Assembly: GCA_020723325.1 (NCBI GenBank)
Contig: DYJD01000004.1
Span: forward strand, 62,001 to 126,000
From: Desulfosudis oleivorans
Lineage (GTDB): Bacteria > Desulfobacterota > Desulfobacteria > Desulfobacterales > SURF-7
Reading direction: 5' to 3'
Length of the DNA: 64,000 nt
The notes below the pieces were generated by a model that saw nothing but the letters and a program-made list of their open reading frames with translations, was not told the DNA's origin and did no database searches. The position numbers and the translations under genes are program-made. Each line of letters begins with the position of its first letter. The first letter of the stretch is position 1. This document shows, piece after piece, positions 1-64,000 of this stretch.

Positions 1-10
1 TAGCGCTGTT

Positions 11-1414
11 TCAGCATTGTCTTCTCAAATAAGCCCCATAGGCTTCGATGTCTTTCCAGTTGGGAATGACCCGCATGCGTCCCAGAAAGCGCTGCACCAG
101 ATTCACGATCAAGGAATTCCAGTCCGCGGGCGTGCTCCAGGTGGCCTCCCGGCGGGCCAAACGATCAAGCCCGGCAAGGGCGTCCGCTTCCAGGGCTGTG
201 GAAAGGTAGTAAACCGGCTGCAACAGTTCTTCCTGCACGGACAGACGACCTTCCTGGAGAGCCGTCTGATAAATGGGCGCATCCGGATAAATGCGGATTC
301 CCAGGGAGGCGAAAACCGCATTGGCTTTGCCGAATTCCTTGAGCAGCCGCTGACTTTCCTGCATGTTCCCAAAAGAATCACCCGGGCCGCCAAAGAGGAG
401 AAAAACCGCAAAGGGCAGACCGGCATTGTTCAAGGCCCGATAGGTCCGGGCAATATCATTACGGGTGAAGCCCTTGCCCATGTTCCTCAGCATTTCATCG
501 GTGACCGCATCCAGCCCCAGCTCCACGCCCACACAACCGGCGCCTTTAAAAGCCGCGGCCATGTCCGCATCCAAATCCAAAGGATTGCAATAGGCCACCC
601 AGCGGATTCCAAGACGCCTGCGGATCAATTCCTCGCAAATGGCCATGGCATGGGAAGTGGGCCAGTTGAACACACTATCCGTGAAAAAAAAGTCCCGCAG
701 GCCCGTATCCTTGACCATCCGCTCCATGTCATCCACGCATTGCCGGGGGGAGCGGAGGCGGATGCGGCGGCCTTCCAGGGTGGGATAGTTGCAGTAAATG
801 CAGTGAAAAGCGCAGCCCCGCTTGGTCTGCAAGCCGATATAACCGCCGCGCCTGAAATACCGTTTATAGTCAATGCGGTCATAGGCATAGAGGGGCAGGC
901 GGTCCGGTTCCACGGCAAAGGACGGTGGCTGCATACATAAGCCCTGGGCACTGCGGACCAGCAGCCCCGGAATGACGGCCGGATTGCTCTGGTTTTCCAG
1001 AGCGCGGATAAAGGCCGGCAAGAGGTTTTCCCCCTCCCCCACGGCGGCATAGTTGACGCCGAGGTATTCGGCAAGTTCCCCGGGCAGCACCGACACGGCG
1101 CCGCCGCCGATAATGATGGGCGCCTCGGTCTCCGCCTTGATGATGTCCACGATCCGGCGGGCTTGCTGGTGATAAGTGCAGGGCCGGGCGTATTGGCAGT
1201 TGTCCAGGTTGCGGATGGACAGGCCGATCAACCGGGGCTGAAAACGCCCGATGACCTCCCGGATTCGGCTCCGCAGGCGGGTGACAAAACCAAGATCCAG
1301 AAATTCCACCGTATGCCCTTCTGCCTCAAGAACACTCAATAACTGTGCAGCCCCCAGGGGCGCCACGGCATATGGGGCTTTCTCTTGATTGACGGCTATC
1401 AGCAATACCCGCAT
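11..1414 (-). CDS. B12-binding-type radical SAM protein
   Basis: 467 residues. The N-terminal 150 residues look like the Rossmann-type cobalamin-binding domain of B12-dependent radical SAM enzymes (glycine-rich IIGGGAVSVLPGE near residue 101). The radical SAM cluster motif CAFHCIYC supplies Cys201, Cys205 and Cys208. Family members do methylations, ring contractions or other radical chemistry on unactivated carbons; the substrate here is unknown. The gene starts 3 nt after the stop of the condensation-like gene and is the last visible gene of a five-gene minus-strand operon; the operon could continue past the left edge. Its place beside ACP and ligases suggests it modifies the acyl or aminoacyl product (inference). 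Confidence 0.85.
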   Translation of the reverse strand: MRVLLIAVNQEKAPYAVAPLGAAQLLSVLEAEGHTVEFLDLGFVTRLRSRIREVIGRFQPRLIGLSIRNLDNCQYARPCTYHQQARRIVDIIKAETEAPIIIGGGAVSVLPGELAEYLGVNYAAVGEGENLLPAFIRALENQSNPAVIPGLLVRSAQGLCMQPPSFAVEPDRLPLYAYDRIDYKRYFRRGGYIGLQTKRGCAFHCIYCNYPTLEGRRIRLRSPRQCVDDMERMVKDTGLRDFFFTDSVFNWPTSHAMAICEELIRRRLGIRWVAYCNPLDLDADMAAAFKGAGCVGVELGLDAVTDEMLRNMGKGFTRNDIARTYRALNNAGLPFAVFLLFGGPGDSFGNMQESQRLLKEFGKANAVFASLGIRIYPDAPIYQTALQEGRLSVQEELLQPVYYLSTALEADALAGLDRLARREATWSTPADWNSLIVNLVQRFLGRMRVIPNWKDIEAYGAYLRRQC

Positions 1415-1417
1415 GGA

Positions 1418-2770
1418 TCAACCGCCTCCCAACAAGCGCCTGCGGATGCTCCCCAAGAACCCGCGGGCTTCCTCGGTGGATAAAAGCCCCTCCACATACA
1501 CCAGGGTGATCTGCAAGCGGCCGCGGAAGAAATAGTACACCACCCCCAGGCCCGGGGGGGCAACCACCGCCGGCACATGATATTGGGAGTGCACCGGCAG
1601 GCCCATGAAATCGGAAAGGCCTTGGAATGTCGCGCCCGGATTGGCAAAAACCATGGAGGCGATTTCACCGCGCAGGGACTTCTTGATCTTGCGGACATAG
1701 AACCAGGTGGGCAAAAAACGCGACAGATCCATGGTGCAGAAATTGGCGAACAGCAGGTCCTGGGCCACGGCATGGTGGGTCTGGCTGCGGAACAGCCTGG
1801 TCACGGTTTTCAGATCCGTTATTTCCCCGGCCTTGAACTCGTACAACAATGTCCCGGCCTGGTTGGTAAAAACCGGCAGGCGTGTGCCGATTTTGCGCAG
1901 ATCCACAGGAAAGGAGACGATATAACTGCGGGTATCCATCCCTTTTCTGTGATAGGTTTCAACCAGCGCAAGCAGGGCCGCAGCCATAAAATAGGCGGAA
2001 TCATTCAGCAATCCGCAGGTTTTGCGGCCGCTTTCCATGATGCGCTCCGTCTCCTCCTGGGAGAACTCTTCCAAACAATAATCCAGGCGCCCGACTGTTC
2101 GGGCTTTCAAGCGCGTATACAAGGATAGGGGCCGCAGCAAGGCCATGCTGTCGATACGCGCAAAGGCGCGATCGGCCAGACGCCACCTGGCCTTCATATC
2201 GGTTTTGTTCAGGCGTTTTTGAAAAGGGACTTCCGCCTCAGCCGCAAGTCCGGATCGTCGGCAGGCTTCACCCCCATCCCCCCCACCCACCAGGTGAAGA
2301 AAATATTCCGCGCCCTTGGCATCCATGAGAATATGGTGCCAGGTCATGATGACTTCCATGGTGTTGTCGCTGAAATAAATCAGATCAAAGCGCAGCCATT
2401 CCTGATCTTTGACCGACAGGGGGCTATTCAAGAGCTTGCGCCGCAGGGCTGCATGGTCCGGCGAAGCCGGCCGGACCTCCAATTCATGGGAATGCACAAA
2501 AGAAAAATTAGTAGGCGGAATTTCCGGAATCAAAAAATATGGCTTGCCCTTCCAGGGATAGGTCTTCAGCTCGGCCCGGATTATGGGGAACTCATGGGAA
2601 AGCGCAAGCAGTCTTTTTTGAAAGGCGGCAACTTCCAGGCGGCCGGACAGTCCCAGAATGATCTGGGCCAGGTTTCCGGCAAAACCGTTTTTTTTTAACT
2701 GGTAGTCAAAGGCCAGCATCAAACAGTCGACGCCGTTAAGCGCCCGCCTGTTTTCCGGTGTAAAGGGCAT
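1418..2770 (-). CDS. condensation-domain-like acyltransferase
   Basis: About 450 residues if started at the ATG at 2770 (MPFTPENRRAL), which gives the usual N-terminus of stand-alone condensation / wax-ester-synthase-like proteins. The open frame runs further upstream only as an out-of-frame reading of the acyl carrier gene. HHILMDAKG (His145, His146, Asp149 from this start) matches the HHxxxD catalytic motif of the NRPS condensation / PapA / WS-DGAT superfamily, with the usual following Gly displaced by two residues. Such proteins join an acyl group on a carrier protein to an amine or alcohol. The 35-nt overlap with the upstream ACP gene implies translational coupling and makes that ACP the likely donor. 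The acceptor is unknown. Confidence 0.8.
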   Translation of the reverse strand: MPFTPENRRALNGVDCLMLAFDYQLKKNGFAGNLAQIILGLSGRLEVAAFQKRLLALSHEFPIIRAELKTYPWKGKPYFLIPEIPPTNFSFVHSHELEVRPASPDHAALRRKLLNSPLSVKDQEWLRFDLIYFSDNTMEVIMTWHHILMDAKGAEYFLHLVGGGDGGEACRRSGLAAEAEVPFQKRLNKTDMKARWRLADRAFARIDSMALLRPLSLYTRLKARTVGRLDYCLEEFSQEETERIMESGRKTCGLLNDSAYFMAAALLALVETYHRKGMDTRSYIVSFPVDLRKIGTRLPVFTNQAGTLLYEFKAGEITDLKTVTRLFRSQTHHAVAQDLLFANFCTMDLSRFLPTWFYVRKIKKSLRGEIASMVFANPGATFQGLSDFMGLPVHSQYHVPAVVAPPGLGVVYYFFRGRLQITLVYVEGLLSTEEARGFLGSIRRRLLGGG

Positions 2771-3011
2771 GGATCCACTCCGCCAGGTTGCGAACATTTT
2801 GAATCCGGATTTCGGTGATTTCCTCTTCCGGAATATGCACTTGCAGCCGCTGCTCGGCGAAATGCAATAGGCGCAGCAAGGCCAGGGAATCAAACCCCGC
2901 CTCCAGGAGATTGGTGTGCTCGTCCAGCACGACCAGGTCGTCAAAGACTTCTTCCCGTAAAAAGTCCAGCAGCAAAGCCTTTGTACGGGCGCGGCCGTTT
3001 TCCTTTGTCAT
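2736..3011 (-). CDS. acyl/peptidyl carrier protein
   Basis: 91 residues, the normal size for a free-standing carrier protein. The phosphopantetheine site is in GFDSLALLRL, with Ser42 as the expected attachment residue. The start overlaps the stop of the upstream AMP-ligase gene by 4 nt, and its 3' end overlaps the condensation-like gene. It probably carries the acid activated by one or both neighbouring ligases and presents it to the condensation-like enzyme. No phosphopantetheinyl transferase is visible in the window, so a housekeeping one would be needed. Confidence 0.9.
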   Translation of the reverse strand: MTKENGRARTKALLLDFLREEVFDDLVVLDEHTNLLEAGFDSLALLRLLHFAEQRLQVHIPEEEITEIRIQNVRNLAEWIHALYTGKQAGA

Positions 3012-4507
3012 GGTTTGTCTCCAAGGATTCCGACCGCTTTTTGCCCCTGCGGCCGGCGGCGGATGATTTTGGCTGTGGCCGCCGTTCTTTCAAGGCGGTC
3101 TACAAAGCGGATCTTCTCCGGAACCTTGTAGGCGGCAATCCGCTTGCGGCAAAAGGCCCGCAGATCCTTTTCCGTGGGCGGCACGGCCCCTTTCGTCACC
3201 ACATCCGCCACCACCATTTCACCATGGCCCCCGGCTTCCATTCCATAGACATGGGACTCCTGAATACCCGGATGTTCATCCAGAATGGTTTCCACCTCCT
3301 GGGGAAAGACTTTCATCCCGGCCACATTGATCAGATCCTTTTGTCGCCCCAGAATATATACAAAGCCTTCCGAATCCACCCGGCCGATATCGCCGGTATC
3401 GAACCAGCCGTCTTGCAGGACCTCTTCAGCAGGTCGAAAAGGGCTGAAATAGGCATTGAAAAAGCCGGGCCCTTTTACAAAAAGCCGGCCAAAAGGCGCT
3501 GCATCCCCCTCACCATATTCCAGGTCGCGCATCTCCACAAAATAACCGGGCACTACCTTGCCCACGGATCTTTTTTTCTCAGGTGCGCGGCTCGAATTGA
3601 CACAGATCAACCCGGTTTCAATGATGCCGTAGGCTTGAACAATGGGCAAGCCGAACCGCTTGTAAAAGCGATCGAAGACCGGTTCCGGCAGAGCGATGGT
3701 GGTGGAAATCGCCAGGCGAATACTGCTGAGCATTCGTTCGAAAGGGTCTGCCGCCAGCAGGGAATAATGAAACGGCGCTGCATATAAAATCGTGGCGCTT
3801 TCCTCTTCAACAGCCCGGATGATGTGATCCGCCGGTACCCCCGGCACCAAAACAATAGTGGCGGCCCGGCAAAGGTATAACACGATGGTGGAAACAAAAT
3901 GGTGGGCCATGCTGAGCAGCCAGATGATGGTATCGCTGCTTTCAATATGGAGGATTTTGTTCAAGGCCGTTATCCGATCCACAATAGCCTGATGGGTAAG
4001 GGCCACGCCCTTGAAAGCGCCGGTGGTGCCGGAAGTGAAGCGGATAAAGGCCATATCCGCCGGGATCGGCCGGGGTTCGCGCGCCCTTGAAAACTCCCTG
4101 AAAAAACAAACCGCCGCCAGCTCCGCACAGTCAATGGCCTTGGCTCCCTGAAGCGGCCGATGGCTGATGAGGGCCTGAGGTTGCATACGCATGCAAATCA
4201 GATCCACTTCCGCCCCAGGCAATTCTGTAGCAATCGGTACAACCACCCCGCCGCATTGCCAAACCGCATATGTCAGGGCGATATAGGCGATACTGTTGGG
4301 CAGGCACAGCCCCACCAGACTCCCGCTTTCAATTCCCCTTGCTTTCAATTCCGCCGCCAGCCGCTGGATGAGGACGGATAATTCCTGAAAGCTGATGCGC
4401 AGGCCGCCCTGCACCACCGCAATTTTTTGGGGATGTTTTGCGGCGGCTTGTCGGAACAGCTCCGCCAATAGGGGCGACGGTGATCCCAGATCCTTCTTAA
4501 CCGGCAT
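3008..4507 (-). CDS. AMP-forming acyl-CoA/acyl-ACP ligase (second of pair)
   Basis: 499 residues, ANL superfamily. The phosphate loop FTSGTTGAFKG is at residues 157-167, a full C-terminal subdomain carries GRQKDLINVAGMKVFP, and near the C-terminus a Lys sits in TAATAKIIRR at the position of the adenylation lysine. These enzymes make an acyl-adenylate from a carboxylic acid and ATP and pass it to CoA or to a carrier-protein thiol. The gene overlaps the upstream ligase gene by 11 nt and the downstream ACP gene by 4 nt. Two unlike ligases in one operon suggest two different acid substrates; neither can be read from the sequence. Confidence 0.87.
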   Translation of the reverse strand: MPVKKDLGSPSPLLAELFRQAAAKHPQKIAVVQGGLRISFQELSVLIQRLAAELKARGIESGSLVGLCLPNSIAYIALTYAVWQCGGVVVPIATELPGAEVDLICMRMQPQALISHRPLQGAKAIDCAELAAVCFFREFSRAREPRPIPADMAFIRFTSGTTGAFKGVALTHQAIVDRITALNKILHIESSDTIIWLLSMAHHFVSTIVLYLCRAATIVLVPGVPADHIIRAVEEESATILYAAPFHYSLLAADPFERMLSSIRLAISTTIALPEPVFDRFYKRFGLPIVQAYGIIETGLICVNSSRAPEKKRSVGKVVPGYFVEMRDLEYGEGDAAPFGRLFVKGPGFFNAYFSPFRPAEEVLQDGWFDTGDIGRVDSEGFVYILGRQKDLINVAGMKVFPQEVETILDEHPGIQESHVYGMEAGGHGEMVVADVVTKGAVPPTEKDLRAFCRKRIAAYKVPEKIRFVDRLERTAATAKIIRRRPQGQKAVGILGDKP

Positions 4508-5915
4508 TATTCTTCAAAATCCCTTCTACTTCCAAACGGTTGAATTTTCCGGCCGGGGTTCGTGGAATTCTGGATACCACCCGGATGATCCGCGGCAAGG
4601 CATAGGGCTCCAGCACCATGGACAGCTCCTGCCGGATTTGAGCCGGCTCCAGCGCCCCCTCCACCAGAGCGGCGATTTCATTTTCCCGCCCCATTTCCAC
4701 GGGCATGGCGATCACCAGCGCATCCCTGACCCCTGCCATTTTTTTCAAACGTTCCTGGATTTCCTCAAGATCCACCCGCCGTCCGGCAACCTTGACAACC
4801 CCGTCGGCCCGGCCGAGCAAATGAAAGCTGTTTTCCCCATGGGCACTGACCCGGTCACTGGTGCTGAAAAATCCCTGTTGATCCTTTTCCAGATCAGGTG
4901 GCAGAAAATCCGAGCGTACCAACAAACGTTCCTCCATGATCTTCCAGTCCACCAACTCAAACGCTGTGAAAGCTGTTTGTCCCTGGGCCCTGCTGCGGGT
5001 GGCGATGCCGCCGGTCTCGGTGGAGCCGTAGATCTCCGTAACACCCACCCCGGTTTGTTTGTAAAAATATAGGCCATCGTTGGGCTCCAATACACCGGCG
5101 GAGGACAAGGCCAAACGCAAGGCGCCCCGGGGAATCGCTCCGCTGCCCAGCACCCGGTAATGCATGGGGATGCTCACCAGGACCGAAGCTTTATATTGCC
5201 CGAGGAGCGCGATAATCTCCTGGGGAAAAACCGGAATCTCACCCGCCGCCCCTGCCCCGGATACCAGGGGAACCAGCACGGAAAACAACAAACCGTAAAT
5301 ATGATTGGCCGGCACCGTGGATAGAAAACGATCCTCAGCGGTGATGGCCATTTTTTCAGCATGAAAAAAGGCTTCGGCAAACATATTCTTTACGGTCTTG
5401 GACCAGATCCTGGGCTTGCCGGTGGAGCCGCCGGTATACAGCCGCAGCAGCTCAGCCCCGGGATCAAAACGGTCGGTGGGCATTCCAGACCAACTTTCCA
5501 ACCCTGTCTTCTGAAAAAATAAGGCCTTTATCCCCTGTGGCAATTCTTTTTCTGGGTCCGCAATTACCGCCGGCAAGTTCATGGAAGCCCGCAGCTCTTC
5601 TAAAACGTTGGGGGCATGGGAGAAAGGCAATACCAGCGGCGGTCCGCCGCACACAGCGGCCAATATGGCTGCGGCGATAACCGCCTTGTTTTCCGTGCAC
5701 AAGCAGACTGCAGAGGAATTTGCATCCAGCTCATCAAAAGCGGCTCGGAAAGCGGCCGCCAGCTGATACACTTCTGCATAAGTAGCACCGGCCAGCACAA
5801 ACTCCCGGTCAGGGAAAGACGGCCCGGCAAGGAGGTCCGCCATTCGTCGGTAAAAAACATCCTTTAAATTATCGTGTCGGTTCAACCTTATTTTTTCAAA
5901 AGCATTCACATTCAA
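4497..5915 (-). CDS. AMP-binding ligase (first of pair)
   Basis: 472 residues, ANL superfamily but divergent. The phosphate loop reads YTGGSTGKPR (residues 160-169). Motif EIYGSTETGG, the hinge region GRADGVVKVAGRRVDLEEI and the C-terminal catalytic-type Lys in TPAGKFNR (about residue 457) are present, so it should be an active adenylating enzyme. The shape resembles the ligases of aryl-polyene-like clusters, but no ketosynthase or dehydratase is here. It is the first gene of the minus-strand operon; the promoter should lie in the repeat-filled spacer that also precedes the divergent radical SAM gene. Confidence 0.83.
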   Translation of the reverse strand: MNVNAFEKIRLNRHDNLKDVFYRRMADLLAGPSFPDREFVLAGATYAEVYQLAAAFRAAFDELDANSSAVCLCTENKAVIAAAILAAVCGGPPLVLPFSHAPNVLEELRASMNLPAVIADPEKELPQGIKALFFQKTGLESWSGMPTDRFDPGAELLRLYTGGSTGKPRIWSKTVKNMFAEAFFHAEKMAITAEDRFLSTVPANHIYGLLFSVLVPLVSGAGAAGEIPVFPQEIIALLGQYKASVLVSIPMHYRVLGSGAIPRGALRLALSSAGVLEPNDGLYFYKQTGVGVTEIYGSTETGGIATRSRAQGQTAFTAFELVDWKIMEERLLVRSDFLPPDLEKDQQGFFSTSDRVSAHGENSFHLLGRADGVVKVAGRRVDLEEIQERLKKMAGVRDALVIAMPVEMGRENEIAALVEGALEPAQIRQELSMVLEPYALPRIIRVVSRIPRTPAGKFNRLEVEGILKNNAG

Positions 5916-6242
5916 TTCTTCATACCCAAATCAGAAAATATTTTTTTCCGACGACCCCGATACCGATAGCGACCCCGACCCCGATGATGGACAGGATCGA
6001 CTCATTACAATTGCCCCCAGTAACCTAGCGATCCGTGATGATTACGGTTTTGTCTCAATCATCCAACCTCTCGGGGTCGGTATCGGTATCGGAATCGGTA
6101 TCGAGTTTTTGTTTTCTTTTCGACCCCGAAAACCAAAGGCGATTACCCTGTTCCCCCACTCAACCACACTTGACTTCGCTGGCGGGTTTCCTTATAAAGT
6201 AACGTGCTATATCACATTTTAGCCCATGAGGCACAATAAAAA
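5916..6242. other. divergent spacer with repeat element A1
   Basis: This gene-free stretch separates the ligase operon from the plus-strand radical SAM gene and must hold both promoters, but no convincing -35/-10 pair stands out. Most of it is occupied by a repeat pair: a run of CGATAC/CGACCCC units at 5952-5985 and the complementary run at 6071-6105, followed by a tail at 6121-6150. See the repeat entries. Confidence 0.7.
5952..6150. repeat. family A inverted repeat element A1
   Basis: Two arms of a degenerate 6-nt unit (GGTATC / GGGGTC alternating with CGG) face each other: 5952-5985 reads as CCGATACCGATAGC-type and 6071-6105 as its complement. A tail beginning CGACCCCGAAAACC follows at 6121. 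The same architecture recurs at 10941-11115 and, less completely, at three other intergenic sites. Confidence 0.75.
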
Positions 6243-7322
6243 TTGACGACAGACCCGATACCCATGACCCCATGCCACAACGCCGCAGATTTTGAGTTTT
6301 CACCGCAAGAGATTGAAACAGCCAGACAAAATAATCGGCTCCTTTCCATGGAGATCGAGTTCAGCCTGCGCTGCAATTTCCAATGCCCCTATTGTTATGT
6401 GCCTGAGGATGTCTATTTCAAGGACGAGCTCACACCGGAAGAGATATGTGACGTCATTCTCCAGGCTAAAAACCTGGGCGCCCAGAAAATCATCATTCTG
6501 GGCGGCGAACCCAGCATTTATCCCCAAATCAAAGCCATGATCCGTTTTATCCGGGGAAACGATATGACGGTGGAAATGTTCACCAATGGCTCCGGCATCA
6601 CCGCTGAGTTTGCCCGGGAATTGTTTGCCCAAAATGTTCGGGTGGTCCTGAAAATGAATACCTTTCAGGAAGAACTTCAGGATCAACTGACCGGCAAAAA
6701 GGGCGCTTACCACATCATTCACACTGCCCTGAAGCACCTGAAGCAAGCCGGCTACCCCTCGGAAAACGGCTTCCTGGCCGTCAGTACCATCATCTGCCGC
6801 CAGAACATCGACGAATTGCCTGCTCTGTGGCAATGGTTGCGCGATCAACACATTGCCCCCTATTTTGAAATCATGACCCCCCAATCCAAAGCCAAACGCA
6901 ATACTTGGCTTGAGGTTGGTCTTCCGGAATTAAAGGACTTTTTCACCCGCATCGCCGCCATCGACAAGGAGCGCTACGGCCTGACCTGGACTCCCCAGCC
7001 GCCCCTGGTGGGCAATAAATGTTTGCGCCACCAATTCTCTTGCGTGGTTACCTCCAAAGGGGATGTTTTTCCCTGTGTGGGAGTTACCCTGCCCCTGGGC
7101 AATATCCGCGCCCGGAAACTCGCCGAAATTTTGCAGGACAGTGACGTGCTGGCCAAACTGAAGGATTATCGGCATTCCATCAAGGGGTCCTGCGCAAGTT
7201 GCGGCCAGGCGGATGAATGCTACGGCTGCCGGGGTTCGGCGTTTCAGCTTACCGGTGATTATTTGGCATCAGATCCGCTTTGCTGGCGGAATGAGGGGAT
7301 AAGACCGAAGGCTGAAGACTGA
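6243..7322 (+). CDS. radical SAM protein with SPASM-like C-terminus
   Basis: About 359 residues from a TTG start with GAGG about 11 nt upstream; an ATG at 6264 is the alternative start. The radical SAM motif CNFQCPYC gives Cys44, Cys48 and Cys51. The C-terminal part has the Cys pattern of SPASM/twitch domains: KCLRHQFSC, then FPCVGV, then CASCGQADECYGCRG. SPASM enzymes commonly modify peptides or small substrates using auxiliary Fe-S clusters. The gene is divergent from the ligase operon, which suggests membership of the same pathway (inference). Its last codons and stop lie inside a family B repeat arm. Confidence 0.85.
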   Translation: MTTDPIPMTPCHNAADFEFSPQEIETARQNNRLLSMEIEFSLRCNFQCPYCYVPEDVYFKDELTPEEICDVILQAKNLGAQKIIILGGEPSIYPQIKAMIRFIRGNDMTVEMFTNGSGITAEFARELFAQNVRVVLKMNTFQEELQDQLTGKKGAYHIIHTALKHLKQAGYPSENGFLAVSTIICRQNIDELPALWQWLRDQHIAPYFEIMTPQSKAKRNTWLEVGLPELKDFFTRIAAIDKERYGLTWTPQPPLVGNKCLRHQFSCVVTSKGDVFPCVGVTLPLGNIRARKLAEILQDSDVLAKLKDYRHSIKGSCASCGQADECYGCRGSAFQLTGDYLASDPLCWRNEGIRPKAED

Positions 7323-7376
7323 AGGGGAAAACGGCCCGATCTTAACCGATAACCTTCAGCCTTCAGCCTTCAGCCT
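7302..7376. repeat. family B repeat pair B1 between convergent genes
   Basis: Arms of the unit CTGAAGG lie at 7302-7326 and, inverted, at 7353-7376. The pair spans the 3' ends of two convergent genes and supplies the stop codon of each (TGA inside CTGAAG on both strands). It could form a hairpin in either transcript and act as a bidirectional terminator, although no clear U-tract follows. Confidence 0.7.
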
Positions 7377-8213
7377 ATCCACCTGCGTTTGTTCCTCCAC
7401 GAGCATCACCGGCCGACCGATGATTTCCCCAAGGGGCAAAATCGCAAGCCCTTTTGCTTGAATGCCGGCAAGCACCAATTCCACCTCGTTCAACCAGTAG
7501 GATAGTAGCGAGACCTCCTTGGGCGGGACATCATGCAGGACCACGATATCGTCCGGCCGGACACATTTTAATATTTTTTCCGACAGTTGCTTCACCCGCC
7601 GGTTGCCCGCATCCACCGCCCGGCAACTGAAATTCACATTGTACATGCCGGCCTTATGCAAGACCCGGTTGAGCAACGGATTGGTGATGCCCACCGGCGG
7701 CCTGAAAACCAGGGGCCGAATGCCGAAACTGCTCAAAACATCCTGGGTGGCCTGGATTTCCTGCCAAAGGGCCTGTCGGCCTTTGAACATGATGAAAATA
7801 TCATGGCTGTAGGAATGATTACCCACGGTGTGACCCTGAAGGATCATTTCCCGGATCAATTCCGGATGGGCCGCGGCTTTTTGACCGGTTACAAAAAAAG
7901 TCGCCCGGATTTTGTGCCGTGCCAATAACCGCAGCAATTCCGGTGTGGAAAGGGGGTCCGGTCCGTCGTCAAAGGTCAGGGCCACGGCCTGCTTTCCGGA
8001 TTTGCCCCGGCTGATGATGGGCAGATAAAAACTGAAGCTGGTAAAAAACGGGGCTGTGATACACAATCCCAGAAAAGCCGCCAAGGGGATCGCCGCCAGA
8101 CGCAGATCCACCAGGACCAGGGCCAGGGCCGCCGAATGGGCGGCAAAGCCTGTCAGCTCTGCCAAAGATAGGGAATGACGCTTTGTGTTATGCTTTTGCA
8201 TAAACCGTCTCAC
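7356..8213 (-). CDS. polysaccharide deacetylase (NodB-type), membrane anchored
   Basis: 285 residues. A hydrophobic N-terminal region (about residues 22-65) precedes a NodB fold. The catalytic/metal motifs are TFDDGPD (Asp82/Asp83), HSYSH (His133, His137), RPPVG, and LHD near residue 234, so it should be an active metal-dependent de-N-acetylase or related amidase. The start overlaps the stop of the MMPL-methyltransferase gene by 4 nt, so the two are translationally coupled and probably handle the same surface product. The last residues are encoded by repeat B1. Confidence 0.87.
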   Translation of the reverse strand: MRRFMQKHNTKRHSLSLAELTGFAAHSAALALVLVDLRLAAIPLAAFLGLCITAPFFTSFSFYLPIISRGKSGKQAVALTFDDGPDPLSTPELLRLLARHKIRATFFVTGQKAAAHPELIREMILQGHTVGNHSYSHDIFIMFKGRQALWQEIQATQDVLSSFGIRPLVFRPPVGITNPLLNRVLHKAGMYNVNFSCRAVDAGNRRVKQLSEKILKCVRPDDIVVLHDVPPKEVSLLSYWLNEVELVLAGIQAKGLAILPLGEIIGRPVMLVEEQTQVDRLKAEG

Positions 8214-10081
8214 TCCACCCCTTTAATCCTGGTCCGGCCCACAAACCAGAACATCTCTGGATTGTTGCCGGATATCGCCATGGTTTCCACCTGAAATCCG
8301 GCCTGCACCAACAATGCCCGCAGTTGTTCGGTTTTTCGGAAATACGCCGGGATATGAAAGAGCCGCACCCGGATTTGTTCCAGCCGCCACAACATGGATC
8401 GCCTTGTTTCCGGCGGAATCACCGCCCGCATGATCAGCCGGCCGGCAGGTTTCAGGCCCTGATATATGCGTTGTAATGTCAGCTTAAATTCCTCATCGCT
8501 TAGATAATGGGCCATATCCAGCATCAAGGCCAAATCCGCCGGCTCCGGGGTTATCGGCACCTGGGGAGCCCGGCCCAGGATGATAGTCCCGCGCTCGGCC
8601 ATGACCCGGCCGGCTACGCAGACTCTTTCTTCATCAGGTTCAATGCCGTATACCCGCGCCTTGGGGAACCTGGCCAGGCACCAGGTACCGGGCACACCAT
8701 ACCCGCTGCCGATATCGATAATGAAGCGGACCTCACCCTCCTTTGCCAGCAAATCCGGCAACTCCGCAAACATGGGATCGGTCAATAATTTGAAATGGGC
8801 GAACAGCCGCGGATAGGCCGCCATAAACCGATAACGCCTGCGGGCCGACACGGCCGGGGGAACCTGGCTGTCGGCTGGTTCTGCCTCCCGCTTATTAAAG
8901 TGGTGTCTTACCAGGGGCGGCAGCAAGACCCAGATACCTGCCAGACAATGTCCCAACCCCAGCAAGCCGCAGAGACCAACGGTTTGCAGCCCGGATGGCC
9001 CGATCCCAAAAAACAAGCCGAAGATCAACAAAAAGGCGCAAGCGCTTAAGAATATCGTCATGCGGATCACTTGAAAGAAAGCGCGGTCCTCTTCCGGCCT
9101 GCGCTGGCTGGCGCTGATGTAGAACAAGCTGTATTCAAAGCCCAATACCATGATGAGAGTCGCCGCGACCATAGCGGCTGTATCCAGGGGCCGGCCCAGC
9201 AGCCGCAGGCCCCCCAGGATTCCGACAAAGGCCGACAGCATCGGCATCAGGGCCATGGCGGTTAAAATCGGATCAAAAAACATGAAAAAAAGCTGCAGCA
9301 CAATCGCCCCGCCCATCATCAGAAACAGCCGGCTGACTTCCCCTGAATTAAAGGCTTGCTCAAACAGCGGCAAGGCGGCCCAAAACATGCCGCCGCCCCA
9401 GCCTATCACTATGGCCATGCTAACTCTTCCGGTTTGACTGCAGCGGTCTACAAGGCCCTGCAGCCTGGTTTTCAAGCGCCCCTTCTGAAGCCCGGCTGCA
9501 AAAACCCGGGGAAAGAATGCCTGGATGCAAACATAGGAGCAAACAAGCCCCAGCGCTGAAAACAGGCCGAGTTGAATCAGATTGACAAACCCGCTCCAAA
9601 AGAGAGTGCCAAAAGCCAGGACCAGGATCAACAGCGCCATCAAACCGGAAGATCGAATTTGGGCCGCGGCCTGCCTGCCGTCCACTACCATGGCGCGATC
9701 CATAAAGAGTATAAATGCCAGCCCTTGGCCCAGAGTGCTGAAAATAAAAGCGCATCCCAGACATAGGATCAGGATGGATATGGCGCGAAAAAAAAGGGAA
9801 TATATGCCCAAGGCCGCCAGAACACCGGCCGCAGCCGGCAAAACCGCCAAGCATCCCCAAAACGGTCGCGAAAACCCGGCCCCAAACAGAAACCCCATCC
9901 CCAAAACAAATAGGAGCATAATCACATACAAGTTGCCGGTGATCGGCAGCTCCTGGGGCAGCCCCCATGCGGTCGTATCCATATCCAAGGCCAGCCGTGT
10001 TGAAGCCGCAGCGAAAAGAATCGCCGCCAAGCCCAACCCGCCTGCCAGGTACAACCATTTAATCGTCGGCGTTTTCATCAT
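8210..10081 (-). CDS. porter-less MMPL-like exporter fused to SAM methyltransferase
   Basis: 623 residues. Residues 1 to about 400 contain some 12 hydrophobic segments laid out as two groups of six, as in RND/MMPL exporters. The loops after segments 1 and 7, where MMPL proteins carry large periplasmic porter domains, are only about 25 and 8 residues long. The second half keeps a degenerate family motif, GFEYSLFY (near residue 315), where MMPL proteins usually have Asp instead of Glu; the first-half equivalent is not recognisable. Residues about 430-623 form a class I methyltransferase (IIDIGSGYGVPG, YGIEPDEE, MLDMAHYLSDEE, LKPAGRLIM). Probable role: moving or presenting a lipid-like product at the inner membrane and methylating it. 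The overlap with the deacetylase gene shows one operon. Confidence 0.75.
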   Translation of the reverse strand: MMKTPTIKWLYLAGGLGLAAILFAAASTRLALDMDTTAWGLPQELPITGNLYVIMLLFVLGMGFLFGAGFSRPFWGCLAVLPAAAGVLAALGIYSLFFRAISILILCLGCAFIFSTLGQGLAFILFMDRAMVVDGRQAAAQIRSSGLMALLILVLAFGTLFWSGFVNLIQLGLFSALGLVCSYVCIQAFFPRVFAAGLQKGRLKTRLQGLVDRCSQTGRVSMAIVIGWGGGMFWAALPLFEQAFNSGEVSRLFLMMGGAIVLQLFFMFFDPILTAMALMPMLSAFVGILGGLRLLGRPLDTAAMVAATLIMVLGFEYSLFYISASQRRPEEDRAFFQVIRMTIFLSACAFLLIFGLFFGIGPSGLQTVGLCGLLGLGHCLAGIWVLLPPLVRHHFNKREAEPADSQVPPAVSARRRYRFMAAYPRLFAHFKLLTDPMFAELPDLLAKEGEVRFIIDIGSGYGVPGTWCLARFPKARVYGIEPDEERVCVAGRVMAERGTIILGRAPQVPITPEPADLALMLDMAHYLSDEEFKLTLQRIYQGLKPAGRLIMRAVIPPETRRSMLWRLEQIRVRLFHIPAYFRKTEQLRALLVQAGFQVETMAISGNNPEMFWFVGRTRIKGVE

Positions 10082-10088
10082 GACAACA

Positions 10089-10832
10089 CTACAACACCAT
10101 TTTCAGGAGCGCCAGAAACGCCAGGATGTGCAAGGCAATGACGATGGGTTTAAAGCGATTGTAGAGTTCGTTCATCTTCTGGATTCCCCGCAGTCCGCCG
10201 CACAAACGCCTGTATTTGTCCATCTGCTCAAAACGCTTGTTGTCCGTGCGTGTTTTGTTTTGAAAAGCGATTGAGGGGTAAATGGCGTACTGGTCGCTGT
10301 CGAATTCACCCAGCATGGAATCAAAGGGGATATTGCGCCAGGGCACCGCTGCCAGTTTTTCTGCAAACGGCCGGTTCAATACATAGGCATGGGCCAGGCT
10401 GCGGTATCTGATGCGGATGATGGCGCGCGTGCCTGTCCGCCTACTCTTGGTTACCAGACATCCCAGAAAAAAAGCCTTCCAGTTTCCATTGCGGCCCAAA
10501 AATTCCGTGCAGCGTTTCAATTTCACTGGATCAAAGCGTTCGAAAATGACATCATCTTCGAAAACAACGATATTTGCCGCGCCGGACTCAAGCCCCTTGC
10601 GGATGCAACCCATGTGGGAATCGAAAATACCCTGCTCGCTGTTTTCATGATTTTTTTTAACGATGACGAATTCAACCCGGTCTCCGAGCCCGACCTTGTT
10701 GAACTGGTTTTGGGCCTCGGCCCGCCGGTCCGTGCGCTCTTCCAAGGAAATGCAGTACAATTTGTCGAAAAAATCCCAACAGCTCGGATCGGTTGAAACA
10801 TTCATGGTAAAAAAGCTTGATTGCATCACCAT
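10089..10832 (-). CDS. glycosyltransferase family 25-like protein
   Basis: 247 residues. The opening KLYCISLEERTDRR and the acidic FEDDV (residues 91-95) are typical of GT25 LPS-type sugar transferases. A hydrophobic C-terminal helix (about residues 225-245) could anchor it to the membrane. It ends 7 nt before the MMPL-methyltransferase gene and heads that minus-strand operon. Alternative starts exist at Met3 and Met10; none has a good ribosome site. The sugar donor and acceptor are not readable from sequence. Confidence 0.75.
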   Translation of the reverse strand: MVMQSSFFTMNVSTDPSCWDFFDKLYCISLEERTDRRAEAQNQFNKVGLGDRVEFVIVKKNHENSEQGIFDSHMGCIRKGLESGAANIVVFEDDVIFERFDPVKLKRCTEFLGRNGNWKAFFLGCLVTKSRRTGTRAIIRIRYRSLAHAYVLNRPFAEKLAAVPWRNIPFDSMLGEFDSDQYAIYPSIAFQNKTRTDNKRFEQMDKYRRLCGGLRGIQKMNELYNRFKPIVIALHILAFLALLKMVL

Positions 10833-11173
10833 AGTCGCTTACATTTTAGCAGCGTTGTTGAAGGTGAGTACCAGTATAATGTTATCTGTAAAAATTCAAC
10901 CCCCTTTTTCCTGGCGAAATAGGACCATGGTATTTGGTTTTCGGGGTCGGGCTCGCTATCGGTATCGGGGTCGAAATGCTTATCGATTACACAAGTAAAG
11001 GCTCTTTCTGCCTTAAGCCGCTTGCTTTTTGGGTGTATTGGAAAAGGGAATTGATTTCGATACCGATTCCGATCCCGATACCGACCCCGAAAAAACCGCA
11101 TGCAATCCCCCTGCCTGGAATAAATGCCGAATGTGGGGGATAGGGATATGAGACGCAGAATACCGGACATGCG
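10833..11173. other. divergent spacer with repeat element A2
   Basis: This gene-free 340-nt stretch lies upstream of the glycosyltransferase operon and the plus-strand small membrane protein. Arm 1 of family A is at 10941-10974 and the inverted arm at 11056-11090. The tail CGAAAAAACCGCATGCAATC begins at 11088, as in elements A1 and A3. No clear promoter was identified. Confidence 0.65.
10941..11115. repeat. family A inverted repeat element A2
   Basis: Two facing arms of GGTATCGGGGTCG-type units (10941-10974 and 11056-11090) separated by about 80 nt of unrelated sequence, followed by the conserved tail (CCCGAAAA...TGCAATCCCCCTG). Confidence 0.75.
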
Positions 11174-11524
11174 ATGATTTCATCATTACGAGAAAAACTT
11201 ACCCGGAACGATTTTGTCCGTTCTGCGCTGGAGGAAAAAGCGGATCTGAGCGCCTTTAAACAGCGACCATCCCTGCGGGTACTGGCCGGCGTTTTCGCCA
11301 TTGCTTTCAGCTATGTCATCGGCTGGCCGGCGGTCAGCGCTCTGGGCGTGGCCGCGGCCTTTTTCGGTGAGCCCCTGATCCTCCTCATCGGCGGCCCCCT
11401 TATTTACGGTTTGTCCCATCTGGTGTTTATATTGGGGATGTTTCTGGCCGGGGCCGAATATTCCATGATTTTTTTGCGCTGGGCCACCCGGGTGGCTGTT
11501 GAAAAGCTGCTCAATCGATTTTGA
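11174..11524 (+). CDS. small membrane protein of unknown function
   Basis: 116 residues with two or three hydrophobic segments (about 37-57, 58-78 and 80-100) after a charged N-terminus. No family is recognised. It lies 127 nt upstream of the membrane glycosyltransferase gene on the same strand and may be an accessory to it (inference). The coding potential looks real: no alternative long frame and a normal membrane-protein composition. Confidence 0.6.
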   Translation: MISSLREKLTRNDFVRSALEEKADLSAFKQRPSLRVLAGVFAIAFSYVIGWPAVSALGVAAAFFGEPLILLIGGPLIYGLSHLVFILGMFLAGAEYSMIFLRWATRVAVEKLLNRF

Positions 11525-11610
11525 AATGGCCTTGACCATTATTTTTTTCCGCAAATGATGTTGCAAGCGATAGAGAGCACCTTGAAAAGAATAATATGCT
11601 GGGAACTACT

Positions 11611-11650
11611 CAGGTGAATGGCCCGCAGGCTGAAGGCAGAAGGCGGGGTG
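11611..11650. repeat. family B repeat, single arm B3
   Basis: The sequence AGGTGAATGGCCCGCAGG followed by CTGAAGGCAGAAGG matches the arms at 14231 and 7302. It directly precedes the start codon of the next gene and supplies its only purine-rich upstream stretch. Confidence 0.55.
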
Positions 11651-11651
11651 A

Positions 11652-13007
11652 ATGACTTCTGGATCATATGGAGAATCGTTGCTCAGAGGCCGCTCTGTAC
11701 TCGTACTGCTGCTGGCAGCGGCATTCGCCTTCAGACTCTTCTTGGCGCTTTACGCGGCCTGGAAAAATCCCGGGGCGCTCCTTGAACCGGACTCAACCGA
11801 CTACCTCATGCTCGCCGACAATATTTCCCAATATTTTTCTTACTCAAAATCCGGACAACCGGAGATATTCAGGGCACCTGCCTACCCGGCTTTGCTTGCA
11901 GCATTCAGAATGATCGATCCGGCTGCGATCCTTCCCGCAATATTTTTTCAAATACTGCTCGACACAGCAACGTGCTTCATCGTCTGGCGGATGGTGCAGC
12001 GTATTGCACCTGACAAGCCGGGGATAGCCATGCTCTCGCTCTTCCTTGCAGCCTTCTCAACAAGCATGGCGGTTTATTCCATCAAGATACTTTCCGAGAC
12101 AGCCTTCACCTTTTGCTTAACTCTTATGGTACTTGCGTTGCTCGTACCATTTAATGCGGAGGGAAAGGAACGGGCTGCCGAATCCGGCAAAAAATCCAAT
12201 GGGAGTTTGCTGCTGGCAGGAATACTATTTGGAGCAGCATGCCTGCTACGCGCAGTGCTGGTGCCGCTGCTACCGATTTTATCGCTGCTCCTCCTTTATA
12301 AAACACGACGTTTCCATGCGATGCTGAGTTTCGCGCTGCCGGCGCTGCTTATAATCGGAAGTTGGTCGGCTCGTAACTGGATCATCACAGACTACAGAGG
12401 ATTTTCATCAGTATCATCAGTGAACCTATATCGCTACAACGGCAGCGCAGTGCTCGCCCATAAGAAGGGCGTCGGTTTTTTGGAACAGCTCAACAAATGC
12501 GATTCGGAACTTTCGCAACTCTCATCTCAAAAGCAGATTGCCGACTTTTGCTTGCGGGAAGGAAAAAAAATCGCGCTGGAAAATCCGTTCCTATGGTTTC
12601 GCATTCACTTACAAACGTCGCTCGCAACTTTTCTTCCGGCCGAGGGGGATCTGCTGCGGATATTCGGCGCTAAAATTGGCAGCAACAACACGCTTGGCAT
12701 CCTTCGGACAGAGGGACTTGCAGCAGCGATCAGAAACTATTTCGGCGGGAAATACTGGCCCCTTATGCTTGCTCTGCCAGGAATTTTGCTATTGCTGCTC
12801 AAATACTCGATGGCGGCACTCGGCTTTGTAGTGTTCGGATTTAAAAAGCCATCTTTTACACTGCTGATGCTCGTTTTATGCCTCTGGTTTGTTTTTACAC
12901 CTGGTCCGGCGGCGCTTCCACGCTTCAGGGTGCCCGTGGAACCGATAATGGCAGTCTTCGCGGCGTTGGGAACGGAAATACTCATCTCGAGATTCAGGCG
13001 GCACTGA
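11652..13007 (+). CDS. ArnT/PMT-like membrane glycosyltransferase (GT39/GT83 type)
   Basis: 451 residues, multi-pass. The first periplasmic loop has the family signature EPDSTDYLMLADNI (acidic residues after TM1) and the RAPAYPALLA segment typical of the PMT_2 / dolichyl-phosphate-mannose-mannosyltransferase-like superfamily. Such enzymes move a sugar from a polyprenyl-phosphate carrier to a lipid or protein on the outer face of the inner membrane. The acceptor is unknown. Start ATG at 11652, just after GGCGGGGTGA. Confidence 0.8.
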   Translation: MTSGSYGESLLRGRSVLVLLLAAAFAFRLFLALYAAWKNPGALLEPDSTDYLMLADNISQYFSYSKSGQPEIFRAPAYPALLAAFRMIDPAAILPAIFFQILLDTATCFIVWRMVQRIAPDKPGIAMLSLFLAAFSTSMAVYSIKILSETAFTFCLTLMVLALLVPFNAEGKERAAESGKKSNGSLLLAGILFGAACLLRAVLVPLLPILSLLLLYKTRRFHAMLSFALPALLIIGSWSARNWIITDYRGFSSVSSVNLYRYNGSAVLAHKKGVGFLEQLNKCDSELSQLSSQKQIADFCLREGKKIALENPFLWFRIHLQTSLATFLPAEGDLLRIFGAKIGSNNTLGILRTEGLAAAIRNYFGGKYWPLMLALPGILLLLLKYSMAALGFVVFGFKKPSFTLLMLVLCLWFVFTPGPAALPRFRVPVEPIMAVFAALGTEILISRFRRH

Positions 13008-13127
13008 ATCGAGCCAGGCGGAAGGCATGTCCATCCATTAAGAATTTAAACCCCCAATATGGCCGTTTTTCGGCCTTCGACTCAGACTTCGCCAATCCAA
13101 GGCGGGCTTTCATTGGAATTCCGGGTT

Positions 13128-14210
13128 TTATTTGTACGCGCTAAAATCAACCCCGCGCAATTCCCCACGTTTCTGAAACCATTCATTTTCATCCTTGGGC
13201 GGCATGTCTATACCGGATTCATCCTTACGCACCAAACGAACGGCATCACTGGGGCAGGTAGAAACGCACAGGCCGCAGCCGATGCATTTTTCCTGAATGA
13301 CCTGGTAAAGATCATCCTCAACAACAATGGCGTTGATCTGGCAACGCTCTTCGGCGCACACACCGCAACCAACGCAGGCCTCGGAATCGATCTCGGCATA
13401 ACAACTGCTGTTTACCGCCTGATTGACCCCCCATTCATTGATGGAGCGCAACACACCGCAGCAACAGCCGCAACAGTTGCAGATATAATAATGGCCGTTT
13501 CTGACATTGCTGGTCATGTGCACCAGGCCGGCTTCTTCGGATTTCCGCAACACCTCATAGGCTTCTGCCTTGGAAATGGCCCTGCCGATCAACGGGTGGT
13601 TGTCGAATACACCCGGGACCGGCGCGATGGAAAGGCACACTTCCAAAGGTTTGTCGCAGCCATGATTCAATACATGGCGTTCCTTTTTACAAATGCATTC
13701 ATTCAGACCGAAGGACACACCTTTTTCAATAATCGCCGACACTTTTTCATACGGCAGACTTTCCTGGTTGTTTTTCAACTCTTTCTCAATGGGAACTACC
13801 TGCATGAGTTGGGGCTTGTTCCCAAAAAACTGCTTGCCGTATAGTGGCGCATATTCCTCACACAATTCGGCCAGTTCCCGGTCCAGGCGATTCAATTGAA
13901 ACTCATAGATGCCGAACACCCAGGGCACGAGTTTGAAAACCTGGACCGTCCCGAAATCAATGCCGAATACCAGGCCCCGTTTCCACATCGCGTTCAGTTT
14001 TTTCGACAAATTTTCAAGGGGGCGTCCGGTACGCGCGGAAATTTCCTCCGGGCTTTCAAATTTCAAGCGCAAATCACAGAAAAGTTCTGCCTCATCCGGT
14101 TGAAACACCTTTTTCAGCAAACGGATTTCAACCCCGCTTTCCGTGGCCGGAAAACCGTTGGGCAGGGTGTCGAGGACTTGGGCCAGTTTTTGATAAATCG
14201 CGTCGGTCAT
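13128..14210 (-). CDS. 4Fe-4S dicluster ferredoxin-domain protein
   Basis: 360 residues. The N-terminal 110 residues look like a winged-helix-like region. Two ferredoxin clusters follow near the C-terminus (CVGCGVCAEERC and CIGCGLCVSTCP). Between them and the N-terminus is an unusually dense Cys cluster, CNCCGCCCG, and upstream there is CICKKERHVLNHGC. The pattern is common in anaerobes for electron-transfer accessory proteins; the partner is not evident. It is transcribed as a single gene and separated from the TetR gene by repeat B2. Confidence 0.75.
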   Translation of the reverse strand: MTDAIYQKLAQVLDTLPNGFPATESGVEIRLLKKVFQPDEAELFCDLRLKFESPEEISARTGRPLENLSKKLNAMWKRGLVFGIDFGTVQVFKLVPWVFGIYEFQLNRLDRELAELCEEYAPLYGKQFFGNKPQLMQVVPIEKELKNNQESLPYEKVSAIIEKGVSFGLNECICKKERHVLNHGCDKPLEVCLSIAPVPGVFDNHPLIGRAISKAEAYEVLRKSEEAGLVHMTSNVRNGHYYICNCCGCCCGVLRSINEWGVNQAVNSSCYAEIDSEACVGCGVCAEERCQINAIVVEDDLYQVIQEKCIGCGLCVSTCPSDAVRLVRKDESGIDMPPKDENEWFQKRGELRGVDFSAYK

Positions 14211-14230
14211 TAATGGTTCTCCTTGGGTTT

Positions 14231-14390
14231 AGGTGAATAGACTGAAGACCGAAGGCTGAAGGGTAAAGTGGAAAAGGTCAATTTGATAAAAGCGCATGGA
14301 TAAAAGTTCCATTTGGATTATATCCTCTTTCCTTCAGCCTTCAGCCTATTCACCTTCAGTCTGTTTTTTCTGTCTTCAGCCCAAAATATA
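14231..14390. repeat. family B repeat pair B2
   Basis: Arms at 14231-14263 (AGGTGAATAGACTGAAGACC and onward) and, inverted, at about 14329-14362, with further CTTCAGCC copies to 14390. The right arm runs into the end of the TetR gene and contains its stop codon. Confidence 0.7.
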
Positions 14391-14991
14391 GGCTATCAGT
14401 GACCAGGCTCATCATGTCTGCAAGGTCCTGGCCGGGCGTTGGAGTTTCTCTGACAAATCGGTCGATGAGCAGCATGGAAAATCCATGCACCATGGACCAG
14501 GCTGATAAGGCCATTTCCATGGAGTTCCCAGGGCGAATGAGGCCGCCGGCCTGGCAGGCTTCAATGCAATCCAAAAGGATTTGAAAAGCCGTATCGGCGG
14601 ATTTGCGAACAGCAGCGTTTTCCCGGCTTCCGGATTTGTCCGGCCCGAACATGACCCGGTAATGGGCCGGATGATCGACTGCAAATTCGATATAAGCGAT
14701 GCCGCTATATTTGAAACGCATCAATGGATCATCCGGAAAGTTCGCAATCCGCGTAAGCAAATGTTCCACCAGCATGTCAAAACCCTGCCTGGCCACCACC
14801 GCCAACAAAGCGGCTTTATCGGTAAAATGGCGATAGGGCGCGGTATGGCTGACCCCTGCCCGCCGGGCCACCTCCCGGATGGTGAAAGCCTCATTCCCTT
14901 GTTCGGTGATCAAATCAAGGGTTGCGGCTATCAGGGCATTTTGCAGATCGCCATGGTGATAGCGGATTGTTTTCTTCTTTTGAGCTTGCAT
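14356..14991 (-). CDS. TetR-family transcriptional regulator (WHG-type C-terminus)
   Basis: 211 residues. The N-terminal helix-turn-helix is IREVARRAGVSHTAPYRHF (about residues 38-56). The C-terminal half, with HYRVMFGP, resembles the TetR_C_33/WHG ligand-binding domain. It likely represses its own promoter: two near-perfect palindromes lie 12-59 nt upstream of the ATG and overlap a consensus-like promoter. No divergent gene starts near by, so other targets are not visible. The last residues (KTEKTD) and the stop come from repeat B2. Confidence 0.88.
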   Translation of the reverse strand: MQAQKKKTIRYHHGDLQNALIAATLDLITEQGNEAFTIREVARRAGVSHTAPYRHFTDKAALLAVVARQGFDMLVEHLLTRIANFPDDPLMRFKYSGIAYIEFAVDHPAHYRVMFGPDKSGSRENAAVRKSADTAFQILLDCIEACQAGGLIRPGNSMEMALSAWSMVHGFSMLLIDRFVRETPTPGQDLADMMSLVTDSLYFGLKTEKTD

Positions 14992-15002
14992 GGTTTCCTT
15001 GA

Positions 15003-15050
15003 TGTTGACATTGGCAACATTAATAAATTATAGTGTTGACAATGTCAACA
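15003..15050 (-). promoter_or_regulatory. tetR promoter with two palindromic operators
   Basis: Two copies of a 17-nt palindrome lie at 15003-15019 (TGTTGACATTGGCAACA) and 15034-15050 (TGTTGACAATGTCAACA), with centres 31 nt apart, about three helical turns. On the minus strand TTGACA (15048-15043) and TATTAA (15025-15020), 17 nt apart, form a good promoter for the TetR gene. One operator covers the -35, the other the region just after the -10. Confidence 0.8.
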
Positions 15051-15148
15051 TTTTAATCAGCTTTACGAATGCTTGATAATCGAGGCGACGCGGGGCGATC
15101 GCATGTAGTTTTTTGGGGGCCCGGGGGTGAAAAAAAATGGAAAAAAAC

Positions 15149-15205
15149 TCGATACCGATTCCGATACCGATAGCGACCCCGAAAACCCAGTGCGTTTCCC
15201 CTGCT
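15149..15205. repeat. family A element A3 (one arm plus tail)
   Basis: The arm CGATACCGATTCCGATACCG is followed by the conserved tail (CCCGAAAACCCAGTGCGTTTC...). The opposing arm seen at other sites is missing or decayed here. Confidence 0.65.
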
Positions 15206-15234
15206 GACCCCGAGACCGAACACGATGGCCTGCC

Positions 15235-15262
15235 GTAGGGGCGGTTCGCGAACCGCCCCTAC
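15235..15262. repeat. perfect 28-nt palindrome (family F)
   Basis: GTAGGGGCGGTTCG at 15235-15248 is followed directly by its exact reverse complement to 15262. Sequences of this kind (GTAGGGGCGG...) are dispersed REP-like palindromes in many bacterial genomes. Confidence 0.7.
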
Positions 15263-15498
15263 CCATCGACAGGACGCCCCGACCCGTCCCGTTGACGGAT
15301 CGTCCAGTATGATGGCATGTAAAATCCAGTTGACCTGGCAAACACAATGAGACGAGGCCATCAACCCGAAAGGCATGTATCATACCAACAAAGCTACATG
15401 CGATTCCCCTGCGAGGCGACATCTGAATCCTTGTTTTTAACGTTATATTTTATTAATATGGCACCGAAGAATAACTCTTGGTCCTCGTTCAGCGGAAT

Positions 15499-15656
15499 CG
15501 CGGCTGGAAGCCGCTCCCACAGCGGAGCTTGGCGGCCGGAATATGGATCAATTTGAACAATAGACTTGGGAATAAGCTAAATAATTCGACTATCCCCCTT
15601 CGTGGCTGCGGGCAGACCGCGATTCGCCTCATTGGGGGAGCGGCTTCCAGCCGCGA
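15499..15656. repeat. family E inverted pair (E1/E2)
   Basis: CGCGGCTGGAAGCCGCTCCC at 15499-15518 and its inverted copy GGGAGCGGCTTCCAGCCGCG at 15637-15656 flank about 115 nt just upstream of the radical SAM gene. Each unit is itself partly palindromic (GGCTGGAAGCC). Further copies are at 17190 and 57862. Confidence 0.75.
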
Positions 15657-15670
15657 TTTTGGAATAGAAA

Positions 15671-17083
15671 ATGCGAGTTTTATTAATCAGACCTGATTCC
15701 CATTTAAAAGTCGTCAAACAACTGTTGACCTATATCCATTTGGAACCCCTGGATCTGGCTTATGTTGCCGCCGCCGTGCCGGACTGGCATGAAGTCAGAA
15801 TCCTGGATCTGACCCTGGCCAAATGGCCGGCCCTAAAATTGAAGCGGTCCCTTACAAAATACCAGCCGGATGTCATCGGTTTCACCGCTTACAGCAACCA
15901 GCGTGAAAAGGTGGTGGAATATGGAGCTATGGCCCGGCGTCTGTGTCCAAAGTCATTTATCCTCCTGGGCGGGCATCACGCCACCATCATGCCGGAAAAT
16001 TGCAATTTTTCTTTTTTGGACGCCATTGTGCGCGGTGAGGGCCATACCACTTTCAAGCGCCTGCTGGCCGGCCTGGAAAACGGCAAAGATGTTTTCGAAA
16101 TTCCCAATGTTCACCGTCCGGATCAAAAAGAATTCGGCCCCATTCCGGTTCATCCCGGCATCGCGGATATTCCCCATCCCCGCCGGGATTTGCTGGATCG
16201 TTCCCGCTACTTCTGTGTCTGGAGTTCCCCCAGAAAAACCTGGAAGGAGTCCATTTTCCCCCGCATCGCCTCCATGCGCACTTCCTTTGGCTGCGCCTAT
16301 GAATGCGCCTTCTGCGTGGTTCCGCATTTATCCGGCCGGAGGCACCACCGCCGGTCCGTGGACGATGTGATCGCCGAGCTGGAGGCTATCCAGGAGGATT
16401 ATGTTTATTTTGTGGATGACGAGACTTTCCTGGTTCCGGATTACATGCGCGAACTGGCCGAGCGAATAAAGACAAGGGGCATCAAAAAGAAATTCGTCAC
16501 CTGGGCCCGCAGCAACACCATCTGCCGCAATGCCGAACTGTTTCAACTCTGGCAGCAAGTGGGCTTGGAAATCGTCTACATCGGCCTGGAAAGCCCGGAT
16601 GAGGACACTCTTAAAAAACTAAACAAAAAAACCACCGCGGAACAAAACCAGGCCGCCGTGCAAATCCTGGAAAGCTGCGGCATCACCATCCACCCGGCCT
16701 TCATGGTCATGCCGGATTTCAACATTGAAGACTTTGAGCGACTGAAAAGTCATCTGAAATGTCTGCCGCCGGTGGAAGCCACCTTTACGGTTTACTCCCC
16801 TTCACCCGGAACGCCGGACTGGGCAAAATTGTCGGATCGATTCATCTGCGACCCAATCAAATACTACGACTGCATGCACACCATCCTGCCCACGCGCCTC
16901 CCCCTGAAAGAATTCTACACCCGTTTCGCCGAGCTGACCCGCGAAGCCATCCGCCGCAATCCACTGGCCCACAGCAAGGCGCCTGTGAATCCATTTGAAT
17001 TGTTAAAAATTTTGTGGAGGACCCACTGCTATATTAAGGTCCAACGAAACCTTTGGCGTAACTATGACGATAAAGATTTGTAA
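15671..17083 (+). CDS. B12-binding-type radical SAM protein
   Basis: 470 residues. The N-terminal cobalamin-binding-like domain includes FILLGGHHATIMPE (about 96-109) and RGEGHTTF. The radical SAM motif CAYECAFC gives Cys208, Cys212 and Cys215, and YFVDDETFLVPDYM is typical of the barrel. It is related to, but clearly distinct from, the radical SAM protein at the left edge. The start follows GGAATAGAAA. It stands alone between repeat-rich spacers, so its substrate and partners cannot be deduced. Confidence 0.85.
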   Translation: MRVLLIRPDSHLKVVKQLLTYIHLEPLDLAYVAAAVPDWHEVRILDLTLAKWPALKLKRSLTKYQPDVIGFTAYSNQREKVVEYGAMARRLCPKSFILLGGHHATIMPENCNFSFLDAIVRGEGHTTFKRLLAGLENGKDVFEIPNVHRPDQKEFGPIPVHPGIADIPHPRRDLLDRSRYFCVWSSPRKTWKESIFPRIASMRTSFGCAYECAFCVVPHLSGRRHHRRSVDDVIAELEAIQEDYVYFVDDETFLVPDYMRELAERIKTRGIKKKFVTWARSNTICRNAELFQLWQQVGLEIVYIGLESPDEDTLKKLNKKTTAEQNQAAVQILESCGITIHPAFMVMPDFNIEDFERLKSHLKCLPPVEATFTVYSPSPGTPDWAKLSDRFICDPIKYYDCMHTILPTRLPLKEFYTRFAELTREAIRRNPLAHSKAPVNPFELLKILWRTHCYIKVQRNLWRNYDDKDL

Positions 17084-17084
17084 A

Positions 17085-17186
17085 TCAGCGACCATATCGA
17101 TTTCTAATCTTTCGTTTAATCTCTTCCCATGATAGTCCCAAAGACTGATTGTTCGCCAGGTTGGCCTTTCGACGAGCCAGTTCATC
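17085..17186 (-). pseudogene. 3' remnant of an addiction-module antitoxin gene
   Basis: On the minus strand the codons just after the family E repeat encode KDELARRKANLANNQ and LSWEEIKRKIRNRYGR followed by a stop at 17087-17085. This matches the C-terminal pattern of the 'putative addiction module component' family (CHP02574-like, ELxRR...SWEEVK). The reading frame upstream of about 17190 is repeat E3, so the 5' part has been lost. No toxin gene is present next to it. Confidence 0.5.
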
Positions 17187-17189
17187 CTT

Positions 17190-17212
17190 GTGGGAGAGGC
17201 TTCCAGCCGCAA
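17190..17212. repeat. family E repeat E3
   Basis: GTGGGAGAGGCTTCCAGCCG matches the inverted orientation of E1. It abuts the broken end of the antitoxin remnant, suggesting the repeat is at a rearrangement junction. Confidence 0.6.
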
Positions 17213-17364
17213 TAAGGCCGAAACAATGACCAAGGCCGGAATTCGATCAAGCAACCCCCCTGGATTTTTTTCCAGGGGAGTATGCTAAAAAAGCTATCGG
17301 TGCAATTCGACGAACCGTATTTTTGCTTTTCAAAATGGGAAAAACTTTATCTTTTTCATGCCTA

Positions 17365-18174
17365 TTAAAACATCGGATGCTCGAAGGAAAGATATACTAG
17401 TCCGCCATACTCTCCCTCCGAAGGCCCAATACCGATCGGCACAGATATTCCCGGCACGATCTGTAAACCTGATTTGAGATTTATCGCGAATCGAATACCA
17501 GGATTGATAAAAAAAGTGCCTTCAGTTGTCCTTTGACCATTAACTGGAGAAATTTCTGTGCTGGTTCCCGCTGCTTCGAGCATCAGATTGAAATTTTCTG
17601 TTGCAAAGTAAATCAGGCTAGCCCCATAGTTGAACCCGCTGACATTCGCCTTTTCTCCTGCAGCATTCTTTGCCCTGGGGGTATAGGTGGCGCCCATGTT
17701 CCAGTGGCTCACAAATTTATCGGAAAGTTCAACACTAAGTGGAATATTGAGTTGATAGCCGGCAGTATCAGTGCCAAGTCCCTTTTGATAATTACCGGTA
17801 GGTAAAATGAGTGAAAGACGAGGTGATAGAGCAATTTTATCCTTCAGGACGGCTTGATAGCGATAGTTCAGCATGATGTCGCCGATACCATTCGTATCAT
17901 TGTCGTGCAGGTATGTCACCGGAATGGTATATGAAAGCTGGTGTGCCTGCGTCGGAACAGGCCACTCCTGAACAAATGTATATTGCCAGTCCTTCGATTT
18001 TTTCATGTACTGAAACGCTGAAATGTGTTGTATCACTCCATCTTCCTGGTTGTAGGCCTCTTCCAGCAGGAATGAATTATCCTGAATTTTTTTTACCTCT
18101 GCCGCGAAAACGATACTGCTTGTGAACATGAATATTGCAAGAATAAAATAATGCAGTTGCTTGTAAAACGTCAT
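17365..18174 (-). CDS. outer-membrane beta-barrel protein (phenol MetA-like)
   Basis: About 269 residues from the ATG at 18174, which is preceded by GGAGGGATAT; a longer frame upstream lacks a ribosome site. Residues 1-25 form a signal peptide ending IVFAAE. The remainder is a series of alternating strands with the SPRLSLILPTGNYQKGLGTD segment typical of the 'transporter / MetA-pathway' barrel family. It ends in SFEHPMF, a C-terminal Phe as in outer-membrane proteins. It is probably a passive channel or structural barrel; its substrate is unknown. Confidence 0.72.
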   Translation of the reverse strand: MTFYKQLHYFILAIFMFTSSIVFAAEVKKIQDNSFLLEEAYNQEDGVIQHISAFQYMKKSKDWQYTFVQEWPVPTQAHQLSYTIPVTYLHDNDTNGIGDIMLNYRYQAVLKDKIALSPRLSLILPTGNYQKGLGTDTAGYQLNIPLSVELSDKFVSHWNMGATYTPRAKNAAGEKANVSGFNYGASLIYFATENFNLMLEAAGTSTEISPVNGQRTTEGTFFINPGIRFAINLKSGLQIVPGISVPIGIGPSEGEYGGLVYLSFEHPMF

Positions 18175-18221
18175 ATATCCCTCCGTTTTTTGTTGTTTGC
18201 TCAGGCATCGAGCTTGGTTTT

Positions 18222-18440
18222 CTATAACGATAGCCATCGCGGCCTGAAAATTGAGTAGTAATTATCAGTCGTCAGTATGCATTGGGTTTCTATCTCCATA
18301 AAACCGCCAAAAACATTTTCCTCATCAACCTGCCCATCCAGAAACGACGCAACCAGACAACGATGCATGGCAATGCCCTGTTGCAGTTCTTGGGCGCTGG
18401 TGTGAAGCGCCTCAATCAAGTCCTTTTTATCCACCGTCAT
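18222..18440 (-). CDS. small hypothetical protein
   Basis: 72 residues from the ATG at 18440, with AAGGGG about 11 nt upstream. The composition is that of a soluble protein (MTVDKKDLIEALHTSAQELQ at the N-terminus). No family is recognised. It sits 48 nt upstream of the barrel gene on the same strand, so the two may be co-transcribed. A TTG start 7 codons earlier is possible. Confidence 0.45.
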   Translation of the reverse strand: MTVDKKDLIEALHTSAQELQQGIAMHRCLVASFLDGQVDEENVFGGFMEIETQCILTTDNYYSIFRPRWLSL

Positions 18441-18489
18441 TAAGATAGTAGCCCCTTGCAATGTTTTATGCTTCTAACTCATAGTCTAT

Positions 18490-18525
18490 AAAAATACCGC
18501 CTTTGGACCATGGCCCAAAGGCGGT
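18490..18525 (-). terminator. rho-independent terminator of dtxR
   Basis: An 11-bp stem ACCGCCTTTGG (18496-18506) pairs with CCAAAGGCGGT (18515-18525) across an 8-nt loop. On the minus strand it is followed by TATTTTT, giving a U-tract for transcripts of the DtxR-type gene. Confidence 0.8.
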
Positions 18526-18604
18526 GTCTGCCGCCGTCATCACGGGTTCAGCACCGCGCGCGGGATCGATCCTGATCGGGCTTAACGATCAAGATCACCC
18601 TTTT

Positions 18605-19216
18605 TCATAATGCCTTTTTTTGGATGTGCCCGCGCTTGGGGGGCATGGGGCTTTCATCGGCTCCGCTTCCTTTGTTGTCGCCCATGCCAAGCATTCCTTT
18701 CTTGGATTTTCCGGCTGAACTGCCTTCCGGCATCCTGATTCTTTGCGAAACACGCGCCGCCCGCCGTTGATGGTCTTCAAACCGGTGAAGCAGGCTTTCA
18801 CCGGTGTGGGGGCTGGACTGGATGAACGCCATGAAGCTGGTAAGGCGGTCCAGGGTGGCGGAACTGAGGGCGTGTTCCATCTTGCAGGCTTCCGCGTCTG
18901 CGGTTTGAAATTCGATTTTCAGAATTTCGGTTAAAAATTCACGCAAGATCTGATGCCGGCGTCGCATTTCCTTCCCGATGACCGCTCCGTCCTGGGTCAG
19001 TTCCACGTATTCGTATTTTTCATAGTTCACCAGCCCCCTGTCGTTCAAGCTCTTCAGCATGCTGGAGACCGTAGGCATCTTGACGTCCATTTTTTGGGCG
19101 ATATCCTTTACGCGGACGACACGTTTATCCCTATCCAGGTCAAAAATGGCCTCCAGGTAGTCCTCCATGACGGAAGTCAGGGACTTTTCAGTCTGATTAT
19201 CGCGGGTGTTGGTCAT
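18605..19216 (-). CDS. DtxR/MntR-family metal-dependent repressor
   Basis: 203 residues. The N-terminal winged helix has the family pattern DYLEAIF ... KDIAQKMDVKMPTVSSML (residues about 39-57). The dimer/metal-binding region includes GKEMRRRHQILREFL and EACKMEHALS, which carry the usual Glu/His/Cys-type ligands. The C-terminal 50 residues are a charged tail in place of the SH3-like domain. It is divergent from the efflux operon across a shared promoter region and is the likely metal-responsive regulator of that operon. A truncated copy exists at 30123. Confidence 0.88.
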   Translation of the reverse strand: MTNTRDNQTEKSLTSVMEDYLEAIFDLDRDKRVVRVKDIAQKMDVKMPTVSSMLKSLNDRGLVNYEKYEYVELTQDGAVIGKEMRRRHQILREFLTEILKIEFQTADAEACKMEHALSSATLDRLTSFMAFIQSSPHTGESLLHRFEDHQRRAARVSQRIRMPEGSSAGKSKKGMLGMGDNKGSGADESPMPPKRGHIQKKAL

Positions 19217-19260
19217 CTGATCAGTATTTCCTTTGTTAGATGCTTAAAACTTATTTTTAT

Positions 19261-19332
19261 CCCTCTAATAATCTTTCTGTACGCTCATTGTCAAGTTTTT
19301 TTCTTGACGCTTTTTGCGGAAACATGTTAGAT
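19261..19332. promoter_or_regulatory. divergent promoters of dtxR and efflux operon
   Basis: Plus strand: TTGACG (19304-19309), a 17-nt spacer and TTAGAT (19327-19332). Minus strand: TTGACA (19294-19289) and TATTAG or TTATTA 17-18 nt on. The two -35 boxes form the inverted repeat GTCAAG-N7-CTTGAC (19290-19308). The plus-strand pair is conserved exactly in the second copy. TTAGATGTCCCTAA (19327-19340) is a possible DtxR-type half-palindrome. Confidence 0.65.
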
Positions 19333-19467
19333 GTCCCTAAACTTTTCCATGCCGAAGCATGGATATATTCGCAGGAGGCTATAAGAATTTTGCGGACTGC
19401 TACTATAGTCCTGCTGGTCTTGTTTAATCAGGCGGATATTGAAACTCGAAGGCTGTTGAGGCATTTT

Positions 19468-19887
19468 ATGTTTATCCATTCAAAAAAGAAAATAAAACTT
19501 TTAATAATTAATTCTATTCTCATTATCTCTGTTACCACCTCAATGCTTATTTCTCTTTGTATTAATCAGAACCGAGACGCGCATTGGAAGCTTAAATTCG
19601 GGGATAACTGCATCGGATGTCAGACACATGAAACCGATTTTTGCCGACTGTCGGAAAGAAATGGGGATACGGGTGCGTGTCTCGATATTCCATTGGTTAT
19701 AGCAAGCAAAGAGCCCGAGGATGTTCGTTTTTATCAAGAGCCATCCCTTTCCACCAATAAGGCAATAAATAATCCGGTGTCAATTTCCGCATCAACCTTG
19801 GTGTCCTGTAAAAAAGCCGAATCGGACAACCTGTTTTCATCATTTTTCCAACCTTCCGTACTTCGCTCCATTATTCTCCTCATTTGA
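19468..19887 (+). CDS. small exported Cys protein upstream of outer-membrane factor, copy 1
   Basis: 139 residues from the ATG at 19468, chosen because GAGG sits 6 nt upstream in both copies and the N-terminus is a good signal peptide (KKKIKLLIIN then a hydrophobic stretch). The mature part has NCIGCQTH, further Cys residues and a CLDIPLVIAS motif. It ends with a conserved FFQPSVLRSIILLI. Small proteins with a Cys-DIP motif often precede Czc/Cus-type genes (CzcI-like position); metal binding or sensing in the periplasm is inferred. No enzyme fold is recognised. Confidence 0.6.
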   Translation: MFIHSKKKIKLLIINSILIISVTTSMLISLCINQNRDAHWKLKFGDNCIGCQTHETDFCRLSERNGDTGACLDIPLVIASKEPEDVRFYQEPSLSTNKAINNPVSISASTLVSCKKAESDNLFSSFFQPSVLRSIILLI

Positions 19888-20076
19888 TTTGTTGCTTCCC
19901 TCTTTGAATTTTTAAGAATCGGAACTTGCCTACTGCGGTAACGCCGATTCGTATCAATGCGTCTTAAAAACGTTTAAGGCCTCATACTCATCCGCTATTT
20001 TAGGGGCCGGCACACTGGATTTTGCGGAGTGTGCGGTGAATTTATTTGAAAATTAGTCGTCAAACAGGAGTATTTT

Positions 20077-21408
20077 ATGATTGGAAGCATACGCTTATCC
20101 GTTGGTTGTGCAATGATATTATTGTTTTTTTCAGGGACCGGATTTCCCTCTGAGTCTTCTGAAACACCGCGCCGGTCGGGAACAGCAGCAGTTACGGATC
20201 AACCCGGCAAATCCAATGGCGATCCGACCAGCGCCATCACATTGAAGCAAGCCCTGGCATTGGGCCTTTTGCAGAATCCCGAGTTGGCAGCATCTTTTTG
20301 GGAGGTGCGTGCGGCGGAAGCCCGTCTCATACAAGAAGGATTGTTGCCCAATCCTGAAATCGAAGCATCCCTGGAAAATTTCGGCGGCAGCAAGGACCTG
20401 TCGGGATTTGACGGCGCGGAAACCACCATTCAAATCAAACAGAAGATCGAACTCGGCGGAAAACGCGAAAAAAGAAAACAAGTCGCGGCCTTGGGTAAGG
20501 ATATCGCCCATTGGGACTATGAAAGCAAACGGCTGGATGTGGTCGCCGACATATCCAAATCATTCTGGGATGTGCTGGCCGCCCAGGAAAAATATGCCGT
20601 CGCCGGGGAAATCAAAATGGTGACCGAGGATGCCTATAACCTGGTGGCTGAGCGCGTCAAGGCGGGAAAAGCGCCGCCTTTGGAGGAAATCCAATCCAAG
20701 GTGACGGTAACAAAAATCCGGATCGAATTTGAGCAGACCAAACGCGCCCTTGAAACCACCCGGAAAAAACTGGCCGCGACCTGGGGAAGTCCGCGGCCGG
20801 TATTTGAAAAAGTGGTTGCCGATATGGACCTGCTTGCTCCGCCGCCGTCCCTTGAGAATTCCGAGGCGTATTTATCCCAAAACCCGGATTTGGCAAGATG
20901 GGATACGGAAATGGGAAAAAACCGGGCGCTGGTCAAGCTGGCGGACGCGGAGGGCGTTCCGGATCTGACAGCGGGCGCCGGAACGCGCTACTTTAGTGAA
21001 TCCAATGATGTGGCGTTTGTCATGAATCTATCGGTTCCGATCCCGCTATTCAACCGGAACCAGGGTGGAATAAAGGAAGCGAGCTTCAATCTCGTCCGGG
21101 CGCGTGAAAGCAGGAAGGCTGCCGTGCTGACAGCGAAAAAAAACCTGGACCAGGCCTATCAGGATTTATCCGCTTCCTACTTGACCGCCGATGCACTCAA
21201 TAAGGTCGCGATACCGGCGGCTGAGAGCGCTTTTTCAGCCGCCCTGGAAGGATACCGGGAAGGCAAGCTGGGCTATCTTTCGGTTCTGGAAACCCAACGA
21301 ACTTTTTTTGAAGTTAAATATCAATATGTCACAGCGATTGTCGATTATCATAAATCAAAAGCGGATTTCGAACGCCTGGTCGGGCAAAATCCAACCGACA
21401 ACCAATAA
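20077..21408 (+). CDS. TolC-family outer-membrane factor of heavy-metal RND efflux, copy 1
   Basis: 443 residues with a signal peptide and two outer-membrane efflux repeats (for example LKQALALGLLQNPELAASF at the N-terminus and LGYLSVLETQRTFFEVKYQY near the C-terminus), matching CzcC/CusC proteins. It forms the trimeric outer-membrane exit duct. GGAG lies 6 nt before the ATG. The adaptor gene starts 18 nt downstream. It is closely similar along its length to the copy at 31187; differences are concentrated near residues 30-45 and in the middle. Confidence 0.88.
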   Translation: MIGSIRLSVGCAMILLFFSGTGFPSESSETPRRSGTAAVTDQPGKSNGDPTSAITLKQALALGLLQNPELAASFWEVRAAEARLIQEGLLPNPEIEASLENFGGSKDLSGFDGAETTIQIKQKIELGGKREKRKQVAALGKDIAHWDYESKRLDVVADISKSFWDVLAAQEKYAVAGEIKMVTEDAYNLVAERVKAGKAPPLEEIQSKVTVTKIRIEFEQTKRALETTRKKLAATWGSPRPVFEKVVADMDLLAPPPSLENSEAYLSQNPDLARWDTEMGKNRALVKLADAEGVPDLTAGAGTRYFSESNDVAFVMNLSVPIPLFNRNQGGIKEASFNLVRARESRKAAVLTAKKNLDQAYQDLSASYLTADALNKVAIPAAESAFSAALEGYREGKLGYLSVLETQRTFFEVKYQYVTAIVDYHKSKADFERLVGQNPTDNQ

Positions 21409-21426
21409 GATATAGGAGAGTAATAT

Positions 21427-22821
21427 ATGAAAGCGAAAAGATTTTTTATTATGATGGTTGCATGCGTGATCTTTATCGTCGGCGGTTTCATTGCCTGGCA
21501 TCAGCAGGCTGATTCCTCCACCCAAAATACGGCAAAGGAACCGGTGGTGGAAATGGGTGAAAAAGGCCATGCCCATGGCGAGCAAAAGGAGCAGGAAGAC
21601 CATGATCATGATTCCAAGCCCGATGGAAAAAAGGAAATATCCGATCTTGATCGTGGCATGGATGAAATCTGGTCGGCGACCTGTGAGCATAAGGTGCTGC
21701 ATTACACGTGCGATGAGTGCCGGTATGAACTGGGAGTGGTTAAATTGTCCGATAAGATTTTTTCAAAGGAAAGCCGGTCCGGTATCGTTTCAACCGCCAT
21801 GCCGGCCGAGCGCCGAATGGGCAAGCCCTTATCCCTCACCGGCGAAGTCGTCACCGATGATTTGAATTCCGTCCGGGTTTCAAGCGTTGTGCCTGGAGCG
21901 ATACGCAAAATCAAGGTCGACATCGGCAGCCGGGTATCAAAAGGGGATGTTCTTTTTGAACTTGATAGCACGGAAGCGGCGGAAGCAAAGGCCGATTATC
22001 TGAAAAAAGCAGCCACCTTGAATCTGGCTGTCAAAACAGCCGAACGCGAAGCCAGCCTGTTTGCCAAAAAAATATCCGCTGAAGTGGAAGTAATGGAAGC
22101 GAGGAACAAGCGGATTGAGGCTGAAATCGAGCTGGCCGGCGCCCGCTCCCGGCTTGCGCGCATGGGAATCCCTGAAAAGGAGATTGCAATGCTCAGCTCA
22201 GGAAATGCTGCCGCCATTAACGGCATCCTGCCGGTATATGCGACCATTGACGGCATGGTGCTCGAGCGCATAGCAAGCCCCGGCGAGCAGGTGGAGGCGG
22301 GTCGAACAATAATGCTGATATCGAATATTTCGAAGGTGTGGATCCGGGCGGATATCCGGGAAACCGATTCGGCCTTGCTGGCGCTGCATAACAGCCGGAT
22401 TCCCTGTGAAGTGATGGTGCCGGGCGTGGACGGCAAGACTTATCCGGGCATTCTTGAGGCTATATCGGGAAAGATGGATGAAGCCACCCGGACCATTCGG
22501 GCCCGCATCAGCACGGCAAATTCCGATGGGCGCTTGAGACCCGGTATGTTCGTCAATGTTGTCGTGATGACCCAAGGCCCTGCCGTTGCTTTGACGGTTC
22601 CGGATGCGGCGCTTCTCACCGATGAGGGACGCGATTTTGTGTTTGTTCACAAGGAAGGCGATTACTGGATCAGGCGCCCGGTGGTCGCCGGCGCCTCCTT
22701 TGATGGCTATACCGAGATCAAACAGGGTCTTGACAGGGAGCGGATGATAATCGCCGACGGTTCATTCCTTTTGAAATCGGACGTTCTCAGGGCGAAAATG
22801 GGCGCGGGCTGCGCGGAATAG
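21427..22821 (+). CDS. RND periplasmic adaptor (CusB/CzcB-type) with metal-binding N-terminus
   Basis: 464 residues. A membrane anchor (about 5-24) is followed by a His-rich stretch (HAHGEQKEQEDHDHD, residues 48-62). Then comes a Cys motif CEHKVLHYTCDECRYELGVV (Cys86, Cys95, Cys98) known from some heavy-metal adaptor proteins. Lipoyl/barrel-sandwich and membrane-proximal domains follow (PGAIRKIKVDIGSRVSKGDV, YATIDGMVLERIASPGEQV). It links the inner-membrane pump to the outer-membrane factor and probably binds the exported metal. It starts 18 nt after the outer-membrane factor and ends 8 nt before the pump gene. Confidence 0.88.
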   Translation: MKAKRFFIMMVACVIFIVGGFIAWHQQADSSTQNTAKEPVVEMGEKGHAHGEQKEQEDHDHDSKPDGKKEISDLDRGMDEIWSATCEHKVLHYTCDECRYELGVVKLSDKIFSKESRSGIVSTAMPAERRMGKPLSLTGEVVTDDLNSVRVSSVVPGAIRKIKVDIGSRVSKGDVLFELDSTEAAEAKADYLKKAATLNLAVKTAEREASLFAKKISAEVEVMEARNKRIEAEIELAGARSRLARMGIPEKEIAMLSSGNAAAINGILPVYATIDGMVLERIASPGEQVEAGRTIMLISNISKVWIRADIRETDSALLALHNSRIPCEVMVPGVDGKTYPGILEAISGKMDEATRTIRARISTANSDGRLRPGMFVNVVVMTQGPAVALTVPDAALLTDEGRDFVFVHKEGDYWIRRPVVAGASFDGYTEIKQGLDRERMIIADGSFLLKSDVLRAKMGAGCAE

Positions 22822-22829
22822 GAGTAGGA

Positions 22830-25800
22830 ATGAATAAAGCAATCGAGTTGATTCTCAGGTTCCGGTTTTTGGTCTTGGTCCTGACCGGTTTGGCGATACT
22901 GGGAGGAGTACTTGCCTGGATGCGGCTTCCCATCGATGCGTTTCCGGATGTGACCAATGTCCAGGTGATGGTGCTCTCGGAAGCGGCCGGGCTGTCGGGC
23001 GCCGATATTGAACAACAGGTGACGTATCCCATTGAACAGCAGATGGGCGGGGTTCCCGGCGTTGTATCCGTACGTTCCCTCTCAAAGGCCGGACTATCCC
23101 AGGTGGTGGTGATTTTTGAGGACGACACGGATATTTATTTCGCCAGGCAGCAGGTGTTTGAGCGGATTCAGGCGGCCCTGCCCAATCTTCCTTCCGGTGT
23201 CGCGCCGGAACTCGGCCCCATCAGCACCGGCCTTGGAGAAATATTTCAATACACGCTGGAAAGCGAGCGCCTGTCGCCTATGGAGCTTCGCGCCCTCCAG
23301 GATTTTTTGATATCGCCCCAGCTTAAACCCCTCAAGGGGGTCAACGAGGTCAACAGCTTCGGCGGTTTTGTCCGCCAATACCAAGTGCTGGTAAATCCGG
23401 ACGCCTTGCTCAAGTACCATCTGACTCTGCGGGATGTGGTTGAGGCCGTCGAGAAAAACAACGCCAATGCCGCGGGCGGATTTATCATGCGTGGATGGGA
23501 GCAGACCTATATCAGAGGGCTCGGCCTGCTGAACGATCAGAACGACATTTCCAATATCGTGATCAAGGCCCATGACGGCGTTCCGGTTCATATTCAGGAT
23601 GTGGCCGAGGTGACGACAGGTCCCCAGCCCCGGCAGGGTGCGGTGACGCGGGACGGCAAGGGGGAAGCGGTGGCCGGCATGGTCATCATGCTCAGGGGCG
23701 AAAATTCCAAGGAGGTGGTGGCCAGGGTGAAGGCCGCGGTTCCGAAAATTGAAAACAGCCTGCCGCAAGGGGTCCGGATGAATGTTTTTTACGACCGGAC
23801 GGCCCTGATCCGGGCCTGTATCAAAACCGTAATGGACGCGTTGATGGAGGGCGGTGTTTTTGTCATTCTGGTGTTGTTTCTTTTTGTGGCCGAGCTGCGC
23901 ACCGCCTTGATCGTCGTGGCATCGCTGCCCATCACCTTTCTGGCCACTTTTATCGTCATGGGCTGGACGGGCATCAGCGCCAATCTCATGAGCCTCGGGG
24001 GGCTCGCTTTTTCAGTGGGCATGGTGGTGGATGCCTCCATTGTCATTGTCGAAAATATCCGGCGGCATTTTGCCCATCGCCCGGACTCACAGTTGCGGAG
24101 GCAGATTGTCGTTGCGGCTGTGTGCGAGGTCGCGCGGCCGGTCTCGTTTTCCATATTGATCATCGTGATTGTGCTGGTGCCCTTGTTCACCCTTCAGGGG
24201 ATCGAGGGAAAAATGTTCCTGCCGCTGACGCTGACCATGATTTTCGCCATTCTGGTTTCATTGATAACGGCATTGACGATCGTGCCGGTCTTCTCGGAAA
24301 TGATATTGCCGCAACAAAAGGAGAAGGAGTTTAAACTAATCCGCAAATTCCATAATGGCTATCTGCGGTTTCTGGCAAAGGCGCGCAAGCAAATGTGGCT
24401 GACCATCGGCGTATCATGCCTTGGTATTATTGCGGCGGTCGGGCTGATTCCCCGCATCGGCACGGAATTTATTCCCAACCTGGATGAGGGCGCCATTGCC
24501 GTCAATGTCGTGCGTCTGCCGAATGCGTCATTGGACGGTTCACGGGATGTGGCGACCTTTATGGAAAAACTGCTGCTGGCGACTTTTCCGGAAGTCGAAA
24601 CCGTGGTGAGCAAGACCGGCCGCGCTGAAATTTCCGAAGATCCCATGGGGCCTGAGCAGACCGATGTCTTCATTATGCTCAAACCCGTCAGCCTGTGGAA
24701 AACCGGCAGAAGCAAGGCGGACCTTATTGATGCAATAAACAAGGAACTCGCGGTCATCCCCGGCATCCGCCTTTCGTTTTCACAACCCATCGCCCTGCGG
24801 GTGAATGAATTGATTTCCGGTGTAAAAAGTGATCTGGCGGTAAAGGTTTTTGGGCCGGATCTGGAGGAATTGAAAGCCTTTTCAGACCGCATTGCCGCAA
24901 AACTGGGCGCCATTCCCGGAGCCCAGGACGTGAAGGTGGAACAGGTGTCCGGCATGGAACAGATCGAGATCACCTATAACCGAAAGGAGATGGCCCGTTT
25001 TGGAATCAACGTGGCGGAGGTCAACTATGTCATCGAAACCGCGCTGGCCGGACGCGAGGCCACCCGGGTGGTTGATGGCCAGATGCGGGTGGCCGTCGTG
25101 GTCAAGTTTCCGGATCATTTTCGGAATAGCATTGCCGCCCTGGAAGGAATTATGCTTAGCGGCGCCGGCGGGGAGCGTGTTCCCCTGCAAAGAGTGGCAA
25201 AGATAGCGGTTGTTGAGGGACCGGCCCAGATCACGCGCGAAAAGGGAATGCGCCGGGTCGCGGCCGAGGTCAATATCCGGGGCCGCGATCTGGGCGGTTT
25301 TGTAGCGCAAGCCCGGGAAGCGCTAGCCGAAATCGAAAAGGAACTGCCGCCCGGATATTTTCTGGAATACGGGGGCCAGTTTGAAAACCAGCAGCGGGCC
25401 ATGCAACGGCTATCCGTGGTGGTCCCCGTCGCACTGTTGTTGATCCTGCTGTTCCTATACCTCGCGCTCGGGTCCATCCGGGATTCACTGCTGGTTATAT
25501 TAAATCTGCCTTTTGCCCTGGTGGGCGGAATTTTCGCCATCTGGGCTTTCGGCATACACCTGTCCGTGTCGGCCGCTGTTTCTTTTATAGTCCTGCTGGG
25601 AATCGCGGTCCAGAACGGTGTCGTACTCATGGCGTTTTTCCGGCAGCTCCGGCAAAACGGCAAAAATGTCGCTGAAACAGTTCATATGGGGTGCGATTTG
25701 CGTTTCAGGCCGCTGATGATGACGGCCCTGACCAGCTTTATCGGCCATCTTCCCATGCTCTATGCCACGGGCGCGGGTGCGGATATCCAAAAACCGCTGG

Positions 25801-25952
25801 CGGTGGTGGTCATGGGCGGGCTGATAACCTCGACCATTCTGACCCTTGTTGTCCTACCGACCATTTATGAATGGCTGGAAACAAGGCGTGAAGCACTTAT
25901 TTCAGGAGACGAAAACGGAAACAAGTTGATTGCTTTTCGCGCAAAGGGTTAA
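22830..25952 (+). CDS. heavy-metal RND pump (CusA/CzcA-type), first system
   Basis: 1040 residues, full RND length with 12 membrane segments and two porter loops. Family marks: LPIDAFPDVTNVQV after TM1, and in TM4 GGLAFSVGMVVDASIVIVEN with Asp401 and Glu408. The motif follows the CusA style (VDAxxVxxEN) rather than the DFGxxxDG of CzcA, so Cu/Ag or an uncharacterised metal is more likely than Zn/Co/Cd (inference). GGAGTAGGA precedes the ATG. It extrudes periplasmic or cytoplasmic metal ions in exchange for protons. Confidence 0.9.
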   Translation: MNKAIELILRFRFLVLVLTGLAILGGVLAWMRLPIDAFPDVTNVQVMVLSEAAGLSGADIEQQVTYPIEQQMGGVPGVVSVRSLSKAGLSQVVVIFEDDTDIYFARQQVFERIQAALPNLPSGVAPELGPISTGLGEIFQYTLESERLSPMELRALQDFLISPQLKPLKGVNEVNSFGGFVRQYQVLVNPDALLKYHLTLRDVVEAVEKNNANAAGGFIMRGWEQTYIRGLGLLNDQNDISNIVIKAHDGVPVHIQDVAEVTTGPQPRQGAVTRDGKGEAVAGMVIMLRGENSKEVVARVKAAVPKIENSLPQGVRMNVFYDRTALIRACIKTVMDALMEGGVFVILVLFLFVAELRTALIVVASLPITFLATFIVMGWTGISANLMSLGGLAFSVGMVVDASIVIVENIRRHFAHRPDSQLRRQIVVAAVCEVARPVSFSILIIVIVLVPLFTLQGIEGKMFLPLTLTMIFAILVSLITALTIVPVFSEMILPQQKEKEFKLIRKFHNGYLRFLAKARKQMWLTIGVSCLGIIAAVGLIPRIGTEFIPNLDEGAIAVNVVRLPNASLDGSRDVATFMEKLLLATFPEVETVVSKTGRAEISEDPMGPEQTDVFIMLKPVSLWKTGRSKADLIDAINKELAVIPGIRLSFSQPIALRVNELISGVKSDLAVKVFGPDLEELKAFSDRIAAKLGAIPGAQDVKVEQVSGMEQIEITYNRKEMARFGINVAEVNYVIETALAGREATRVVDGQMRVAVVVKFPDHFRNSIAALEGIMLSGAGGERVPLQRVAKIAVVEGPAQITREKGMRRVAAEVNIRGRDLGGFVAQAREALAEIEKELPPGYFLEYGGQFENQQRAMQRLSVVVPVALLLILLFLYLALGSIRDSLLVILNLPFALVGGIFAIWAFGIHLSVSAAVSFIVLLGIAVQNGVVLMAFFRQLRQNGKNVAETVHMGCDLRFRPLMMTALTSFIGHLPMLYATGAGADIQKPLAVVVMGGLITSTILTLVVLPTIYEWLETRREALISGDENGNKLIAFRAKG

Positions 25953-25965
25953 TTAGGAAAAGGTA

Positions 25966-26424
25966 ATGAGAGCAGTCTTCAATAAATTGGTATCGGCAAC
26001 CGTAGTTTTTTTAATATTATGGATTGTTGCTTGTGAAATCGGCAACGTTCAATCCACATCCTGTATGGCTGAAGTCACTTGTTGCCGGACTGCCGCCGAA
26101 GGCATGATCGGTGGAATCCCTTGTCTATTTTCATGCGCCCCATCCAACGGTTCCAAAGCGCCACAGTCAAACGGCTATGTATCAGCCGATACTTTGATTC
26201 AAGACCATTCAGATGTAGCGTGCTGTAACATTACTACCTGCGCCGGCAAAGGCCGGGAGGAATATGTCCTGCCTGCAACTCCTGAATCGCATTCCCTGCC
26301 GGGCATCATGCCTTCGCATGAAAATGCCGCCTTGGTCGTAAATATTTCCTATCTATCAAAAAGAATAGTCCGCTCGTTCCAAACCATTCCTGTTTACATC
26401 CAAAAATGCGTCCTTCTTTGTTGA
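25966..26424 (+). CDS. Cys-rich putative lipoprotein
   Basis: 152 residues. The N-terminus ends in LWIVAC, a plausible lipobox with Cys23. More than ten Cys residues follow, including CC pairs (EVTCCRTA, DVACCNITTC), and the tail is IPVYIQKCVLLC. It is 13 nt after the pump gene with GGAAAAGG upstream, so it is in the same operon. Composition and place suggest periplasmic or outer-membrane metal binding. No named family is recognised, though the C-terminus resembles that of the small Cys protein at 19468. Confidence 0.6.
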   Translation: MRAVFNKLVSATVVFLILWIVACEIGNVQSTSCMAEVTCCRTAAEGMIGGIPCLFSCAPSNGSKAPQSNGYVSADTLIQDHSDVACCNITTCAGKGREEYVLPATPESHSLPGIMPSHENAALVVNISYLSKRIVRSFQTIPVYIQKCVLLC

Positions 26425-26588
26425 ATCCGATCCGGCCCTGAACAAGACTTATGGCGGTACTCGAATACGGGCCGCCATTGTCAGCCCCAATGTTTATCGT
26501 CGCGCAATAAACGACTTGAAAAAGGTCTATCTGCGGACACGATTGTCTTAAAAAACGCCATGGATAATAAAGAAAGGAAGTATTTCTC

Positions 26589-27875
26589 GTGATAATCAAG
26601 AAAAGAGAGCGAATCGGGATCGCATGGATTTTATGTATCTTGCTTATATTCGTATCCCGATGTTCGGTATTCGGGCAGGAAACAAAAGCGGATGCCGCAT
26701 TTAAGGATGGTGTGCGCGCTTTTCGTCAAAAGGATTATAACGTGGCTGCAACGCTGTTTAAAACAGCGCGAGCGGCAGGTCTCAAAACCGAGGCGTTAGG
26801 CTATAATCTGGGCGTGAGCCATTATAAATCAGGGCAGTATACCGATGCGTTGAAGGAATTCGAAAGTCTCAAATCGTCAAAAAAGATGTCCGCGGTAGCG
26901 CACTATAACATTGGTTTGATCAAGCTTCGGCAGCATGAACCGGCAAGTGCGAAAACGCATTTCCAGATCGCTTATGACAGCGCCCATAATGAAAAATTGA
27001 AAGAATTGGCTCGGATTCAACTCCGCCCGGATGAGCCGGCGGACGACAATCCGTTATTGACCGGATATCTATCCATCGCGGGTGGATACGATGACAACAT
27101 CACGCTCGATATTGAAAACGAGATTCAGAGCAGCAAAATCGATGACCGATTTGTCGAACTGCTGGCTGCCGTATCGGCACAGATCATCGGTAAAAGTGAA
27201 AACGGTTTTCAACTAAACGCCGGCGGATATACCCTTCGATACCAGGGTGCGGATGAATACAATTTCTCCAGTATCGGTATCAATCCGGAATTCGACTACA
27301 AAATCGGCGAATGGCAAACAGAAACGGGTCTTGATCTCAATTTGATTCATTTCGGGGATCGCTTGTTCGAAAAGACCGCAGGCGCAGGTGTAAAGGGGAG
27401 CCGCTATATAAACCGGAATTTGAGCATGCGGCTGCAATATAAAATCACCAAAATAGAGGCTGAAAGGGATTTCGAGTATCTGACCGGCTTCCAGCATCAG
27501 CTTGGCGCAGGGCTATTCGGCAAGGTTTTCGGAACGAATGGGAATGTGGGCTATCGCTTTGAGTTGAATGACCGGAAAGACCCGACCTATCCATCCCGGC
27601 ACGAATTGCTGTTATCCGCATCCAGGGACTTTGATTCCAATTGGAGCAGCAGGCTGGATGGGAGTTTTCGAGCCAGCAATTACGACCACAGCTCCCGCAA
27701 TGATCGCCGTCTCCGTCTTGGCTTTAAAATTTCCCGCCGGATTTTGTGGGACTGGAAATTATTCGGAAAGTATAATTTCACGCGAAATTTTTCGAATTCC
27801 GATCAATACGAGTATATCAGCAATGTCGTCGCATTCGGCCTGGAAAGGATTTTTGAATTTAACCGGAACCATTGA
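26589..27875 (+). CDS. TPR protein with C-terminal outer-membrane beta-barrel
   Basis: 428 residues from a GTG start preceded by AAAGGAAG. An N-terminal hydrophobic export signal (about 10-30) is followed by three TPR-like units (FKDGVRAFRQKDYNVAATLF, GYNLGVSHYKSGQYTDALKE, AHYNIGLIKLRQHEPASAKT). From about residue 155 alternating beta strands start with AGGYDDNITLD, as in Slam/DUF560-type barrel proteins. The layout suggests an outer-membrane assembly or transport factor. The sigma-factor gene follows 122 nt later on the same strand. Confidence 0.65.
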   Translation: MIIKKRERIGIAWILCILLIFVSRCSVFGQETKADAAFKDGVRAFRQKDYNVAATLFKTARAAGLKTEALGYNLGVSHYKSGQYTDALKEFESLKSSKKMSAVAHYNIGLIKLRQHEPASAKTHFQIAYDSAHNEKLKELARIQLRPDEPADDNPLLTGYLSIAGGYDDNITLDIENEIQSSKIDDRFVELLAAVSAQIIGKSENGFQLNAGGYTLRYQGADEYNFSSIGINPEFDYKIGEWQTETGLDLNLIHFGDRLFEKTAGAGVKGSRYINRNLSMRLQYKITKIEAERDFEYLTGFQHQLGAGLFGKVFGTNGNVGYRFELNDRKDPTYPSRHELLLSASRDFDSNWSSRLDGSFRASNYDHSSRNDRRLRLGFKISRRILWDWKLFGKYNFTRNFSNSDQYEYISNVVAFGLERIFEFNRNH

Positions 27876-27997
27876 GCTCAATCCGGCGTCTTTATAAAAG
27901 AAGTGTTGAATCAACCGGTATGATCGGAAGATCGCCGAATCCGGATTTTTTGTCCGCTATGTTATTTTAGCGCTACTTATTCAAGGATTAAATACAA

Positions 27998-28591
27998 ATG
28001 GATTTCAGCATAGATGAAGGCACACAGGCCAAAATATATTATCTGGAAGACAGCCGAAAATCGACCTATGAAACGCTGCTGCGCCCGCATTTGAATTTTC
28101 TTTTCAGAATTTCCTACCGTTTTTACGGCAACCGGATGGATGCCGAGGATTTGGTGCAGGATTTGTTGGTAAAATTGTATTCTCGAAAAGAAGACTTAAG
28201 TAAAGTCGACAAAATGCGGCCATGGCTTTTGCGTATTCTCTACCGGCAGTTTGTGGACAATTCGCGTAAGAAAAAGAGAAGCCCGTTGGGATATATTACA
28301 AGGAGGCTGGAGGCGGCTGAACCAACGCCGGTGGAGATGCTTCCGGATCATACATCGGATCTTGAGGAAAGGGTATGCAACCGGATGGTTTTCAGTCAAA
28401 TCAGGGAAGCACTCGGTCTTCTAGACAAATATCAGCGGGCGGTCATCAGCCTGCATGACATGGAAGGTTACACGCTGAATGAACTGGAGATATTGCTGGA
28501 AGTGCCCTTGGGAACGCTCAAATCCAGATTGCATCGCGCCCGTACGAAATTAAGATGCATTTTGGAAAAAAAAGGAACCTTTTCAGTCTGA
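27998..28591 (+). CDS. ECF-type RNA polymerase sigma factor
   Basis: 197 residues. Region 2 has DAEDLVQDLLVKLYSRKEDL, and region 4 has YQRAVISLHDMEGYTLNELE and the helix-turn-helix LEVPLGTLKSRLHRARTKL. AAGGA lies 8 nt before the ATG. The anti-sigma gene follows 30 nt downstream. Sitting between two metal-efflux systems, it probably directs a cell-envelope or metal-stress response (inference). Confidence 0.9.
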   Translation: MDFSIDEGTQAKIYYLEDSRKSTYETLLRPHLNFLFRISYRFYGNRMDAEDLVQDLLVKLYSRKEDLSKVDKMRPWLLRILYRQFVDNSRKKKRSPLGYITRRLEAAEPTPVEMLPDHTSDLEERVCNRMVFSQIREALGLLDKYQRAVISLHDMEGYTLNELEILLEVPLGTLKSRLHRARTKLRCILEKKGTFSV

Positions 28592-28621
28592 TTTTCGTCT
28601 TTAGGGTTAAAGGGGGAAAAG

Positions 28622-29308
28622 ATGGATTGCATGATAATAGAAGAAAAAATGGATGATTTCATGGATGGACAATTGGAGGCCGTGTGTGCGGCGGCCATTT
28701 GTGAACACCTTCAAAAATGCGCGACCTGCCGGAGTCGACATGCTGTCGCAATCCGGTTACGGGAGATACTTAAGGCGCTTCCCGTTCCGCCGATCGACAA
28801 GGGCTTCGGCGATCGGGTTTTCCGCTATGCAACTGAGCGGAATAAGCCGTATCGGCAGGTATTACCGTATTTGATGAAGATCGCGGCCGCTGTTCTATTC
28901 GTGTTCGCGTTCGGCTATCTGTTCCAAAAAACGCCGTGGGGCGTCGGCTCCGGAATGGAAGCAATAACCGTTTCAATGGAACTGCGTCGGGAGATACGGC
29001 TGCTGTTCAATTCCGAAGAGACCCTCGCAAACGTAACTTTTTCATTGGAACTCCCAAAAGGTGTGGAGTTGGAAGGCTTTGGTGAACAGCGCAAAATTGT
29101 TTGGGAAGGCGCAATCGAAAAAGGGAGCAATCTACTCGTCCTGCCGGTTACGGCGCATTCCCTGGAGGGCGGCCCCATTATCGCCGTGCTGCGTCATGGA
29201 GAGCGCAGCAAGCAGTTCACCGTGAACGTAAAGGTTACAAACCCGGTTTATAACGACAAAAGCGCCAATCGCCCGCATCGTTATGAAATGTCTATAATAC
29301 CGACCTAA
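28622..29308 (+). CDS. zinc-finger anti-sigma factor, single membrane span
   Basis: 228 residues. The cytoplasmic N-terminus carries the ZAS motif CEHLQKCATC (His29, Cys33, Cys36). One membrane helix (about 82-101) follows, then a periplasmic domain rich in beta strands (LANVTFSLELPKGVELEGF). The ZAS domain should hold the upstream sigma factor, and the periplasmic part would sense the signal. GGGGGAAAAG precedes the start. Confidence 0.85.
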   Translation: MDCMIIEEKMDDFMDGQLEAVCAAAICEHLQKCATCRSRHAVAIRLREILKALPVPPIDKGFGDRVFRYATERNKPYRQVLPYLMKIAAAVLFVFAFGYLFQKTPWGVGSGMEAITVSMELRREIRLLFNSEETLANVTFSLELPKGVELEGFGEQRKIVWEGAIEKGSNLLVLPVTAHSLEGGPIIAVLRHGERSKQFTVNVKVTNPVYNDKSANRPHRYEMSIIPT

Positions 29309-29344
29309 GCAATTCATTGATAAAACATCAAAAAGGAGCAAAAA

Positions 29345-29881
29345 ATGAAAATGCGAAACGTAATGAAAATGTTGGTTGTCATTATCATCAGCGCGGTTAT
29401 CACGCCGACTATTTACGCGGCGGATCTGGATGTCACCATGAATGTTATGGATAACTCGGACAACACGGATATCGAAGGCACCCTGACAAGGGAAATCAGT
29501 CTGCCTGACTCGAAAATGCTTAAGAAGGATGCAATTCACGGAATCCATTCGGATGTCATGCCGCAGGTGCGCGAGCATATGAAGGATACTGTGGAAGGAA
29601 AAGAGGCCATGCATGATCATATGCAAGGCATCGTAGAGGGCAGCCATGCAACACATGCAAATATGGACGGCATGATGGGCGATAAGGATCAAGTTCGGGA
29701 TCATGTCGGCGATGTTATGAATGAGAGTGGTCATGTCCGTGAAAATGTGAATACGGTAATGGAGGAAAGCAATCAGGTTCGTGAAAATGTGGGTAATGCC
29801 GCCGCAGGCCATGAGCAGGTCCGCGAGCAGCATGTTAATAACGTAACCGATTCGATGCCGCAGGGGCATCACCGGCCATAA
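29345..29881 (+). CDS. Met/His-rich periplasmic repeat protein
   Basis: 178 residues with a signal peptide ending TPTIYAAD. The mature protein is very hydrophilic, rich in Met, His, Asp and Glu, and built of imperfect helical repeats (QVREHMKD, QVRDHVGD, HVRENVNT, QVRENVGN, QVREQHVN). Met/His clusters such as MHDHMQG, THANMDGMMGD and PQGHHRP could bind Cu, Ag or similar ions. AAGGAG lies 6 nt upstream; a strong terminator follows. I infer a metal-binding or CpxP-like sensor role; no family is recognised. Confidence 0.6.
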   Translation: MKMRNVMKMLVVIIISAVITPTIYAADLDVTMNVMDNSDNTDIEGTLTREISLPDSKMLKKDAIHGIHSDVMPQVREHMKDTVEGKEAMHDHMQGIVEGSHATHANMDGMMGDKDQVRDHVGDVMNESGHVRENVNTVMEESNQVRENVGNAAAGHEQVREQHVNNVTDSMPQGHHRP

Positions 29882-29935
29882 GGGATGATCGAATCCGCTT
29901 GTCTCTTCTATAAGTTGCTGGTCTATTCAAACAGA

Positions 29936-29971
29936 GAAAGCCCCGGATGAATTACGCCGGGGCTTTCTTTT
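29936..29971 (+). terminator. rho-independent terminator after the sigma-factor operon
   Basis: GAAAGCCCCGG (29936-29946) pairs with CCGGGGCTTTC (29957-29967) across a 10-nt loop, followed by TTTT. It closes the plus-strand transcription unit of the sigma, anti-sigma and Met/His protein genes. Confidence 0.9.
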
Positions 29972-29989
29972 ATCGTCTTTACGAATAAG

Positions 29990-30122
29990 GGAAAACAAAA
30001 TTTTAAATATACCGTTTCAGGAATAATTGTAATGTCATATAATGGTAGTTTTTCTGAACGCTCCAAACGCTCCTCGATCGCTTGTCTTTCTTTTCCGATA
30101 GCCTTGACGCCCTTTCCCCGTT
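29990..30122 (-). other. possible gene remnant next to the duplication edge
   Basis: On the minus strand, just beyond the point where the dtxR copy breaks off, one frame reads without stops and looks protein-like: RGKGVKAIGKERQAIEERLE, then SEKLPLYDITIIPETVYLKF. It has no start or clear homology and runs towards the terminator. It may be what is left of a gene disrupted when the duplicated block landed here. Confidence 0.25.
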
Positions 30123-30329
30123 TTAGTATTTTTCATAGTTCACCAGCCCTCTGTCTTTCAAGCTCTTCAGCATGCTGGAGACCGTAGGCATCTTGATGTC
30201 CATTTTTTGGGCGATATCCTTTACGCGGACAAAGCTTTTGTTCCTATCCAGGTCAAAAATGGCCTCCAGGTAGTCCTCCATGACGGAAGTCAGGGGCTTT
30301 TCAATCTGATTATCGCGGATGTTGGTCAC
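30123..30329 (-). pseudogene. truncated DtxR-family regulator (copy 2)
   Basis: 68 codons nearly identical to the N-terminus of the regulator at 18605, ending abruptly after NYEKY with a TAA created at the duplication edge. The winged helix (KDIAQKMDIKMPTVSSMLKS) is intact, but all metal-binding and dimerisation parts are missing. If expressed it would be a bare DNA-binding domain. Its start region and divergent promoter are kept. Confidence 0.85.
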
Positions 30330-30400
30330 CTGATCAGCATCCCCCTTGTTAGAAACTTCAAACTTATTTTTATCACCCTAATAGTCTTTCTGTGCGCCCA

Positions 30401-30445
30401 TTGTCAAGTTTTTTTCTTGACGCTTTGTGCGGAAACATGTTAGAT
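30401..30445 (+). promoter_or_regulatory. promoter of second efflux operon (conserved copy)
   Basis: TTGACG (30417-30422), a 17-nt spacer and TTAGAT (30440-30445) match the promoter at 19304-19332 exactly in the hexamers. The inverted -35 of the truncated dtxR copy (TTGTCAAG, 30401-30408) is also kept. Confidence 0.65.
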
Positions 30446-30578
30446 GTCTTAAAATTTTTCTTTCCATGCCTCGATATATTCCCAGGAAGCTATAAGAATT
30501 TTGCGGACTGCTACTATAGTCATGCTGTTCTTGTTTTATCAGGCGGATATTGAAACTCGAAGGCCGTTGAGGCGTTTC

Positions 30579-30998
30579 ATGTTTATCCATTCAAAAAAGA
30601 AAATAAAACTTTTAATAATTAATTTTACTCTCATTATCTCTGTTACCACTTCAATGCTTTTTTCTTTTTGTATTGATCAGAACCGAGACACGCATTGGAA
30701 GCTTAAATTCAGGGATAACTGCATCGGATGTCAGACACATGCAACCGATTCTTACCGACTGCCGGAAAGAAATGGGATTACGAGTGCGTGTCTCGATATT
30801 CCGTTCGTTATCGCAAGCAAAGTGCCCGAGGATGATCGTTTTTATCAAGAGCCGTCCTTTTCCACCAATAAGGCAAAAAATAATGCGGTCTCAATTTCCG
30901 CATCAACCTTGGAGTTCTGCAAAAAAGCCGAATCGGACAACCTGTTTTCATCATTTTTCCAACCTTCCGTACTTCGATCCGTTATTCTCCTTGTTTGA
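30579..30998 (+). CDS. small exported Cys protein, copy 2
   Basis: 139 residues, the same length as the copy at 19468, with the same GAGG-N6-ATG start, signal peptide, NCIGCQTH, CLDIPFVIAS and C-terminal FFQPSVLRSVILLV. The substitutions are mostly conservative, and the second Cys group has partly changed (FCRLS became SYRLP). Retention of the full frame after duplication argues that it is functional. Its role is probably in metal handling next to the outer-membrane factor. Confidence 0.6.
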   Translation: MFIHSKKKIKLLIINFTLIISVTTSMLFSFCIDQNRDTHWKLKFRDNCIGCQTHATDSYRLPERNGITSACLDIPFVIASKVPEDDRFYQEPSFSTNKAKNNAVSISASTLEFCKKAESDNLFSSFFQPSVLRSVILLV

Positions 30999-31186
30999 TT
31001 TGTTGCTTCCCTCTTTGAATTTTAAAAATCGGAAATTGCCTGCCGGGGTAACGCCGATTCGTGTTAATGCGTCATTAAAACGTTTAAGGCTTCATATTCA
31101 TCCACTATTTTAGGGGCCGGCACACTGGATTTTACGGAGTGGGCGGTGAATTGATTTGAAAATTAGTCGTCAAACAGGAGTATTTT

Positions 31187-32560
31187 ATGATTGGAAGCAT
31201 CCGCTTATCCGTTGGTTGTGCAATGATATTATTGTTTTTTTCAGGGAACGGATTTCCCTCTGAGTCTTCTGAAGCGCCGGGCGAGTTGGGAACAGAACAC
31301 GGCAATCGATATTCGACGTTGCAGTCGACGGACCCCGCATCGGTTACGGATCACCCCGGCAAATCCAATGGCAATCCCACCGGCGCCATCACATTGAAGC
31401 AAGCCCTGGCATTGGGCCTTTTGCAGAATCCCGAGTTGGCAGCATCTTTTTGGGCGGTGCGTGCGGCGGAAGCCCGTCTCATACAAGAAGGGTTGTTGCC
31501 CAATCCTGAAATCGAATCATCCATGGAAAATTTCGGCGGCAGCAAGGACCTGTCGGGATTTGACGGTGCGGAAACCACCATTCAAATCAAACAGAAGATC
31601 GAACTCGGCGGAAAACGCGAAAAAAGAGAACAAATCGCGGCCTTGGGTAAGAATATCGCCCATTGGGATTATGAAAGCAAGCGGCTGGATGTGATCGCCG
31701 ACATATCAAAATCGTTCTGGGATGTGCTGGCCGCCCAGGAAAAATGTGCCATCGCCGGAGAAATCAATGTCCTGACCGAGAAAGCCTACGACTTGGCAAC
31801 TGAACGCGTCAAAGCCGGGAAGGCCCCGCCTTTGGAGGAGATCCAATCCCAGGTGGCTGTGACGAGAACCCGGATAGAATCCGAGCAGGCCAAGCGCGCC
31901 CTTGAAAGCGCCAGAAAAATATTGGCCGCGACCTGGGGAAGTCCGCAGCCGATATTTGAAAAAGTGGTTGCCGATATGGACCGGCTTGCTCCGCCGCCGT
32001 CTCTTGATAATTCCGAGATGTATTTATCCCAGAACCCGGATTCGGCAAAATGGGATGCGGAAATAGAGAAGAACCGGGCGCTGATTCAGGCGGCGGGCGC
32101 GGACGGCGTTCCCGACTTGACGGTGGGCGCCGGGCCGCGTTTTGACAACCAGTCCAACAGCACGGCCTTTATCATGAGCCTGTCTGTTCCGATTCCGTTA
32201 TTCAACCGCAACCAAGGCGGAATAAGCGAGGCGGAGTTCAATCTCGCCCAGGCGCGCGAGCACAAAAAAACGGCCGTGCTGACAGCGCAAAAAAATCTGG
32301 ACCGGGCCTATCAGGATTTATCCGCTTCCTACTTGACTGCCGATGCGCTTAATAAAGTCGCGATACCGGCGGCTGAAAGCGCTTTTTCAGCCGCCCTGGA
32401 AGGATACCGGGAAGGCAAGCTGGGCTATCTTTCGGTTTTGGAAACCCAACGAACTTTTTTTGAAGTCAAATATCAATATGTCACAGCGATGGTCGATTAT
32501 CATAAATCCAAAGCGGACTTCGAACGTCTGATCGGGCCGGGAATGGTCGACAACCGATAG
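31187..32560 (+). CDS. TolC-family outer-membrane factor of heavy-metal RND efflux, copy 2
   Basis: 457 residues, the duplicate of the gene at 20077 with the same GGAG-N6-ATG start. It has 14 additional residues in the N-terminal mature region. The C-terminal 100 residues are almost unchanged between copies; the middle differs more, which could reflect adaptation to a different adaptor. It is followed after 104 nt by the second adaptor gene. Confidence 0.88.
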   Translation: MIGSIRLSVGCAMILLFFSGNGFPSESSEAPGELGTEHGNRYSTLQSTDPASVTDHPGKSNGNPTGAITLKQALALGLLQNPELAASFWAVRAAEARLIQEGLLPNPEIESSMENFGGSKDLSGFDGAETTIQIKQKIELGGKREKREQIAALGKNIAHWDYESKRLDVIADISKSFWDVLAAQEKCAIAGEINVLTEKAYDLATERVKAGKAPPLEEIQSQVAVTRTRIESEQAKRALESARKILAATWGSPQPIFEKVVADMDRLAPPPSLDNSEMYLSQNPDSAKWDAEIEKNRALIQAAGADGVPDLTVGAGPRFDNQSNSTAFIMSLSVPIPLFNRNQGGISEAEFNLAQAREHKKTAVLTAQKNLDRAYQDLSASYLTADALNKVAIPAAESAFSAALEGYREGKLGYLSVLETQRTFFEVKYQYVTAMVDYHKSKADFERLIGPGMVDNR

Positions 32561-32664
32561 AATAAGTAGCGTGTAATTGTGAAAACCGGAAACTACCACT
32601 ACTTATATTTATCAAAGAGCTCTTTTTTCGAAAACTCCAGCAATAAGTAAAGGAGCAAACAACG

Positions 32665-33882
32665 ATGAAAATCAAATCTACACTACTAAGTGCGCTTGTT
32701 CTATGCGCTCTATCCTTAAGCGCTTACCTCTGGTGGCCGGTTGCAAGTGCGGAACAGAATGAGGCTGTCCACGAGCAAAACAACAAACAAGATGATCTCG
32801 CCGGGGAAGAAACCCACGGTGATGAGGTGGTCCGGCTTTCCCCTCAAGAACTCAACGAATTCGGTATTACGCTTGAGACCTCCCGTGAGGGCTCACTTGA
32901 CCAGTACATCGAGTTGCCCGGCGAGATCGTTCTCAATAGCGACCGCCTGGCGCATGTGATTCCCCGTGTCGCCGGCATAGTGCGGGAAGCGCGAAAAACA
33001 GTCGGCGAGACTGTTGAGACGGGTGAGCTTATGGCGGTACTGGAAAGCCGTGAACTGGCGGATGCCAAGGCGGCCTTCCTATCCTCCATCGAGCGTGAAA
33101 AACTGGCCCAGGCAAATTTCGAACGCGCGGAACGCTTATGGCAGAAAAAAGTGAGCAGTGAGCAGGAACACCTCGATTCGCGCCAGGCTCTGGCCGAGGC
33201 CCGCATCAACAAGAACTCGGCAGAGCAGCAATTACATGCGCTTGGTTTCTCAGATACCCAGCTTAATGAGCTGCCTCGACATCCGGATGCCACTTACACC
33301 CGTTTCGAGATCCGGGCGCCCTTTGGCGGAACCATTATCGAAAGGCATTTGACCTTGGGTGAAAACGTAAGCGCCGACGCGAATATTTTTACCATCGCGG
33401 ATCTTTCCTCGGTGTGGGTTGACATCAACATCTACCAGAAGGACTTGGTCAGTGTTCACAAGGGTCAGACGGTGGTGATCGAAACCGGTCATGGCATACC
33501 TTCTGTTTCCGGAAAGATCGCTTGGATCAGCCCTCTGGTCGGAGAGACAACCCGAACGGCCAAGGCCCGTGTAATCCTTCCCAACCCGGGAAGCGACCTG
33601 CGGCCCGGTCTTTTTGTGACCGCCCGTGTCTCAGTGGGAGGCACGGCGGCAGGGATTGTCGTTCCCAAAAGTGCTCTTCAGACATTCGAGGGTCGTACCG
33701 TACTCTTTATCCGCACGGATAAGGGGTTTGAGCCGCAACCCATCGAAATCGGGCGGCAGAACGCCACCCATGTGGAAATCCTCTCCGGAATCAAGGCTGG
33801 GCAAACCTATGTGAGTCAAGGAGCCTTCACCCTTAAGGCGCAGATATCAAAAGGCGCCTTCGGCGACGGGCATAATCACTAA
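32665..33882 (+). CDS. RND periplasmic adaptor (CzcB/CusB-type), second system
   Basis: 405 residues. An N-terminal export or anchor segment (5-22) and a membrane-fusion core (LPGEIVLNSDRLAHVIPRVA, a long coiled-coil hairpin about 125-190, APFGGTIIERHLTLGENVSA) are present. It lacks the Cys-rich motif and long His-rich tract of the first adaptor; it has only EETHGDE near the N-terminus and a terminal DGHNH. It is therefore not part of the duplicated block, and this operon was assembled with an unrelated adaptor. AAGGAG lies 9 nt upstream. Confidence 0.88.
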   Translation: MKIKSTLLSALVLCALSLSAYLWWPVASAEQNEAVHEQNNKQDDLAGEETHGDEVVRLSPQELNEFGITLETSREGSLDQYIELPGEIVLNSDRLAHVIPRVAGIVREARKTVGETVETGELMAVLESRELADAKAAFLSSIEREKLAQANFERAERLWQKKVSSEQEHLDSRQALAEARINKNSAEQQLHALGFSDTQLNELPRHPDATYTRFEIRAPFGGTIIERHLTLGENVSADANIFTIADLSSVWVDINIYQKDLVSVHKGQTVVIETGHGIPSVSGKIAWISPLVGETTRTAKARVILPNPGSDLRPGLFVTARVSVGGTAAGIVVPKSALQTFEGRTVLFIRTDKGFEPQPIEIGRQNATHVEILSGIKAGQTYVSQGAFTLKAQISKGAFGDGHNH

Positions 33883-33899
33883 AGAGAGAGGGAATCATC

Positions 33900-36800
33900 A
33901 TGGAAAAAATCATTCGTTTTGTTCTCCAGAGCCGGCTCCTGATGAGTGTCTTCGGCGTTCTGGTGCTGGCCGCAGGCTGGTTCAGCTATAAACGATTACC
34001 GGTCGACGCCTTTCCGGATGTCACCCCGGCCCTAGTTCAGGTATTCACCGAAACAGAAGGTCTTGCCCCCGAGGAGGTGGAAAAATACATCACCTGCCCG
34101 GTAGAGACGGCCATGAACGGGCTGCCCAGCCTCAAGGAAATCCGTTCGATTTCCAATTTCGGGTTGTCGGTCATCAACATCTATTTTGAAGACGGCACGG
34201 ACATCTATTTTGCCCGTCAACTAGTGGGCGAGCGGTTGCAGATGGCCCGGGAACAGATCCCCGAGGGATTCGGCAAGCCGGAAATGGGACCGATTGCCAC
34301 TGGGTTGGGGCAGATCTTATTTTTTGTTGTTGAAGATGAAACCGGCCAGCTCAGCCCCGAAGAGGTGCGTGAAATCCAGGACTGGTTGGTCAAGTTTAAC
34401 CTGCAGACCGTCCCCGGCGTTACGGAAGTGCTTTCCCTGGGAGGCGAGGTCAAACAGTTTCAGGTGCGCGTGCGGCCTGCGGATCTCCTTCGTTACGATT
34501 TGACCATCGGGGAGATCGTCGAAACCGTGAAGGCTAATAACAGCAACGTCGGCGCCCAATTCCTAGTCAAAAACGCCGAGGAGTACATTGTTCGCTCCGT
34601 GGGCCTTGCCGAAAAGATTCCGGACCTTGAGCGTATCGTGCTCAAGGTTCAGGACGGCACGCCGGTGCATCTTGATCAAGTGGCCGAGGTTGCCATTGGC
34701 GGCGAGATCCGCAGGGGGCTCGCCACCATGAATGGCGCCGGGGAAGTTGTGGTCGGAATGGTGCTCAAATTGATCGGCACCAATACCTCGACAGTGATCG
34801 CGGCGGTCAAGGCCAAACTCGATGAGATCAATACGATGCTTCCCAAAGGGGTGAAGGTGGTCCCCTATTATGATCAGGCAACGCTGGTCGCCAGGTGCGT
34901 CAAGACGGTGACCGATTCCCTGGTGTTGGGCATCATCCTGGTTGTGGGGATCCTGTTGATCTTCATGGGCGGCCTGCGGGCGAGCGCGGTGGTGGCTCTT
35001 TCGATTCCATTTTCAGTTTTTTTCGCCTTTATCCTGATGAAGATCTTCAACATCAGCGCCAATCTGATGTCTCTGGGAGGATTAGCCATTGCCATTGGCA
35101 TGATGGTCGATGCCACTGTCGTTATGGTGGAAAATATTGATCGCATGCTGCGGGAGTCGGAGCCCGAGGAGTCACGGATGGAGATTGTGGCCCGTGCCTG
35201 TGTTGAGGTGGGCAGGCCGATCGTCTTTGCCATCGCCATTATCATCATCGTCTTTCTGCCGCTCTTTACCTTGCAAGGTGTCGAAGGCAAGACCTTCAAG
35301 CCTTTGGCCCACACGGTGGCCATGGCCATGTCGGGGTCGCTCCTCTACGCATTGCTCTTGGCGCCTGTGGCATCCCATCTGCTGATGCGAAGGCCCAAGT
35401 CCCTGTCCCACGGAAACGCAGGTCACAAGGAGGCCTGGATCGTGCGCGGATTGCTGTTTCTCTACCGGCCGGCAGTGGGCTGGTTCGTTCGTCATCGTTT
35501 CCAGGCTGTGGGCATGGCGGCGCTGATGATGGCCGTGGGGGCGTTTCTGCTGCCGCGCCTAGGTTCTGAATTCGTACCGCGCCTTGATGAAGGAGATCTA
35601 CTGATCCGCGCAACCATGGCCCCGTCGATCTCCATGGAGGAATCGCGTAACACCATTTTGCGGTTTGAAAAAAGGCTTAAGGCCCGGTTTCCGGAAGTGA
35701 CCCGGATCGTTAGTCGTGTGGGCCGGGGCGAGGTCGGCGCACATGCCGATCCGGTAAATAGCGCGGAGGCATTTGTCGCCCTGAAACCCCAGGATCAATG
35801 GACAAGCGCCAAAACCCCCGATGAACTATATGCTAAGATCAGCAAGAGCTTTGAAGACTTTCCCGGGGCCCAGTTTAACGTGACCCAGCCTATTGCGGCT
35901 GCGGTCGACGAACTCATTACCGGCACAAAGGCCGAGTTGGCGATCAAGATCTTCGGCTCCGATATGGATGTCCTGAAAGAGAAGTCTGCTGAAATTGAGG
36001 CGGTGATCCGCAGGATACCCGGAGCCGCCGATGTACAGAAGGACCAAGTCACCGGCACGCCGCAACTGCGCATCCGCATTGACCGGCAGGCCATCGCCCG
36101 TTACGGCATCAATGTAGAGGATGTGCAGAACGTCATCCGCACCGCCGTCGGCGGCGAGACCGCCGGCCAGATTTTTGAAGGGATACGCCGTTTCGATATC
36201 TTTGTGCGATTCACACCGACAGCACGCGATGATGCCGAGGCGATCCGGCACATCCTGGTCGTCGCTCCAGGCGGCGCCAAGTTGCCCCTGGATCAGCTCG
36301 CCTCCATCGAGGAAATTGTCGGCCCGCGACAGATCACCCGTGAGAACAACCAGCGTTTCATCACCGTTCAGTGCAACGTGCGGGGGCGTGACATAGGCTC
36401 CTTTGTTTTGGACGGTCAGAGGGCCGTCGCCGAAAAAGTGAAGCTGCCGCCGGGCTACCTGGTTAATTGGGGCGGGCAATTCCAGCTTCAGCAGGAGGCC
36501 AACAGACGCCTATCCCTGATTGTGCCCGTTACTTTACTGATCGTCCTGCTTTTATTGTTTATGAATTTCAAATCGCTCAAGAACATCTTTCTGATATTGC
36601 TCAACATCCCCCTGGCGTTGGTCGGCGGGGTGGTCGGATTATGGCTCACGGGACAAAACCTCTCAGTTCCCTCGTCCGTGGGATTTATTGCCCTGTTCGG
36701 CATCGCGCTCTTAAACGGCATGGTGCTCGTCACCTATCTCAATCAATTGTTACGTGATGGGGTCCCGGTGGATGAGACATCTGTCCGCGGCGCCTGCCTG

Positions 36801-37004
36801 CGCCTACGGCCGGTCCTCATGACCGCCACCTGCACCGCGCTGGGCCTTATCCCCTTGTTGTTCAGCAGCGGGACAGGCAGTGAGGTGCAGCGTCCTTTGG
36901 CCACAGTAGTAACCGGGGGGCTCATTACATCGACCATCCTGACCCTCCTGGTTATCCCGGCTCTCTATAAATGGTTTTCCATAAAGGTGGAAAAGGAGGT
37001 TTAG
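33900..37004 (+). CDS. heavy-metal RND pump (CusA/CzcA-type), second system
   Basis: 1034 residues. VDAFPDVTPALVQV follows TM1; TM4 reads GGLAIAIGMMVDATVVMVEN with Asp404 and Glu411, again a CusA-like signature. It is clearly divergent from the first pump along its length, so it was not created by the local duplication. It starts 17 nt after the adaptor and is followed 2 nt after its stop by the PII-like gene. It likely exports a different metal or responds to a different level (inference). Confidence 0.9.
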   Translation: MEKIIRFVLQSRLLMSVFGVLVLAAGWFSYKRLPVDAFPDVTPALVQVFTETEGLAPEEVEKYITCPVETAMNGLPSLKEIRSISNFGLSVINIYFEDGTDIYFARQLVGERLQMAREQIPEGFGKPEMGPIATGLGQILFFVVEDETGQLSPEEVREIQDWLVKFNLQTVPGVTEVLSLGGEVKQFQVRVRPADLLRYDLTIGEIVETVKANNSNVGAQFLVKNAEEYIVRSVGLAEKIPDLERIVLKVQDGTPVHLDQVAEVAIGGEIRRGLATMNGAGEVVVGMVLKLIGTNTSTVIAAVKAKLDEINTMLPKGVKVVPYYDQATLVARCVKTVTDSLVLGIILVVGILLIFMGGLRASAVVALSIPFSVFFAFILMKIFNISANLMSLGGLAIAIGMMVDATVVMVENIDRMLRESEPEESRMEIVARACVEVGRPIVFAIAIIIIVFLPLFTLQGVEGKTFKPLAHTVAMAMSGSLLYALLLAPVASHLLMRRPKSLSHGNAGHKEAWIVRGLLFLYRPAVGWFVRHRFQAVGMAALMMAVGAFLLPRLGSEFVPRLDEGDLLIRATMAPSISMEESRNTILRFEKRLKARFPEVTRIVSRVGRGEVGAHADPVNSAEAFVALKPQDQWTSAKTPDELYAKISKSFEDFPGAQFNVTQPIAAAVDELITGTKAELAIKIFGSDMDVLKEKSAEIEAVIRRIPGAADVQKDQVTGTPQLRIRIDRQAIARYGINVEDVQNVIRTAVGGETAGQIFEGIRRFDIFVRFTPTARDDAEAIRHILVVAPGGAKLPLDQLASIEEIVGPRQITRENNQRFITVQCNVRGRDIGSFVLDGQRAVAEKVKLPPGYLVNWGGQFQLQQEANRRLSLIVPVTLLIVLLLLFMNFKSLKNIFLILLNIPLALVGGVVGLWLTGQNLSVPSSVGFIALFGIALLNGMVLVTYLNQLLRDGVPVDETSVRGACLRLRPVLMTATCTALGLIPLLFSSGTGSEVQRPLATVVTGGLITSTILTLLVIPALYKWFSIKVEKEV

Positions 37005-37006
37005 AC

Positions 37007-37336
37007 ATGAAGGAGATCAAGGCCTACATTAAGAAGCACAAATTGGATGAGGTCACCCGTGCCCTGCACAAGATCAAAGGCTTGACCGGTATGAGTGTCA
37101 TTCAAGGTAGCGGATATGGCTTGGGTTGGACCAAAACCAAATCGTCTGAACAGACAAACCTTCATCCGGGGGTCAAGCTCGAGATCATTTGCATGGACGA
37201 CTTGGTTGAGAAGGTTATCGAGACCATAGAAAGGGCTGCCCACACAGGACTCAAGGGCGACGGCAAGATTTACGTGAGCAACATTGAACAGGCGGTAAGG
37301 ATAAGCACCGGCGAGCGAGGGGAAAATGCGGTTTAA
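37007..37336 (+). CDS. PII-like signalling protein of the metal-efflux group (PII-NG type)
   Basis: 109 residues from the ATG at 37007, which has AAGGAGGT 6 nt upstream. The fold pattern is that of PII proteins: KEIKAYIKKHKLDEVTRAL, then GMSVIQGSGYGLGWTKT in the T-loop region, and GDGKIYVSNIEQAVRISTGE for the B/C loops. The uridylylated Tyr context of classic GlnB is absent. PII homologues linked to heavy-metal RND genes are a described group. Its position right after the pump gene suggests it senses a nucleotide or metal and adjusts the pump. Confidence 0.82.
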   Translation: MKEIKAYIKKHKLDEVTRALHKIKGLTGMSVIQGSGYGLGWTKTKSSEQTNLHPGVKLEIICMDDLVEKVIETIERAAHTGLKGDGKIYVSNIEQAVRISTGERGENAV

Positions 37337-37693
37337 AAGATCAAGACAGCGGTGAGAACAGGGTGAATTTATTCTATTCTATTCGAAAAATCACATCTCG
37401 TTAAATAGCCAAGTCAGCATCCTGAACAAACGCTTCCGGATGATGCATCGAAGGGCTCGAAAAAGGACGGAAAGTGCGGAGTAAATTCGAGAATAATTGA
37501 TTTTTCAATAAACCGAAAGTCAGTTCGCTATCAAATTATCGGGAAAAAATATAGAGGCTTCTTTTTTACAAAACATGAATGCTGATAGTGGTTTGTTCTC
37601 GTGCTTTTTTAAGCAAACAAACCTCTGGCAAAATGCTTCTCCAGAGGTTTGTTTGCTGCTATTTACTACACCATGATAGATGCAAAAAAAGAT
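37337..37693. other. 357-nt spacer with a strong hairpin
   Basis: No gene is seen between the PII-like gene and the convergent barrel gene. The only clear structure is a perfect 17-bp hairpin at 37612-37657. The rest is AT-rich with no recognisable repeat. Confidence 0.6.
37612..37657. terminator. 17-bp hairpin between convergent genes
   Basis: AGCAAACAAACCTCTGG (37612-37628) and CCAGAGGTTTGTTTGCT (37641-37657) pair perfectly around a 12-nt loop. A T-run (37605-37610) precedes the stem on the plus strand, but neither side has a U-tract directly after it. It is probably a terminator or mRNA 3' stabiliser for the minus-strand barrel gene. Confidence 0.55.
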
Positions 37694-39079
37694 TTAGAAG
37701 TTGACCTGCAATTTGTGATAAACTTTGCATCCGTCTTGCACATTATTCTTGGGTACGCCCATAACGTCCGCCATGGCGTCACCGGCAAAAAACCAGCCAA
37801 AATTGAAAGCATAGTTCAGGTTGGGGGTGATATCCCAAGAAGCTTTAAAGTCCAATTCCTTTCCATATTCCTCGCCTACCCATGCACGGCCTGTCCTTGG
37901 GCTAAACGCAGTTTCAACCGCCCTAGCCCCACCGAACAAAGCCGAAAACTTCAAATTATCTTTGGGAGCAAAAGATGCACCAAGATACCAGATATGGACA
38001 CCTCCGTAAGCCGGCATCAACCGTGGATCGGCACTACCGATCAATAAGCTGTCGTAAGCACCGTAATAGTTTAGAATAGCCACTCCAGAAGTATCGGTCA
38101 TATATACGAATTTATCCCAGTCTTCACCAAGTCCGCCGTAAGCGAAGTTACCCAGGGTGAATTTACGATCCGGATGGGTTGCGCCTAATCGTCTTATATC
38201 CTGCCCCGAAACATGGCCATAGCCGGTTTCCCAGCCAAACGGACCATGCTGGCCATTCAGCTCAGCTCCAATGGCGAGACCGGCAATTTCCGTGTCATTG
38301 CCCGGAGTGGCGCGTTCGTCTTCATTTCTACCAAACTCATATCCGACCTCGAACAGCACACCAATGGGGCCGAACTTACCATTGAAATAAGGCACGGCGG
38401 CATAATAATTTTGTTCACTCGCCTCGTTGTTATGTTTTCTTACATGGGCGGTCAACAAACCGGTGGAAAAAGATTCAACTTTGTAATTGCCCACTAGGTA
38501 GTAAACATCCGTGTCGGCATCCGACCTTCTGGCCCCATATTCTCTTTCAGCCCCTTTTTGAATAATGCCGATCAAGGCAAGTTTTTTGTCCATAAGCGGC
38601 AATGTGTATTTAATGCGGTTGAAATCGCCTTCAAAATCACCGAAGGGGAGTCCCCAGCCTCCGCCGATCATGCGTCCCACATCAAATACGCCGATGGGTG
38701 AGATATAAGTCATCCAAGCGCGGTTCATAAGGAAAGTTTCGTAGTACCAATAACCCGGAGATGCATACTGGCCAGCAGTAACATCCGATGCTGTCCCAGT
38801 TGAATTAGAGATGGGGTATTCAGTTCCCCACGGGCGATCAAAGGCAGTCCATCGGAAATTCAATTTTAAATTATCCGCTATCGTGATTTTATGGTTCATC
38901 CGCAAACGATGGTCATAGCGTGAATCTGTATCTTTGTTTTGATCATCGAATGCCGGATTTTTATAAGCGAAACCGCGAACCCTGTACTCCCCTTTGTTTT
39001 CTAATTCCAGCGCCATTGCCGGTATGGATAGGGCTGCGACAAGACATAGCGCCAGTACCATTGAAATGTATCTCTTCAT
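37694..39079 (-). CDS. outer-membrane porin-like beta-barrel protein
   Basis: 461 residues. The signal peptide ends at IPAMALE (about residue 24). The rest is alternating amphipathic strands with aromatic girdles (GEYRVRGFAY, NFRWTAFDRP, FNFGWFFAG) and a terminal Phe (LQVNF), as in large outer-membrane porins. GGAGGG lies about 6 nt before the ATG. It is transcribed alone. The substrate is unknown. Confidence 0.78.
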   Translation of the reverse strand: MKRYISMVLALCLVAALSIPAMALELENKGEYRVRGFAYKNPAFDDQNKDTDSRYDHRLRMNHKITIADNLKLNFRWTAFDRPWGTEYPISNSTGTASDVTAGQYASPGYWYYETFLMNRAWMTYISPIGVFDVGRMIGGGWGLPFGDFEGDFNRIKYTLPLMDKKLALIGIIQKGAEREYGARRSDADTDVYYLVGNYKVESFSTGLLTAHVRKHNNEASEQNYYAAVPYFNGKFGPIGVLFEVGYEFGRNEDERATPGNDTEIAGLAIGAELNGQHGPFGWETGYGHVSGQDIRRLGATHPDRKFTLGNFAYGGLGEDWDKFVYMTDTSGVAILNYYGAYDSLLIGSADPRLMPAYGGVHIWYLGASFAPKDNLKFSALFGGARAVETAFSPRTGRAWVGEEYGKELDFKASWDITPNLNYAFNFGWFFAGDAMADVMGVPKNNVQDGCKVYHKLQVNF

Positions 39080-39358
39080 TAGTTCCCTCCAGATTTTATA
39101 TGGTCAGTTGTCGATTGATTGTAAACTTGTGCATGAACCGGACTTCGAGCCCCATTTTCTGAACAGGCATCCCCCCTTTCTTGTGATCGAAGGCCGCCTG
39201 ACCCTCTCAAAAAGCAGAGTTTGCAGCGATTGTTGCGGTCATTATATCGGTTTTGCTATATGTAATGTGGTTATTGAATAAATACTATCGCAATAAATGC
39301 TGCTATATTCTTATATGCGGCATCGATTGTCAAGCGATTTGTGAGTTATTTCCTGTTT

Positions 39359-40918
39359 TTATTTTACCATAGTCATATATTTATATATAATTACAGTACT
39401 TTTCCCATCTTTGATCAGGGAGTTGCGCTCACTCACCACGGCGGCAAGAAGTTCGGCCCCGCCGTCACGGCCCTGTTGGATAAGATAAAAATCGCTAATA
39501 TAACCTGTTATTTTAGTTGAAGCGCCTTTGGAAGACATGCCGATCCCGTCCCATACTAGTCTTTCAAACCAACCGGTTCCATAGCTGCGGAAGCGATCGA
39601 AAAAGCGGCCGGTCAAGGAATCGTTTTTCACTACTAGCAGTTCGTTCTTGGCTGCCTGACCGGCATTGGCCGCAATAATTCGCTGAGGAATATAAGCGCG
39701 ATTGCGGGTATCCTCCCGCAATCCGCTAGTCGAATAATCGATAAAACTTTCGCTGCCGCCGTATTGTTCGTCGCTCTTCCATAATCTCTCACCGGAAGAA
39801 AGAAAGAGCTGCAAATGATCTCCTTTATCCAGGAAGGCTGCGACATCGCGGCCGTCGTTTGCAAGATCCCCAATGGCCAGACCGGCCACCGACACCGGGC
39901 TGGGCAGGTTCAATTTTTTCCCAGGTGAATAGGTTCCATCCTTCCAGCTCATTTCAAAAATTTCCGATTCAAACGGTTCGTCAAAACCTTTTTTCTGTGC
40001 CAGCAACACCACTTTCTTTTGGGATTGGGGTACGATTCGGAAAAACCACGGCAGGTCTTTGGCAGTAATGGTATTGGCCTTACCGTCCCATTCCACCACC
40101 AGGGACTCCATTCTGTCGCCGGCCGGATTCAGGGCGGTGATGAATATTTCCGCCTTGCCGTTGCTGTTGATGTCGGCCATGTCCACGCAGAGGAGCGTCA
40201 ACCCGGAAGGCGCCGGAGTCACGGCCATTTGCGCCAGGTGGTCTTTTCCCATACGAAAGACGTATAGTTCTTTGGTGGTGATGAAGGCAACCTCGGTCTT
40301 GCCGTCGCCATCCGCGTCTCCGGCTGTTATTCCCCTGATCTCCAGGTTGAAGTCCTGGCTTTTCCAGAAGGTGCGCTCACCCTGCTCGGTGGTGGCGGAA
40401 AACAAAGGTTGTGCTTCCGATTTTGGCAAGGCTTCCGAAACTACTGCCGGACGTCCGGCGAGCTTAGCCGCAATTTCCTTAGCCGCGGTCTGGATGGCCG
40501 GAATCAAGGCATCGGCGGATGGGGCCTGTTTTGAAAATACCTGCGCCGGTCCTTGCCCTGCCATGGCCATCACTTTTGCATCCATGCTGATGCTGTCCCC
40601 AAAAACCGTGAGGCTGCCATATAAGACATGATCGACTTTCAACTCCTGTCCGATCCGCCTGGCACCAGAATCATCGTTAACGCCGGTACTATTTTCCGTT
40701 GCATCGGCGGGCAGCCTGACCACAATGACACTCTTATCGGTAGTCAGACGGGAGGCAAACATATCTGCAACCCCTTCCCGCAGGTAGGAGAGATCTTTTT
40801 CCGCGTTAATCTTGAAGGGCAATACCGCGATTCGGATATCGGCTTCCTGGGCTGAAAAGGCCCAAGTGTTCATCAGCAATACCAAGAGCAAACTATGATA
40901 AAAAGATTGTTTCAACAT
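39359..40918 (-). CDS. exported FG-GAP/VCBS-like repeat protein
   Basis: About 519 residues from Met at 40918, which opens a good signal peptide (MLKQSFYHSLLLVLL...AFSAQ). Residues 25-170 resemble a TolB-N/CsgG-like fold (IRIAVLPFKINAEKDLSYL, ASRLTTDKSVIVVRL). The remainder has FG-GAP-type repeats with calcium-loop-like DGDGKTEVAFI, DINSNGKAEIFI and DLANDGRDVAAF, consistent with a beta-propeller. It is probably periplasmic or surface exposed. No partner gene is obvious. Confidence 0.7.
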   Translation of the reverse strand: MLKQSFYHSLLLVLLMNTWAFSAQEADIRIAVLPFKINAEKDLSYLREGVADMFASRLTTDKSVIVVRLPADATENSTGVNDDSGARRIGQELKVDHVLYGSLTVFGDSISMDAKVMAMAGQGPAQVFSKQAPSADALIPAIQTAAKEIAAKLAGRPAVVSEALPKSEAQPLFSATTEQGERTFWKSQDFNLEIRGITAGDADGDGKTEVAFITTKELYVFRMGKDHLAQMAVTPAPSGLTLLCVDMADINSNGKAEIFITALNPAGDRMESLVVEWDGKANTITAKDLPWFFRIVPQSQKKVVLLAQKKGFDEPFESEIFEMSWKDGTYSPGKKLNLPSPVSVAGLAIGDLANDGRDVAAFLDKGDHLQLFLSSGERLWKSDEQYGGSESFIDYSTSGLREDTRNRAYIPQRIIAANAGQAAKNELLVVKNDSLTGRFFDRFRSYGTGWFERLVWDGIGMSSKGASTKITGYISDFYLIQQGRDGGAELLAAVVSERNSLIKDGKSTVIIYKYMTMVK

Positions 40919-41077
40919 GGCAGACTCGATTTGAATGTATGGGTGAATTGCAGTCGGGATTGCTGAACTAACAAATATTAATTTTTTTTTACCACCCGCT
41001 GCGCTGAAGGACACGAAGGGCGCGAAGTTTTCCGGCTGCGCCGGGGGAAAGGCCTTTTCTTCGTGTCCTAATGATCA

Positions 41078-42514
41078 TTAAGGTTCTAGTTTCTTTTTGA
41101 GCAATTGGTTGACGATATCCGGGCTGGCTTTGCCCCGGGTTTCCTTCATCACCTGGCCCACAAAAAAGCCCAGCAATTTTTTCTTGCCGGCGCGGTAAGC
41201 CGCCACCTCGGCCGGGGCCGCGGCCATCACGGCGTCCACCAAATTTTCAATGGCCGTGGTGTCCGTGACCTGCACCAGGCCCTTTTCCTCCACAATGGCT
41301 GCAGCGGTTTTACCTGTGGCAGCCATTTCCTCGAAAACAGTCTTGGCGATTTTACCGCTGATCACGCCCGTATCCATCAATTTCAGCAGTCCGGCCAGGC
41401 TGGCGCTGGTAATAGGGCTTGCGGTTATGCTTTTGTTTTCAGTATTCAGGTGTGCCGTAAGTTCGCCCATGATCCAGTTGGCCACGACTTTGGGTTTGTT
41501 GAATTCCCCAAGGCAGGCTTCAAAATAATCCGCCACTTCCCGGGCGGCTGTCAACACATCGGCATCATAAGCGGACAGGCCGTATTCTCTTTCAAAACGG
41601 GCTTTTTTAGCATCCGGCAGCTCCGGCAGGCTGTTTCTGACCCGGGCAATCCACTCATCGTCTATCACCAGTGGCAAAAGATCCGGGTCCGGGAAATAAC
41701 GGTAATCATGGGCATCTTCCTTGCCACGCATGGAAAAGGTCTGGTTCTTGTCCGGGTTCCACAGCCGGGTTTCCTGAACCACTTCCCCGCCTTCTTCCAA
41801 AATGGCCTGCTGCCGCCGAATTTCGTAATGCAGGGCCTTTTCCACATGTTTGAAGGAATTGAGATTTTTCAGTTCCGTGCGGGTGCCGAAAGGGGTCGTG
41901 CCCCTGGGGCGCAAGGAAACATTGGCATCGCAGCGGAAACTGCCTTCTTCCATGTTGCCGTCGCAAACCCCGATATATCGCAGGATGGAACGCAGCTTTC
42001 GCAGATAGGCCCCGGCTTCCTCCGGCGAACGCATATCCGGCTCACTCACGATCTCCATCAGGGGCACGCCGGTGCGGTTGAAATCCACCAGGCTCACCGG
42101 CCGGCCGGGTTCATGGTTCAATTTGCCGGCATCCTCTTCCATGTGAATGCGGGTGATGCCCACGGTCTTGGCTGTGCCGTTCACCTCGATTTCAATGCGG
42201 CCGCGCTCGGCAATTGGTAATTCATATTGGGAAATCTGATAACCCTTGGGCAGATCAGGATAAAAATAATTTTTCCGGGCAAACCGGCTCTGCCTGGCGA
42301 TACGGCAGTCGACGGCCAGAGCCATCATCAGGGTGAACTCCACCACCTGTTTGTTCAACACCGGCAACACACCGGGCATTCCCAGACAAACCGGACAAAC
42401 ATGGGTGTTGGGCGCTCCGCCGAAGGCGGTTGCGCAACCGCAAAAAATCTTGGTGTTGGTCTTGAGTTGGGCATGCACTTCCAGCCCGATTACCGCTTCA
42501 AAATCCATAACCAT
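41078..42514 (-). CDS. gatB: Asp-tRNA(Asn)/Glu-tRNA(Gln) amidotransferase subunit B
   Basis: 478 residues, the normal GatB length. Signature stretches: [60 protein letters not shown] and the C-terminal YqeY-like domain ending [16 protein letters not shown]. GatB is the kinase/tRNA-binding subunit of GatCAB, which amidates Glu-tRNA(Gln) and/or Asp-tRNA(Asn). gatC and gatA are not in the window, so the genes are split in this genome. Met3 is an alternative start. Confidence 0.97.
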
Positions 42515-42959
42515 GCCTTATGTGTCAAAACGATTCAAACCTGCAAGAGCCCATAAATTGTGCATGGTGAACGATAACCAGGCATTAGTCAAGCGATTTT
42601 AAAACCGTGAAATCATCTTTTCATTTTTCATTGAATATGTTAGCGTTACCTAATTCGCTTTCAGATCACCCTTTTTGAAAGCGTGGCCGTACTGAAACAA
42701 GTACAAAAAAATCCGCAAAACCTTCCCCATTTCAGGATTGACCTAGACGCATGCTGATAAACCGTTTCATGAAAACATTCCCTGCAATATAGCAGCGCTC
42801 GGCATCTGGAGGAAGAAGGCTTTGATACCATTGCTGAAAATTCGGTCCGGAATCGAATCCGGCGGATAAATCAGGGTGCGGAGCCATGCCCCCATGTTAA
42901 TTTTTTTCCTTTTGATACAAATAGATGCGTCTACATTCAGAACCAATTAAGAAGGACTG
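42515..42959. other. 445-nt spacer, possibly with a gene remnant
   Basis: This stretch lies between gatB and the GSCFA gene, which diverge. No promoter is confidently identified. From about 42774 to 42900 one plus-strand frame reads as protein-like sequence (SARHLEEEGFDTIAENSV, then RNRIRRINQGAEP) but follows a stop, has no start codon and matches no family I recognise; it may be a decayed gene. Confidence 0.35.
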
Positions 42960-43919
42960 ATGGCGCGTTCCAAAGTCCACCCTTCGCATTTTTTTGAGCC
43001 CTGGCAGGTCTGGCCCGGATCTTATCGAAACCCGCCGGCGGACGGCCGGTTTCCCTTTACCGGCAAACCGGTTTTTCGGATCTTCCCGGAAACCCCCATT
43101 GCCTCCATGGGCTCCTGTTTTGCCCGGGAGATCCGCAAGGCCCTGCTGGCCAAGGGCTATAATTACATCACTGAAGAAAGCCACCATCCGGCCGCCATCC
43201 ATGCCAGCGCGGCCTGGGAGCGCTTATACAACACCTATTCCATGTTGCAGATTTTTCAATATACCTTCGAAGAATGGCAACCGGAAATCCGTTGGTGGCG
43301 CTGCCCCCAGACCGGCCGGATTCAGGATCCATACCGCCGCATCCTGGTGTATGATGATCTTGAACAGGCGGAGACGGATTTTACCCGTCATAAAACTCAT
43401 TCCCGGCGCGCCCTGACCTCTGCCAAGGTATTGATTCTGACATTGGGCTTGACCGAAATCTGGCAGGACCAATCCGACGGCGCCGTGATCTGCCTGCCTG
43501 CCGGCCCATACCTGGATGAAGGCGGCGACATGCGCCGGTATCGCTTCACGGTTTCCCGCTATTTGCAAAATATGGAAAATCTTGAAAAAATATATGACAT
43601 AATGGCCCGCGTTAACCCGGACTGCCACCTGGTTTTAACGGTCTCCCCCGTGCATCTTTGGGCCACTTTCCGCCAGGATGCCGATGTCATCAGCGCCAGT
43701 TGCAATTCCAAATCAACCCTGCGCGCGGTGGTGGATGAATTTGTCGACCGGCATAAAAATGTGATTTATTTTCCGGCCTTTGAAATGGCCACCATCTATA
43801 TGGCCTTGCTGGGCCAGAGCTATTTTGCCCAGGGCAAGGAAAATTTTCATGTGAACAAACAAACCATCGAATTCATTATGGAACATTTTTTCGCATTTTA
43901 CGGACCAGATAGCTCATGA
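42960..43919 (+). CDS. GSCFA-family protein
   Basis: 319 residues. ASMGSCFAREIRKALLAKGY (about 48-67) contains the family-naming GSCFA motif, followed by the typical NTYSMLQIFQYTFEEW and LTLGLTEIW. GSCFA proteins are SGNH-hydrolase-like and often lie in surface-glycan loci; the substrate is not established. AAGGA lies 5 nt before the ATG. It opens the plus-strand glycan gene group. Confidence 0.88.
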   Translation: MARSKVHPSHFFEPWQVWPGSYRNPPADGRFPFTGKPVFRIFPETPIASMGSCFAREIRKALLAKGYNYITEESHHPAAIHASAAWERLYNTYSMLQIFQYTFEEWQPEIRWWRCPQTGRIQDPYRRILVYDDLEQAETDFTRHKTHSRRALTSAKVLILTLGLTEIWQDQSDGAVICLPAGPYLDEGGDMRRYRFTVSRYLQNMENLEKIYDIMARVNPDCHLVLTVSPVHLWATFRQDADVISASCNSKSTLRAVVDEFVDRHKNVIYFPAFEMATIYMALLGQSYFAQGKENFHVNKQTIEFIMEHFFAFYGPDSS

Positions 43920-43960
43920 AGTCGCAACGCCAGATGAGTTTTATTCAGAGTCTATGTTTG

Positions 43961-44140
43961 GTTAAAATTTCGAAAAACGAATATCGAAATACGAAACAAA
44001 TTCGAATTACCAAAATTCAAAATTCAATAGCATTGACAAACAAGCCGTCCATTGCACCGCTGCCTTTAGTTTTGGTTATTTTGTAATTAAAATTTTGAAT
44101 TTGTTTCGAATTTCGGATTTCGATATTTGAGTTTAGTGTC
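43961..44140. repeat. family C AT-rich inverted repeat C1
   Basis: Runs of ATTCGAAAT-type units: AACGAATATCGAAATACGAA near 43976, and complementary TTCGAATTTCGGATTTCGAT near 44106, facing each other across about 90 nt. It fills the spacer between the GSCFA and acyltransferase genes. The same design is at 45930-46112. Confidence 0.7.
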
Positions 44141-44143
44141 TAT

Positions 44144-44704
44144 ATGCCCCAATCAATTACCACGCTCACAAAGGTTCAACTGGAAGAGGCTATCCAAAAG
44201 GCTCAGCGCTTTCCCCACAAGCATATTCACCAAGGGGAATTGGTGCTTGCGCCGGAGGTCTTCCAGACAGCGGGCCGGGAAACCAATCTGCTCATCAGCC
44301 GGTTTGCACGCCTGGATTGCACCGGCTCGATCCATATCGGTCCATGGTGCAACATCTCGGCCCGCTGCCGGATCTATACCCATGACCATTTTCATTTCAG
44401 CCGCAAGCCCTTGCTGTTATTGGAAGAGGAATACGGCGTGATCTGGCAGGACAAAACCATCGGCGCCGATGTCTGGATCCATGACAGCGCCATTGTTCTG
44501 TATCAGGTCACCCATATTCCGGATGGTGTGGTCATCGGCGCCGGATCTGTATTAACCAAAAATCCAGGTCCTTATGAAATATGGGCCGGCAATCCGGCCC
44601 GGAAAATCGGTATGCGCACGCAGATGGCGGCTGAGGAGATTCAAGAGCGAATGACAACCGGCAGATTCATGCCCACGGATGGGGGAGAAGATTATGTCGA
44701 CTGA
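44144..44704 (+). CDS. hexapeptide-repeat acyltransferase (left-handed beta-helix)
   Basis: 186 residues. Hexad-pattern strands (LDCTGSIHIGPWCNISARCR, IGADVWIHDSAIVLYQVTHI, VVIGAGSVLTKN) and the closing YEIWAGNPARKIG are typical of WbbJ/NodL-like O-acetyltransferases. THDHF carries a likely catalytic His. It probably acetylates a sugar of the surface glycan. Its 3' end overlaps the next glycosyltransferase gene by 11 nt. Confidence 0.85.
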   Translation: MPQSITTLTKVQLEEAIQKAQRFPHKHIHQGELVLAPEVFQTAGRETNLLISRFARLDCTGSIHIGPWCNISARCRIYTHDHFHFSRKPLLLLEEEYGVIWQDKTIGADVWIHDSAIVLYQVTHIPDGVVIGAGSVLTKNPGPYEIWAGNPARKIGMRTQMAAEEIQERMTTGRFMPTDGGEDYVD

Positions 44705-45884
44705 TTCGATTTACAACATTCTCATGTATTCCCACGACACTTACGGCCTTGGCCACATCCGCCGGACCATGGCCATTGCCGATCATCTGCGCGGTCCCAA
44801 GGTCAACATTTTAATCCTGACCGGTTCACCCATTGCCGGCCGTTTCACCTTTCCGGACCAGGTGGATTTTGTCCGCATCCCGGGCATGATCAAACAGACT
44901 AATGATGAATACCTGCCCCATTCGATTAAAATCGATGCCAAGCAAGCCTTGGATATCCGTACCAATATCATTACCGCCACCGCTAAGACCTTTCGTCCAC
45001 ATCTGTTTATTGTGGACAAGGAGCCCCTTGGACTGAAACGGGAAATCCTGCCCACCCTGGAATGGATGCGGGAATATCTGCCCCAAAGCCGCACCATTCT
45101 GGGGCTGCGCGACATCATGGACGATGCGGAAACCGTGCGCAATGACTGGGAAAAAAAGGATGTGTACCGTATCCTGGATGCCCTTTACAGTGAAATCTGG
45201 ATTTATGGTCTTCAAAACTATTATGACCCAATCCGGGAATATGCCATTCCGGAAAGCATCAGTCGTAAAATTCATTTCACCGGCTACATCCCCCGCCGCA
45301 AGGCCGACCCGGCCGCGGTGCAGAAAATCCGAAAAGACCATCGGATCGAGCAGAAGGACAAGCTCGTTGTGGTTACCACCGGTGGGGGCGGGGATGGGTA
45401 TAAGGTCATGGATACCTATCTCACCATGTTGGAAACCGAAACCATACCGGCTGCCATTAAAAGCATTCTGGTGACCGGACCTTTCATGCCCAAACGCCAG
45501 CGCAAATGCATCGACAAACGCGCCCGTAATGCCGGCATCGAATCCCATCGATTCTACCGCCATATGATCGACTTGATGGCCGCCGCGGATCTGGTGGTCA
45601 GCATGGGGGGCTACAACACCTCCTGCGAAATTTTGACCCAAACCGCGGTGGCCTTATTGATCCCCCGGGAAGAGCCCCGCAAGGAACAGTTAATCCGGGC
45701 TCAAGTACTGCACCGAAACAATCTGGTGGATTATATCCCCTGGCGGGAGCTGACCACGCCGCTGCTCAAACAGAAAATAATGAATTTACTGGATCATCCC
45801 CAACCCTTTCGCCAAGCCATGGCGCGCTTTGACATGACCGGCTTTCATGTCATGCGCCGGCGGCTGGCGGCGTTTCGGGGGTGA
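44694..45884 (+). CDS. MurG-like glycosyltransferase
   Basis: 396 residues from the ATG at 44694, with GGGGGAGAAG just upstream. The GT-B fold shows MYSHDTYGLGHIRRTMAIAD at the N-terminus, TTGGGGDGYKVMDTYL in the middle and MGGYNTSCEIL for the donor-nucleotide pocket, as in the GT28-like group. It overlaps the acyltransferase gene. A distant paralogue lies at 48219, suggesting two similar sugar-transfer steps. Confidence 0.8.
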   Translation: MSTDSIYNILMYSHDTYGLGHIRRTMAIADHLRGPKVNILILTGSPIAGRFTFPDQVDFVRIPGMIKQTNDEYLPHSIKIDAKQALDIRTNIITATAKTFRPHLFIVDKEPLGLKREILPTLEWMREYLPQSRTILGLRDIMDDAETVRNDWEKKDVYRILDALYSEIWIYGLQNYYDPIREYAIPESISRKIHFTGYIPRRKADPAAVQKIRKDHRIEQKDKLVVVTTGGGGDGYKVMDTYLTMLETETIPAAIKSILVTGPFMPKRQRKCIDKRARNAGIESHRFYRHMIDLMAAADLVVSMGGYNTSCEILTQTAVALLIPREEPRKEQLIRAQVLHRNNLVDYIPWRELTTPLLKQKIMNLLDHPQPFRQAMARFDMTGFHVMRRRLAAFRG

Positions 45885-45929
45885 GGGATTGGCAAATTTA
45901 GCCTTGGCCATCATTTTTGCCTGAAATAT

Positions 45930-46112
45930 TTAAATCCGAATATCGAAACCCGAAATCCGAAACAAATTCAAAATTTCAATGAGCAAATAACCAAAACAAA
46001 AAACAGTGATTCAATGGCTGTATTGCCTGTCAATGTTGTTTTATTTGAATTTTAGTAATTCGAATTTGTTTCGTATTTCGATATTCGAATTTCGAATTTT
46101 AACGGACATAGT
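45930..46112. repeat. family C AT-rich inverted repeat C2
   Basis: CCGAATATCGAAACCCGAAA near 45935 faces TTCGTATTTCGATATTCGAA near 46070, about 120 nt apart. Same design and position (between glycan genes) as C1. Confidence 0.7.
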
Positions 46113-46132
46113 GGTTAAAACCGGCAATCTCT

Positions 46133-47404
46133 ATGAGCGCAGATAATCATCATCCAAACCTCCCTACCCCTCCGGTCCTGGGCTTGATCCTCAAAGGCTT
46201 TCCCCGGATTTCCGAAACCTTTATCTCCAATGAGATTCTGCTATTGGAACAGCTTGGGTTCCGCATCCACATCTTTTCCATGCGCAAGCCCAGGGAGAAT
46301 TTCAGCCATAACAGTGTCCGTAACATCAAAGCCCGGGCTGATTATCTGCCGGAAAGCCTGCTTGAAGGCCTGCCGGTTCTTTTGCCGGCCAATGCGGCCC
46401 TGGCGGCCCGGAAACCACGCGCTTTTGCAGTCGCCTGCAAGACCGCCTTCCGACGTTTTTTACGCACGCGCAAAAGCGCCACCTGGAAACATCTGCTCCA
46501 AGCCGGGTATTTGGTGGAAAAATTGTTGCCCGGAACAGGGGTCGCCCATCTGCATGCCCATTTTGCCCATTCCCCCACTTCCGTGGCCATGTTTGCCTCG
46601 CTTTTAAGTGGAATCCCCTTCAGCTTCACGGCCCACGCCAAGGACATTTATACATCGGAGCCACGGCAACTGCGTGAAAAAATGGCCCGGGCCCGTGTTG
46701 TCATCACCTGTACGGAATACAACCGCCGCTATCTGTCAGCGCTTGCCAACGGAGCCGGAAGCCCCATCCACCGTTGTTACCACGGCATCGACCTGAAACT
46801 TTTTGATGGCGCGGCAGCCCCTCCGCATGATCCCCGGCCGCCATACCGGATTCTCACCGTGGCGCGCCTCACAGCTAAAAAAGGCCTGCCCACGGTTTTA
46901 CAAGCCCTTAAAAAACTTGCGGAACAGGGCATTGATTTCCAGCATGACCTGATCGGCGACGGAGCTGACCGCGCCGGAATACTGGCCGTGGTCAAGCAAT
47001 TGGGGCTTGAGACCCGCAGCCATTGGCGCGGTGTTTTGCCCCATGAAAAAGTGCTGGAATATTACCGCTGCTCCGACCTGTTTGTCCTGGGCTGTGAAGT
47101 AGCTGCCGATGGGGACCGGGACGGCATTCCCAACGTGCTCATGGAAAGCATGGCCATGGGGGTGCCGGTGGTCAGCACCGATGTTTCCGCCATTCCTGAA
47201 TTGGTGCAGCATGAACGTACTGGCCTGCTGGTGCCGCCCGGCCGGCCGGATGCCATGGCCCAGGCCATGAACCGCCTGCTGACAGATACGCATCTGCGTG
47301 CAAGAATCATCCCAGCCGCCAAGGATCGAGTGAAACAAAATTTCGATAACCGCATCCTCGTCACGGAATTGGCCGGAATATACAGACAAGCGATGGTGGT
47401 ATAA
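46133..47404 (+). CDS. glycosyltransferase family 4
   Basis: 423 residues. Starts GLILKGFPRISETFISNEI, the usual opening for colanic-acid-type GT4 enzymes, followed by HLHAHFAHSPTSVAMFASLL, RILTVARLTAKKGLPTVLQA and the EX7E-like region (GIPNVLMESMAMGVPVVSTD with AIPELV). A retaining sugar transferase in surface polysaccharide assembly. It is separated from its neighbours by repeats C2 and A4. Confidence 0.9.
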   Translation: MSADNHHPNLPTPPVLGLILKGFPRISETFISNEILLLEQLGFRIHIFSMRKPRENFSHNSVRNIKARADYLPESLLEGLPVLLPANAALAARKPRAFAVACKTAFRRFLRTRKSATWKHLLQAGYLVEKLLPGTGVAHLHAHFAHSPTSVAMFASLLSGIPFSFTAHAKDIYTSEPRQLREKMARARVVITCTEYNRRYLSALANGAGSPIHRCYHGIDLKLFDGAAAPPHDPRPPYRILTVARLTAKKGLPTVLQALKKLAEQGIDFQHDLIGDGADRAGILAVVKQLGLETRSHWRGVLPHEKVLEYYRCSDLFVLGCEVAADGDRDGIPNVLMESMAMGVPVVSTDVSAIPELVQHERTGLLVPPGRPDAMAQAMNRLLTDTHLRARIIPAAKDRVKQNFDNRILVTELAGIYRQAMVV

Positions 47405-47426
47405 ATCATAGCCTGATGAGTTTTCA

Positions 47427-47525
47427 TCGGGGTCGGTATCGGTATCGGTATCGGAATCGAAATCGATTTACCATTGCCCTCTGAAAAAACGATAGCGACC
47501 CCGATACCGACCCCGACCCCGAACT
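47427..47525. repeat. family A inverted repeat element A4
   Basis: Arms at 47427-47466 (GGGGTCGGTATCGGTATCGG...) and 47490-47522 (complement) are only about 24 nt apart, so this copy could form a long hairpin after the GT4 gene. Confidence 0.75.
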
Positions 47526-47560
47526 GAACACAAGGATGAACCACTCTTGAGATAAAATTT

Positions 47561-48205
47561 ATGATCCTTTTTCCATTCCGCGTTCCCTCTCCCTCACTCA
47601 CCCGCTTCGGCCTAGTACGCCACGGTCAGACCCAATGGAACCAAGAGGGCCGGATTCAGGGGCAAACCGATTCCCCCCTCACAGCCGACGGCCGAATGCA
47701 GGCCCGGGCCTGGGGCCAGCAGCTTTCCGGCACGGCTTGGGACCGTATCATCGTCAGCGATCTTGGTCGCGCCCGTCATACAGCCGAACTCATCAATGAA
47801 CAGCTTGGAATAGCCATCACAGTTGATCAGCGCCTGCGGGAGCAGGATTGGGGCCGCTGGGTGGGCTTGACCCTGGCCCAGATCAAAGCCGCCGACGGTG
47901 AATTATTGGAGCAACAGATTCAGGCCGGCTGGCGTTTTTGCCCGCCCGCGGGTGAAAACCGCCTGCAGGTGCTCAAACGCAGCCGTAAGGCCCTGGCTGA
48001 GGCCGCCGCCCGTTATGCCGGGCAGAACCTCCTGGTGGTCACCCATGAAGGCGTCATCCGCGCCCTGCTGTATCAGCTCAGCCGCCGGCCGGCCCGGCCT
48101 GGTGAAGCCCCGCCCCTTTTGCAGCCGCGCCACCTCCACCTGCTGCGCCATGATGGCCGCAGGCTCGGGATTGAAACCGTCAACGCCATGAGGTTATCGG
48201 AATAA
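47561..48205 (+). CDS. histidine phosphatase / phosphoglycerate-mutase-like protein
   Basis: 214 residues. The phosphohistidine motif LVRHGQTQWN (His21), the second His in VTHEGVIRALLYQ and the acid in LREQDWGRW are all present, so it should be an active phosphatase. Family members act on sugar phosphates, cobalamin-pathway or similar substrates. Here it sits between glycosyltransferase genes, 13 nt before the next, suggesting a sugar- or lipid-phosphate substrate (inference). The N-terminal 12 residues may be an overextended start. Confidence 0.85.
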   Translation: MILFPFRVPSPSLTRFGLVRHGQTQWNQEGRIQGQTDSPLTADGRMQARAWGQQLSGTAWDRIIVSDLGRARHTAELINEQLGIAITVDQRLREQDWGRWVGLTLAQIKAADGELLEQQIQAGWRFCPPAGENRLQVLKRSRKALAEAAARYAGQNLLVVTHEGVIRALLYQLSRRPARPGEAPPLLQPRHLHLLRHDGRRLGIETVNAMRLSE

Positions 48206-48218
48206 CTCAGCCGCCGCG

Positions 48219-49388
48219 ATGAAAATCATCCAATACTGTCAGCATGTTCTTGGAATCGGGCATCTTTTCCGCAGTCTGGAAATCAGCCGGGCGCTTTCGG
48301 CCCATGCGGTGGTGTTGATCACCGGGGGTGCGGCCCTGGACCTAACCCTGCCGTCCCATGTACGTGAGTTTCGTCTGCCGCCCCTGATGATGGATGAAAC
48401 TTTCAGCGAGCTTCACAGCCATGAATCCGACCAAGTCTTGGAAACCATCAAGATCCGGCGGCGGGAACAGTTGGAGCGCATCTTCCAAAAGGAAAAACCG
48501 GATGTATTTCTGGTGGAATTGTATCCTTTCGGCCGCAAAGCCTTTCGCTTTGAGCTGGATCCCTTGCTGGCGGGCCTTCGCAGCGGCAATCCACCTTCCT
48601 GTCTGGTTTTTTGCAGCCTGCGGGACATTCTGGTCGATAAAACCGATGCTGAAAAGCATGAAGGCCGCGCGGTGCAGACCCTCAACCGCTGGTTTGACGG
48701 CCTGTTGGTGCACGCCGACCCTGCTGTCATTACCCTGGAAACGACTTTTTCCAAAACAGACGCCATCTCCATTCCCATCGTCTATACCGGTTTTGTCTGC
48801 CCTAAAACACCCGAGGCGAGCGCTTCCATGCGGCAGCGACTGGGCCTGAAACCGGAAGAAAAGCTCGTGGTGGCCAGCGCCGGCGGCGGCAAAGTCGGCG
48901 GTCCCTTGTTGACTGCCGTCATTGCCGCGGTTCAACAGATCAATTCGCAAAAGCCCTTGCGCCTGCAAGTTTTTACCGGTCCTTTTCTGGAGTCCCGTGA
49001 TTTTGACCGGCTGCGGAGCGCCCAAAACGAATATATCCAGGTGGAACGCTTTACCCCTGATTTCCCGGCTTACCTGGCCGCGGCTGACCTCTCCATCAGC
49101 ATGGCGGGTTACAATACCTGCATGAATATCCTGGCCGCAGGGGTGCCGGCATTGGTTTGGCCCTTTTCCCAGAACCGGGAGCAGGGCCTACGGGCCGCGG
49201 CCCTGGCCCGAAAGGGTTTGCTCGGAATCCTGTCCGACCGCGACCTGTCGGCCCAACCCCTGGCCGGCTGCATTCGCTCGGCATTACAGCAAAACCGTAC
49301 CGCCAAAACCGATATCCGCCTGGATGGGGCTGAGGCCACCCGGCAATGGATCGAAAATCGGTTCCGCCTGAATGCAGGTCAGCCGTGA
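48219..49388 (+). CDS. MurG-like glycosyltransferase, second
   Basis: 389 residues. N-terminal YCQHVLGIGHLFRSLEISRA, middle VVASAGGGKVGGPLLTAV and C-terminal SMAGYNTCMNILAAGVPALV match the same GT28-like group as the gene at 44694. The stop codon overlaps the GTG start of the next gene by 4 nt. Likely adds a sugar in the same glycan pathway. Confidence 0.8.
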   Translation: MKIIQYCQHVLGIGHLFRSLEISRALSAHAVVLITGGAALDLTLPSHVREFRLPPLMMDETFSELHSHESDQVLETIKIRRREQLERIFQKEKPDVFLVELYPFGRKAFRFELDPLLAGLRSGNPPSCLVFCSLRDILVDKTDAEKHEGRAVQTLNRWFDGLLVHADPAVITLETTFSKTDAISIPIVYTGFVCPKTPEASASMRQRLGLKPEEKLVVASAGGGKVGGPLLTAVIAAVQQINSQKPLRLQVFTGPFLESRDFDRLRSAQNEYIQVERFTPDFPAYLAAADLSISMAGYNTCMNILAAGVPALVWPFSQNREQGLRAAALARKGLLGILSDRDLSAQPLAGCIRSALQQNRTAKTDIRLDGAEATRQWIENRFRLNAGQP

Positions 49389-50218
49389 ACAAAATACCTT
49401 GCATTTTATGGCGCAAGCCGCCGCAAAAAAATCTCTTCCAACGCCTGGATCAGATCTTGGATCGGCAAGGGGAGGATTCCAAGCCCAAAACCGTTTTTTT
49501 TCGGGCCGATGATATTGCCGTTCCCGGCCCGGGCTTTGACCAGTTACTGGATTTGTTCATAAAACATGAAACCCCCCTGAATCTGGCCGTGGTTCCGGCC
49601 TGGCTGACCCTGCCGCGCTGGCGCAAACTAAAGGAAAAAAGCGCGCCGGGGGCCGGGCTCTGGTGCTGGCATCAACATGGCTGGCGGCATATAAATCACG
49701 AGCCTTCCGGCAAAAAACAGGAATTCGGCCCCAGCCGCACCCGGCAGCAGCTCCGGGACGATCTCCAACGCGGGCGCAACCGACTAGAAAAAATCATAGG
49801 CGCGGATTTCAGCCCGATTTTCACCCCGCCGTGGAACCGGTGCAGCCGGGAAACCCTTACGGCCCTTTCGGATTTGAACTATACCGCTGTGTCCCGCGGA
49901 TCCGCTGATGAAGCCTTGCCGGCCGGCAACCTACCGGAATTCAATGTGCATGTGGATCTGCATACCCGCAAAGAAACCAATATAGCAGAAGCCTGGGACA
50001 ATCTGTTTCACGAACTCAGCCGGGCACTGCAACAGGATCACTGCGGAATCATGCTGCACCATCAGCGCATGAACCATGCGGCTTTCCTCTTTCTGGAAAT
50101 CCTGTTACAGTTGTTGAAAACCGGCAAAGGAATCCGGGTGAAGGGCTTCAAGGATCTTCAGGAGCCCGGAACAATGACCAAGGCCATACGAATGAACAGT
50201 GCCCATGCAGACACATGA
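49385..50218 (+). CDS. polysaccharide deacetylase-like protein
   Basis: 277 residues from the GTG at 49385, which overlaps the previous stop (GTGA). FRADDIAVPGPGF supplies the Asp pair of the NodB motif; WHQHGWRHINHEP supplies His residues and FTPPWNRC the RPP-like segment. HHQRMNH may be the terminal His motif. It is probably an active carbohydrate deacetylase, but divergent. Its 3' end overlaps the small permease gene, joining the glycan set and the transport locus. Confidence 0.75.
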   Translation: MNKIPCILWRKPPQKNLFQRLDQILDRQGEDSKPKTVFFRADDIAVPGPGFDQLLDLFIKHETPLNLAVVPAWLTLPRWRKLKEKSAPGAGLWCWHQHGWRHINHEPSGKKQEFGPSRTRQQLRDDLQRGRNRLEKIIGADFSPIFTPPWNRCSRETLTALSDLNYTAVSRGSADEALPAGNLPEFNVHVDLHTRKETNIAEAWDNLFHELSRALQQDHCGIMLHHQRMNHAAFLFLEILLQLLKTGKGIRVKGFKDLQEPGTMTKAIRMNSAHADT

Positions 50219-50891
50219 ACCCCATCAAACCTCGGACAGCGCGCAGCGGCTGCTGGTGCTGCCCCTGGGCAAATCCATTCAAATCGCTTTCCAGAGCCTG
50301 CGGGTGCGTTTTCTGCGTTCGCTGATTACGGTGGCAAGCCTGGTGCTGGCCATTGCCTTTTTCTGCTTTACCCAGGTGGGCACGGATCTGGCCGACAGCA
50401 TGCTGCAAACCGGGAACGATGGTTTTCGGCAGGCCTTGGTCCGCGCCGGCTACGATCTATCGCCTGTAACAACCTCCATCGGCAGCACTCCCAAGCAAAA
50501 ATGGCTCATGTTCCTGTCCCTGCTGGTTTGTCTGGTGGGGATCGTCAATGCCCAGTTGATGTCCGTGAGCGAGCGCGTGCGGGAAATCGGCACCATGAAA
50601 TGCCTGGGCGCCCTGGACCGTTTCATTCTGCGTATCTTTCTGCTGGAAGCCGGCATGCAGGGTCTGGTGGGCTCTGCTGCCGGCGCACTAGTCGGCACCG
50701 CCGCTGCCCTTATAATCGGTATGGTCCGCTTCGGCCCCCAAGCTTTGAAACCCCTTGCCTTTAGCCAGGTGGCCTTCTCCCTGCTGCTGTCCATGGCCGT
50801 CGGCCTGGGTTTAAGCCTCACAGCCGTGATCTATCCCGCAGCCAAAGCCGCCCGCATGCAACCCGTGGAAGCCATGCGCCGAGAATTTTAA
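50205..50891 (+). CDS. small FtsX-type ABC transporter permease
   Basis: About 228 residues from the ATG at 50205; a GTG two codons earlier is possible. There is one hydrophobic segment at about 36-56 and three more after residue 95, with the FtsX hallmark SVSERVREIGTMKCLGALDR in the coupling-helix region and AAKAARMQPVEAMR at the end. The loop between TM1 and TM2 is short (about 40 residues), unlike MacB or LolC, which carry a large periplasmic domain. It probably pairs with the giant permease to form a heterodimer driven by the downstream ATPase. Confidence 0.82.
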   Translation: MQTHEPHQTSDSAQRLLVLPLGKSIQIAFQSLRVRFLRSLITVASLVLAIAFFCFTQVGTDLADSMLQTGNDGFRQALVRAGYDLSPVTTSIGSTPKQKWLMFLSLLVCLVGIVNAQLMSVSERVREIGTMKCLGALDRFILRIFLLEAGMQGLVGSAAGALVGTAAALIIGMVRFGPQALKPLAFSQVAFSLLLSMAVGLGLSLTAVIYPAAKAARMQPVEAMRREF

Positions 50892-50895
50892 TCAA

Positions 50896-50928
50896 GACTA
50901 TAGACCGAAGACTGAAGGCTGAAGGGGG
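50896..50928. repeat. family B repeat, single arm B4
   Basis: GACTATAGACCGAAGACTGA followed by AGGCTGAAGGG, directly after the stop of the small permease gene. Matches B1 and B2 arms. Confidence 0.6.
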
Positions 50929-50970
50929 GAAGGAATAACGCATCTATCCACCCGCAACCGCCCAATACCT

Positions 50971-51004
50971 CAATTCATAATTCGTAATTCCTAATTCCTA
51001 ATTG
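50971..51004. repeat. family D repeat, single arm D1
   Basis: CAATTCATAATTCGTAATTC continuing with CTAATTCCTAATTG, directly upstream of the ATPase gene. The paired form is at 60085-60222. Confidence 0.65.
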
Positions 51005-51010
51005 CTTCTT

Positions 51011-51751
51011 ATGTCTCACATCATCATCAGAGTTACCAACGTCCATAAAAGCTTCAAGCTGGGCCGGATCGAGTTGCCCGCCTTGCGCGGGGTTAATCTC
51101 GAAATCGAAAAGGGCCGTTACATTTCCATCATGGGACCGTCCGGCTCCGGCAAAAGCACCCTTTTCAACATGATCGGCGGGCTGGACAAACCCACCAGCG
51201 GCAAGGTTTTCATCGACGAGGTGGACATCGCCCAACTGGATGCCTATGAGCTGGCCTGGCTGCGCTGCCGCAAGATCGGCTATATTTTTCAGACCTTCAA
51301 TCTGATCCAGGTCATGACCGCCCTGGAGAATGTCACCCTGCCCATGATTTTTGCCGGAATGGATCAAGAGCGGGCTGTGGAAAAAGGGCTTGAACTGCTG
51401 AAAATGGTGGGCCTTGCCGACCGCTTCCGCCACAAGCCTTTTGAGCTTTCCGGCGGCCAGCAGCAGCGGGTGGCCGTGGCCCGGGCCCTGGCCAATGACC
51501 CGGCCATCATCCTGGCCGATGAGCCCACCGGCAACCTGGATCTCACCACCGGCGCGGAAATCATCGATCTGCTCAAACATCTCAGCGCCGAACGTAAGGT
51601 CACCGTGATCTCCGCCACCCATGATTTCAAGATGCTGAATGTTTCCGACCAGGTGGTCTGGATCCGCGACGGCCGCATTGAAAAAATCGAAAACCGCGAC
51701 GAGCTTTCCATTTCCGTGGGGCAGATCGATTCAAGAGCCCTGCAAGACTGA
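51011..51751 (+). CDS. ABC transporter ATPase (MacB/LolD type)
   Basis: 246 residues from the ATG at 51011. Walker [10 protein letters not shown] (42-50), the Q-loop in YIFQTFNLI, the signature [15 protein letters not shown], Walker B with [12 protein letters not shown] and the switch His in SATHDF are all intact. This type works with FtsX-fold permeases and drives mechanotransmission or lipoprotein/substrate extraction rather than classic translocation. It is flanked by the two permease genes, its evident partners. Confidence 0.93.
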
Positions 51752-51782
51752 CGGTCCGCAATCCGGTACAATCCTACATTCT

Positions 51783-51905
51783 CTCGGGGTCGGGGTCGGT
51801 ATCGGGGTCAAATTTGCAGAGCCGTCGCAGTCATTTGTTTTGAGATGCGGGATTATTCGAATTTCGATTTCGATTGCGACCCCGATCCCGATACCGACCC
51901 CGATC
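51783..51905. repeat. family A inverted repeat element A5
   Basis: Arms at 51783-51810 (TCGGGGTCGGGGTCGGTATC) and 51862-51905 (complement). Read in frame, the second arm encodes DPDPDTDPD and falsely extends the next reading frame upstream. Confidence 0.75.
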
Positions 51906-51979
51906 ATAGGACCGATGCTGCCCCAGATAACTTGGATCGCTTGAGGTCAAAAATTTTGCTCCCAAACATAGTCATAAGA

Positions 51980-54900
51980 ATGTCCGCTGCCGTCATACTA
52001 GTAACGGCAGCACTTCTGCTAGTACCTTACCTGGTGTCGGCCTCCCTTCATCCGGCTCAAGACACCGGGGAATTGCAACAGATCGTTCAAACCCTGTCAG
52101 CATCCTCGGACCGCAGCACCGGCACTCCGGGATGCAAGCTGGCCGCGGACTATATCAAAAGGGAATTTCAGTCTCTATCATTCGGCCGGGTGGGTGGTTT
52201 ATCCATCTCTGTGCCGGTGCGCCTGGCGGAAACCTGTTTTTTGACAAGCGCGGACGGGCGGCAACTGCCCATCCAGCCCCTTTTGCTGAACGCCGTTGAT
52301 CCGGAAACAATCCCTTCGGCAGATCAGACCGCCCCCCTGCTCTACGTTGGTGCGGGCACCACCACGGATTTCAACCATCAGACGGTCAAGGGCGCCGTTA
52401 TTGTAATGGACCTGGATTCCGGCAAAAACTGGCAGCAGGCCGCGGCCCTGGGAGCCAAAGCCCTGATCTTTCTGGATCACGGTATGACCCGGGCCGAAAC
52501 GGATTTCCCAACCCCCAATTTCTTCTTCAAGGAAAAGCAAGAGCTGACCCCCATTCGCTTTCCGCGCTTCTGGGTGGATCAAAATGAATTCACTGCCTGG
52601 CTTGGAAGGGAGCCCCAAACCCTAAGAAACGAGCCCGCGCAAAAGGTAAGCCTGACAGCGCCAGTGGCCTGGAAAGCAGGCCCGGCGGAGAATGTCCACC
52701 TACTGATCCCAGGGCGCGATCCACGCCTGAAAAAAGAGCTGCTGATCATCGAGGCTTTTTATGACAGTACGGCCATGGTGGCGGGACGGGCCCCGGGCGC
52801 TGATGAAGCCTTGGGCGCGGCCACGCTGATCCGGCTGGCCCGTTTCCTAAAAGAGCACCCGCCGGCCAGATCGGTCATGCTGACCGCCACCAGCGGCCAC
52901 AGCCAGACCCTTGCCGGCCTGCGCGAAATGATCTGGAGTTTGCGGGTCCGTTCCCAATATCTCAATCGCTTGAAGAAAAAACTGCAGACGGATAAAAAAG
53001 CCGTTGATGTCTATCTGGATACCATCAAGGCCTTGTCCAGACCGGAAAACGACTGGAACCTACCCCATGCAGCCATGAAGGCGGCCCTGAACAATCAGAT
53101 CAAAACCGAGATCGACGCCATTTCCCGGGCTTTGATCCGTCTGCGCCTGGAAAGCCCAGGGTCTACTCCTGCAGGACAAATCCAAAATCTGGTTCAACGC
53201 CGCCGCCTGCTACAGCGCCTTGACTGGCAGGATGATCTTTCCCGGCTCTCTGCAGAAGACCGCGAACAGTTAAAAGCACTTTTGCCTGCTGCGGAACTTT
53301 ACTACCGCCGCATGGGCGAAGATATCCGCAAGCAGCTCGACCTGCTGAAAAGCATTCTGAACTTTCGCAAGATGATGAAAGGCAAAGAACCGGCCGCCAT
53401 TGTTTCCCTGCATTTGTCCAGCCACGGCAACGGCGTGGGCGCCTTTGGCCAGGGCTGGCTGTATCCCTTGAAACCCTCCATCAACCGGGCCGGTTGCTAC
53501 AGCGCCCTGGACGCGGCCCTTAAACACTGTGCCGCGGAAACCGAACACGCCGGCAGCAGACGGCCCCTGCTGTTCGACACCTTGCGACCCAACCGGATGC
53601 GGGATTGGCGCAGTGAGCTGCCCGACCGTCCGGCCCTGGGTGGGGAAGTGAGTTCCCTGGCCGGATATCTGGGCGTGACCTTGGCCACGGTGAATGACGC
53701 CCGCTTTGCCTGGGGAACTCCCCATGACACCAGCGCCCATGTAAACTGGGAATATGCCGCACACCAGGCCGACTTTGTCTGCCATTTGATCCGCAGCCTG
53801 GCAGCCGCCCCGGTGATCCAGACCAACACCCTGCCCGCCGATGGGTTCAGCACGGTGACGGGCCGCGCCAAAATCCTGCGCCACGGCGAATTGTTCGCGG
53901 ATCAACCCGCGGCCGGCACAATGGTGATGGCCTTCCAGGGCCCCCAGCGTTATTATGCCATGACAGACACCCGGGGTGAATTTCTTCTGAAAGGACTTTG
54001 CGACAAAAAGCATGCCCTGGACAAAGTCATCATTGAAGCCTATGGCTTTGATCCTGAAAACGGGGAAATCCACTGGGCCATAGACAAACGCCGCACGGGC
54101 AAACCGGCTTATCGCCTGAAGATGCAGCGCCAATACATGCAAACCGACCTGATCCTGTTCAACTGCCGGCAGTCCAGCCTCTTTGACCTGCTGGAACCCC
54201 GCAATTTCAATTATCTGACCAAACTTGAACTGCTGGACGGCAGTCGTGATGCTCCATTCTTGACTTACAGCCACAGCCGCATCGACACCCGCGCCTCCTC
54301 CCTGGCCGCGGTGTTTCTCGAACCCCGCGCCCGTATGAAAATCATGCTTTCCGACAGCCTGCTGGCCAAAAAACTGATTCTGACCAACGGCACAGCGGAC
54401 CTGCCGGAAGGTTCCGGCTATCTTCTGGAAGATCATCCGGCCCTAACCGCCACTCCCTTTAAGGCCGCCGGGGATATGTGGACCTTCATCACCCCCCGTA
54501 TCCGCAATCTGGAAAAACACGGCATTTATGATGAAAGCATCCGCGCCCTGCAGCAGGAAGGACTGGAAGCACTGGCACAGGCAAGCGCTTACCTTGAAGC
54601 CGGTCTCTATGACCGTTTCAACGGTACAGCCGCCAAGGCCTTTGCCCTGGCCAGCCGGGTATATGATCAGGTGGATCGGACCCAAAAAGATGTGCTGCTG
54701 GGTGTGCTTTTTTATATTGCCCTGTTCGTTCCCTTTGCGGTTTGCCTGGAAAGGCTGCTCTTTGCCTGGGCCGATATCCATAAGCGCATCCTTTCCTTTT
54801 GCCTGATTCTGGCGCTTCTGATCACGGTGATCTACCATGTCCATCCGGCCTTTCAACTGGCCTACAGTCCGCTGGTAGTGGTCTTGGCCTTTTTCATCAT

Positions 54901-56806
54901 GGGCCTTTCCCTGCTGGTGGCCTTGATCATCATCCTGCGTTTTGAAGCGGAAATGAAGCGCCTGCAAACCCATGCCGGCGCCATGAACATTTCCGAGATC
55001 AGCCGCGGCAAGGCCTTTCTGGCTGCCTTTTTCCTCGGTCTCGGCAACCTGCGGCGGCGCCCCCTGCGCACGGCCCTGACCTGCATCACTTTGATCCTCC
55101 TCACCTTCACCATCATGAGTTTTACAACAGTGAAAACCGCCCGCCACCATGTGCGCATCCGTCTGCAAAACCAGGCCGCCTACCAAGGCCTGCTGTTTAA
55201 AAAGGTCAACTGGCAAAGCCTGCCGCCGGAAGCCGCAGCGGTCCTGATGGATACATTCGGTAAAGAAGGTCGCATCGCTCCCCGGGCCTGGATCACCGCC
55301 GATGATCCCACCCGCGCCGGACGGTTGCCGGTGCAATACCAGGAGCACTCCTTTGAAGCCGCGGGGATCATCGGCCTCGGACCTGCGGAGCAGCAGGTCT
55401 CCGGCCTTGGGCGAATGCTGGTGGGCGGGAGATGGTTTCAGGAAGATGAGCGCCGGGCCGTAATCCTTCCGGATCGCATGGCCGCAAATCTCGGCATTGA
55501 TCCAAAGGCGCCTGCCAATGCTGTGGTAAAAATCTGGGGACAGCCCTTTGAAGTGGTGGGGGTTTTTTCCGGAGAAGCCCTTGCGGAATTCCGGGATCTG
55601 GACGGCGAGCCCCCCACGCCCGTGATTTTTCCCGAGGAAGTGGTGGCTGAAATGAGCGAGGTGGAAATGGAAGCTTTGGAATCCGGCGAGGATGTGCAAG
55701 ATTTTCAAAGCCGCTATGACCATCTGGCCGCCGAACTCACTATCATCCTGCCCCTGAATACGGTCCTGGCCGCAGGCGGGGCGCTCAAAAGCATTGCCGT
55801 GGGAATGACACCCGCAACGGATATCAGCGCCGCCGCCCGCCAAATGACCGATCGCTTCGGCTTGTCCCTTTTCAGCGGCGAGGGCCGGGATTGCTTTTTG
55901 AATCAAAGCAGCGACTCCCTTAGCTACAGTGGCATGCCCAACATCATCATCCCCCTGATCATCTCCATCCTGATCGTGCTGAATACCATGATCAGCAGCG
56001 TATACGAACGCAAGCGGGAAATCGGGATTTACACCTCCATCGGCCTGGCCCCCACCCACGTGGCCTTTCTGTTCATGGCCGAAACCCTGGCCTTTGCCGT
56101 CATCAGCGTCATCATCGGTTATGTGCTGGCCCAGATCAGCGCCACCATTTTTGCCGGCACAGCCCTCTGGGCCGGCATCACCGTCAACTACTCCTCCCTG
56201 GCCGGTGTTGCCGCCATGCTGCTGGTTGTTGCAGTGGTGCTGGTTTCCGCCATTTATCCGGCCAGGGTTGCCGCCGCCATCGCCATCCCGGATGTGAACC
56301 GCTCCTGGACCATGCCGGCCTCGGTGGAAAACGTGATCGAACTGTCCCTGCCTTTCATGCTCCAGCACCGGGAACTGGCAGGGGTCTGCGGCTATTTGCA
56401 GGCCTATTTCAAAGCCCATCAGGATGTGTCCCACGGGTTGTTTTCCACAGGGGCGACATCCACACACTTTACTTGCCCATCCCCCTGTATAGATTTGTCC
56501 TCGCCGCCGGTGTGCCGGCAGCCGCAAGATGCCGGCCCGGCCTGCATCCAACTGCAACAAAAAGTCTGGTTGGCGCCCTTTGATTTCGGCATCATGCAAC
56601 AGGTGGACCTGACCTTCCGCCCGGCCTGCACCGGCGAGAATCTTTTGGAAATCCACGTCCGCCTGGAACGCAGATCCGGCGAAACCAATGTCTGGTGGCG
56701 CCTCAACAAGGCCTTTCTCAACCGCTTGCGCAAGCAACTCCTGATCTGGCGCTCCCTGGATAGTACCACGCGGGAGGAATACGGGAAGGCATTGAAAGAA
56801 AGGTGA
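51980..56806 (+). CDS. giant FtsX-type permease with degenerate M28 peptidase-like ectodomain
   Basis: About 1,608 residues from the ATG at 51980; the open frame upstream is repeat A5. Order: TM1 (5-20); M28-like N-terminal segment (30-75, GTPGCKLAADYIKREF); PA-like insert (about 118-170); M28-like core (about 240-320); a charged helical region; a distal M28-like segment with WGTPHDTSAHVNWEYA; a carboxypeptidase-regulatory-like beta domain (about 650-760); a TM cluster (about 905-985); FtsX core TM (about 1020); a periplasmic domain; three TMs (about 1320-1440); and a cytoplasmic tail of 165 residues. In the M28 core AHYDS is AFYDS, GADDN is GADEA and the EE motif reads TSGH, so zinc hydrolysis is unlikely. 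VYERKREIGIYTSIGL is the FtsX coupling motif. Probably a substrate-binding mechanotransducer. Confidence 0.8.
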   Translation: MSAAVILVTAALLLVPYLVSASLHPAQDTGELQQIVQTLSASSDRSTGTPGCKLAADYIKREFQSLSFGRVGGLSISVPVRLAETCFLTSADGRQLPIQPLLLNAVDPETIPSADQTAPLLYVGAGTTTDFNHQTVKGAVIVMDLDSGKNWQQAAALGAKALIFLDHGMTRAETDFPTPNFFFKEKQELTPIRFPRFWVDQNEFTAWLGREPQTLRNEPAQKVSLTAPVAWKAGPAENVHLLIPGRDPRLKKELLIIEAFYDSTAMVAGRAPGADEALGAATLIRLARFLKEHPPARSVMLTATSGHSQTLAGLREMIWSLRVRSQYLNRLKKKLQTDKKAVDVYLDTIKALSRPENDWNLPHAAMKAALNNQIKTEIDAISRALIRLRLESPGSTPAGQIQNLVQRRRLLQRLDWQDDLSRLSAEDREQLKALLPAAELYYRRMGEDIRKQLDLLKSILNFRKMMKGKEPAAIVSLHLSSHGNGVGAFGQGWLYPLKPSINRAGCYSALDAALKHCAAETEHAGSRRPLLFDTLRPNRMRDWRSELPDRPALGGEVSSLAGYLGVTLATVNDARFAWGTPHDTSAHVNWEYAAHQADFVCHLIRSLAAAPVIQTNTLPADGFSTVTGRAKILRHGELFADQPAAGTMVMAFQGPQRYYAMTDTRGEFLLKGLCDKKHALDKVIIEAYGFDPENGEIHWAIDKRRTGKPAYRLKMQRQYMQTDLILFNCRQSSLFDLLEPRNFNYLTKLELLDGSRDAPFLTYSHSRIDTRASSLAAVFLEPRARMKIMLSDSLLAKKLILTNGTADLPEGSGYLLEDHPALTATPFKAAGDMWTFITPRIRNLEKHGIYDESIRALQQEGLEALAQASAYLEAGLYDRFNGTAAKAFALASRVYDQVDRTQKDVLLGVLFYIALFVPFAVCLERLLFAWADIHKRILSFCLILALLITVIYHVHPAFQLAYSPLVVVLAFFIMGLSLLVALIIILRFEAEMKRLQTHAGAMNISEISRGKAFLAAFFLGLGNLRRRPLRTALTCITLILLTFTIMSFTTVKTARHHVRIRLQNQAAYQGLLFKKVNWQSLPPEAAAVLMDTFGKEGRIAPRAWITADDPTRAGRLPVQYQEHSFEAAGIIGLGPAEQQVSGLGRMLVGGRWFQEDERRAVILPDRMAANLGIDPKAPANAVVKIWGQPFEVVGVFSGEALAEFRDLDGEPPTPVIFPEEVVAEMSEVEMEALESGEDVQDFQSRYDHLAAELTIILPLNTVLAAGGALKSIAVGMTPATDISAAARQMTDRFGLSLFSGEGRDCFLNQSSDSLSYSGMPNIIIPLIISILIVLNTMISSVYERKREIGIYTSIGLAPTHVAFLFMAETLAFAVISVIIGYVLAQISATIFAGTALWAGITVNYSSLAGVAAMLLVVAVVLVSAIYPARVAAAIAIPDVNRSWTMPASVENVIELSLPFMLQHRELAGVCGYLQAYFKAHQDVSHGLFSTGATSTHFTCPSPCIDLSSPPVCRQPQDAGPACIQLQQKVWLAPFDFGIMQQVDLTFRPACTGENLLEIHVRLERRSGETNVWWRLNKAFLNRLRKQLLIWRSLDSTTREEYGKALKER

Positions 56807-56823
56807 ATCGGATTTTATTCACT

Positions 56824-57144
56824 CTATAACAGTCGATCCGCATTGACTTGAAGCAACTCGGCAATTTTTTTTGCCATGGATATCGAAAGTCGCCGCCGCC
56901 CACGCTCATAATCGCTTATCATATTTTGACGAATACCCAATTTTTTTGCAAGCATCGCTTGTGTCAGACCGGCTTTCAAGCGTGAACCGGCAAGAAGATT
57001 ACCGATCCTGTTCGATTGCATTTCCTTCCAGAAGTCGGTTTCTTCGATCGGAACACTATCGGATTCATAAAGTCTTTTCACATTTTCCGGCAATTTCAGC
57101 AGGTCTCTTGCGACCTTATGTTTAATACTGATATTATATGCCAT
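56824..57144 (-). CDS. Xre-type HTH protein, antitoxin-like
   Basis: 106 residues. The C-terminal half is a Cro/C1 helix-turn-helix (AGLTQAMLAKKLGIRQNMISDYE as a continuous HTH from about residue 58). The N-terminus (MAYNISIKHKVARDLLKLPE) resembles a short beta-alpha leader as seen in RelE/HigB-type proteins, but there is no toxin-length gene beside it. It may be an orphan antitoxin or a plain regulator. It converges on the giant permease gene. Confidence 0.72.
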   Translation of the reverse strand: MAYNISIKHKVARDLLKLPENVKRLYESDSVPIEETDFWKEMQSNRIGNLLAGSRLKAGLTQAMLAKKLGIRQNMISDYERGRRRLSISMAKKIAELLQVNADRLL

Positions 57145-57206
57145 AAGTTATATTATGACCATATCGGGTTATATTCAAGTATTTTTATGAGTCGGTTTGA
57201 CTGAAA

Positions 57207-57350
57207 ATGAGGGACATTGCCGACAAATTATACAAAGTAAGCTTTAGTGAAGCGGGTTATGGAAATTTTTTTCACCTCCTTTTTCCTGTAAAAGGGTATA
57301 TCAATAATTGCAGACTCCCTAAATGGCATCGGGATTCTGGCGAGGAATAA
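57207..57350 (+). CDS. possible 47-residue protein
   Basis: An open frame from the ATG at 57207 (MRDIADKLYKVSFSEAGYGN) to TAA at 57348-57350. It ends 3 nt before the next gene, and the GAGGAAT near its end is the ribosome site of that gene. It has no family and no strong ribosome site of its own; it may be a leader or remnant. Confidence 0.25.
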   Translation: MRDIADKLYKVSFSEAGYGNFFHLLFPVKGYINNCRLPKWHRDSGEE

Positions 57351-57353
57351 AAA

Positions 57354-57830
57354 ATGTTTTATGAAAGTTTTCACAACCGCTTTCCGGAAATTGCGGAATG
57401 TGAAACCCGGGCGATTACATTACTTACCGACAATAATCTGAATTTGCCGCCGGACAGTTATGCTTTTGTGGAGATGTTTTGCAATGAGCCGGGGTGCGAC
57501 TGCCGCCGGGTCTTTTTTTCGGTAATATCATCACGCAGCCAACAAATTGAAGCGGTGATCGCCTGGGGCTGGGAGCAACGCGCATTTTATGCAAAATGGT
57601 TGGGAAGCAAAGATCCGGACATGCTCAGCGACCTGATGGGACCGGTCCTCAATCTTACCAGCCCGCAATCAAAATTTGCCCCGGCGCTGCTGGATCTTTG
57701 CAAAACATTGTTGCTCCAGGACCCCGATTATATCGAAAGGGTCAAACGCCATTATACCATGTTTCGTAGCGCCATCGATCGCAAAACAAAAACCGGAGTT
57801 CGGAAAAAAAAGAAAAAAAGCAGAAAATAA
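57354..57830 (+). CDS. conserved-type hypothetical protein with CxxxxC-C motif
   Basis: 158 residues from the ATG at 57354, with GAGGAAT upstream. FVEMFCNEPGCDCRRVFFSV (about 43-62) has a Cys-rich motif that could bind a metal. The remainder is helical, and the C-terminus is very Lys/Arg-rich (RKKKKKSRK). No function is recognised. It is not obviously linked to the transporter genes on either side. Confidence 0.7.
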   Translation: MFYESFHNRFPEIAECETRAITLLTDNNLNLPPDSYAFVEMFCNEPGCDCRRVFFSVISSRSQQIEAVIAWGWEQRAFYAKWLGSKDPDMLSDLMGPVLNLTSPQSKFAPALLDLCKTLLLQDPDYIERVKRHYTMFRSAIDRKTKTGVRKKKKKSRK

Positions 57831-57861
57831 TCAATCCAGACAGAAGAATCCACCGGACTTT

Positions 57862-57885
57862 ATCGCGGCTGGAAGCCGCTCCCAC
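57862..57885. repeat. family E repeat E4
   Basis: CGCGGCTGGAAGCCGCTCCC followed by AC, same orientation as E1 at 15499. Confidence 0.7.
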
Positions 57886-57950
57886 ATCGGATGACCGAAG
57901 CGATGCACAAGATTGAAAGAACGAAGTGATACGATCCTTCGATGTTGGAA

Positions 57951-58018
57951 ATTCCTTGTTGGATATTCTACGGTTCGTTTTGGCTTTAAAAAGCGAATAT
58001 CGAATATCCAACAAGGAA
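57951..58018. repeat. family G inverted repeat
   Basis: TTCCTTGTTGGATATTC (57952-57968) and its exact complement GAATATCCAACAAGGAA (58002-58018) flank 33 nt, making a stable hairpin just upstream of the next gene. Confidence 0.75.
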
Positions 58019-58073
58019 CCACAGAATATTGAAAGCGGGATTAAACACTGATAAGTAAAGATTGAACTCCCCA

Positions 58074-60080
58074 ATGGTCGCGACCGATCTCAAACCCTTC
58101 CCTCCCGCAGACACCCCTGTCCGCCTGCGCGCATTCGTGCTGGGAATTGCCCTTGCCGCCCTGATCTGCCTGCTGACACCGTACAACAACATCTACCGCC
58201 AGGGAACCCCCTTGGGTGGCGGCCATTTCCCTTTGGCCCCTTTTATTCTGCTATTCTGGCTTACCCTCACGGCTGCTGTTTTCAAAAGAATTTTTAACGG
58301 TCATGCAGGACTGAACGGCAAGGAAGTTCTGATCATCTGGATATTGATGGTGCTGGCTTCCGGGATTGCCTACACCGGCTTGGTCCGCACCTTTTTTATC
58401 AATCTTACCGCCCCTTTTTATTATGCCACAGTGGAAAATCGCTGGGCGGAAGTGCTGCATCCCTTGCTGCCCGAGAGCTGGTACCCGGACCAATCCGCCG
58501 CCAAGTTGTTTTATGAGGGCCTGGCCGGCGGCCGCGATATGGGCTGGACTGCCGTCTGCCGCAACATCCCCTGGCGGGCCTGGCTCACACCGCTTTTGGT
58601 ATGGGGCGTTTTTGTGCTGACCTGCTATGGAGTCATGATCTGCATGATCAACTTGATCAGCCGGCAATGGTTGCACAATGAGCGCATGAACCTGCCGCTT
58701 TTGCGGGTGCCCCAGATGCTGGAACAGGCCCTGGATCAGGACGGCCTTTGGAAATTTCTGGGAAACCGCTTCTTGTTAACCGGATTTTTCCTTGCCGCGG
58801 CTTTGCATCTCTTGAACGGCCTGCATGCCTACTTTCCCACGGTGCCGCAACTGCCCACTATTATCCTAGCCGGCCCCTATTTCCCGGCAACCGGTCTTTT
58901 CAGCGGATTTCAGAAATTGAATATTTACCTCTATCCGGCCTTTATCGGTTTTGCCTTTCTGGCCTCCCGGCAGATCTCCTTCTCTTTTTGGTTTCTGTTT
59001 CTCATGGGCGGTTTGCTGTCCGGTCTCTTGGTCCTTTTGGGCTGGAACATCCCCGCTTCAGCCCTGGGAGTGACCTTTGGACCAGCCTTGTCCAAGCCGG
59101 AAGAGACCCAGATGATCGGGGCCTACCCGGTTTTCTTTGTGTTCATCCTCTGGCTGGGCCGCCGGCATTTCCTGGATATCCTGCGCGAGGCTTTCCGTCT
59201 CAGTCCGGAGCCCCCTGCCCGCACGGAATGGCTGTCCACCCGCCATTCCTTTTGGGGCATGCTGCTCGGCCTGGCCGCCATTGTTTGGTGGTGCCGCCAT
59301 TTCGGCCAAAACCCATGGACGGCGGTTCTGCTCATGGGTGTTTTTTTCATGGTCATGCTGGTGGCCACCCGCATCATCTGCCAGGGCGGCGTGGCCTACT
59401 ACACCCTGACCGCCTCACCCCTGGACGGCATTCTGACATTTTTCAGCCCGCGCCTTTTTACGCCGGCGGGCCTGCTCATTGCCGCCGTGACCCAAAAAGT
59501 GCTTTTCGTGGATTTGCGGGAATCCCTGATGCCCTCCCTGCTGCACGCCGCTGAGATCAGCCACCGGGAAAAAAAACGCAAGTGGGTCCTTTTCACCATC
59601 GCCGGCACCCTTATTGTCGCAGTCGCCCTGTCGTTTGTGTCCATGCTGACCCTTTGCTACAAATTCGGAGCCCGTGAAATGGATCTGGAATGGGCCGGCC
59701 GCACCACCATGACCATGTATGAAAACGTGAAAACCCTCACGGAAGCATCCCCGCATCAAAGCGATTGGATGATTATCTTTTCCACTCTCGGTGCTCTAGT
59801 CATGCTGGTTCTGGTGATCGGCTACCATCGGGCCTACTGGTGGCCCCTTCACCCCCTTGGATACCTGACCGCTTACAGCTCGGCCATGCGCATCCTCTGG
59901 TTCAGCTTTCTGGTGGGCTGGCTGTGCAATTCCCTTTGCCTGCGCTACGGCGGCGTCCGCCTGTTCCAGCGGGTCAGCCATCTCTTTGTCGGCCTCATTA
60001 TCGGGGACTTTTTCATGGCCGGGGTCTTTGCCTTGGCAGGGCTGTTCAGCAATGTGAACTACCAAGTCCTACCGGTTTGA
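58074..60080 (+). CDS. large multi-pass membrane protein (DUF6785-like)
   Basis: About 668 residues from the ATG at 58074; a TTG four codons earlier is possible. Many membrane segments. The N-terminal region (LRAFVLGIALAALICLL, GKEVLIIWILMVLASGIAYT, ATVENRWAEVLHPLLPESW) follows the pattern I recall for DUF6785/DUF6784 proteins, which resemble oligopeptide-transporter-like (OPT) carriers. Function is unproven in the family. Paired with the next gene, it could form a two-component carrier. Confidence 0.65.
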   Translation: MVATDLKPFPPADTPVRLRAFVLGIALAALICLLTPYNNIYRQGTPLGGGHFPLAPFILLFWLTLTAAVFKRIFNGHAGLNGKEVLIIWILMVLASGIAYTGLVRTFFINLTAPFYYATVENRWAEVLHPLLPESWYPDQSAAKLFYEGLAGGRDMGWTAVCRNIPWRAWLTPLLVWGVFVLTCYGVMICMINLISRQWLHNERMNLPLLRVPQMLEQALDQDGLWKFLGNRFLLTGFFLAAALHLLNGLHAYFPTVPQLPTIILAGPYFPATGLFSGFQKLNIYLYPAFIGFAFLASRQISFSFWFLFLMGGLLSGLLVLLGWNIPASALGVTFGPALSKPEETQMIGAYPVFFVFILWLGRRHFLDILREAFRLSPEPPARTEWLSTRHSFWGMLLGLAAIVWWCRHFGQNPWTAVLLMGVFFMVMLVATRIICQGGVAYYTLTASPLDGILTFFSPRLFTPAGLLIAAVTQKVLFVDLRESLMPSLLHAAEISHREKKRKWVLFTIAGTLIVAVALSFVSMLTLCYKFGAREMDLEWAGRTTMTMYENVKTLTEASPHQSDWMIIFSTLGALVMLVLVIGYHRAYWWPLHPLGYLTAYSSAMRILWFSFLVGWLCNSLCLRYGGVRLFQRVSHLFVGLIIGDFFMAGVFALAGLFSNVNYQVLPV

Positions 60081-60084
60081 AAAA

Positions 60085-60222
60085 CAATTAGGAATTATGA
60101 ATTACGAATTAGGAATCGAGGAATGCTATCATTATTATTTAAAAGCATTTATATCATGTTTTTCCCAAAATAAATTGACAGAATACCACCATTCATAATT
60201 CGTAATTCCTAATTCATAATTG
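60085..60222. repeat. family D inverted pair D2
   Basis: Arms CAATTAGGAATTATGAATTA (from about 60085) and CATAATTCGTAATTCCTAAT (from about 60193) face each other between the two multi-pass protein genes; could form a long AT-rich hairpin. Confidence 0.7.
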
Positions 60223-60232
60223 CAGTTAAATC

Positions 60233-62188
60233 ATGGATAAAGAGCTTCAAGAATATAGAGATCTACTCCATCCCCCCGACCACTTCGCGGAGGGCTTTGA
60301 CTGGAAAACGGTCTTAGGCGCGGTGTTCATCGGCTTTTTGATGATGCCCGGCAGCATGTATCTGCAACTGGTGATCGGCACCGGTATCGGTCCGGCCGCG
60401 CGCTGGGTCACCATTATTCTGTTTGCCGAGGTGGCCAAGCGCGCTTACACGGAAATCAAGCGCCAGGAAATTTTCCTCTTGTATTACATGGCCGGGGCCG
60501 CCATGGCTTCACCGTTCCAGGGCCTGCTCTGGAACCAGTATCTGGTGCAATCCGACGCGGCCCGCATGCTCGGCCTTACGGAATACATCCCGGCCTGGGT
60601 GGCGCCGCCGCCCGAAACCGCTTCCCTGCTTGCCAGAACTTTTTTTCACCGGGATTGGCTCATACCCATTCTGCTGTTGATCGGTTCCCAATTGATCCAG
60701 CGGGTGGACCATTTCGGGCTCGGTTACGCCTTGTACCGTTTGACCTCGGATGTTGAAAAGCTGCCCTTTCCCATGGCGCCGGTGGGGGCCTTGGGCACCA
60801 TGGCCCTGGCCGAATCCACCGAGGAAAAGCAAGTGAGCTGGAAATGGCGGGTCTTTTCCATCGGCGGGATGATCGGCTTGATATTCGGCGGGTTTTACAT
60901 ACTACTGCCCACGGTTTCAGGCCTGGTGCTGACCGAACCCATCCGCCTGTTCCCCATTCCCTGGGTGGAGCTCACCGGCCATACCGAAGGAATTCTTCCG
61001 GCCGTGGCCTTCGGCATTCAACTGGACCTGGGGTTGCTTTTCATCGGCATGGTGCTGCCCTTCTGGGCCGTGATGGGCGGCCTGATCGGCCTCATCATCA
61101 CCATGGGACTCAATCCCCTGCTCCACCACCATGGTATTTTACGGCGCTGGCATGAAGGCATGGGCACTGTGGATACTATCTTTGCCAACAATTTTGATTT
61201 TTACATGAGCTTCGGCATCGGTCTGGGTCTGGCCATTGCCGCCATCGGCCTCTTTCATGTGGCCCGCTCCTTCCGGCAGGATTACGGCAACGGAAAAATC
61301 TCCCTGAAAGATCTTTTTCAACCGCGGCCCGGCCGGGGGGATTTCAACATTTGGATTTCCGTCGGCATCTATCTGTTTTCCACCTGCGCCTATGTGGGAC
61401 TCTGCTGTTTGCTGGTGCCCAATTTCCCCTGGCTTTTTTTCATGGCCTACGGTTTTATCTACACGCCGGTGCTTTCCTATATAACCGCCCGCATGGAAGG
61501 AATTGCCGGGCAATTTGTCAGCCTGCCCATGGTGCGGGAAATCAGTTTCATTGCCGGCGCCAAGTATTTCGGATACCAGGGCATTGAAATCTGGTATGCC
61601 CCCATTCCCATCCACAATTACGGAGAAGCCACGGTGCATTTCCGCCAGATCGAACTGACCGGCACCAGTATCCGCGGCATCATCAAGGCTGAACTGGTGG
61701 TTTTTCCGGTGGTCATCATCGCCGGTCTGCTCTTTTCCCAATTCATCTTCCGCCTGGCGCCGATCCCCTCGGCACTCTACCCCTATGCCCAGGAGATGTG
61801 GCATCTCCAGGCCCTCAATACTTTGCTCATGCAAACATCCACTTTGGAAGGCAGCTCGCTTTTTATGCAGGCCCTGACCGGTGTCCATGTCCTGGCCGGC
61901 TTGATTTTCGGCTTGCTGGCCTACCTGCTGCTGAGTCTGATGGGCCTGCCCATTCTATTAATTTACGGCGTGGTCCGCGGCCTGGGCCAGACTACCCCCC
62001 ACGGCCTGCTTTTGGAAGTCCTAGGCGCCCTCCTGGGGCGCTTCTTTTTCATGAAACGCTATGGGGCCATGTGGCGGCAATACGCGCCGGTGCTGCTGGC
62101 CGGATTCTCCTGCGGCATGGGACTCACCGGCATGTTCGCCATGGGATTCGCCTTGATCTTAAAATCCTTGACGCGCCTGACCTATTAA
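60233..62188 (+). CDS. large multi-pass membrane protein (OPT-like)
   Basis: 651 residues with about 12-14 hydrophobic segments. The N-terminus DWKTVLGAVFIGFLMMPGSM and the loop IRLFPIPWVELTGHTEGIL resemble oligopeptide-transporter-superfamily proteins, and its gene order with the DUF6785-like protein supports a shared complex. The conserved-looking YITARMEGIAGQFVSLPMVR could be a pore element. The substrate is unknown. It follows repeat D2 and is 21 nt before the next gene, so those two are in one operon. Confidence 0.65.
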   Translation: MDKELQEYRDLLHPPDHFAEGFDWKTVLGAVFIGFLMMPGSMYLQLVIGTGIGPAARWVTIILFAEVAKRAYTEIKRQEIFLLYYMAGAAMASPFQGLLWNQYLVQSDAARMLGLTEYIPAWVAPPPETASLLARTFFHRDWLIPILLLIGSQLIQRVDHFGLGYALYRLTSDVEKLPFPMAPVGALGTMALAESTEEKQVSWKWRVFSIGGMIGLIFGGFYILLPTVSGLVLTEPIRLFPIPWVELTGHTEGILPAVAFGIQLDLGLLFIGMVLPFWAVMGGLIGLIITMGLNPLLHHHGILRRWHEGMGTVDTIFANNFDFYMSFGIGLGLAIAAIGLFHVARSFRQDYGNGKISLKDLFQPRPGRGDFNIWISVGIYLFSTCAYVGLCCLLVPNFPWLFFMAYGFIYTPVLSYITARMEGIAGQFVSLPMVREISFIAGAKYFGYQGIEIWYAPIPIHNYGEATVHFRQIELTGTSIRGIIKAELVVFPVVIIAGLLFSQFIFRLAPIPSALYPYAQEMWHLQALNTLLMQTSTLEGSSLFMQALTGVHVLAGLIFGLLAYLLLSLMGLPILLIYGVVRGLGQTTPHGLLLEVLGALLGRFFFMKRYGAMWRQYAPVLLAGFSCGMGLTGMFAMGFALILKSLTRLTY

Positions 62189-62209
62189 CAGTAAAGTAGA
62201 GACGGAAAA

Positions 62210-62833
62210 ATGAAAATAAAAACATTTGCGGTCCTGCCTTTCCTTATCCTGATTTCCGCCGGCATGAGCCGGGGACAAGACAGCCCCAGCCGATTGGGCG
62301 GATTTATTCTGGGAACCGATATCAGCCAATATCAAAATCGGATCCAGGCAACCACGGTTCTGCCCATTCGCCACCAGGAATATCTTCAGGAAGTGGAAAT
62401 CAAACCGGATCGATATTTTAAAAGCGGGTTGATCACTTACGGCAACTGCGACAAACCCGGTAAAATTATCCGGATTCGATTGAAATATGAAGATTCCGGC
62501 CGGGAGATGTATGAACAATTACTGAGCCGCTTTAAAACCCGCTTCGGTGAACCAGTGGAATGGCGGGGCGACCCTTTTCAGGCTGTGCTGGCCTGGAAAT
62601 GGTCTTTTAAAGACAAAGAAAGCAACAATGTCACGCTGATTCTGCAACACAACAGCAAGGACCGCGAACAAAAACTAGGTAATTCGGTGAAGCTGACCCT
62701 CAACAGCCAAATCGAAAAGGAACGGGCCTGTTATGAAAGCCGCCATCCTCAACCCCCGGTTCCCAAAAACGAAAAAAAAGAAGCTCCTGTCCGGCCTGAT
62801 GCGGTGGACTGGCAGACCCTTGTCCCATATTGA
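62210..62833 (+). CDS. exported hypothetical protein
   Basis: 207 residues with a signal peptide (residues 1 to about 22, ending SRGQDS). The body alternates strands and helices (LGGFILGTDISQYQNRIQ; YEQLLSRFKTRFGEPVEW), a pattern similar to periplasmic proteins that track residues for a transporter. It closely follows the OPT-like gene. No family is recognised. Confidence 0.65.
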   Translation: MKIKTFAVLPFLILISAGMSRGQDSPSRLGGFILGTDISQYQNRIQATTVLPIRHQEYLQEVEIKPDRYFKSGLITYGNCDKPGKIIRIRLKYEDSGREMYEQLLSRFKTRFGEPVEWRGDPFQAVLAWKWSFKDKESNNVTLILQHNSKDREQKLGNSVKLTLNSQIEKERACYESRHPQPPVPKNEKKEAPVRPDAVDWQTLVPY

Positions 62834-62913
62834 TCGAGCAGGACTCTGAGGACCTCGCGTCATCCCATGAATGAACCGCTTCAAACCGTATGGATTGAAA
62901 GACAATATAAATC

Positions 62914-63822
62914 ATGAACTATTCCATACCCAATGATTGGAAAGAAATCGCCTGGAACAACATCCGTTTTCATGCACCGGCCGATTGGGAGATTGCCAGC
63001 ATCGGCCAGCGCCATTTGGTACTGGCAGACGGGGAAGGCCCGGTACTGGAAATAAAATGGGGGCCGGTCAAGGACTCTTTTTCACACCAGCACCAATTGG
63101 AACGTCTTGCAGTGGAAAATCGCCGCAACAAAAACATCAGCTTCAACGCTTGCCCGGTGCCGGCAGCCTGGGAAAGCGCCCTGGACCGTTATAAACTGGC
63201 CGGGTTTTCCTGGCGGGACAACTCAATCACAGGCATCGGCGTGATTTTATTTTGTCCCCATTGCCGTCAGGCGGTCCTGATTCAATTTGTCACCAGGCAG
63301 AAAAACGTCACCCTGGGAACCACCAATTCCGTTTCCCAAAGGGTGATGGCTTCTTTCCGCGAACACACTGAAGGTCCTAAGCGCCTCTGGGCCGTGTACG
63401 ACATGCGGGCCGTCCTGCCCGCCGCCTCTCAGCTCCTGCGCTATCGTTTTGAAGCCGGCGTTTTTGAATTGCATTTCCGGTTCGAGGAAAAAATGCTTTC
63501 ATTATACCGCTGGGGCTTGCCGGCGGAGCGCCTGCATGAACTGGGGCCGGCCGGTTTTGCCGAAAAAGCCTTTGGTTTTACCAAACCCTCTCCCCGGCTC
63601 CTGCCTGGTGCCGGAAATGGCATCCTGAACTGGGAATATTCCGCCCCGTCCTGGTGGTCGCGCGTGCAATGCCGCTTGCAAGCCCAAGCTCCTTTTCAAT
63701 ATTATCGTCTCTGCCATTTGCAGGATCAGAACCGCCTTTTGGGTGTGCGTCTGACCGGGAAAAAGCCCCTTGCTTGGAATGAGTTTGAGAGCCTCGCGCA
63801 GTCTTATGAGGTTATTTCATAA
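62914..63822 (+). CDS. hypothetical protein of the transporter operon
   Basis: 302 residues, no signal peptide or membrane span, rich in Trp. Two similar-looking halves: APADWEIASIGQRHLVLADG near the N-terminus and FEAGVFELHFRFEEKMLSLY later. CPHCRQAVLIQF is a CxxC pair that could bind a metal or form a disulfide. It overlaps the PqqD-like gene by 17 nt, so the two are coupled. No family is recognised. Confidence 0.65.
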   Translation: MNYSIPNDWKEIAWNNIRFHAPADWEIASIGQRHLVLADGEGPVLEIKWGPVKDSFSHQHQLERLAVENRRNKNISFNACPVPAAWESALDRYKLAGFSWRDNSITGIGVILFCPHCRQAVLIQFVTRQKNVTLGTTNSVSQRVMASFREHTEGPKRLWAVYDMRAVLPAASQLLRYRFEAGVFELHFRFEEKMLSLYRWGLPAERLHELGPAGFAEKAFGFTKPSPRLLPGAGNGILNWEYSAPSWWSRVQCRLQAQAPFQYYRLCHLQDQNRLLGVRLTGKKPLAWNEFESLAQSYEVIS

Positions 63823-64000
63823 AAAGCCGCCGGCGGCGCCCTTTGACCGCCGCCAGGCCCTGGCCTGTCGTCCAATTAAAAATTCAGAAGTGGCCTGTTC
63901 TCGCCTGGATTCCGGCGGGGTAATGCTGACCTACCCCATCCGGCTCCGGCCCTGGCTTGTCGCCCTTAACCGTTGGCTGGGCCCCGCGGCCCGGCAAGGC
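63806..64000 (+). CDS. PqqD-like protein, partial at the window edge
   Basis: An open frame from the ATG at 63806 to the end (65 codons seen). After a basic N-terminus, RPIKNSEVACSRLDSGGVML and TYPIRLRPWLVALNRWLGP match the PqqD family pattern (basic RP-N motif, two short strands, hydrophobic helix). PqqD domains are peptide-binding RiPP-recognition-element folds. It overlaps the upstream hypothetical gene. The stop is outside the window. Confidence 0.65.
   Translation, partial: MRLFHKKPPAAPFDRRQALACRPIKNSEVACSRLDSGGVMLTYPIRLRPWLVALNRWLGPAARQG

Follow-up and report, generated by a model that had tools for sequence, protein, structure and literature searches.

A giant FtsX-type permease with a predicted M28 pseudo-peptidase ectodomain is encoded in a co-inherited gene set of Desulfobacterota

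The window, a stretch of 64,000 nucleotides of Desulfosudis oleivorans DNA, encodes a giant protein in which an ectodomain with a predicted M28 peptidase fold is joined to a permease that, by its sequence, is of type VII (MacB-like). All but possibly one of the zinc ligands of the M28 family are lost throughout the homologues aligned, the former catalytic loops are unusually conserved, and the gene stands in a recurrent operon whose members are inherited together. The explanation towards which we lean, with somewhat more confidence than doubt, is that the giant, a small FtsX protein and a LolD-like ATPase form a type VII ABC complex in which the pocket of the pseudo-peptidase binds a glycan, a glycoconjugate or a glycan-handling partner.

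The open reading frame of the giant spans positions 51845-56806 of the forward strand (1653 aa). It contains in-frame ATG codons at 51845 and at 51980 (Met46), and the second is the likelier start because the homologues begin near it; residues are numbered here with the Met at 51980 as W1. Pfam analysis detected Peptidase_M28 (E 2.3e-7, over positions 1-72 of a profile of 193), MacB_PCD (E 4e-7), FtsX (E 3.4e-11) and a weak PA match below the cut-off (E 0.012-0.023). The original prediction had described an ectodomain of about 850 residues with an M28 N-segment, a PA-like insert and a core; these parts were recovered, and the extracytoplasmic part ahead of the first extra transmembrane (TM) helix is now put at about 885 residues. 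Beyond M28 and PA, the AlphaFold model shows a helical insert of ~155 residues and further beta and helical segments.

Table 1. Features of the giant protein and of its neighbouring genes in the window
Feature	Position	Strand	Basis
Histidine phosphatase family protein	47561..48205	+	Pfam
GT28-type glycosyltransferase	48219..49388	+	Pfam; upstream in 29/45 loci
Polysaccharide deacetylase-like protein	49346..50218	+	Pfam; upstream in 27/49 loci
Small FtsX permease, 230 aa, 4 TM, without large periplasmic domain; presumed partner	50199..50891	+	Pfam, hydropathy
LolD/MacB-type ABC ATPase, Walker A, LSGGQ	51002..51751	+	Profile search
N-terminal hydrophobic segment, signal peptide or first TM helix (W1-19)	51980..52036	+	Hydropathy; homologue starts
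M28 N-segment with DRSTGTPG (W20-69)	52037..52186	+	Profile alignment, model; edges approximate
PA-like insert (W70-219)	52187..52636	+	Weak Pfam PA; profile alignment to 2ek8 and 6hc6; VIA 6hc6; edges approximate
M28 core, first half (W220-311)	52637..52912	+	Edges approximate, from secondary structure
H85→F260	52757-52759	+	Profile/hhalign alignment
Bridging Asp as D275/E276 (candidate)	52802-52807	+	Profile/hhalign alignment
E131/E132→H307/S308	52898-52903	+	Profile/hhalign alignment
Helical insert of ~155 residues inside M28 core (W312-466)	52913..53377	+	AlphaFold secondary structure
M28 core, second half (W467-611)	53378..53812	+	Model and alignment
D160→H478	53411-53413	+	hhalign alignment
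H247→G579	53714-53716	+	hhalign alignment
Beta-rich segments (W619-790)	53834..54349	+	Secondary structure of AlphaFold model
Helical segment ahead of membrane (W825-904)	54452..54691	+	AlphaFold secondary structure
Three extra TM helices, many invariant residues (W905-985)	54692..54934	+	Hydropathy, alignment
FtsX/MacB-type permease: TM1, MacB_PCD, TM2-4 (W1033-1425)	55076..56254	+	Pfam, profile search, hydropathy
Conserved C-terminal tail (W1426-1608); VWLAPFDFGIMQ, SGEANAW..RINK in consensus	56255..56803	+	Alignment
DUF6785/DUF6784 polytopic membrane protein	58062..60080	+	Pfam; 59/65 loci
651-aa polytopic membrane protein	60233..62188	+	54/57 loci

Hydropathy analysis of the giant revealed one N-terminal segment, three TM helices in W905-985 and the four helices of the FtsX set in W1033-1425, located at W1033, 1322, 1361 and 1407. 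MacB_PCD forms the periplasmic core between TM1 and TM2, and the family profile matched MacB (5lil) in the PDB with E 1e-7. A self-consistent topology would place the ectodomain outside. Judging from family membership, the complex would work by mechanotransmission and not by transport across the inner membrane, the small FtsX protein and the giant probably pairing as a heterodimeric permease. The M28 part lies outside the FtsX stalk and is joined through the other ectodomain segments and the three extra TM helices. Because it is not in the stalk, direct pulling by the ATPase is harder to picture than with a periplasmic domain of the MacB type; the idea that the fold is pulled by the ATPase appears to be the weakest step of the earlier proposal, and a partner or docking module fused in cis fits the topology better.

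An AlphaFold model of W20-905, built from 70 sequences, reached a pLDDT of 91.2 and a pTM of 0.91. Comparison of this model with M28 structures bore out the proposal that the region is M28-like: the top VIA matches were 3b35 and 1amp (Z 25.4 and Z 25.3; 2.7 Å, 258 residues), 6hc6 was matched including its PA domain (Z 25.0, 377 residues, 5.4 Å), and Foldseek retrieved 2ek8 with E 2.7e-20. A profile of 21 family members searched against the PDB also returned the aminopeptidases 2ek8 (E 1.2e-11) and 6hc6 (E 1.5e-8), in alignments that span the N-segment, the PA region and the first half of the M28 core. The beta and helical segments behind the core were barely covered by the fold search. The ectodomain of the giant is thus predicted to adopt the M28 fold.

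The two-zinc site of M28 peptidases is built from the ligand set His-Asp-Glu-Asp-His. We mapped these positions and that of the catalytic Glu (in SGAP numbering H85, D97, E132, D160 and H247, and E131) with hhalign against seven intact M28 domains of the same phylum, leaving out insert columns. H85 fell on F260, D97 on E276, E131 on H307, E132 on S308, D160 on H478 and H247 on G579; HMMER placed D97 on D275, one residue off, so that either D275 or E276 may be what is left of the bridging Asp. In the window the five ligand positions read F260, D275/E276, S308, H478 and G579, and the two-zinc set is gone. In an alignment of 92 rows (the window plus the 91 homologues that were left when near-duplicates had been removed from 107 candidates; one row lacks the first half), the original residue was found in 0/92 rows at 260, 308, 478 and 579, and Glu at 307/308 in 0/92. 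Among the 91 rows with a letter, position 260 was F in 85, P in 4 and A in 2; position 275 was Asp in 89; position 276 was Q, A or S in 21; and position 307, which corresponds to the catalytic Glu that serves M28 peptidases as general base, was H in 71, R in 6, N in 5, Y in 4, K in 3 and Q in 2. Position 478 was H in 82, Y in 9 and F in 1 of the 92 rows, and position 579 was G in 89, S in 2 and N in 1.

The changes of AHYDS to AFYDS and of GADDN to GADEA are present as originally quoted, and the altered positions proved to be shared across the family. The EE motif had been read as TSGH; this string does occur, within ATSGH, but the EE pair corresponds to H307-S308, so the pair overlaps no more than the end of TSGH. 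Two further ligand changes had escaped that reading, namely D160 to H478 (in SLHLSSHG) and H247 to G579 (in WGTPxD). In distant clades (28 loci, some of them already counted) the rows with letters lacked His at 260 and 579 as well as Glu at 307/308; one of these loci, L143, lacks the first half, and another, L139, has Asp at 478 and still lacks the two His and the Glu ligands. Since four of the ligands are lost in all 92 rows, the pseudo-peptidase state is family-wide and not a local mutation. To judge from the alignment, the domain would stand outside the active M28 peptidases, and the model and the 92-row alignment together uphold the central proposal of an M28 fold that is devoid of its zinc ligand set and joined to a mechanotransmission-type permease.

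Homologues with intact ligands were also looked for, and no M28-FtsX fusion of this kind was seen in 395 and 96 overlapping genomes of one phylum or among the best 80 of the 211 places found by a pattern-based scan. Searched with the ectodomain profile at E 1e-3, 77 of the 395 genomes gave a match, 28 of them being the family. Eight places with weak matches were read by eye, and no FtsX part was seen in any of these: the apparent architecture is M1-M28-PDZ in L146-L149, in L153 and in an ORF of 1127 aa in L151, M1-M28 in L150 and PA-M28-PDZ in L152. The literature matches listed contained no paper on an M28-FtsX fusion; one listed paper (PMC4000134), to go by its title, links a metallopeptidase-like domain to modified polysaccharide biosynthesis.

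The former catalytic loops are under stronger constraint than the M28 core at large. Nine-residue stretches at the five former catalytic positions, scored in 70 sequences, had a mean conservation of 0.79 compared with 0.626 (SD 0.065) for random stretches of the M28 core, with the insert and PA excluded from the draws, and only 27 of 20000 draws were as conserved. The two most conserved nine-residue stretches of W20-628 are former catalytic loops. Among the 34 positions looked at, S480, G483, G485, D549, E556, D573, R575, W578, P581 and D583 were invariant (92/92). As the old catalytic loops are unusually conserved, the pocket seems to have been kept, and these loops probably form an open pocket. 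With a mean conservation of 0.68 the segment behind the M28 core exceeds both halves of that core (0.64 and 0.60), so constraint extends beyond the old active site; the helical insert (W312-466) was the least conserved of the six ectodomain segments compared. In the distant clades (L130-L143) the pocket motif GGEV is replaced by CCDV, ACDI, ASDV or an SSD-type motif, and several invariant residues are altered. With these replacements and the Asp at 478 of L139 the pocket is not uniform, and the changed motifs suggest a different ligand or partner in those clades.

The genes around the giant follow a recurrent order, which in the loci reaching far enough is small FtsX, ATPase, giant, DUF6785 and 651-aa protein. 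The small FtsX gene lay 5' of the giant in 55 of the 58 loci with at least 2500 bases upstream, and the ATPase gene in 68/69. This ATPase matched the LolD profile with E 8.2e-67, below the curated cut-off of the profile for true LolD. Despite enough flank, L041 lacks the ATPase, small FtsX and DUF6785; L096 and L114 lack small FtsX, DUF6785 and the 651-aa protein; L036 lacks DUF6785 and the 651-aa protein; and L069 lacks DUF6785. L103 was counted as absent for DUF6785 and has an overlapping DUF6785 match. In the window some 1.25 kb (56807-58061) separate the giant and the DUF6785 gene, which are nearly contiguous in many relatives; this interval contains an HTH_3 (Xre-type) gene on the reverse strand (56824-57144) and a 158-aa ORF (57354-57830) for which no Pfam match and no match in 80 loci were found. 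Downstream, at 62210-63822, there are two ORFs of 207 aa (with a hydrophobic start) and 302 aa, which have no clear Pfam family and have relatives in some loci. Elsewhere the window holds two tripartite efflux sets, each complete with OEP, HlyD_D23 and ACR_tran, at 20077-25952 and 31187-37004.

Of the two polytopic proteins, the 651-aa protein is the more conserved: its 50 full-length homologues are 75-83% identical to the copy of the window, the corresponding figures being 73-86% for the ATPase and 47-65% for DUF6785. A Pfam search with a limit of E 10 gave no match, the best PDB match of its profile (E 0.2) was not credible, and its AlphaFold model had a pLDDT of 42. No relation between it and the DUF6785 protein was detected by hhalign. 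DUF6785 was found in 0/14 control genomes, and the literature search returned no paper on it. A distant sequence relation of the two proteins to OPT oligopeptide transporters may exist; PF03169 (OPT) was matched in 0/5 carrier genomes searched and in 2/14 control genomes.

A scan of genome contigs yielded 211 relatives of the giant, and the best 80 of these are titled as Desulfobacterota groups or more broadly ('Deltaproteobacteria', 'Proteobacteria'), with Desulfatibacillum alkenivorans, Desulfopila aestuarii and Solidesulfovibrio among them. In 96 genomes near the window, its own included, 84 gave a match at E 1e-3 and 28 one below 1e-100, the weaker matches falling over the FtsX part in the listed rows. 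We then compared the occurrence of the genes in a single sample of 395 genomes drawn from the phylum, taking E below 1e-100 as presence of the giant. The giant, the 651-aa protein (one match per genome), the DUF6785 protein and a close GT28 orthologue were found in the identical 28 of the 395 genomes, and a further set of 59 relatives, which overlaps the first in part, had both the giant and the 651-aa protein in the same 16. The system is patchy, occurring in 20 of 246 genera; because the genomes are related, these counts are not independent trials. The E limits that define a family member and a close orthologue were chosen after wide gaps had been seen: the best match of the weakest carrier of the giant was 2.9e-133 and that of the first other genome 5.1e-11, and for GT28 the weakest carrier stood at 8.0e-60, a paralogue followed at 5.5e-34 and the first non-carrier at 9.4e-32 (with a limit of E 1e-3, 212/395 genomes match GT28). 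Co-inheritance of the GT28 orthologue holds even in genomes such as G363, G475 and G198, in which this gene and the giant share a contig but are far apart.

Further genes were compared between the 28 carriers and 30 non-carriers, the latter chosen by hand, partly for their GT28 paralogues, and so not random. A close deacetylase orthologue was present in 25/28 carriers and 0/30 chosen non-carriers, one of which had a weaker match (E 3.4e-16). A close histidine phosphatase orthologue was present in 13/28 and 0/30, while at E 1e-3 this family matched 42 of the 58 genomes, and whether it belongs to the system is uncertain. GSCFA, found in 5/28 carriers and 5/30 chosen non-carriers, was rejected as a member and now serves as a negative control. 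Because the glycosyltransferase (28/28) and the deacetylase (25/28) are co-inherited with the giant, the context points to a glycan or glycoconjugate rather than a peptide.

According to excerpts of PMC12646458 and PMC5985334, type VII ABC transporters work outside the membrane and partner proteins set the job of each system. In the model that we prefer, the giant would be the large permease subunit, and the small FtsX protein and the LolD-like ATPase would complete a type VII ABC complex of the MacB/LolCDE/FtsEX kind. The pseudo-M28 part would be the partner fused in cis, a built-in module for binding or docking, whose reused pocket of conserved loops with invariant charged residues may bind a glycan, a glycoconjugate or a glycan-handling protein. 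The cargo would be made with the co-inherited glycosyltransferase and deacetylase. The FtsX pair and the ATPase would supply ATP-driven motion that acts on this cargo in the periplasm, the two polytopic proteins acting on it together with the permease pair. In this scheme we infer the bound molecule, the mechanics and the direction of the coupling.

The same evidence can be read as that of a purely structural platform on which the ectodomain contacts proteins (DUF6785, the 651-aa protein or an outer-membrane partner) and has no small-molecule or glycan ligand, which we consider unlikely. The transferrin receptor, an M28-like ectodomain that binds proteins, was among both the VIA and the Foldseek neighbours, some of these entries having bound proteins by title; the two polytopic proteins are strictly co-inherited with the giant; and other type VII systems use protein partners, EnvC, LolA and TesA being named in excerpts of PMC12646458. 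However, the most conserved stretches of W20-628 are the former catalytic loops, which argues for use of the pocket, although a protein partner could bind there as well. A new mononuclear metal site formed by H478, H307, D275/E276 and perhaps D262, which would replace the two-zinc site and make the domain an altered hydrolase or a metal-dependent binder, is improbable. Three of its positions map onto former active-site positions, and since E276, H307 and H478 occur together in 59 of the 92 rows, a different site for one metal can be imagined in these rows; the relatives also include 2anp, an aminopeptidase whose Glu151 is mutated to His and whose title calls it 'functional'. Yet these residues are not strictly co-conserved, 276 being Q, A or S as counted above, 307 being other than His in 20/91 rows and 478 being Tyr or Phe in 10/92, and 2anp, by its title, changes the general base alone. 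In addition, P or A occupies position 260 in 5 of the 9 rows with Y478 compared with 1 of the 81 rows with H478 and a letter there, a pattern that resembles the packing of side chains within the former metal site and is weak because the rows are related. That the M28 domain is a decaying relic, functionless and merely carried by the permease, is very improbable, for although all metal ligands but possibly one are lost, 91 non-redundant homologues from several orders of sulfate reducers carry the domain, and its former catalytic loops surpass the remaining core in conservation, so that the conservation test disfavours a relic.

The binding-module model for the giant can be set against systems that share its parts. 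M28 aminopeptidases with a PA domain (2ek8; YwaD/BSAP, 6hc6) or without one (1amp) have the same fold, N-segment, PA position and core topology, but in the giant four of the five metal ligands and the catalytic Glu are replaced, the core carries a helical insert of ~155 residues and the whole is fused to an ABC permease. The transferrin receptor likewise puts an M28-like fold with a PA-like domain to another use. It is not known to have peptidase function and differs from the giant in being eukaryotic and single-pass, with other extra domains and no known ABC transporter. MacB, LolCDE and FtsEX have in common with the system of the giant an FtsX/MacB permease domain and a LolD-like ATPase; unlike them, the giant carries an ectodomain of ~885 residues and three additional TM helices, and its presumed partner has no large periplasmic domain. 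YbbAP-TesA, as described in excerpts of PMC12646458, is likewise a type VII ABC system with a hydrolase-fold protein outside the membrane, and its YbbP has 10 TM helices. TesA is, by the same excerpts, a separate and active esterase, whereas the peptidase fold of the giant is fused in cis and has lost its ligand set.

All-or-none co-inheritance of four genes in 395 genomes, two of them without known function, outlines what looks like a complete multi-protein system, and the protein together with its operon points to an unstudied envelope machine. We suggest tentatively, as a possibility about which we have more doubt than confidence, that the window contains the central part of a so far undescribed machine for envelope glycans in Desulfobacterota, neither a Wzx/Wzy nor a synthase nor a classical ABC route. 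Its type VII ABC permease would be a heterodimer with a built-in pseudo-peptidase receptor, the two polytopic proteins, one of them highly conserved, would serve as flippase, polymerase or channel, and the glycosyltransferase and deacetylase inherited with them would belong to it as well. The system around the giant may be more novel than the domain itself. Its presence in cultured sulfate reducers makes it genetically testable where tools exist. If the model is true, a hydrolase fold that has become a binding module on a mechanotransmission permease would be a test case of how type VII ABC systems gain new jobs.
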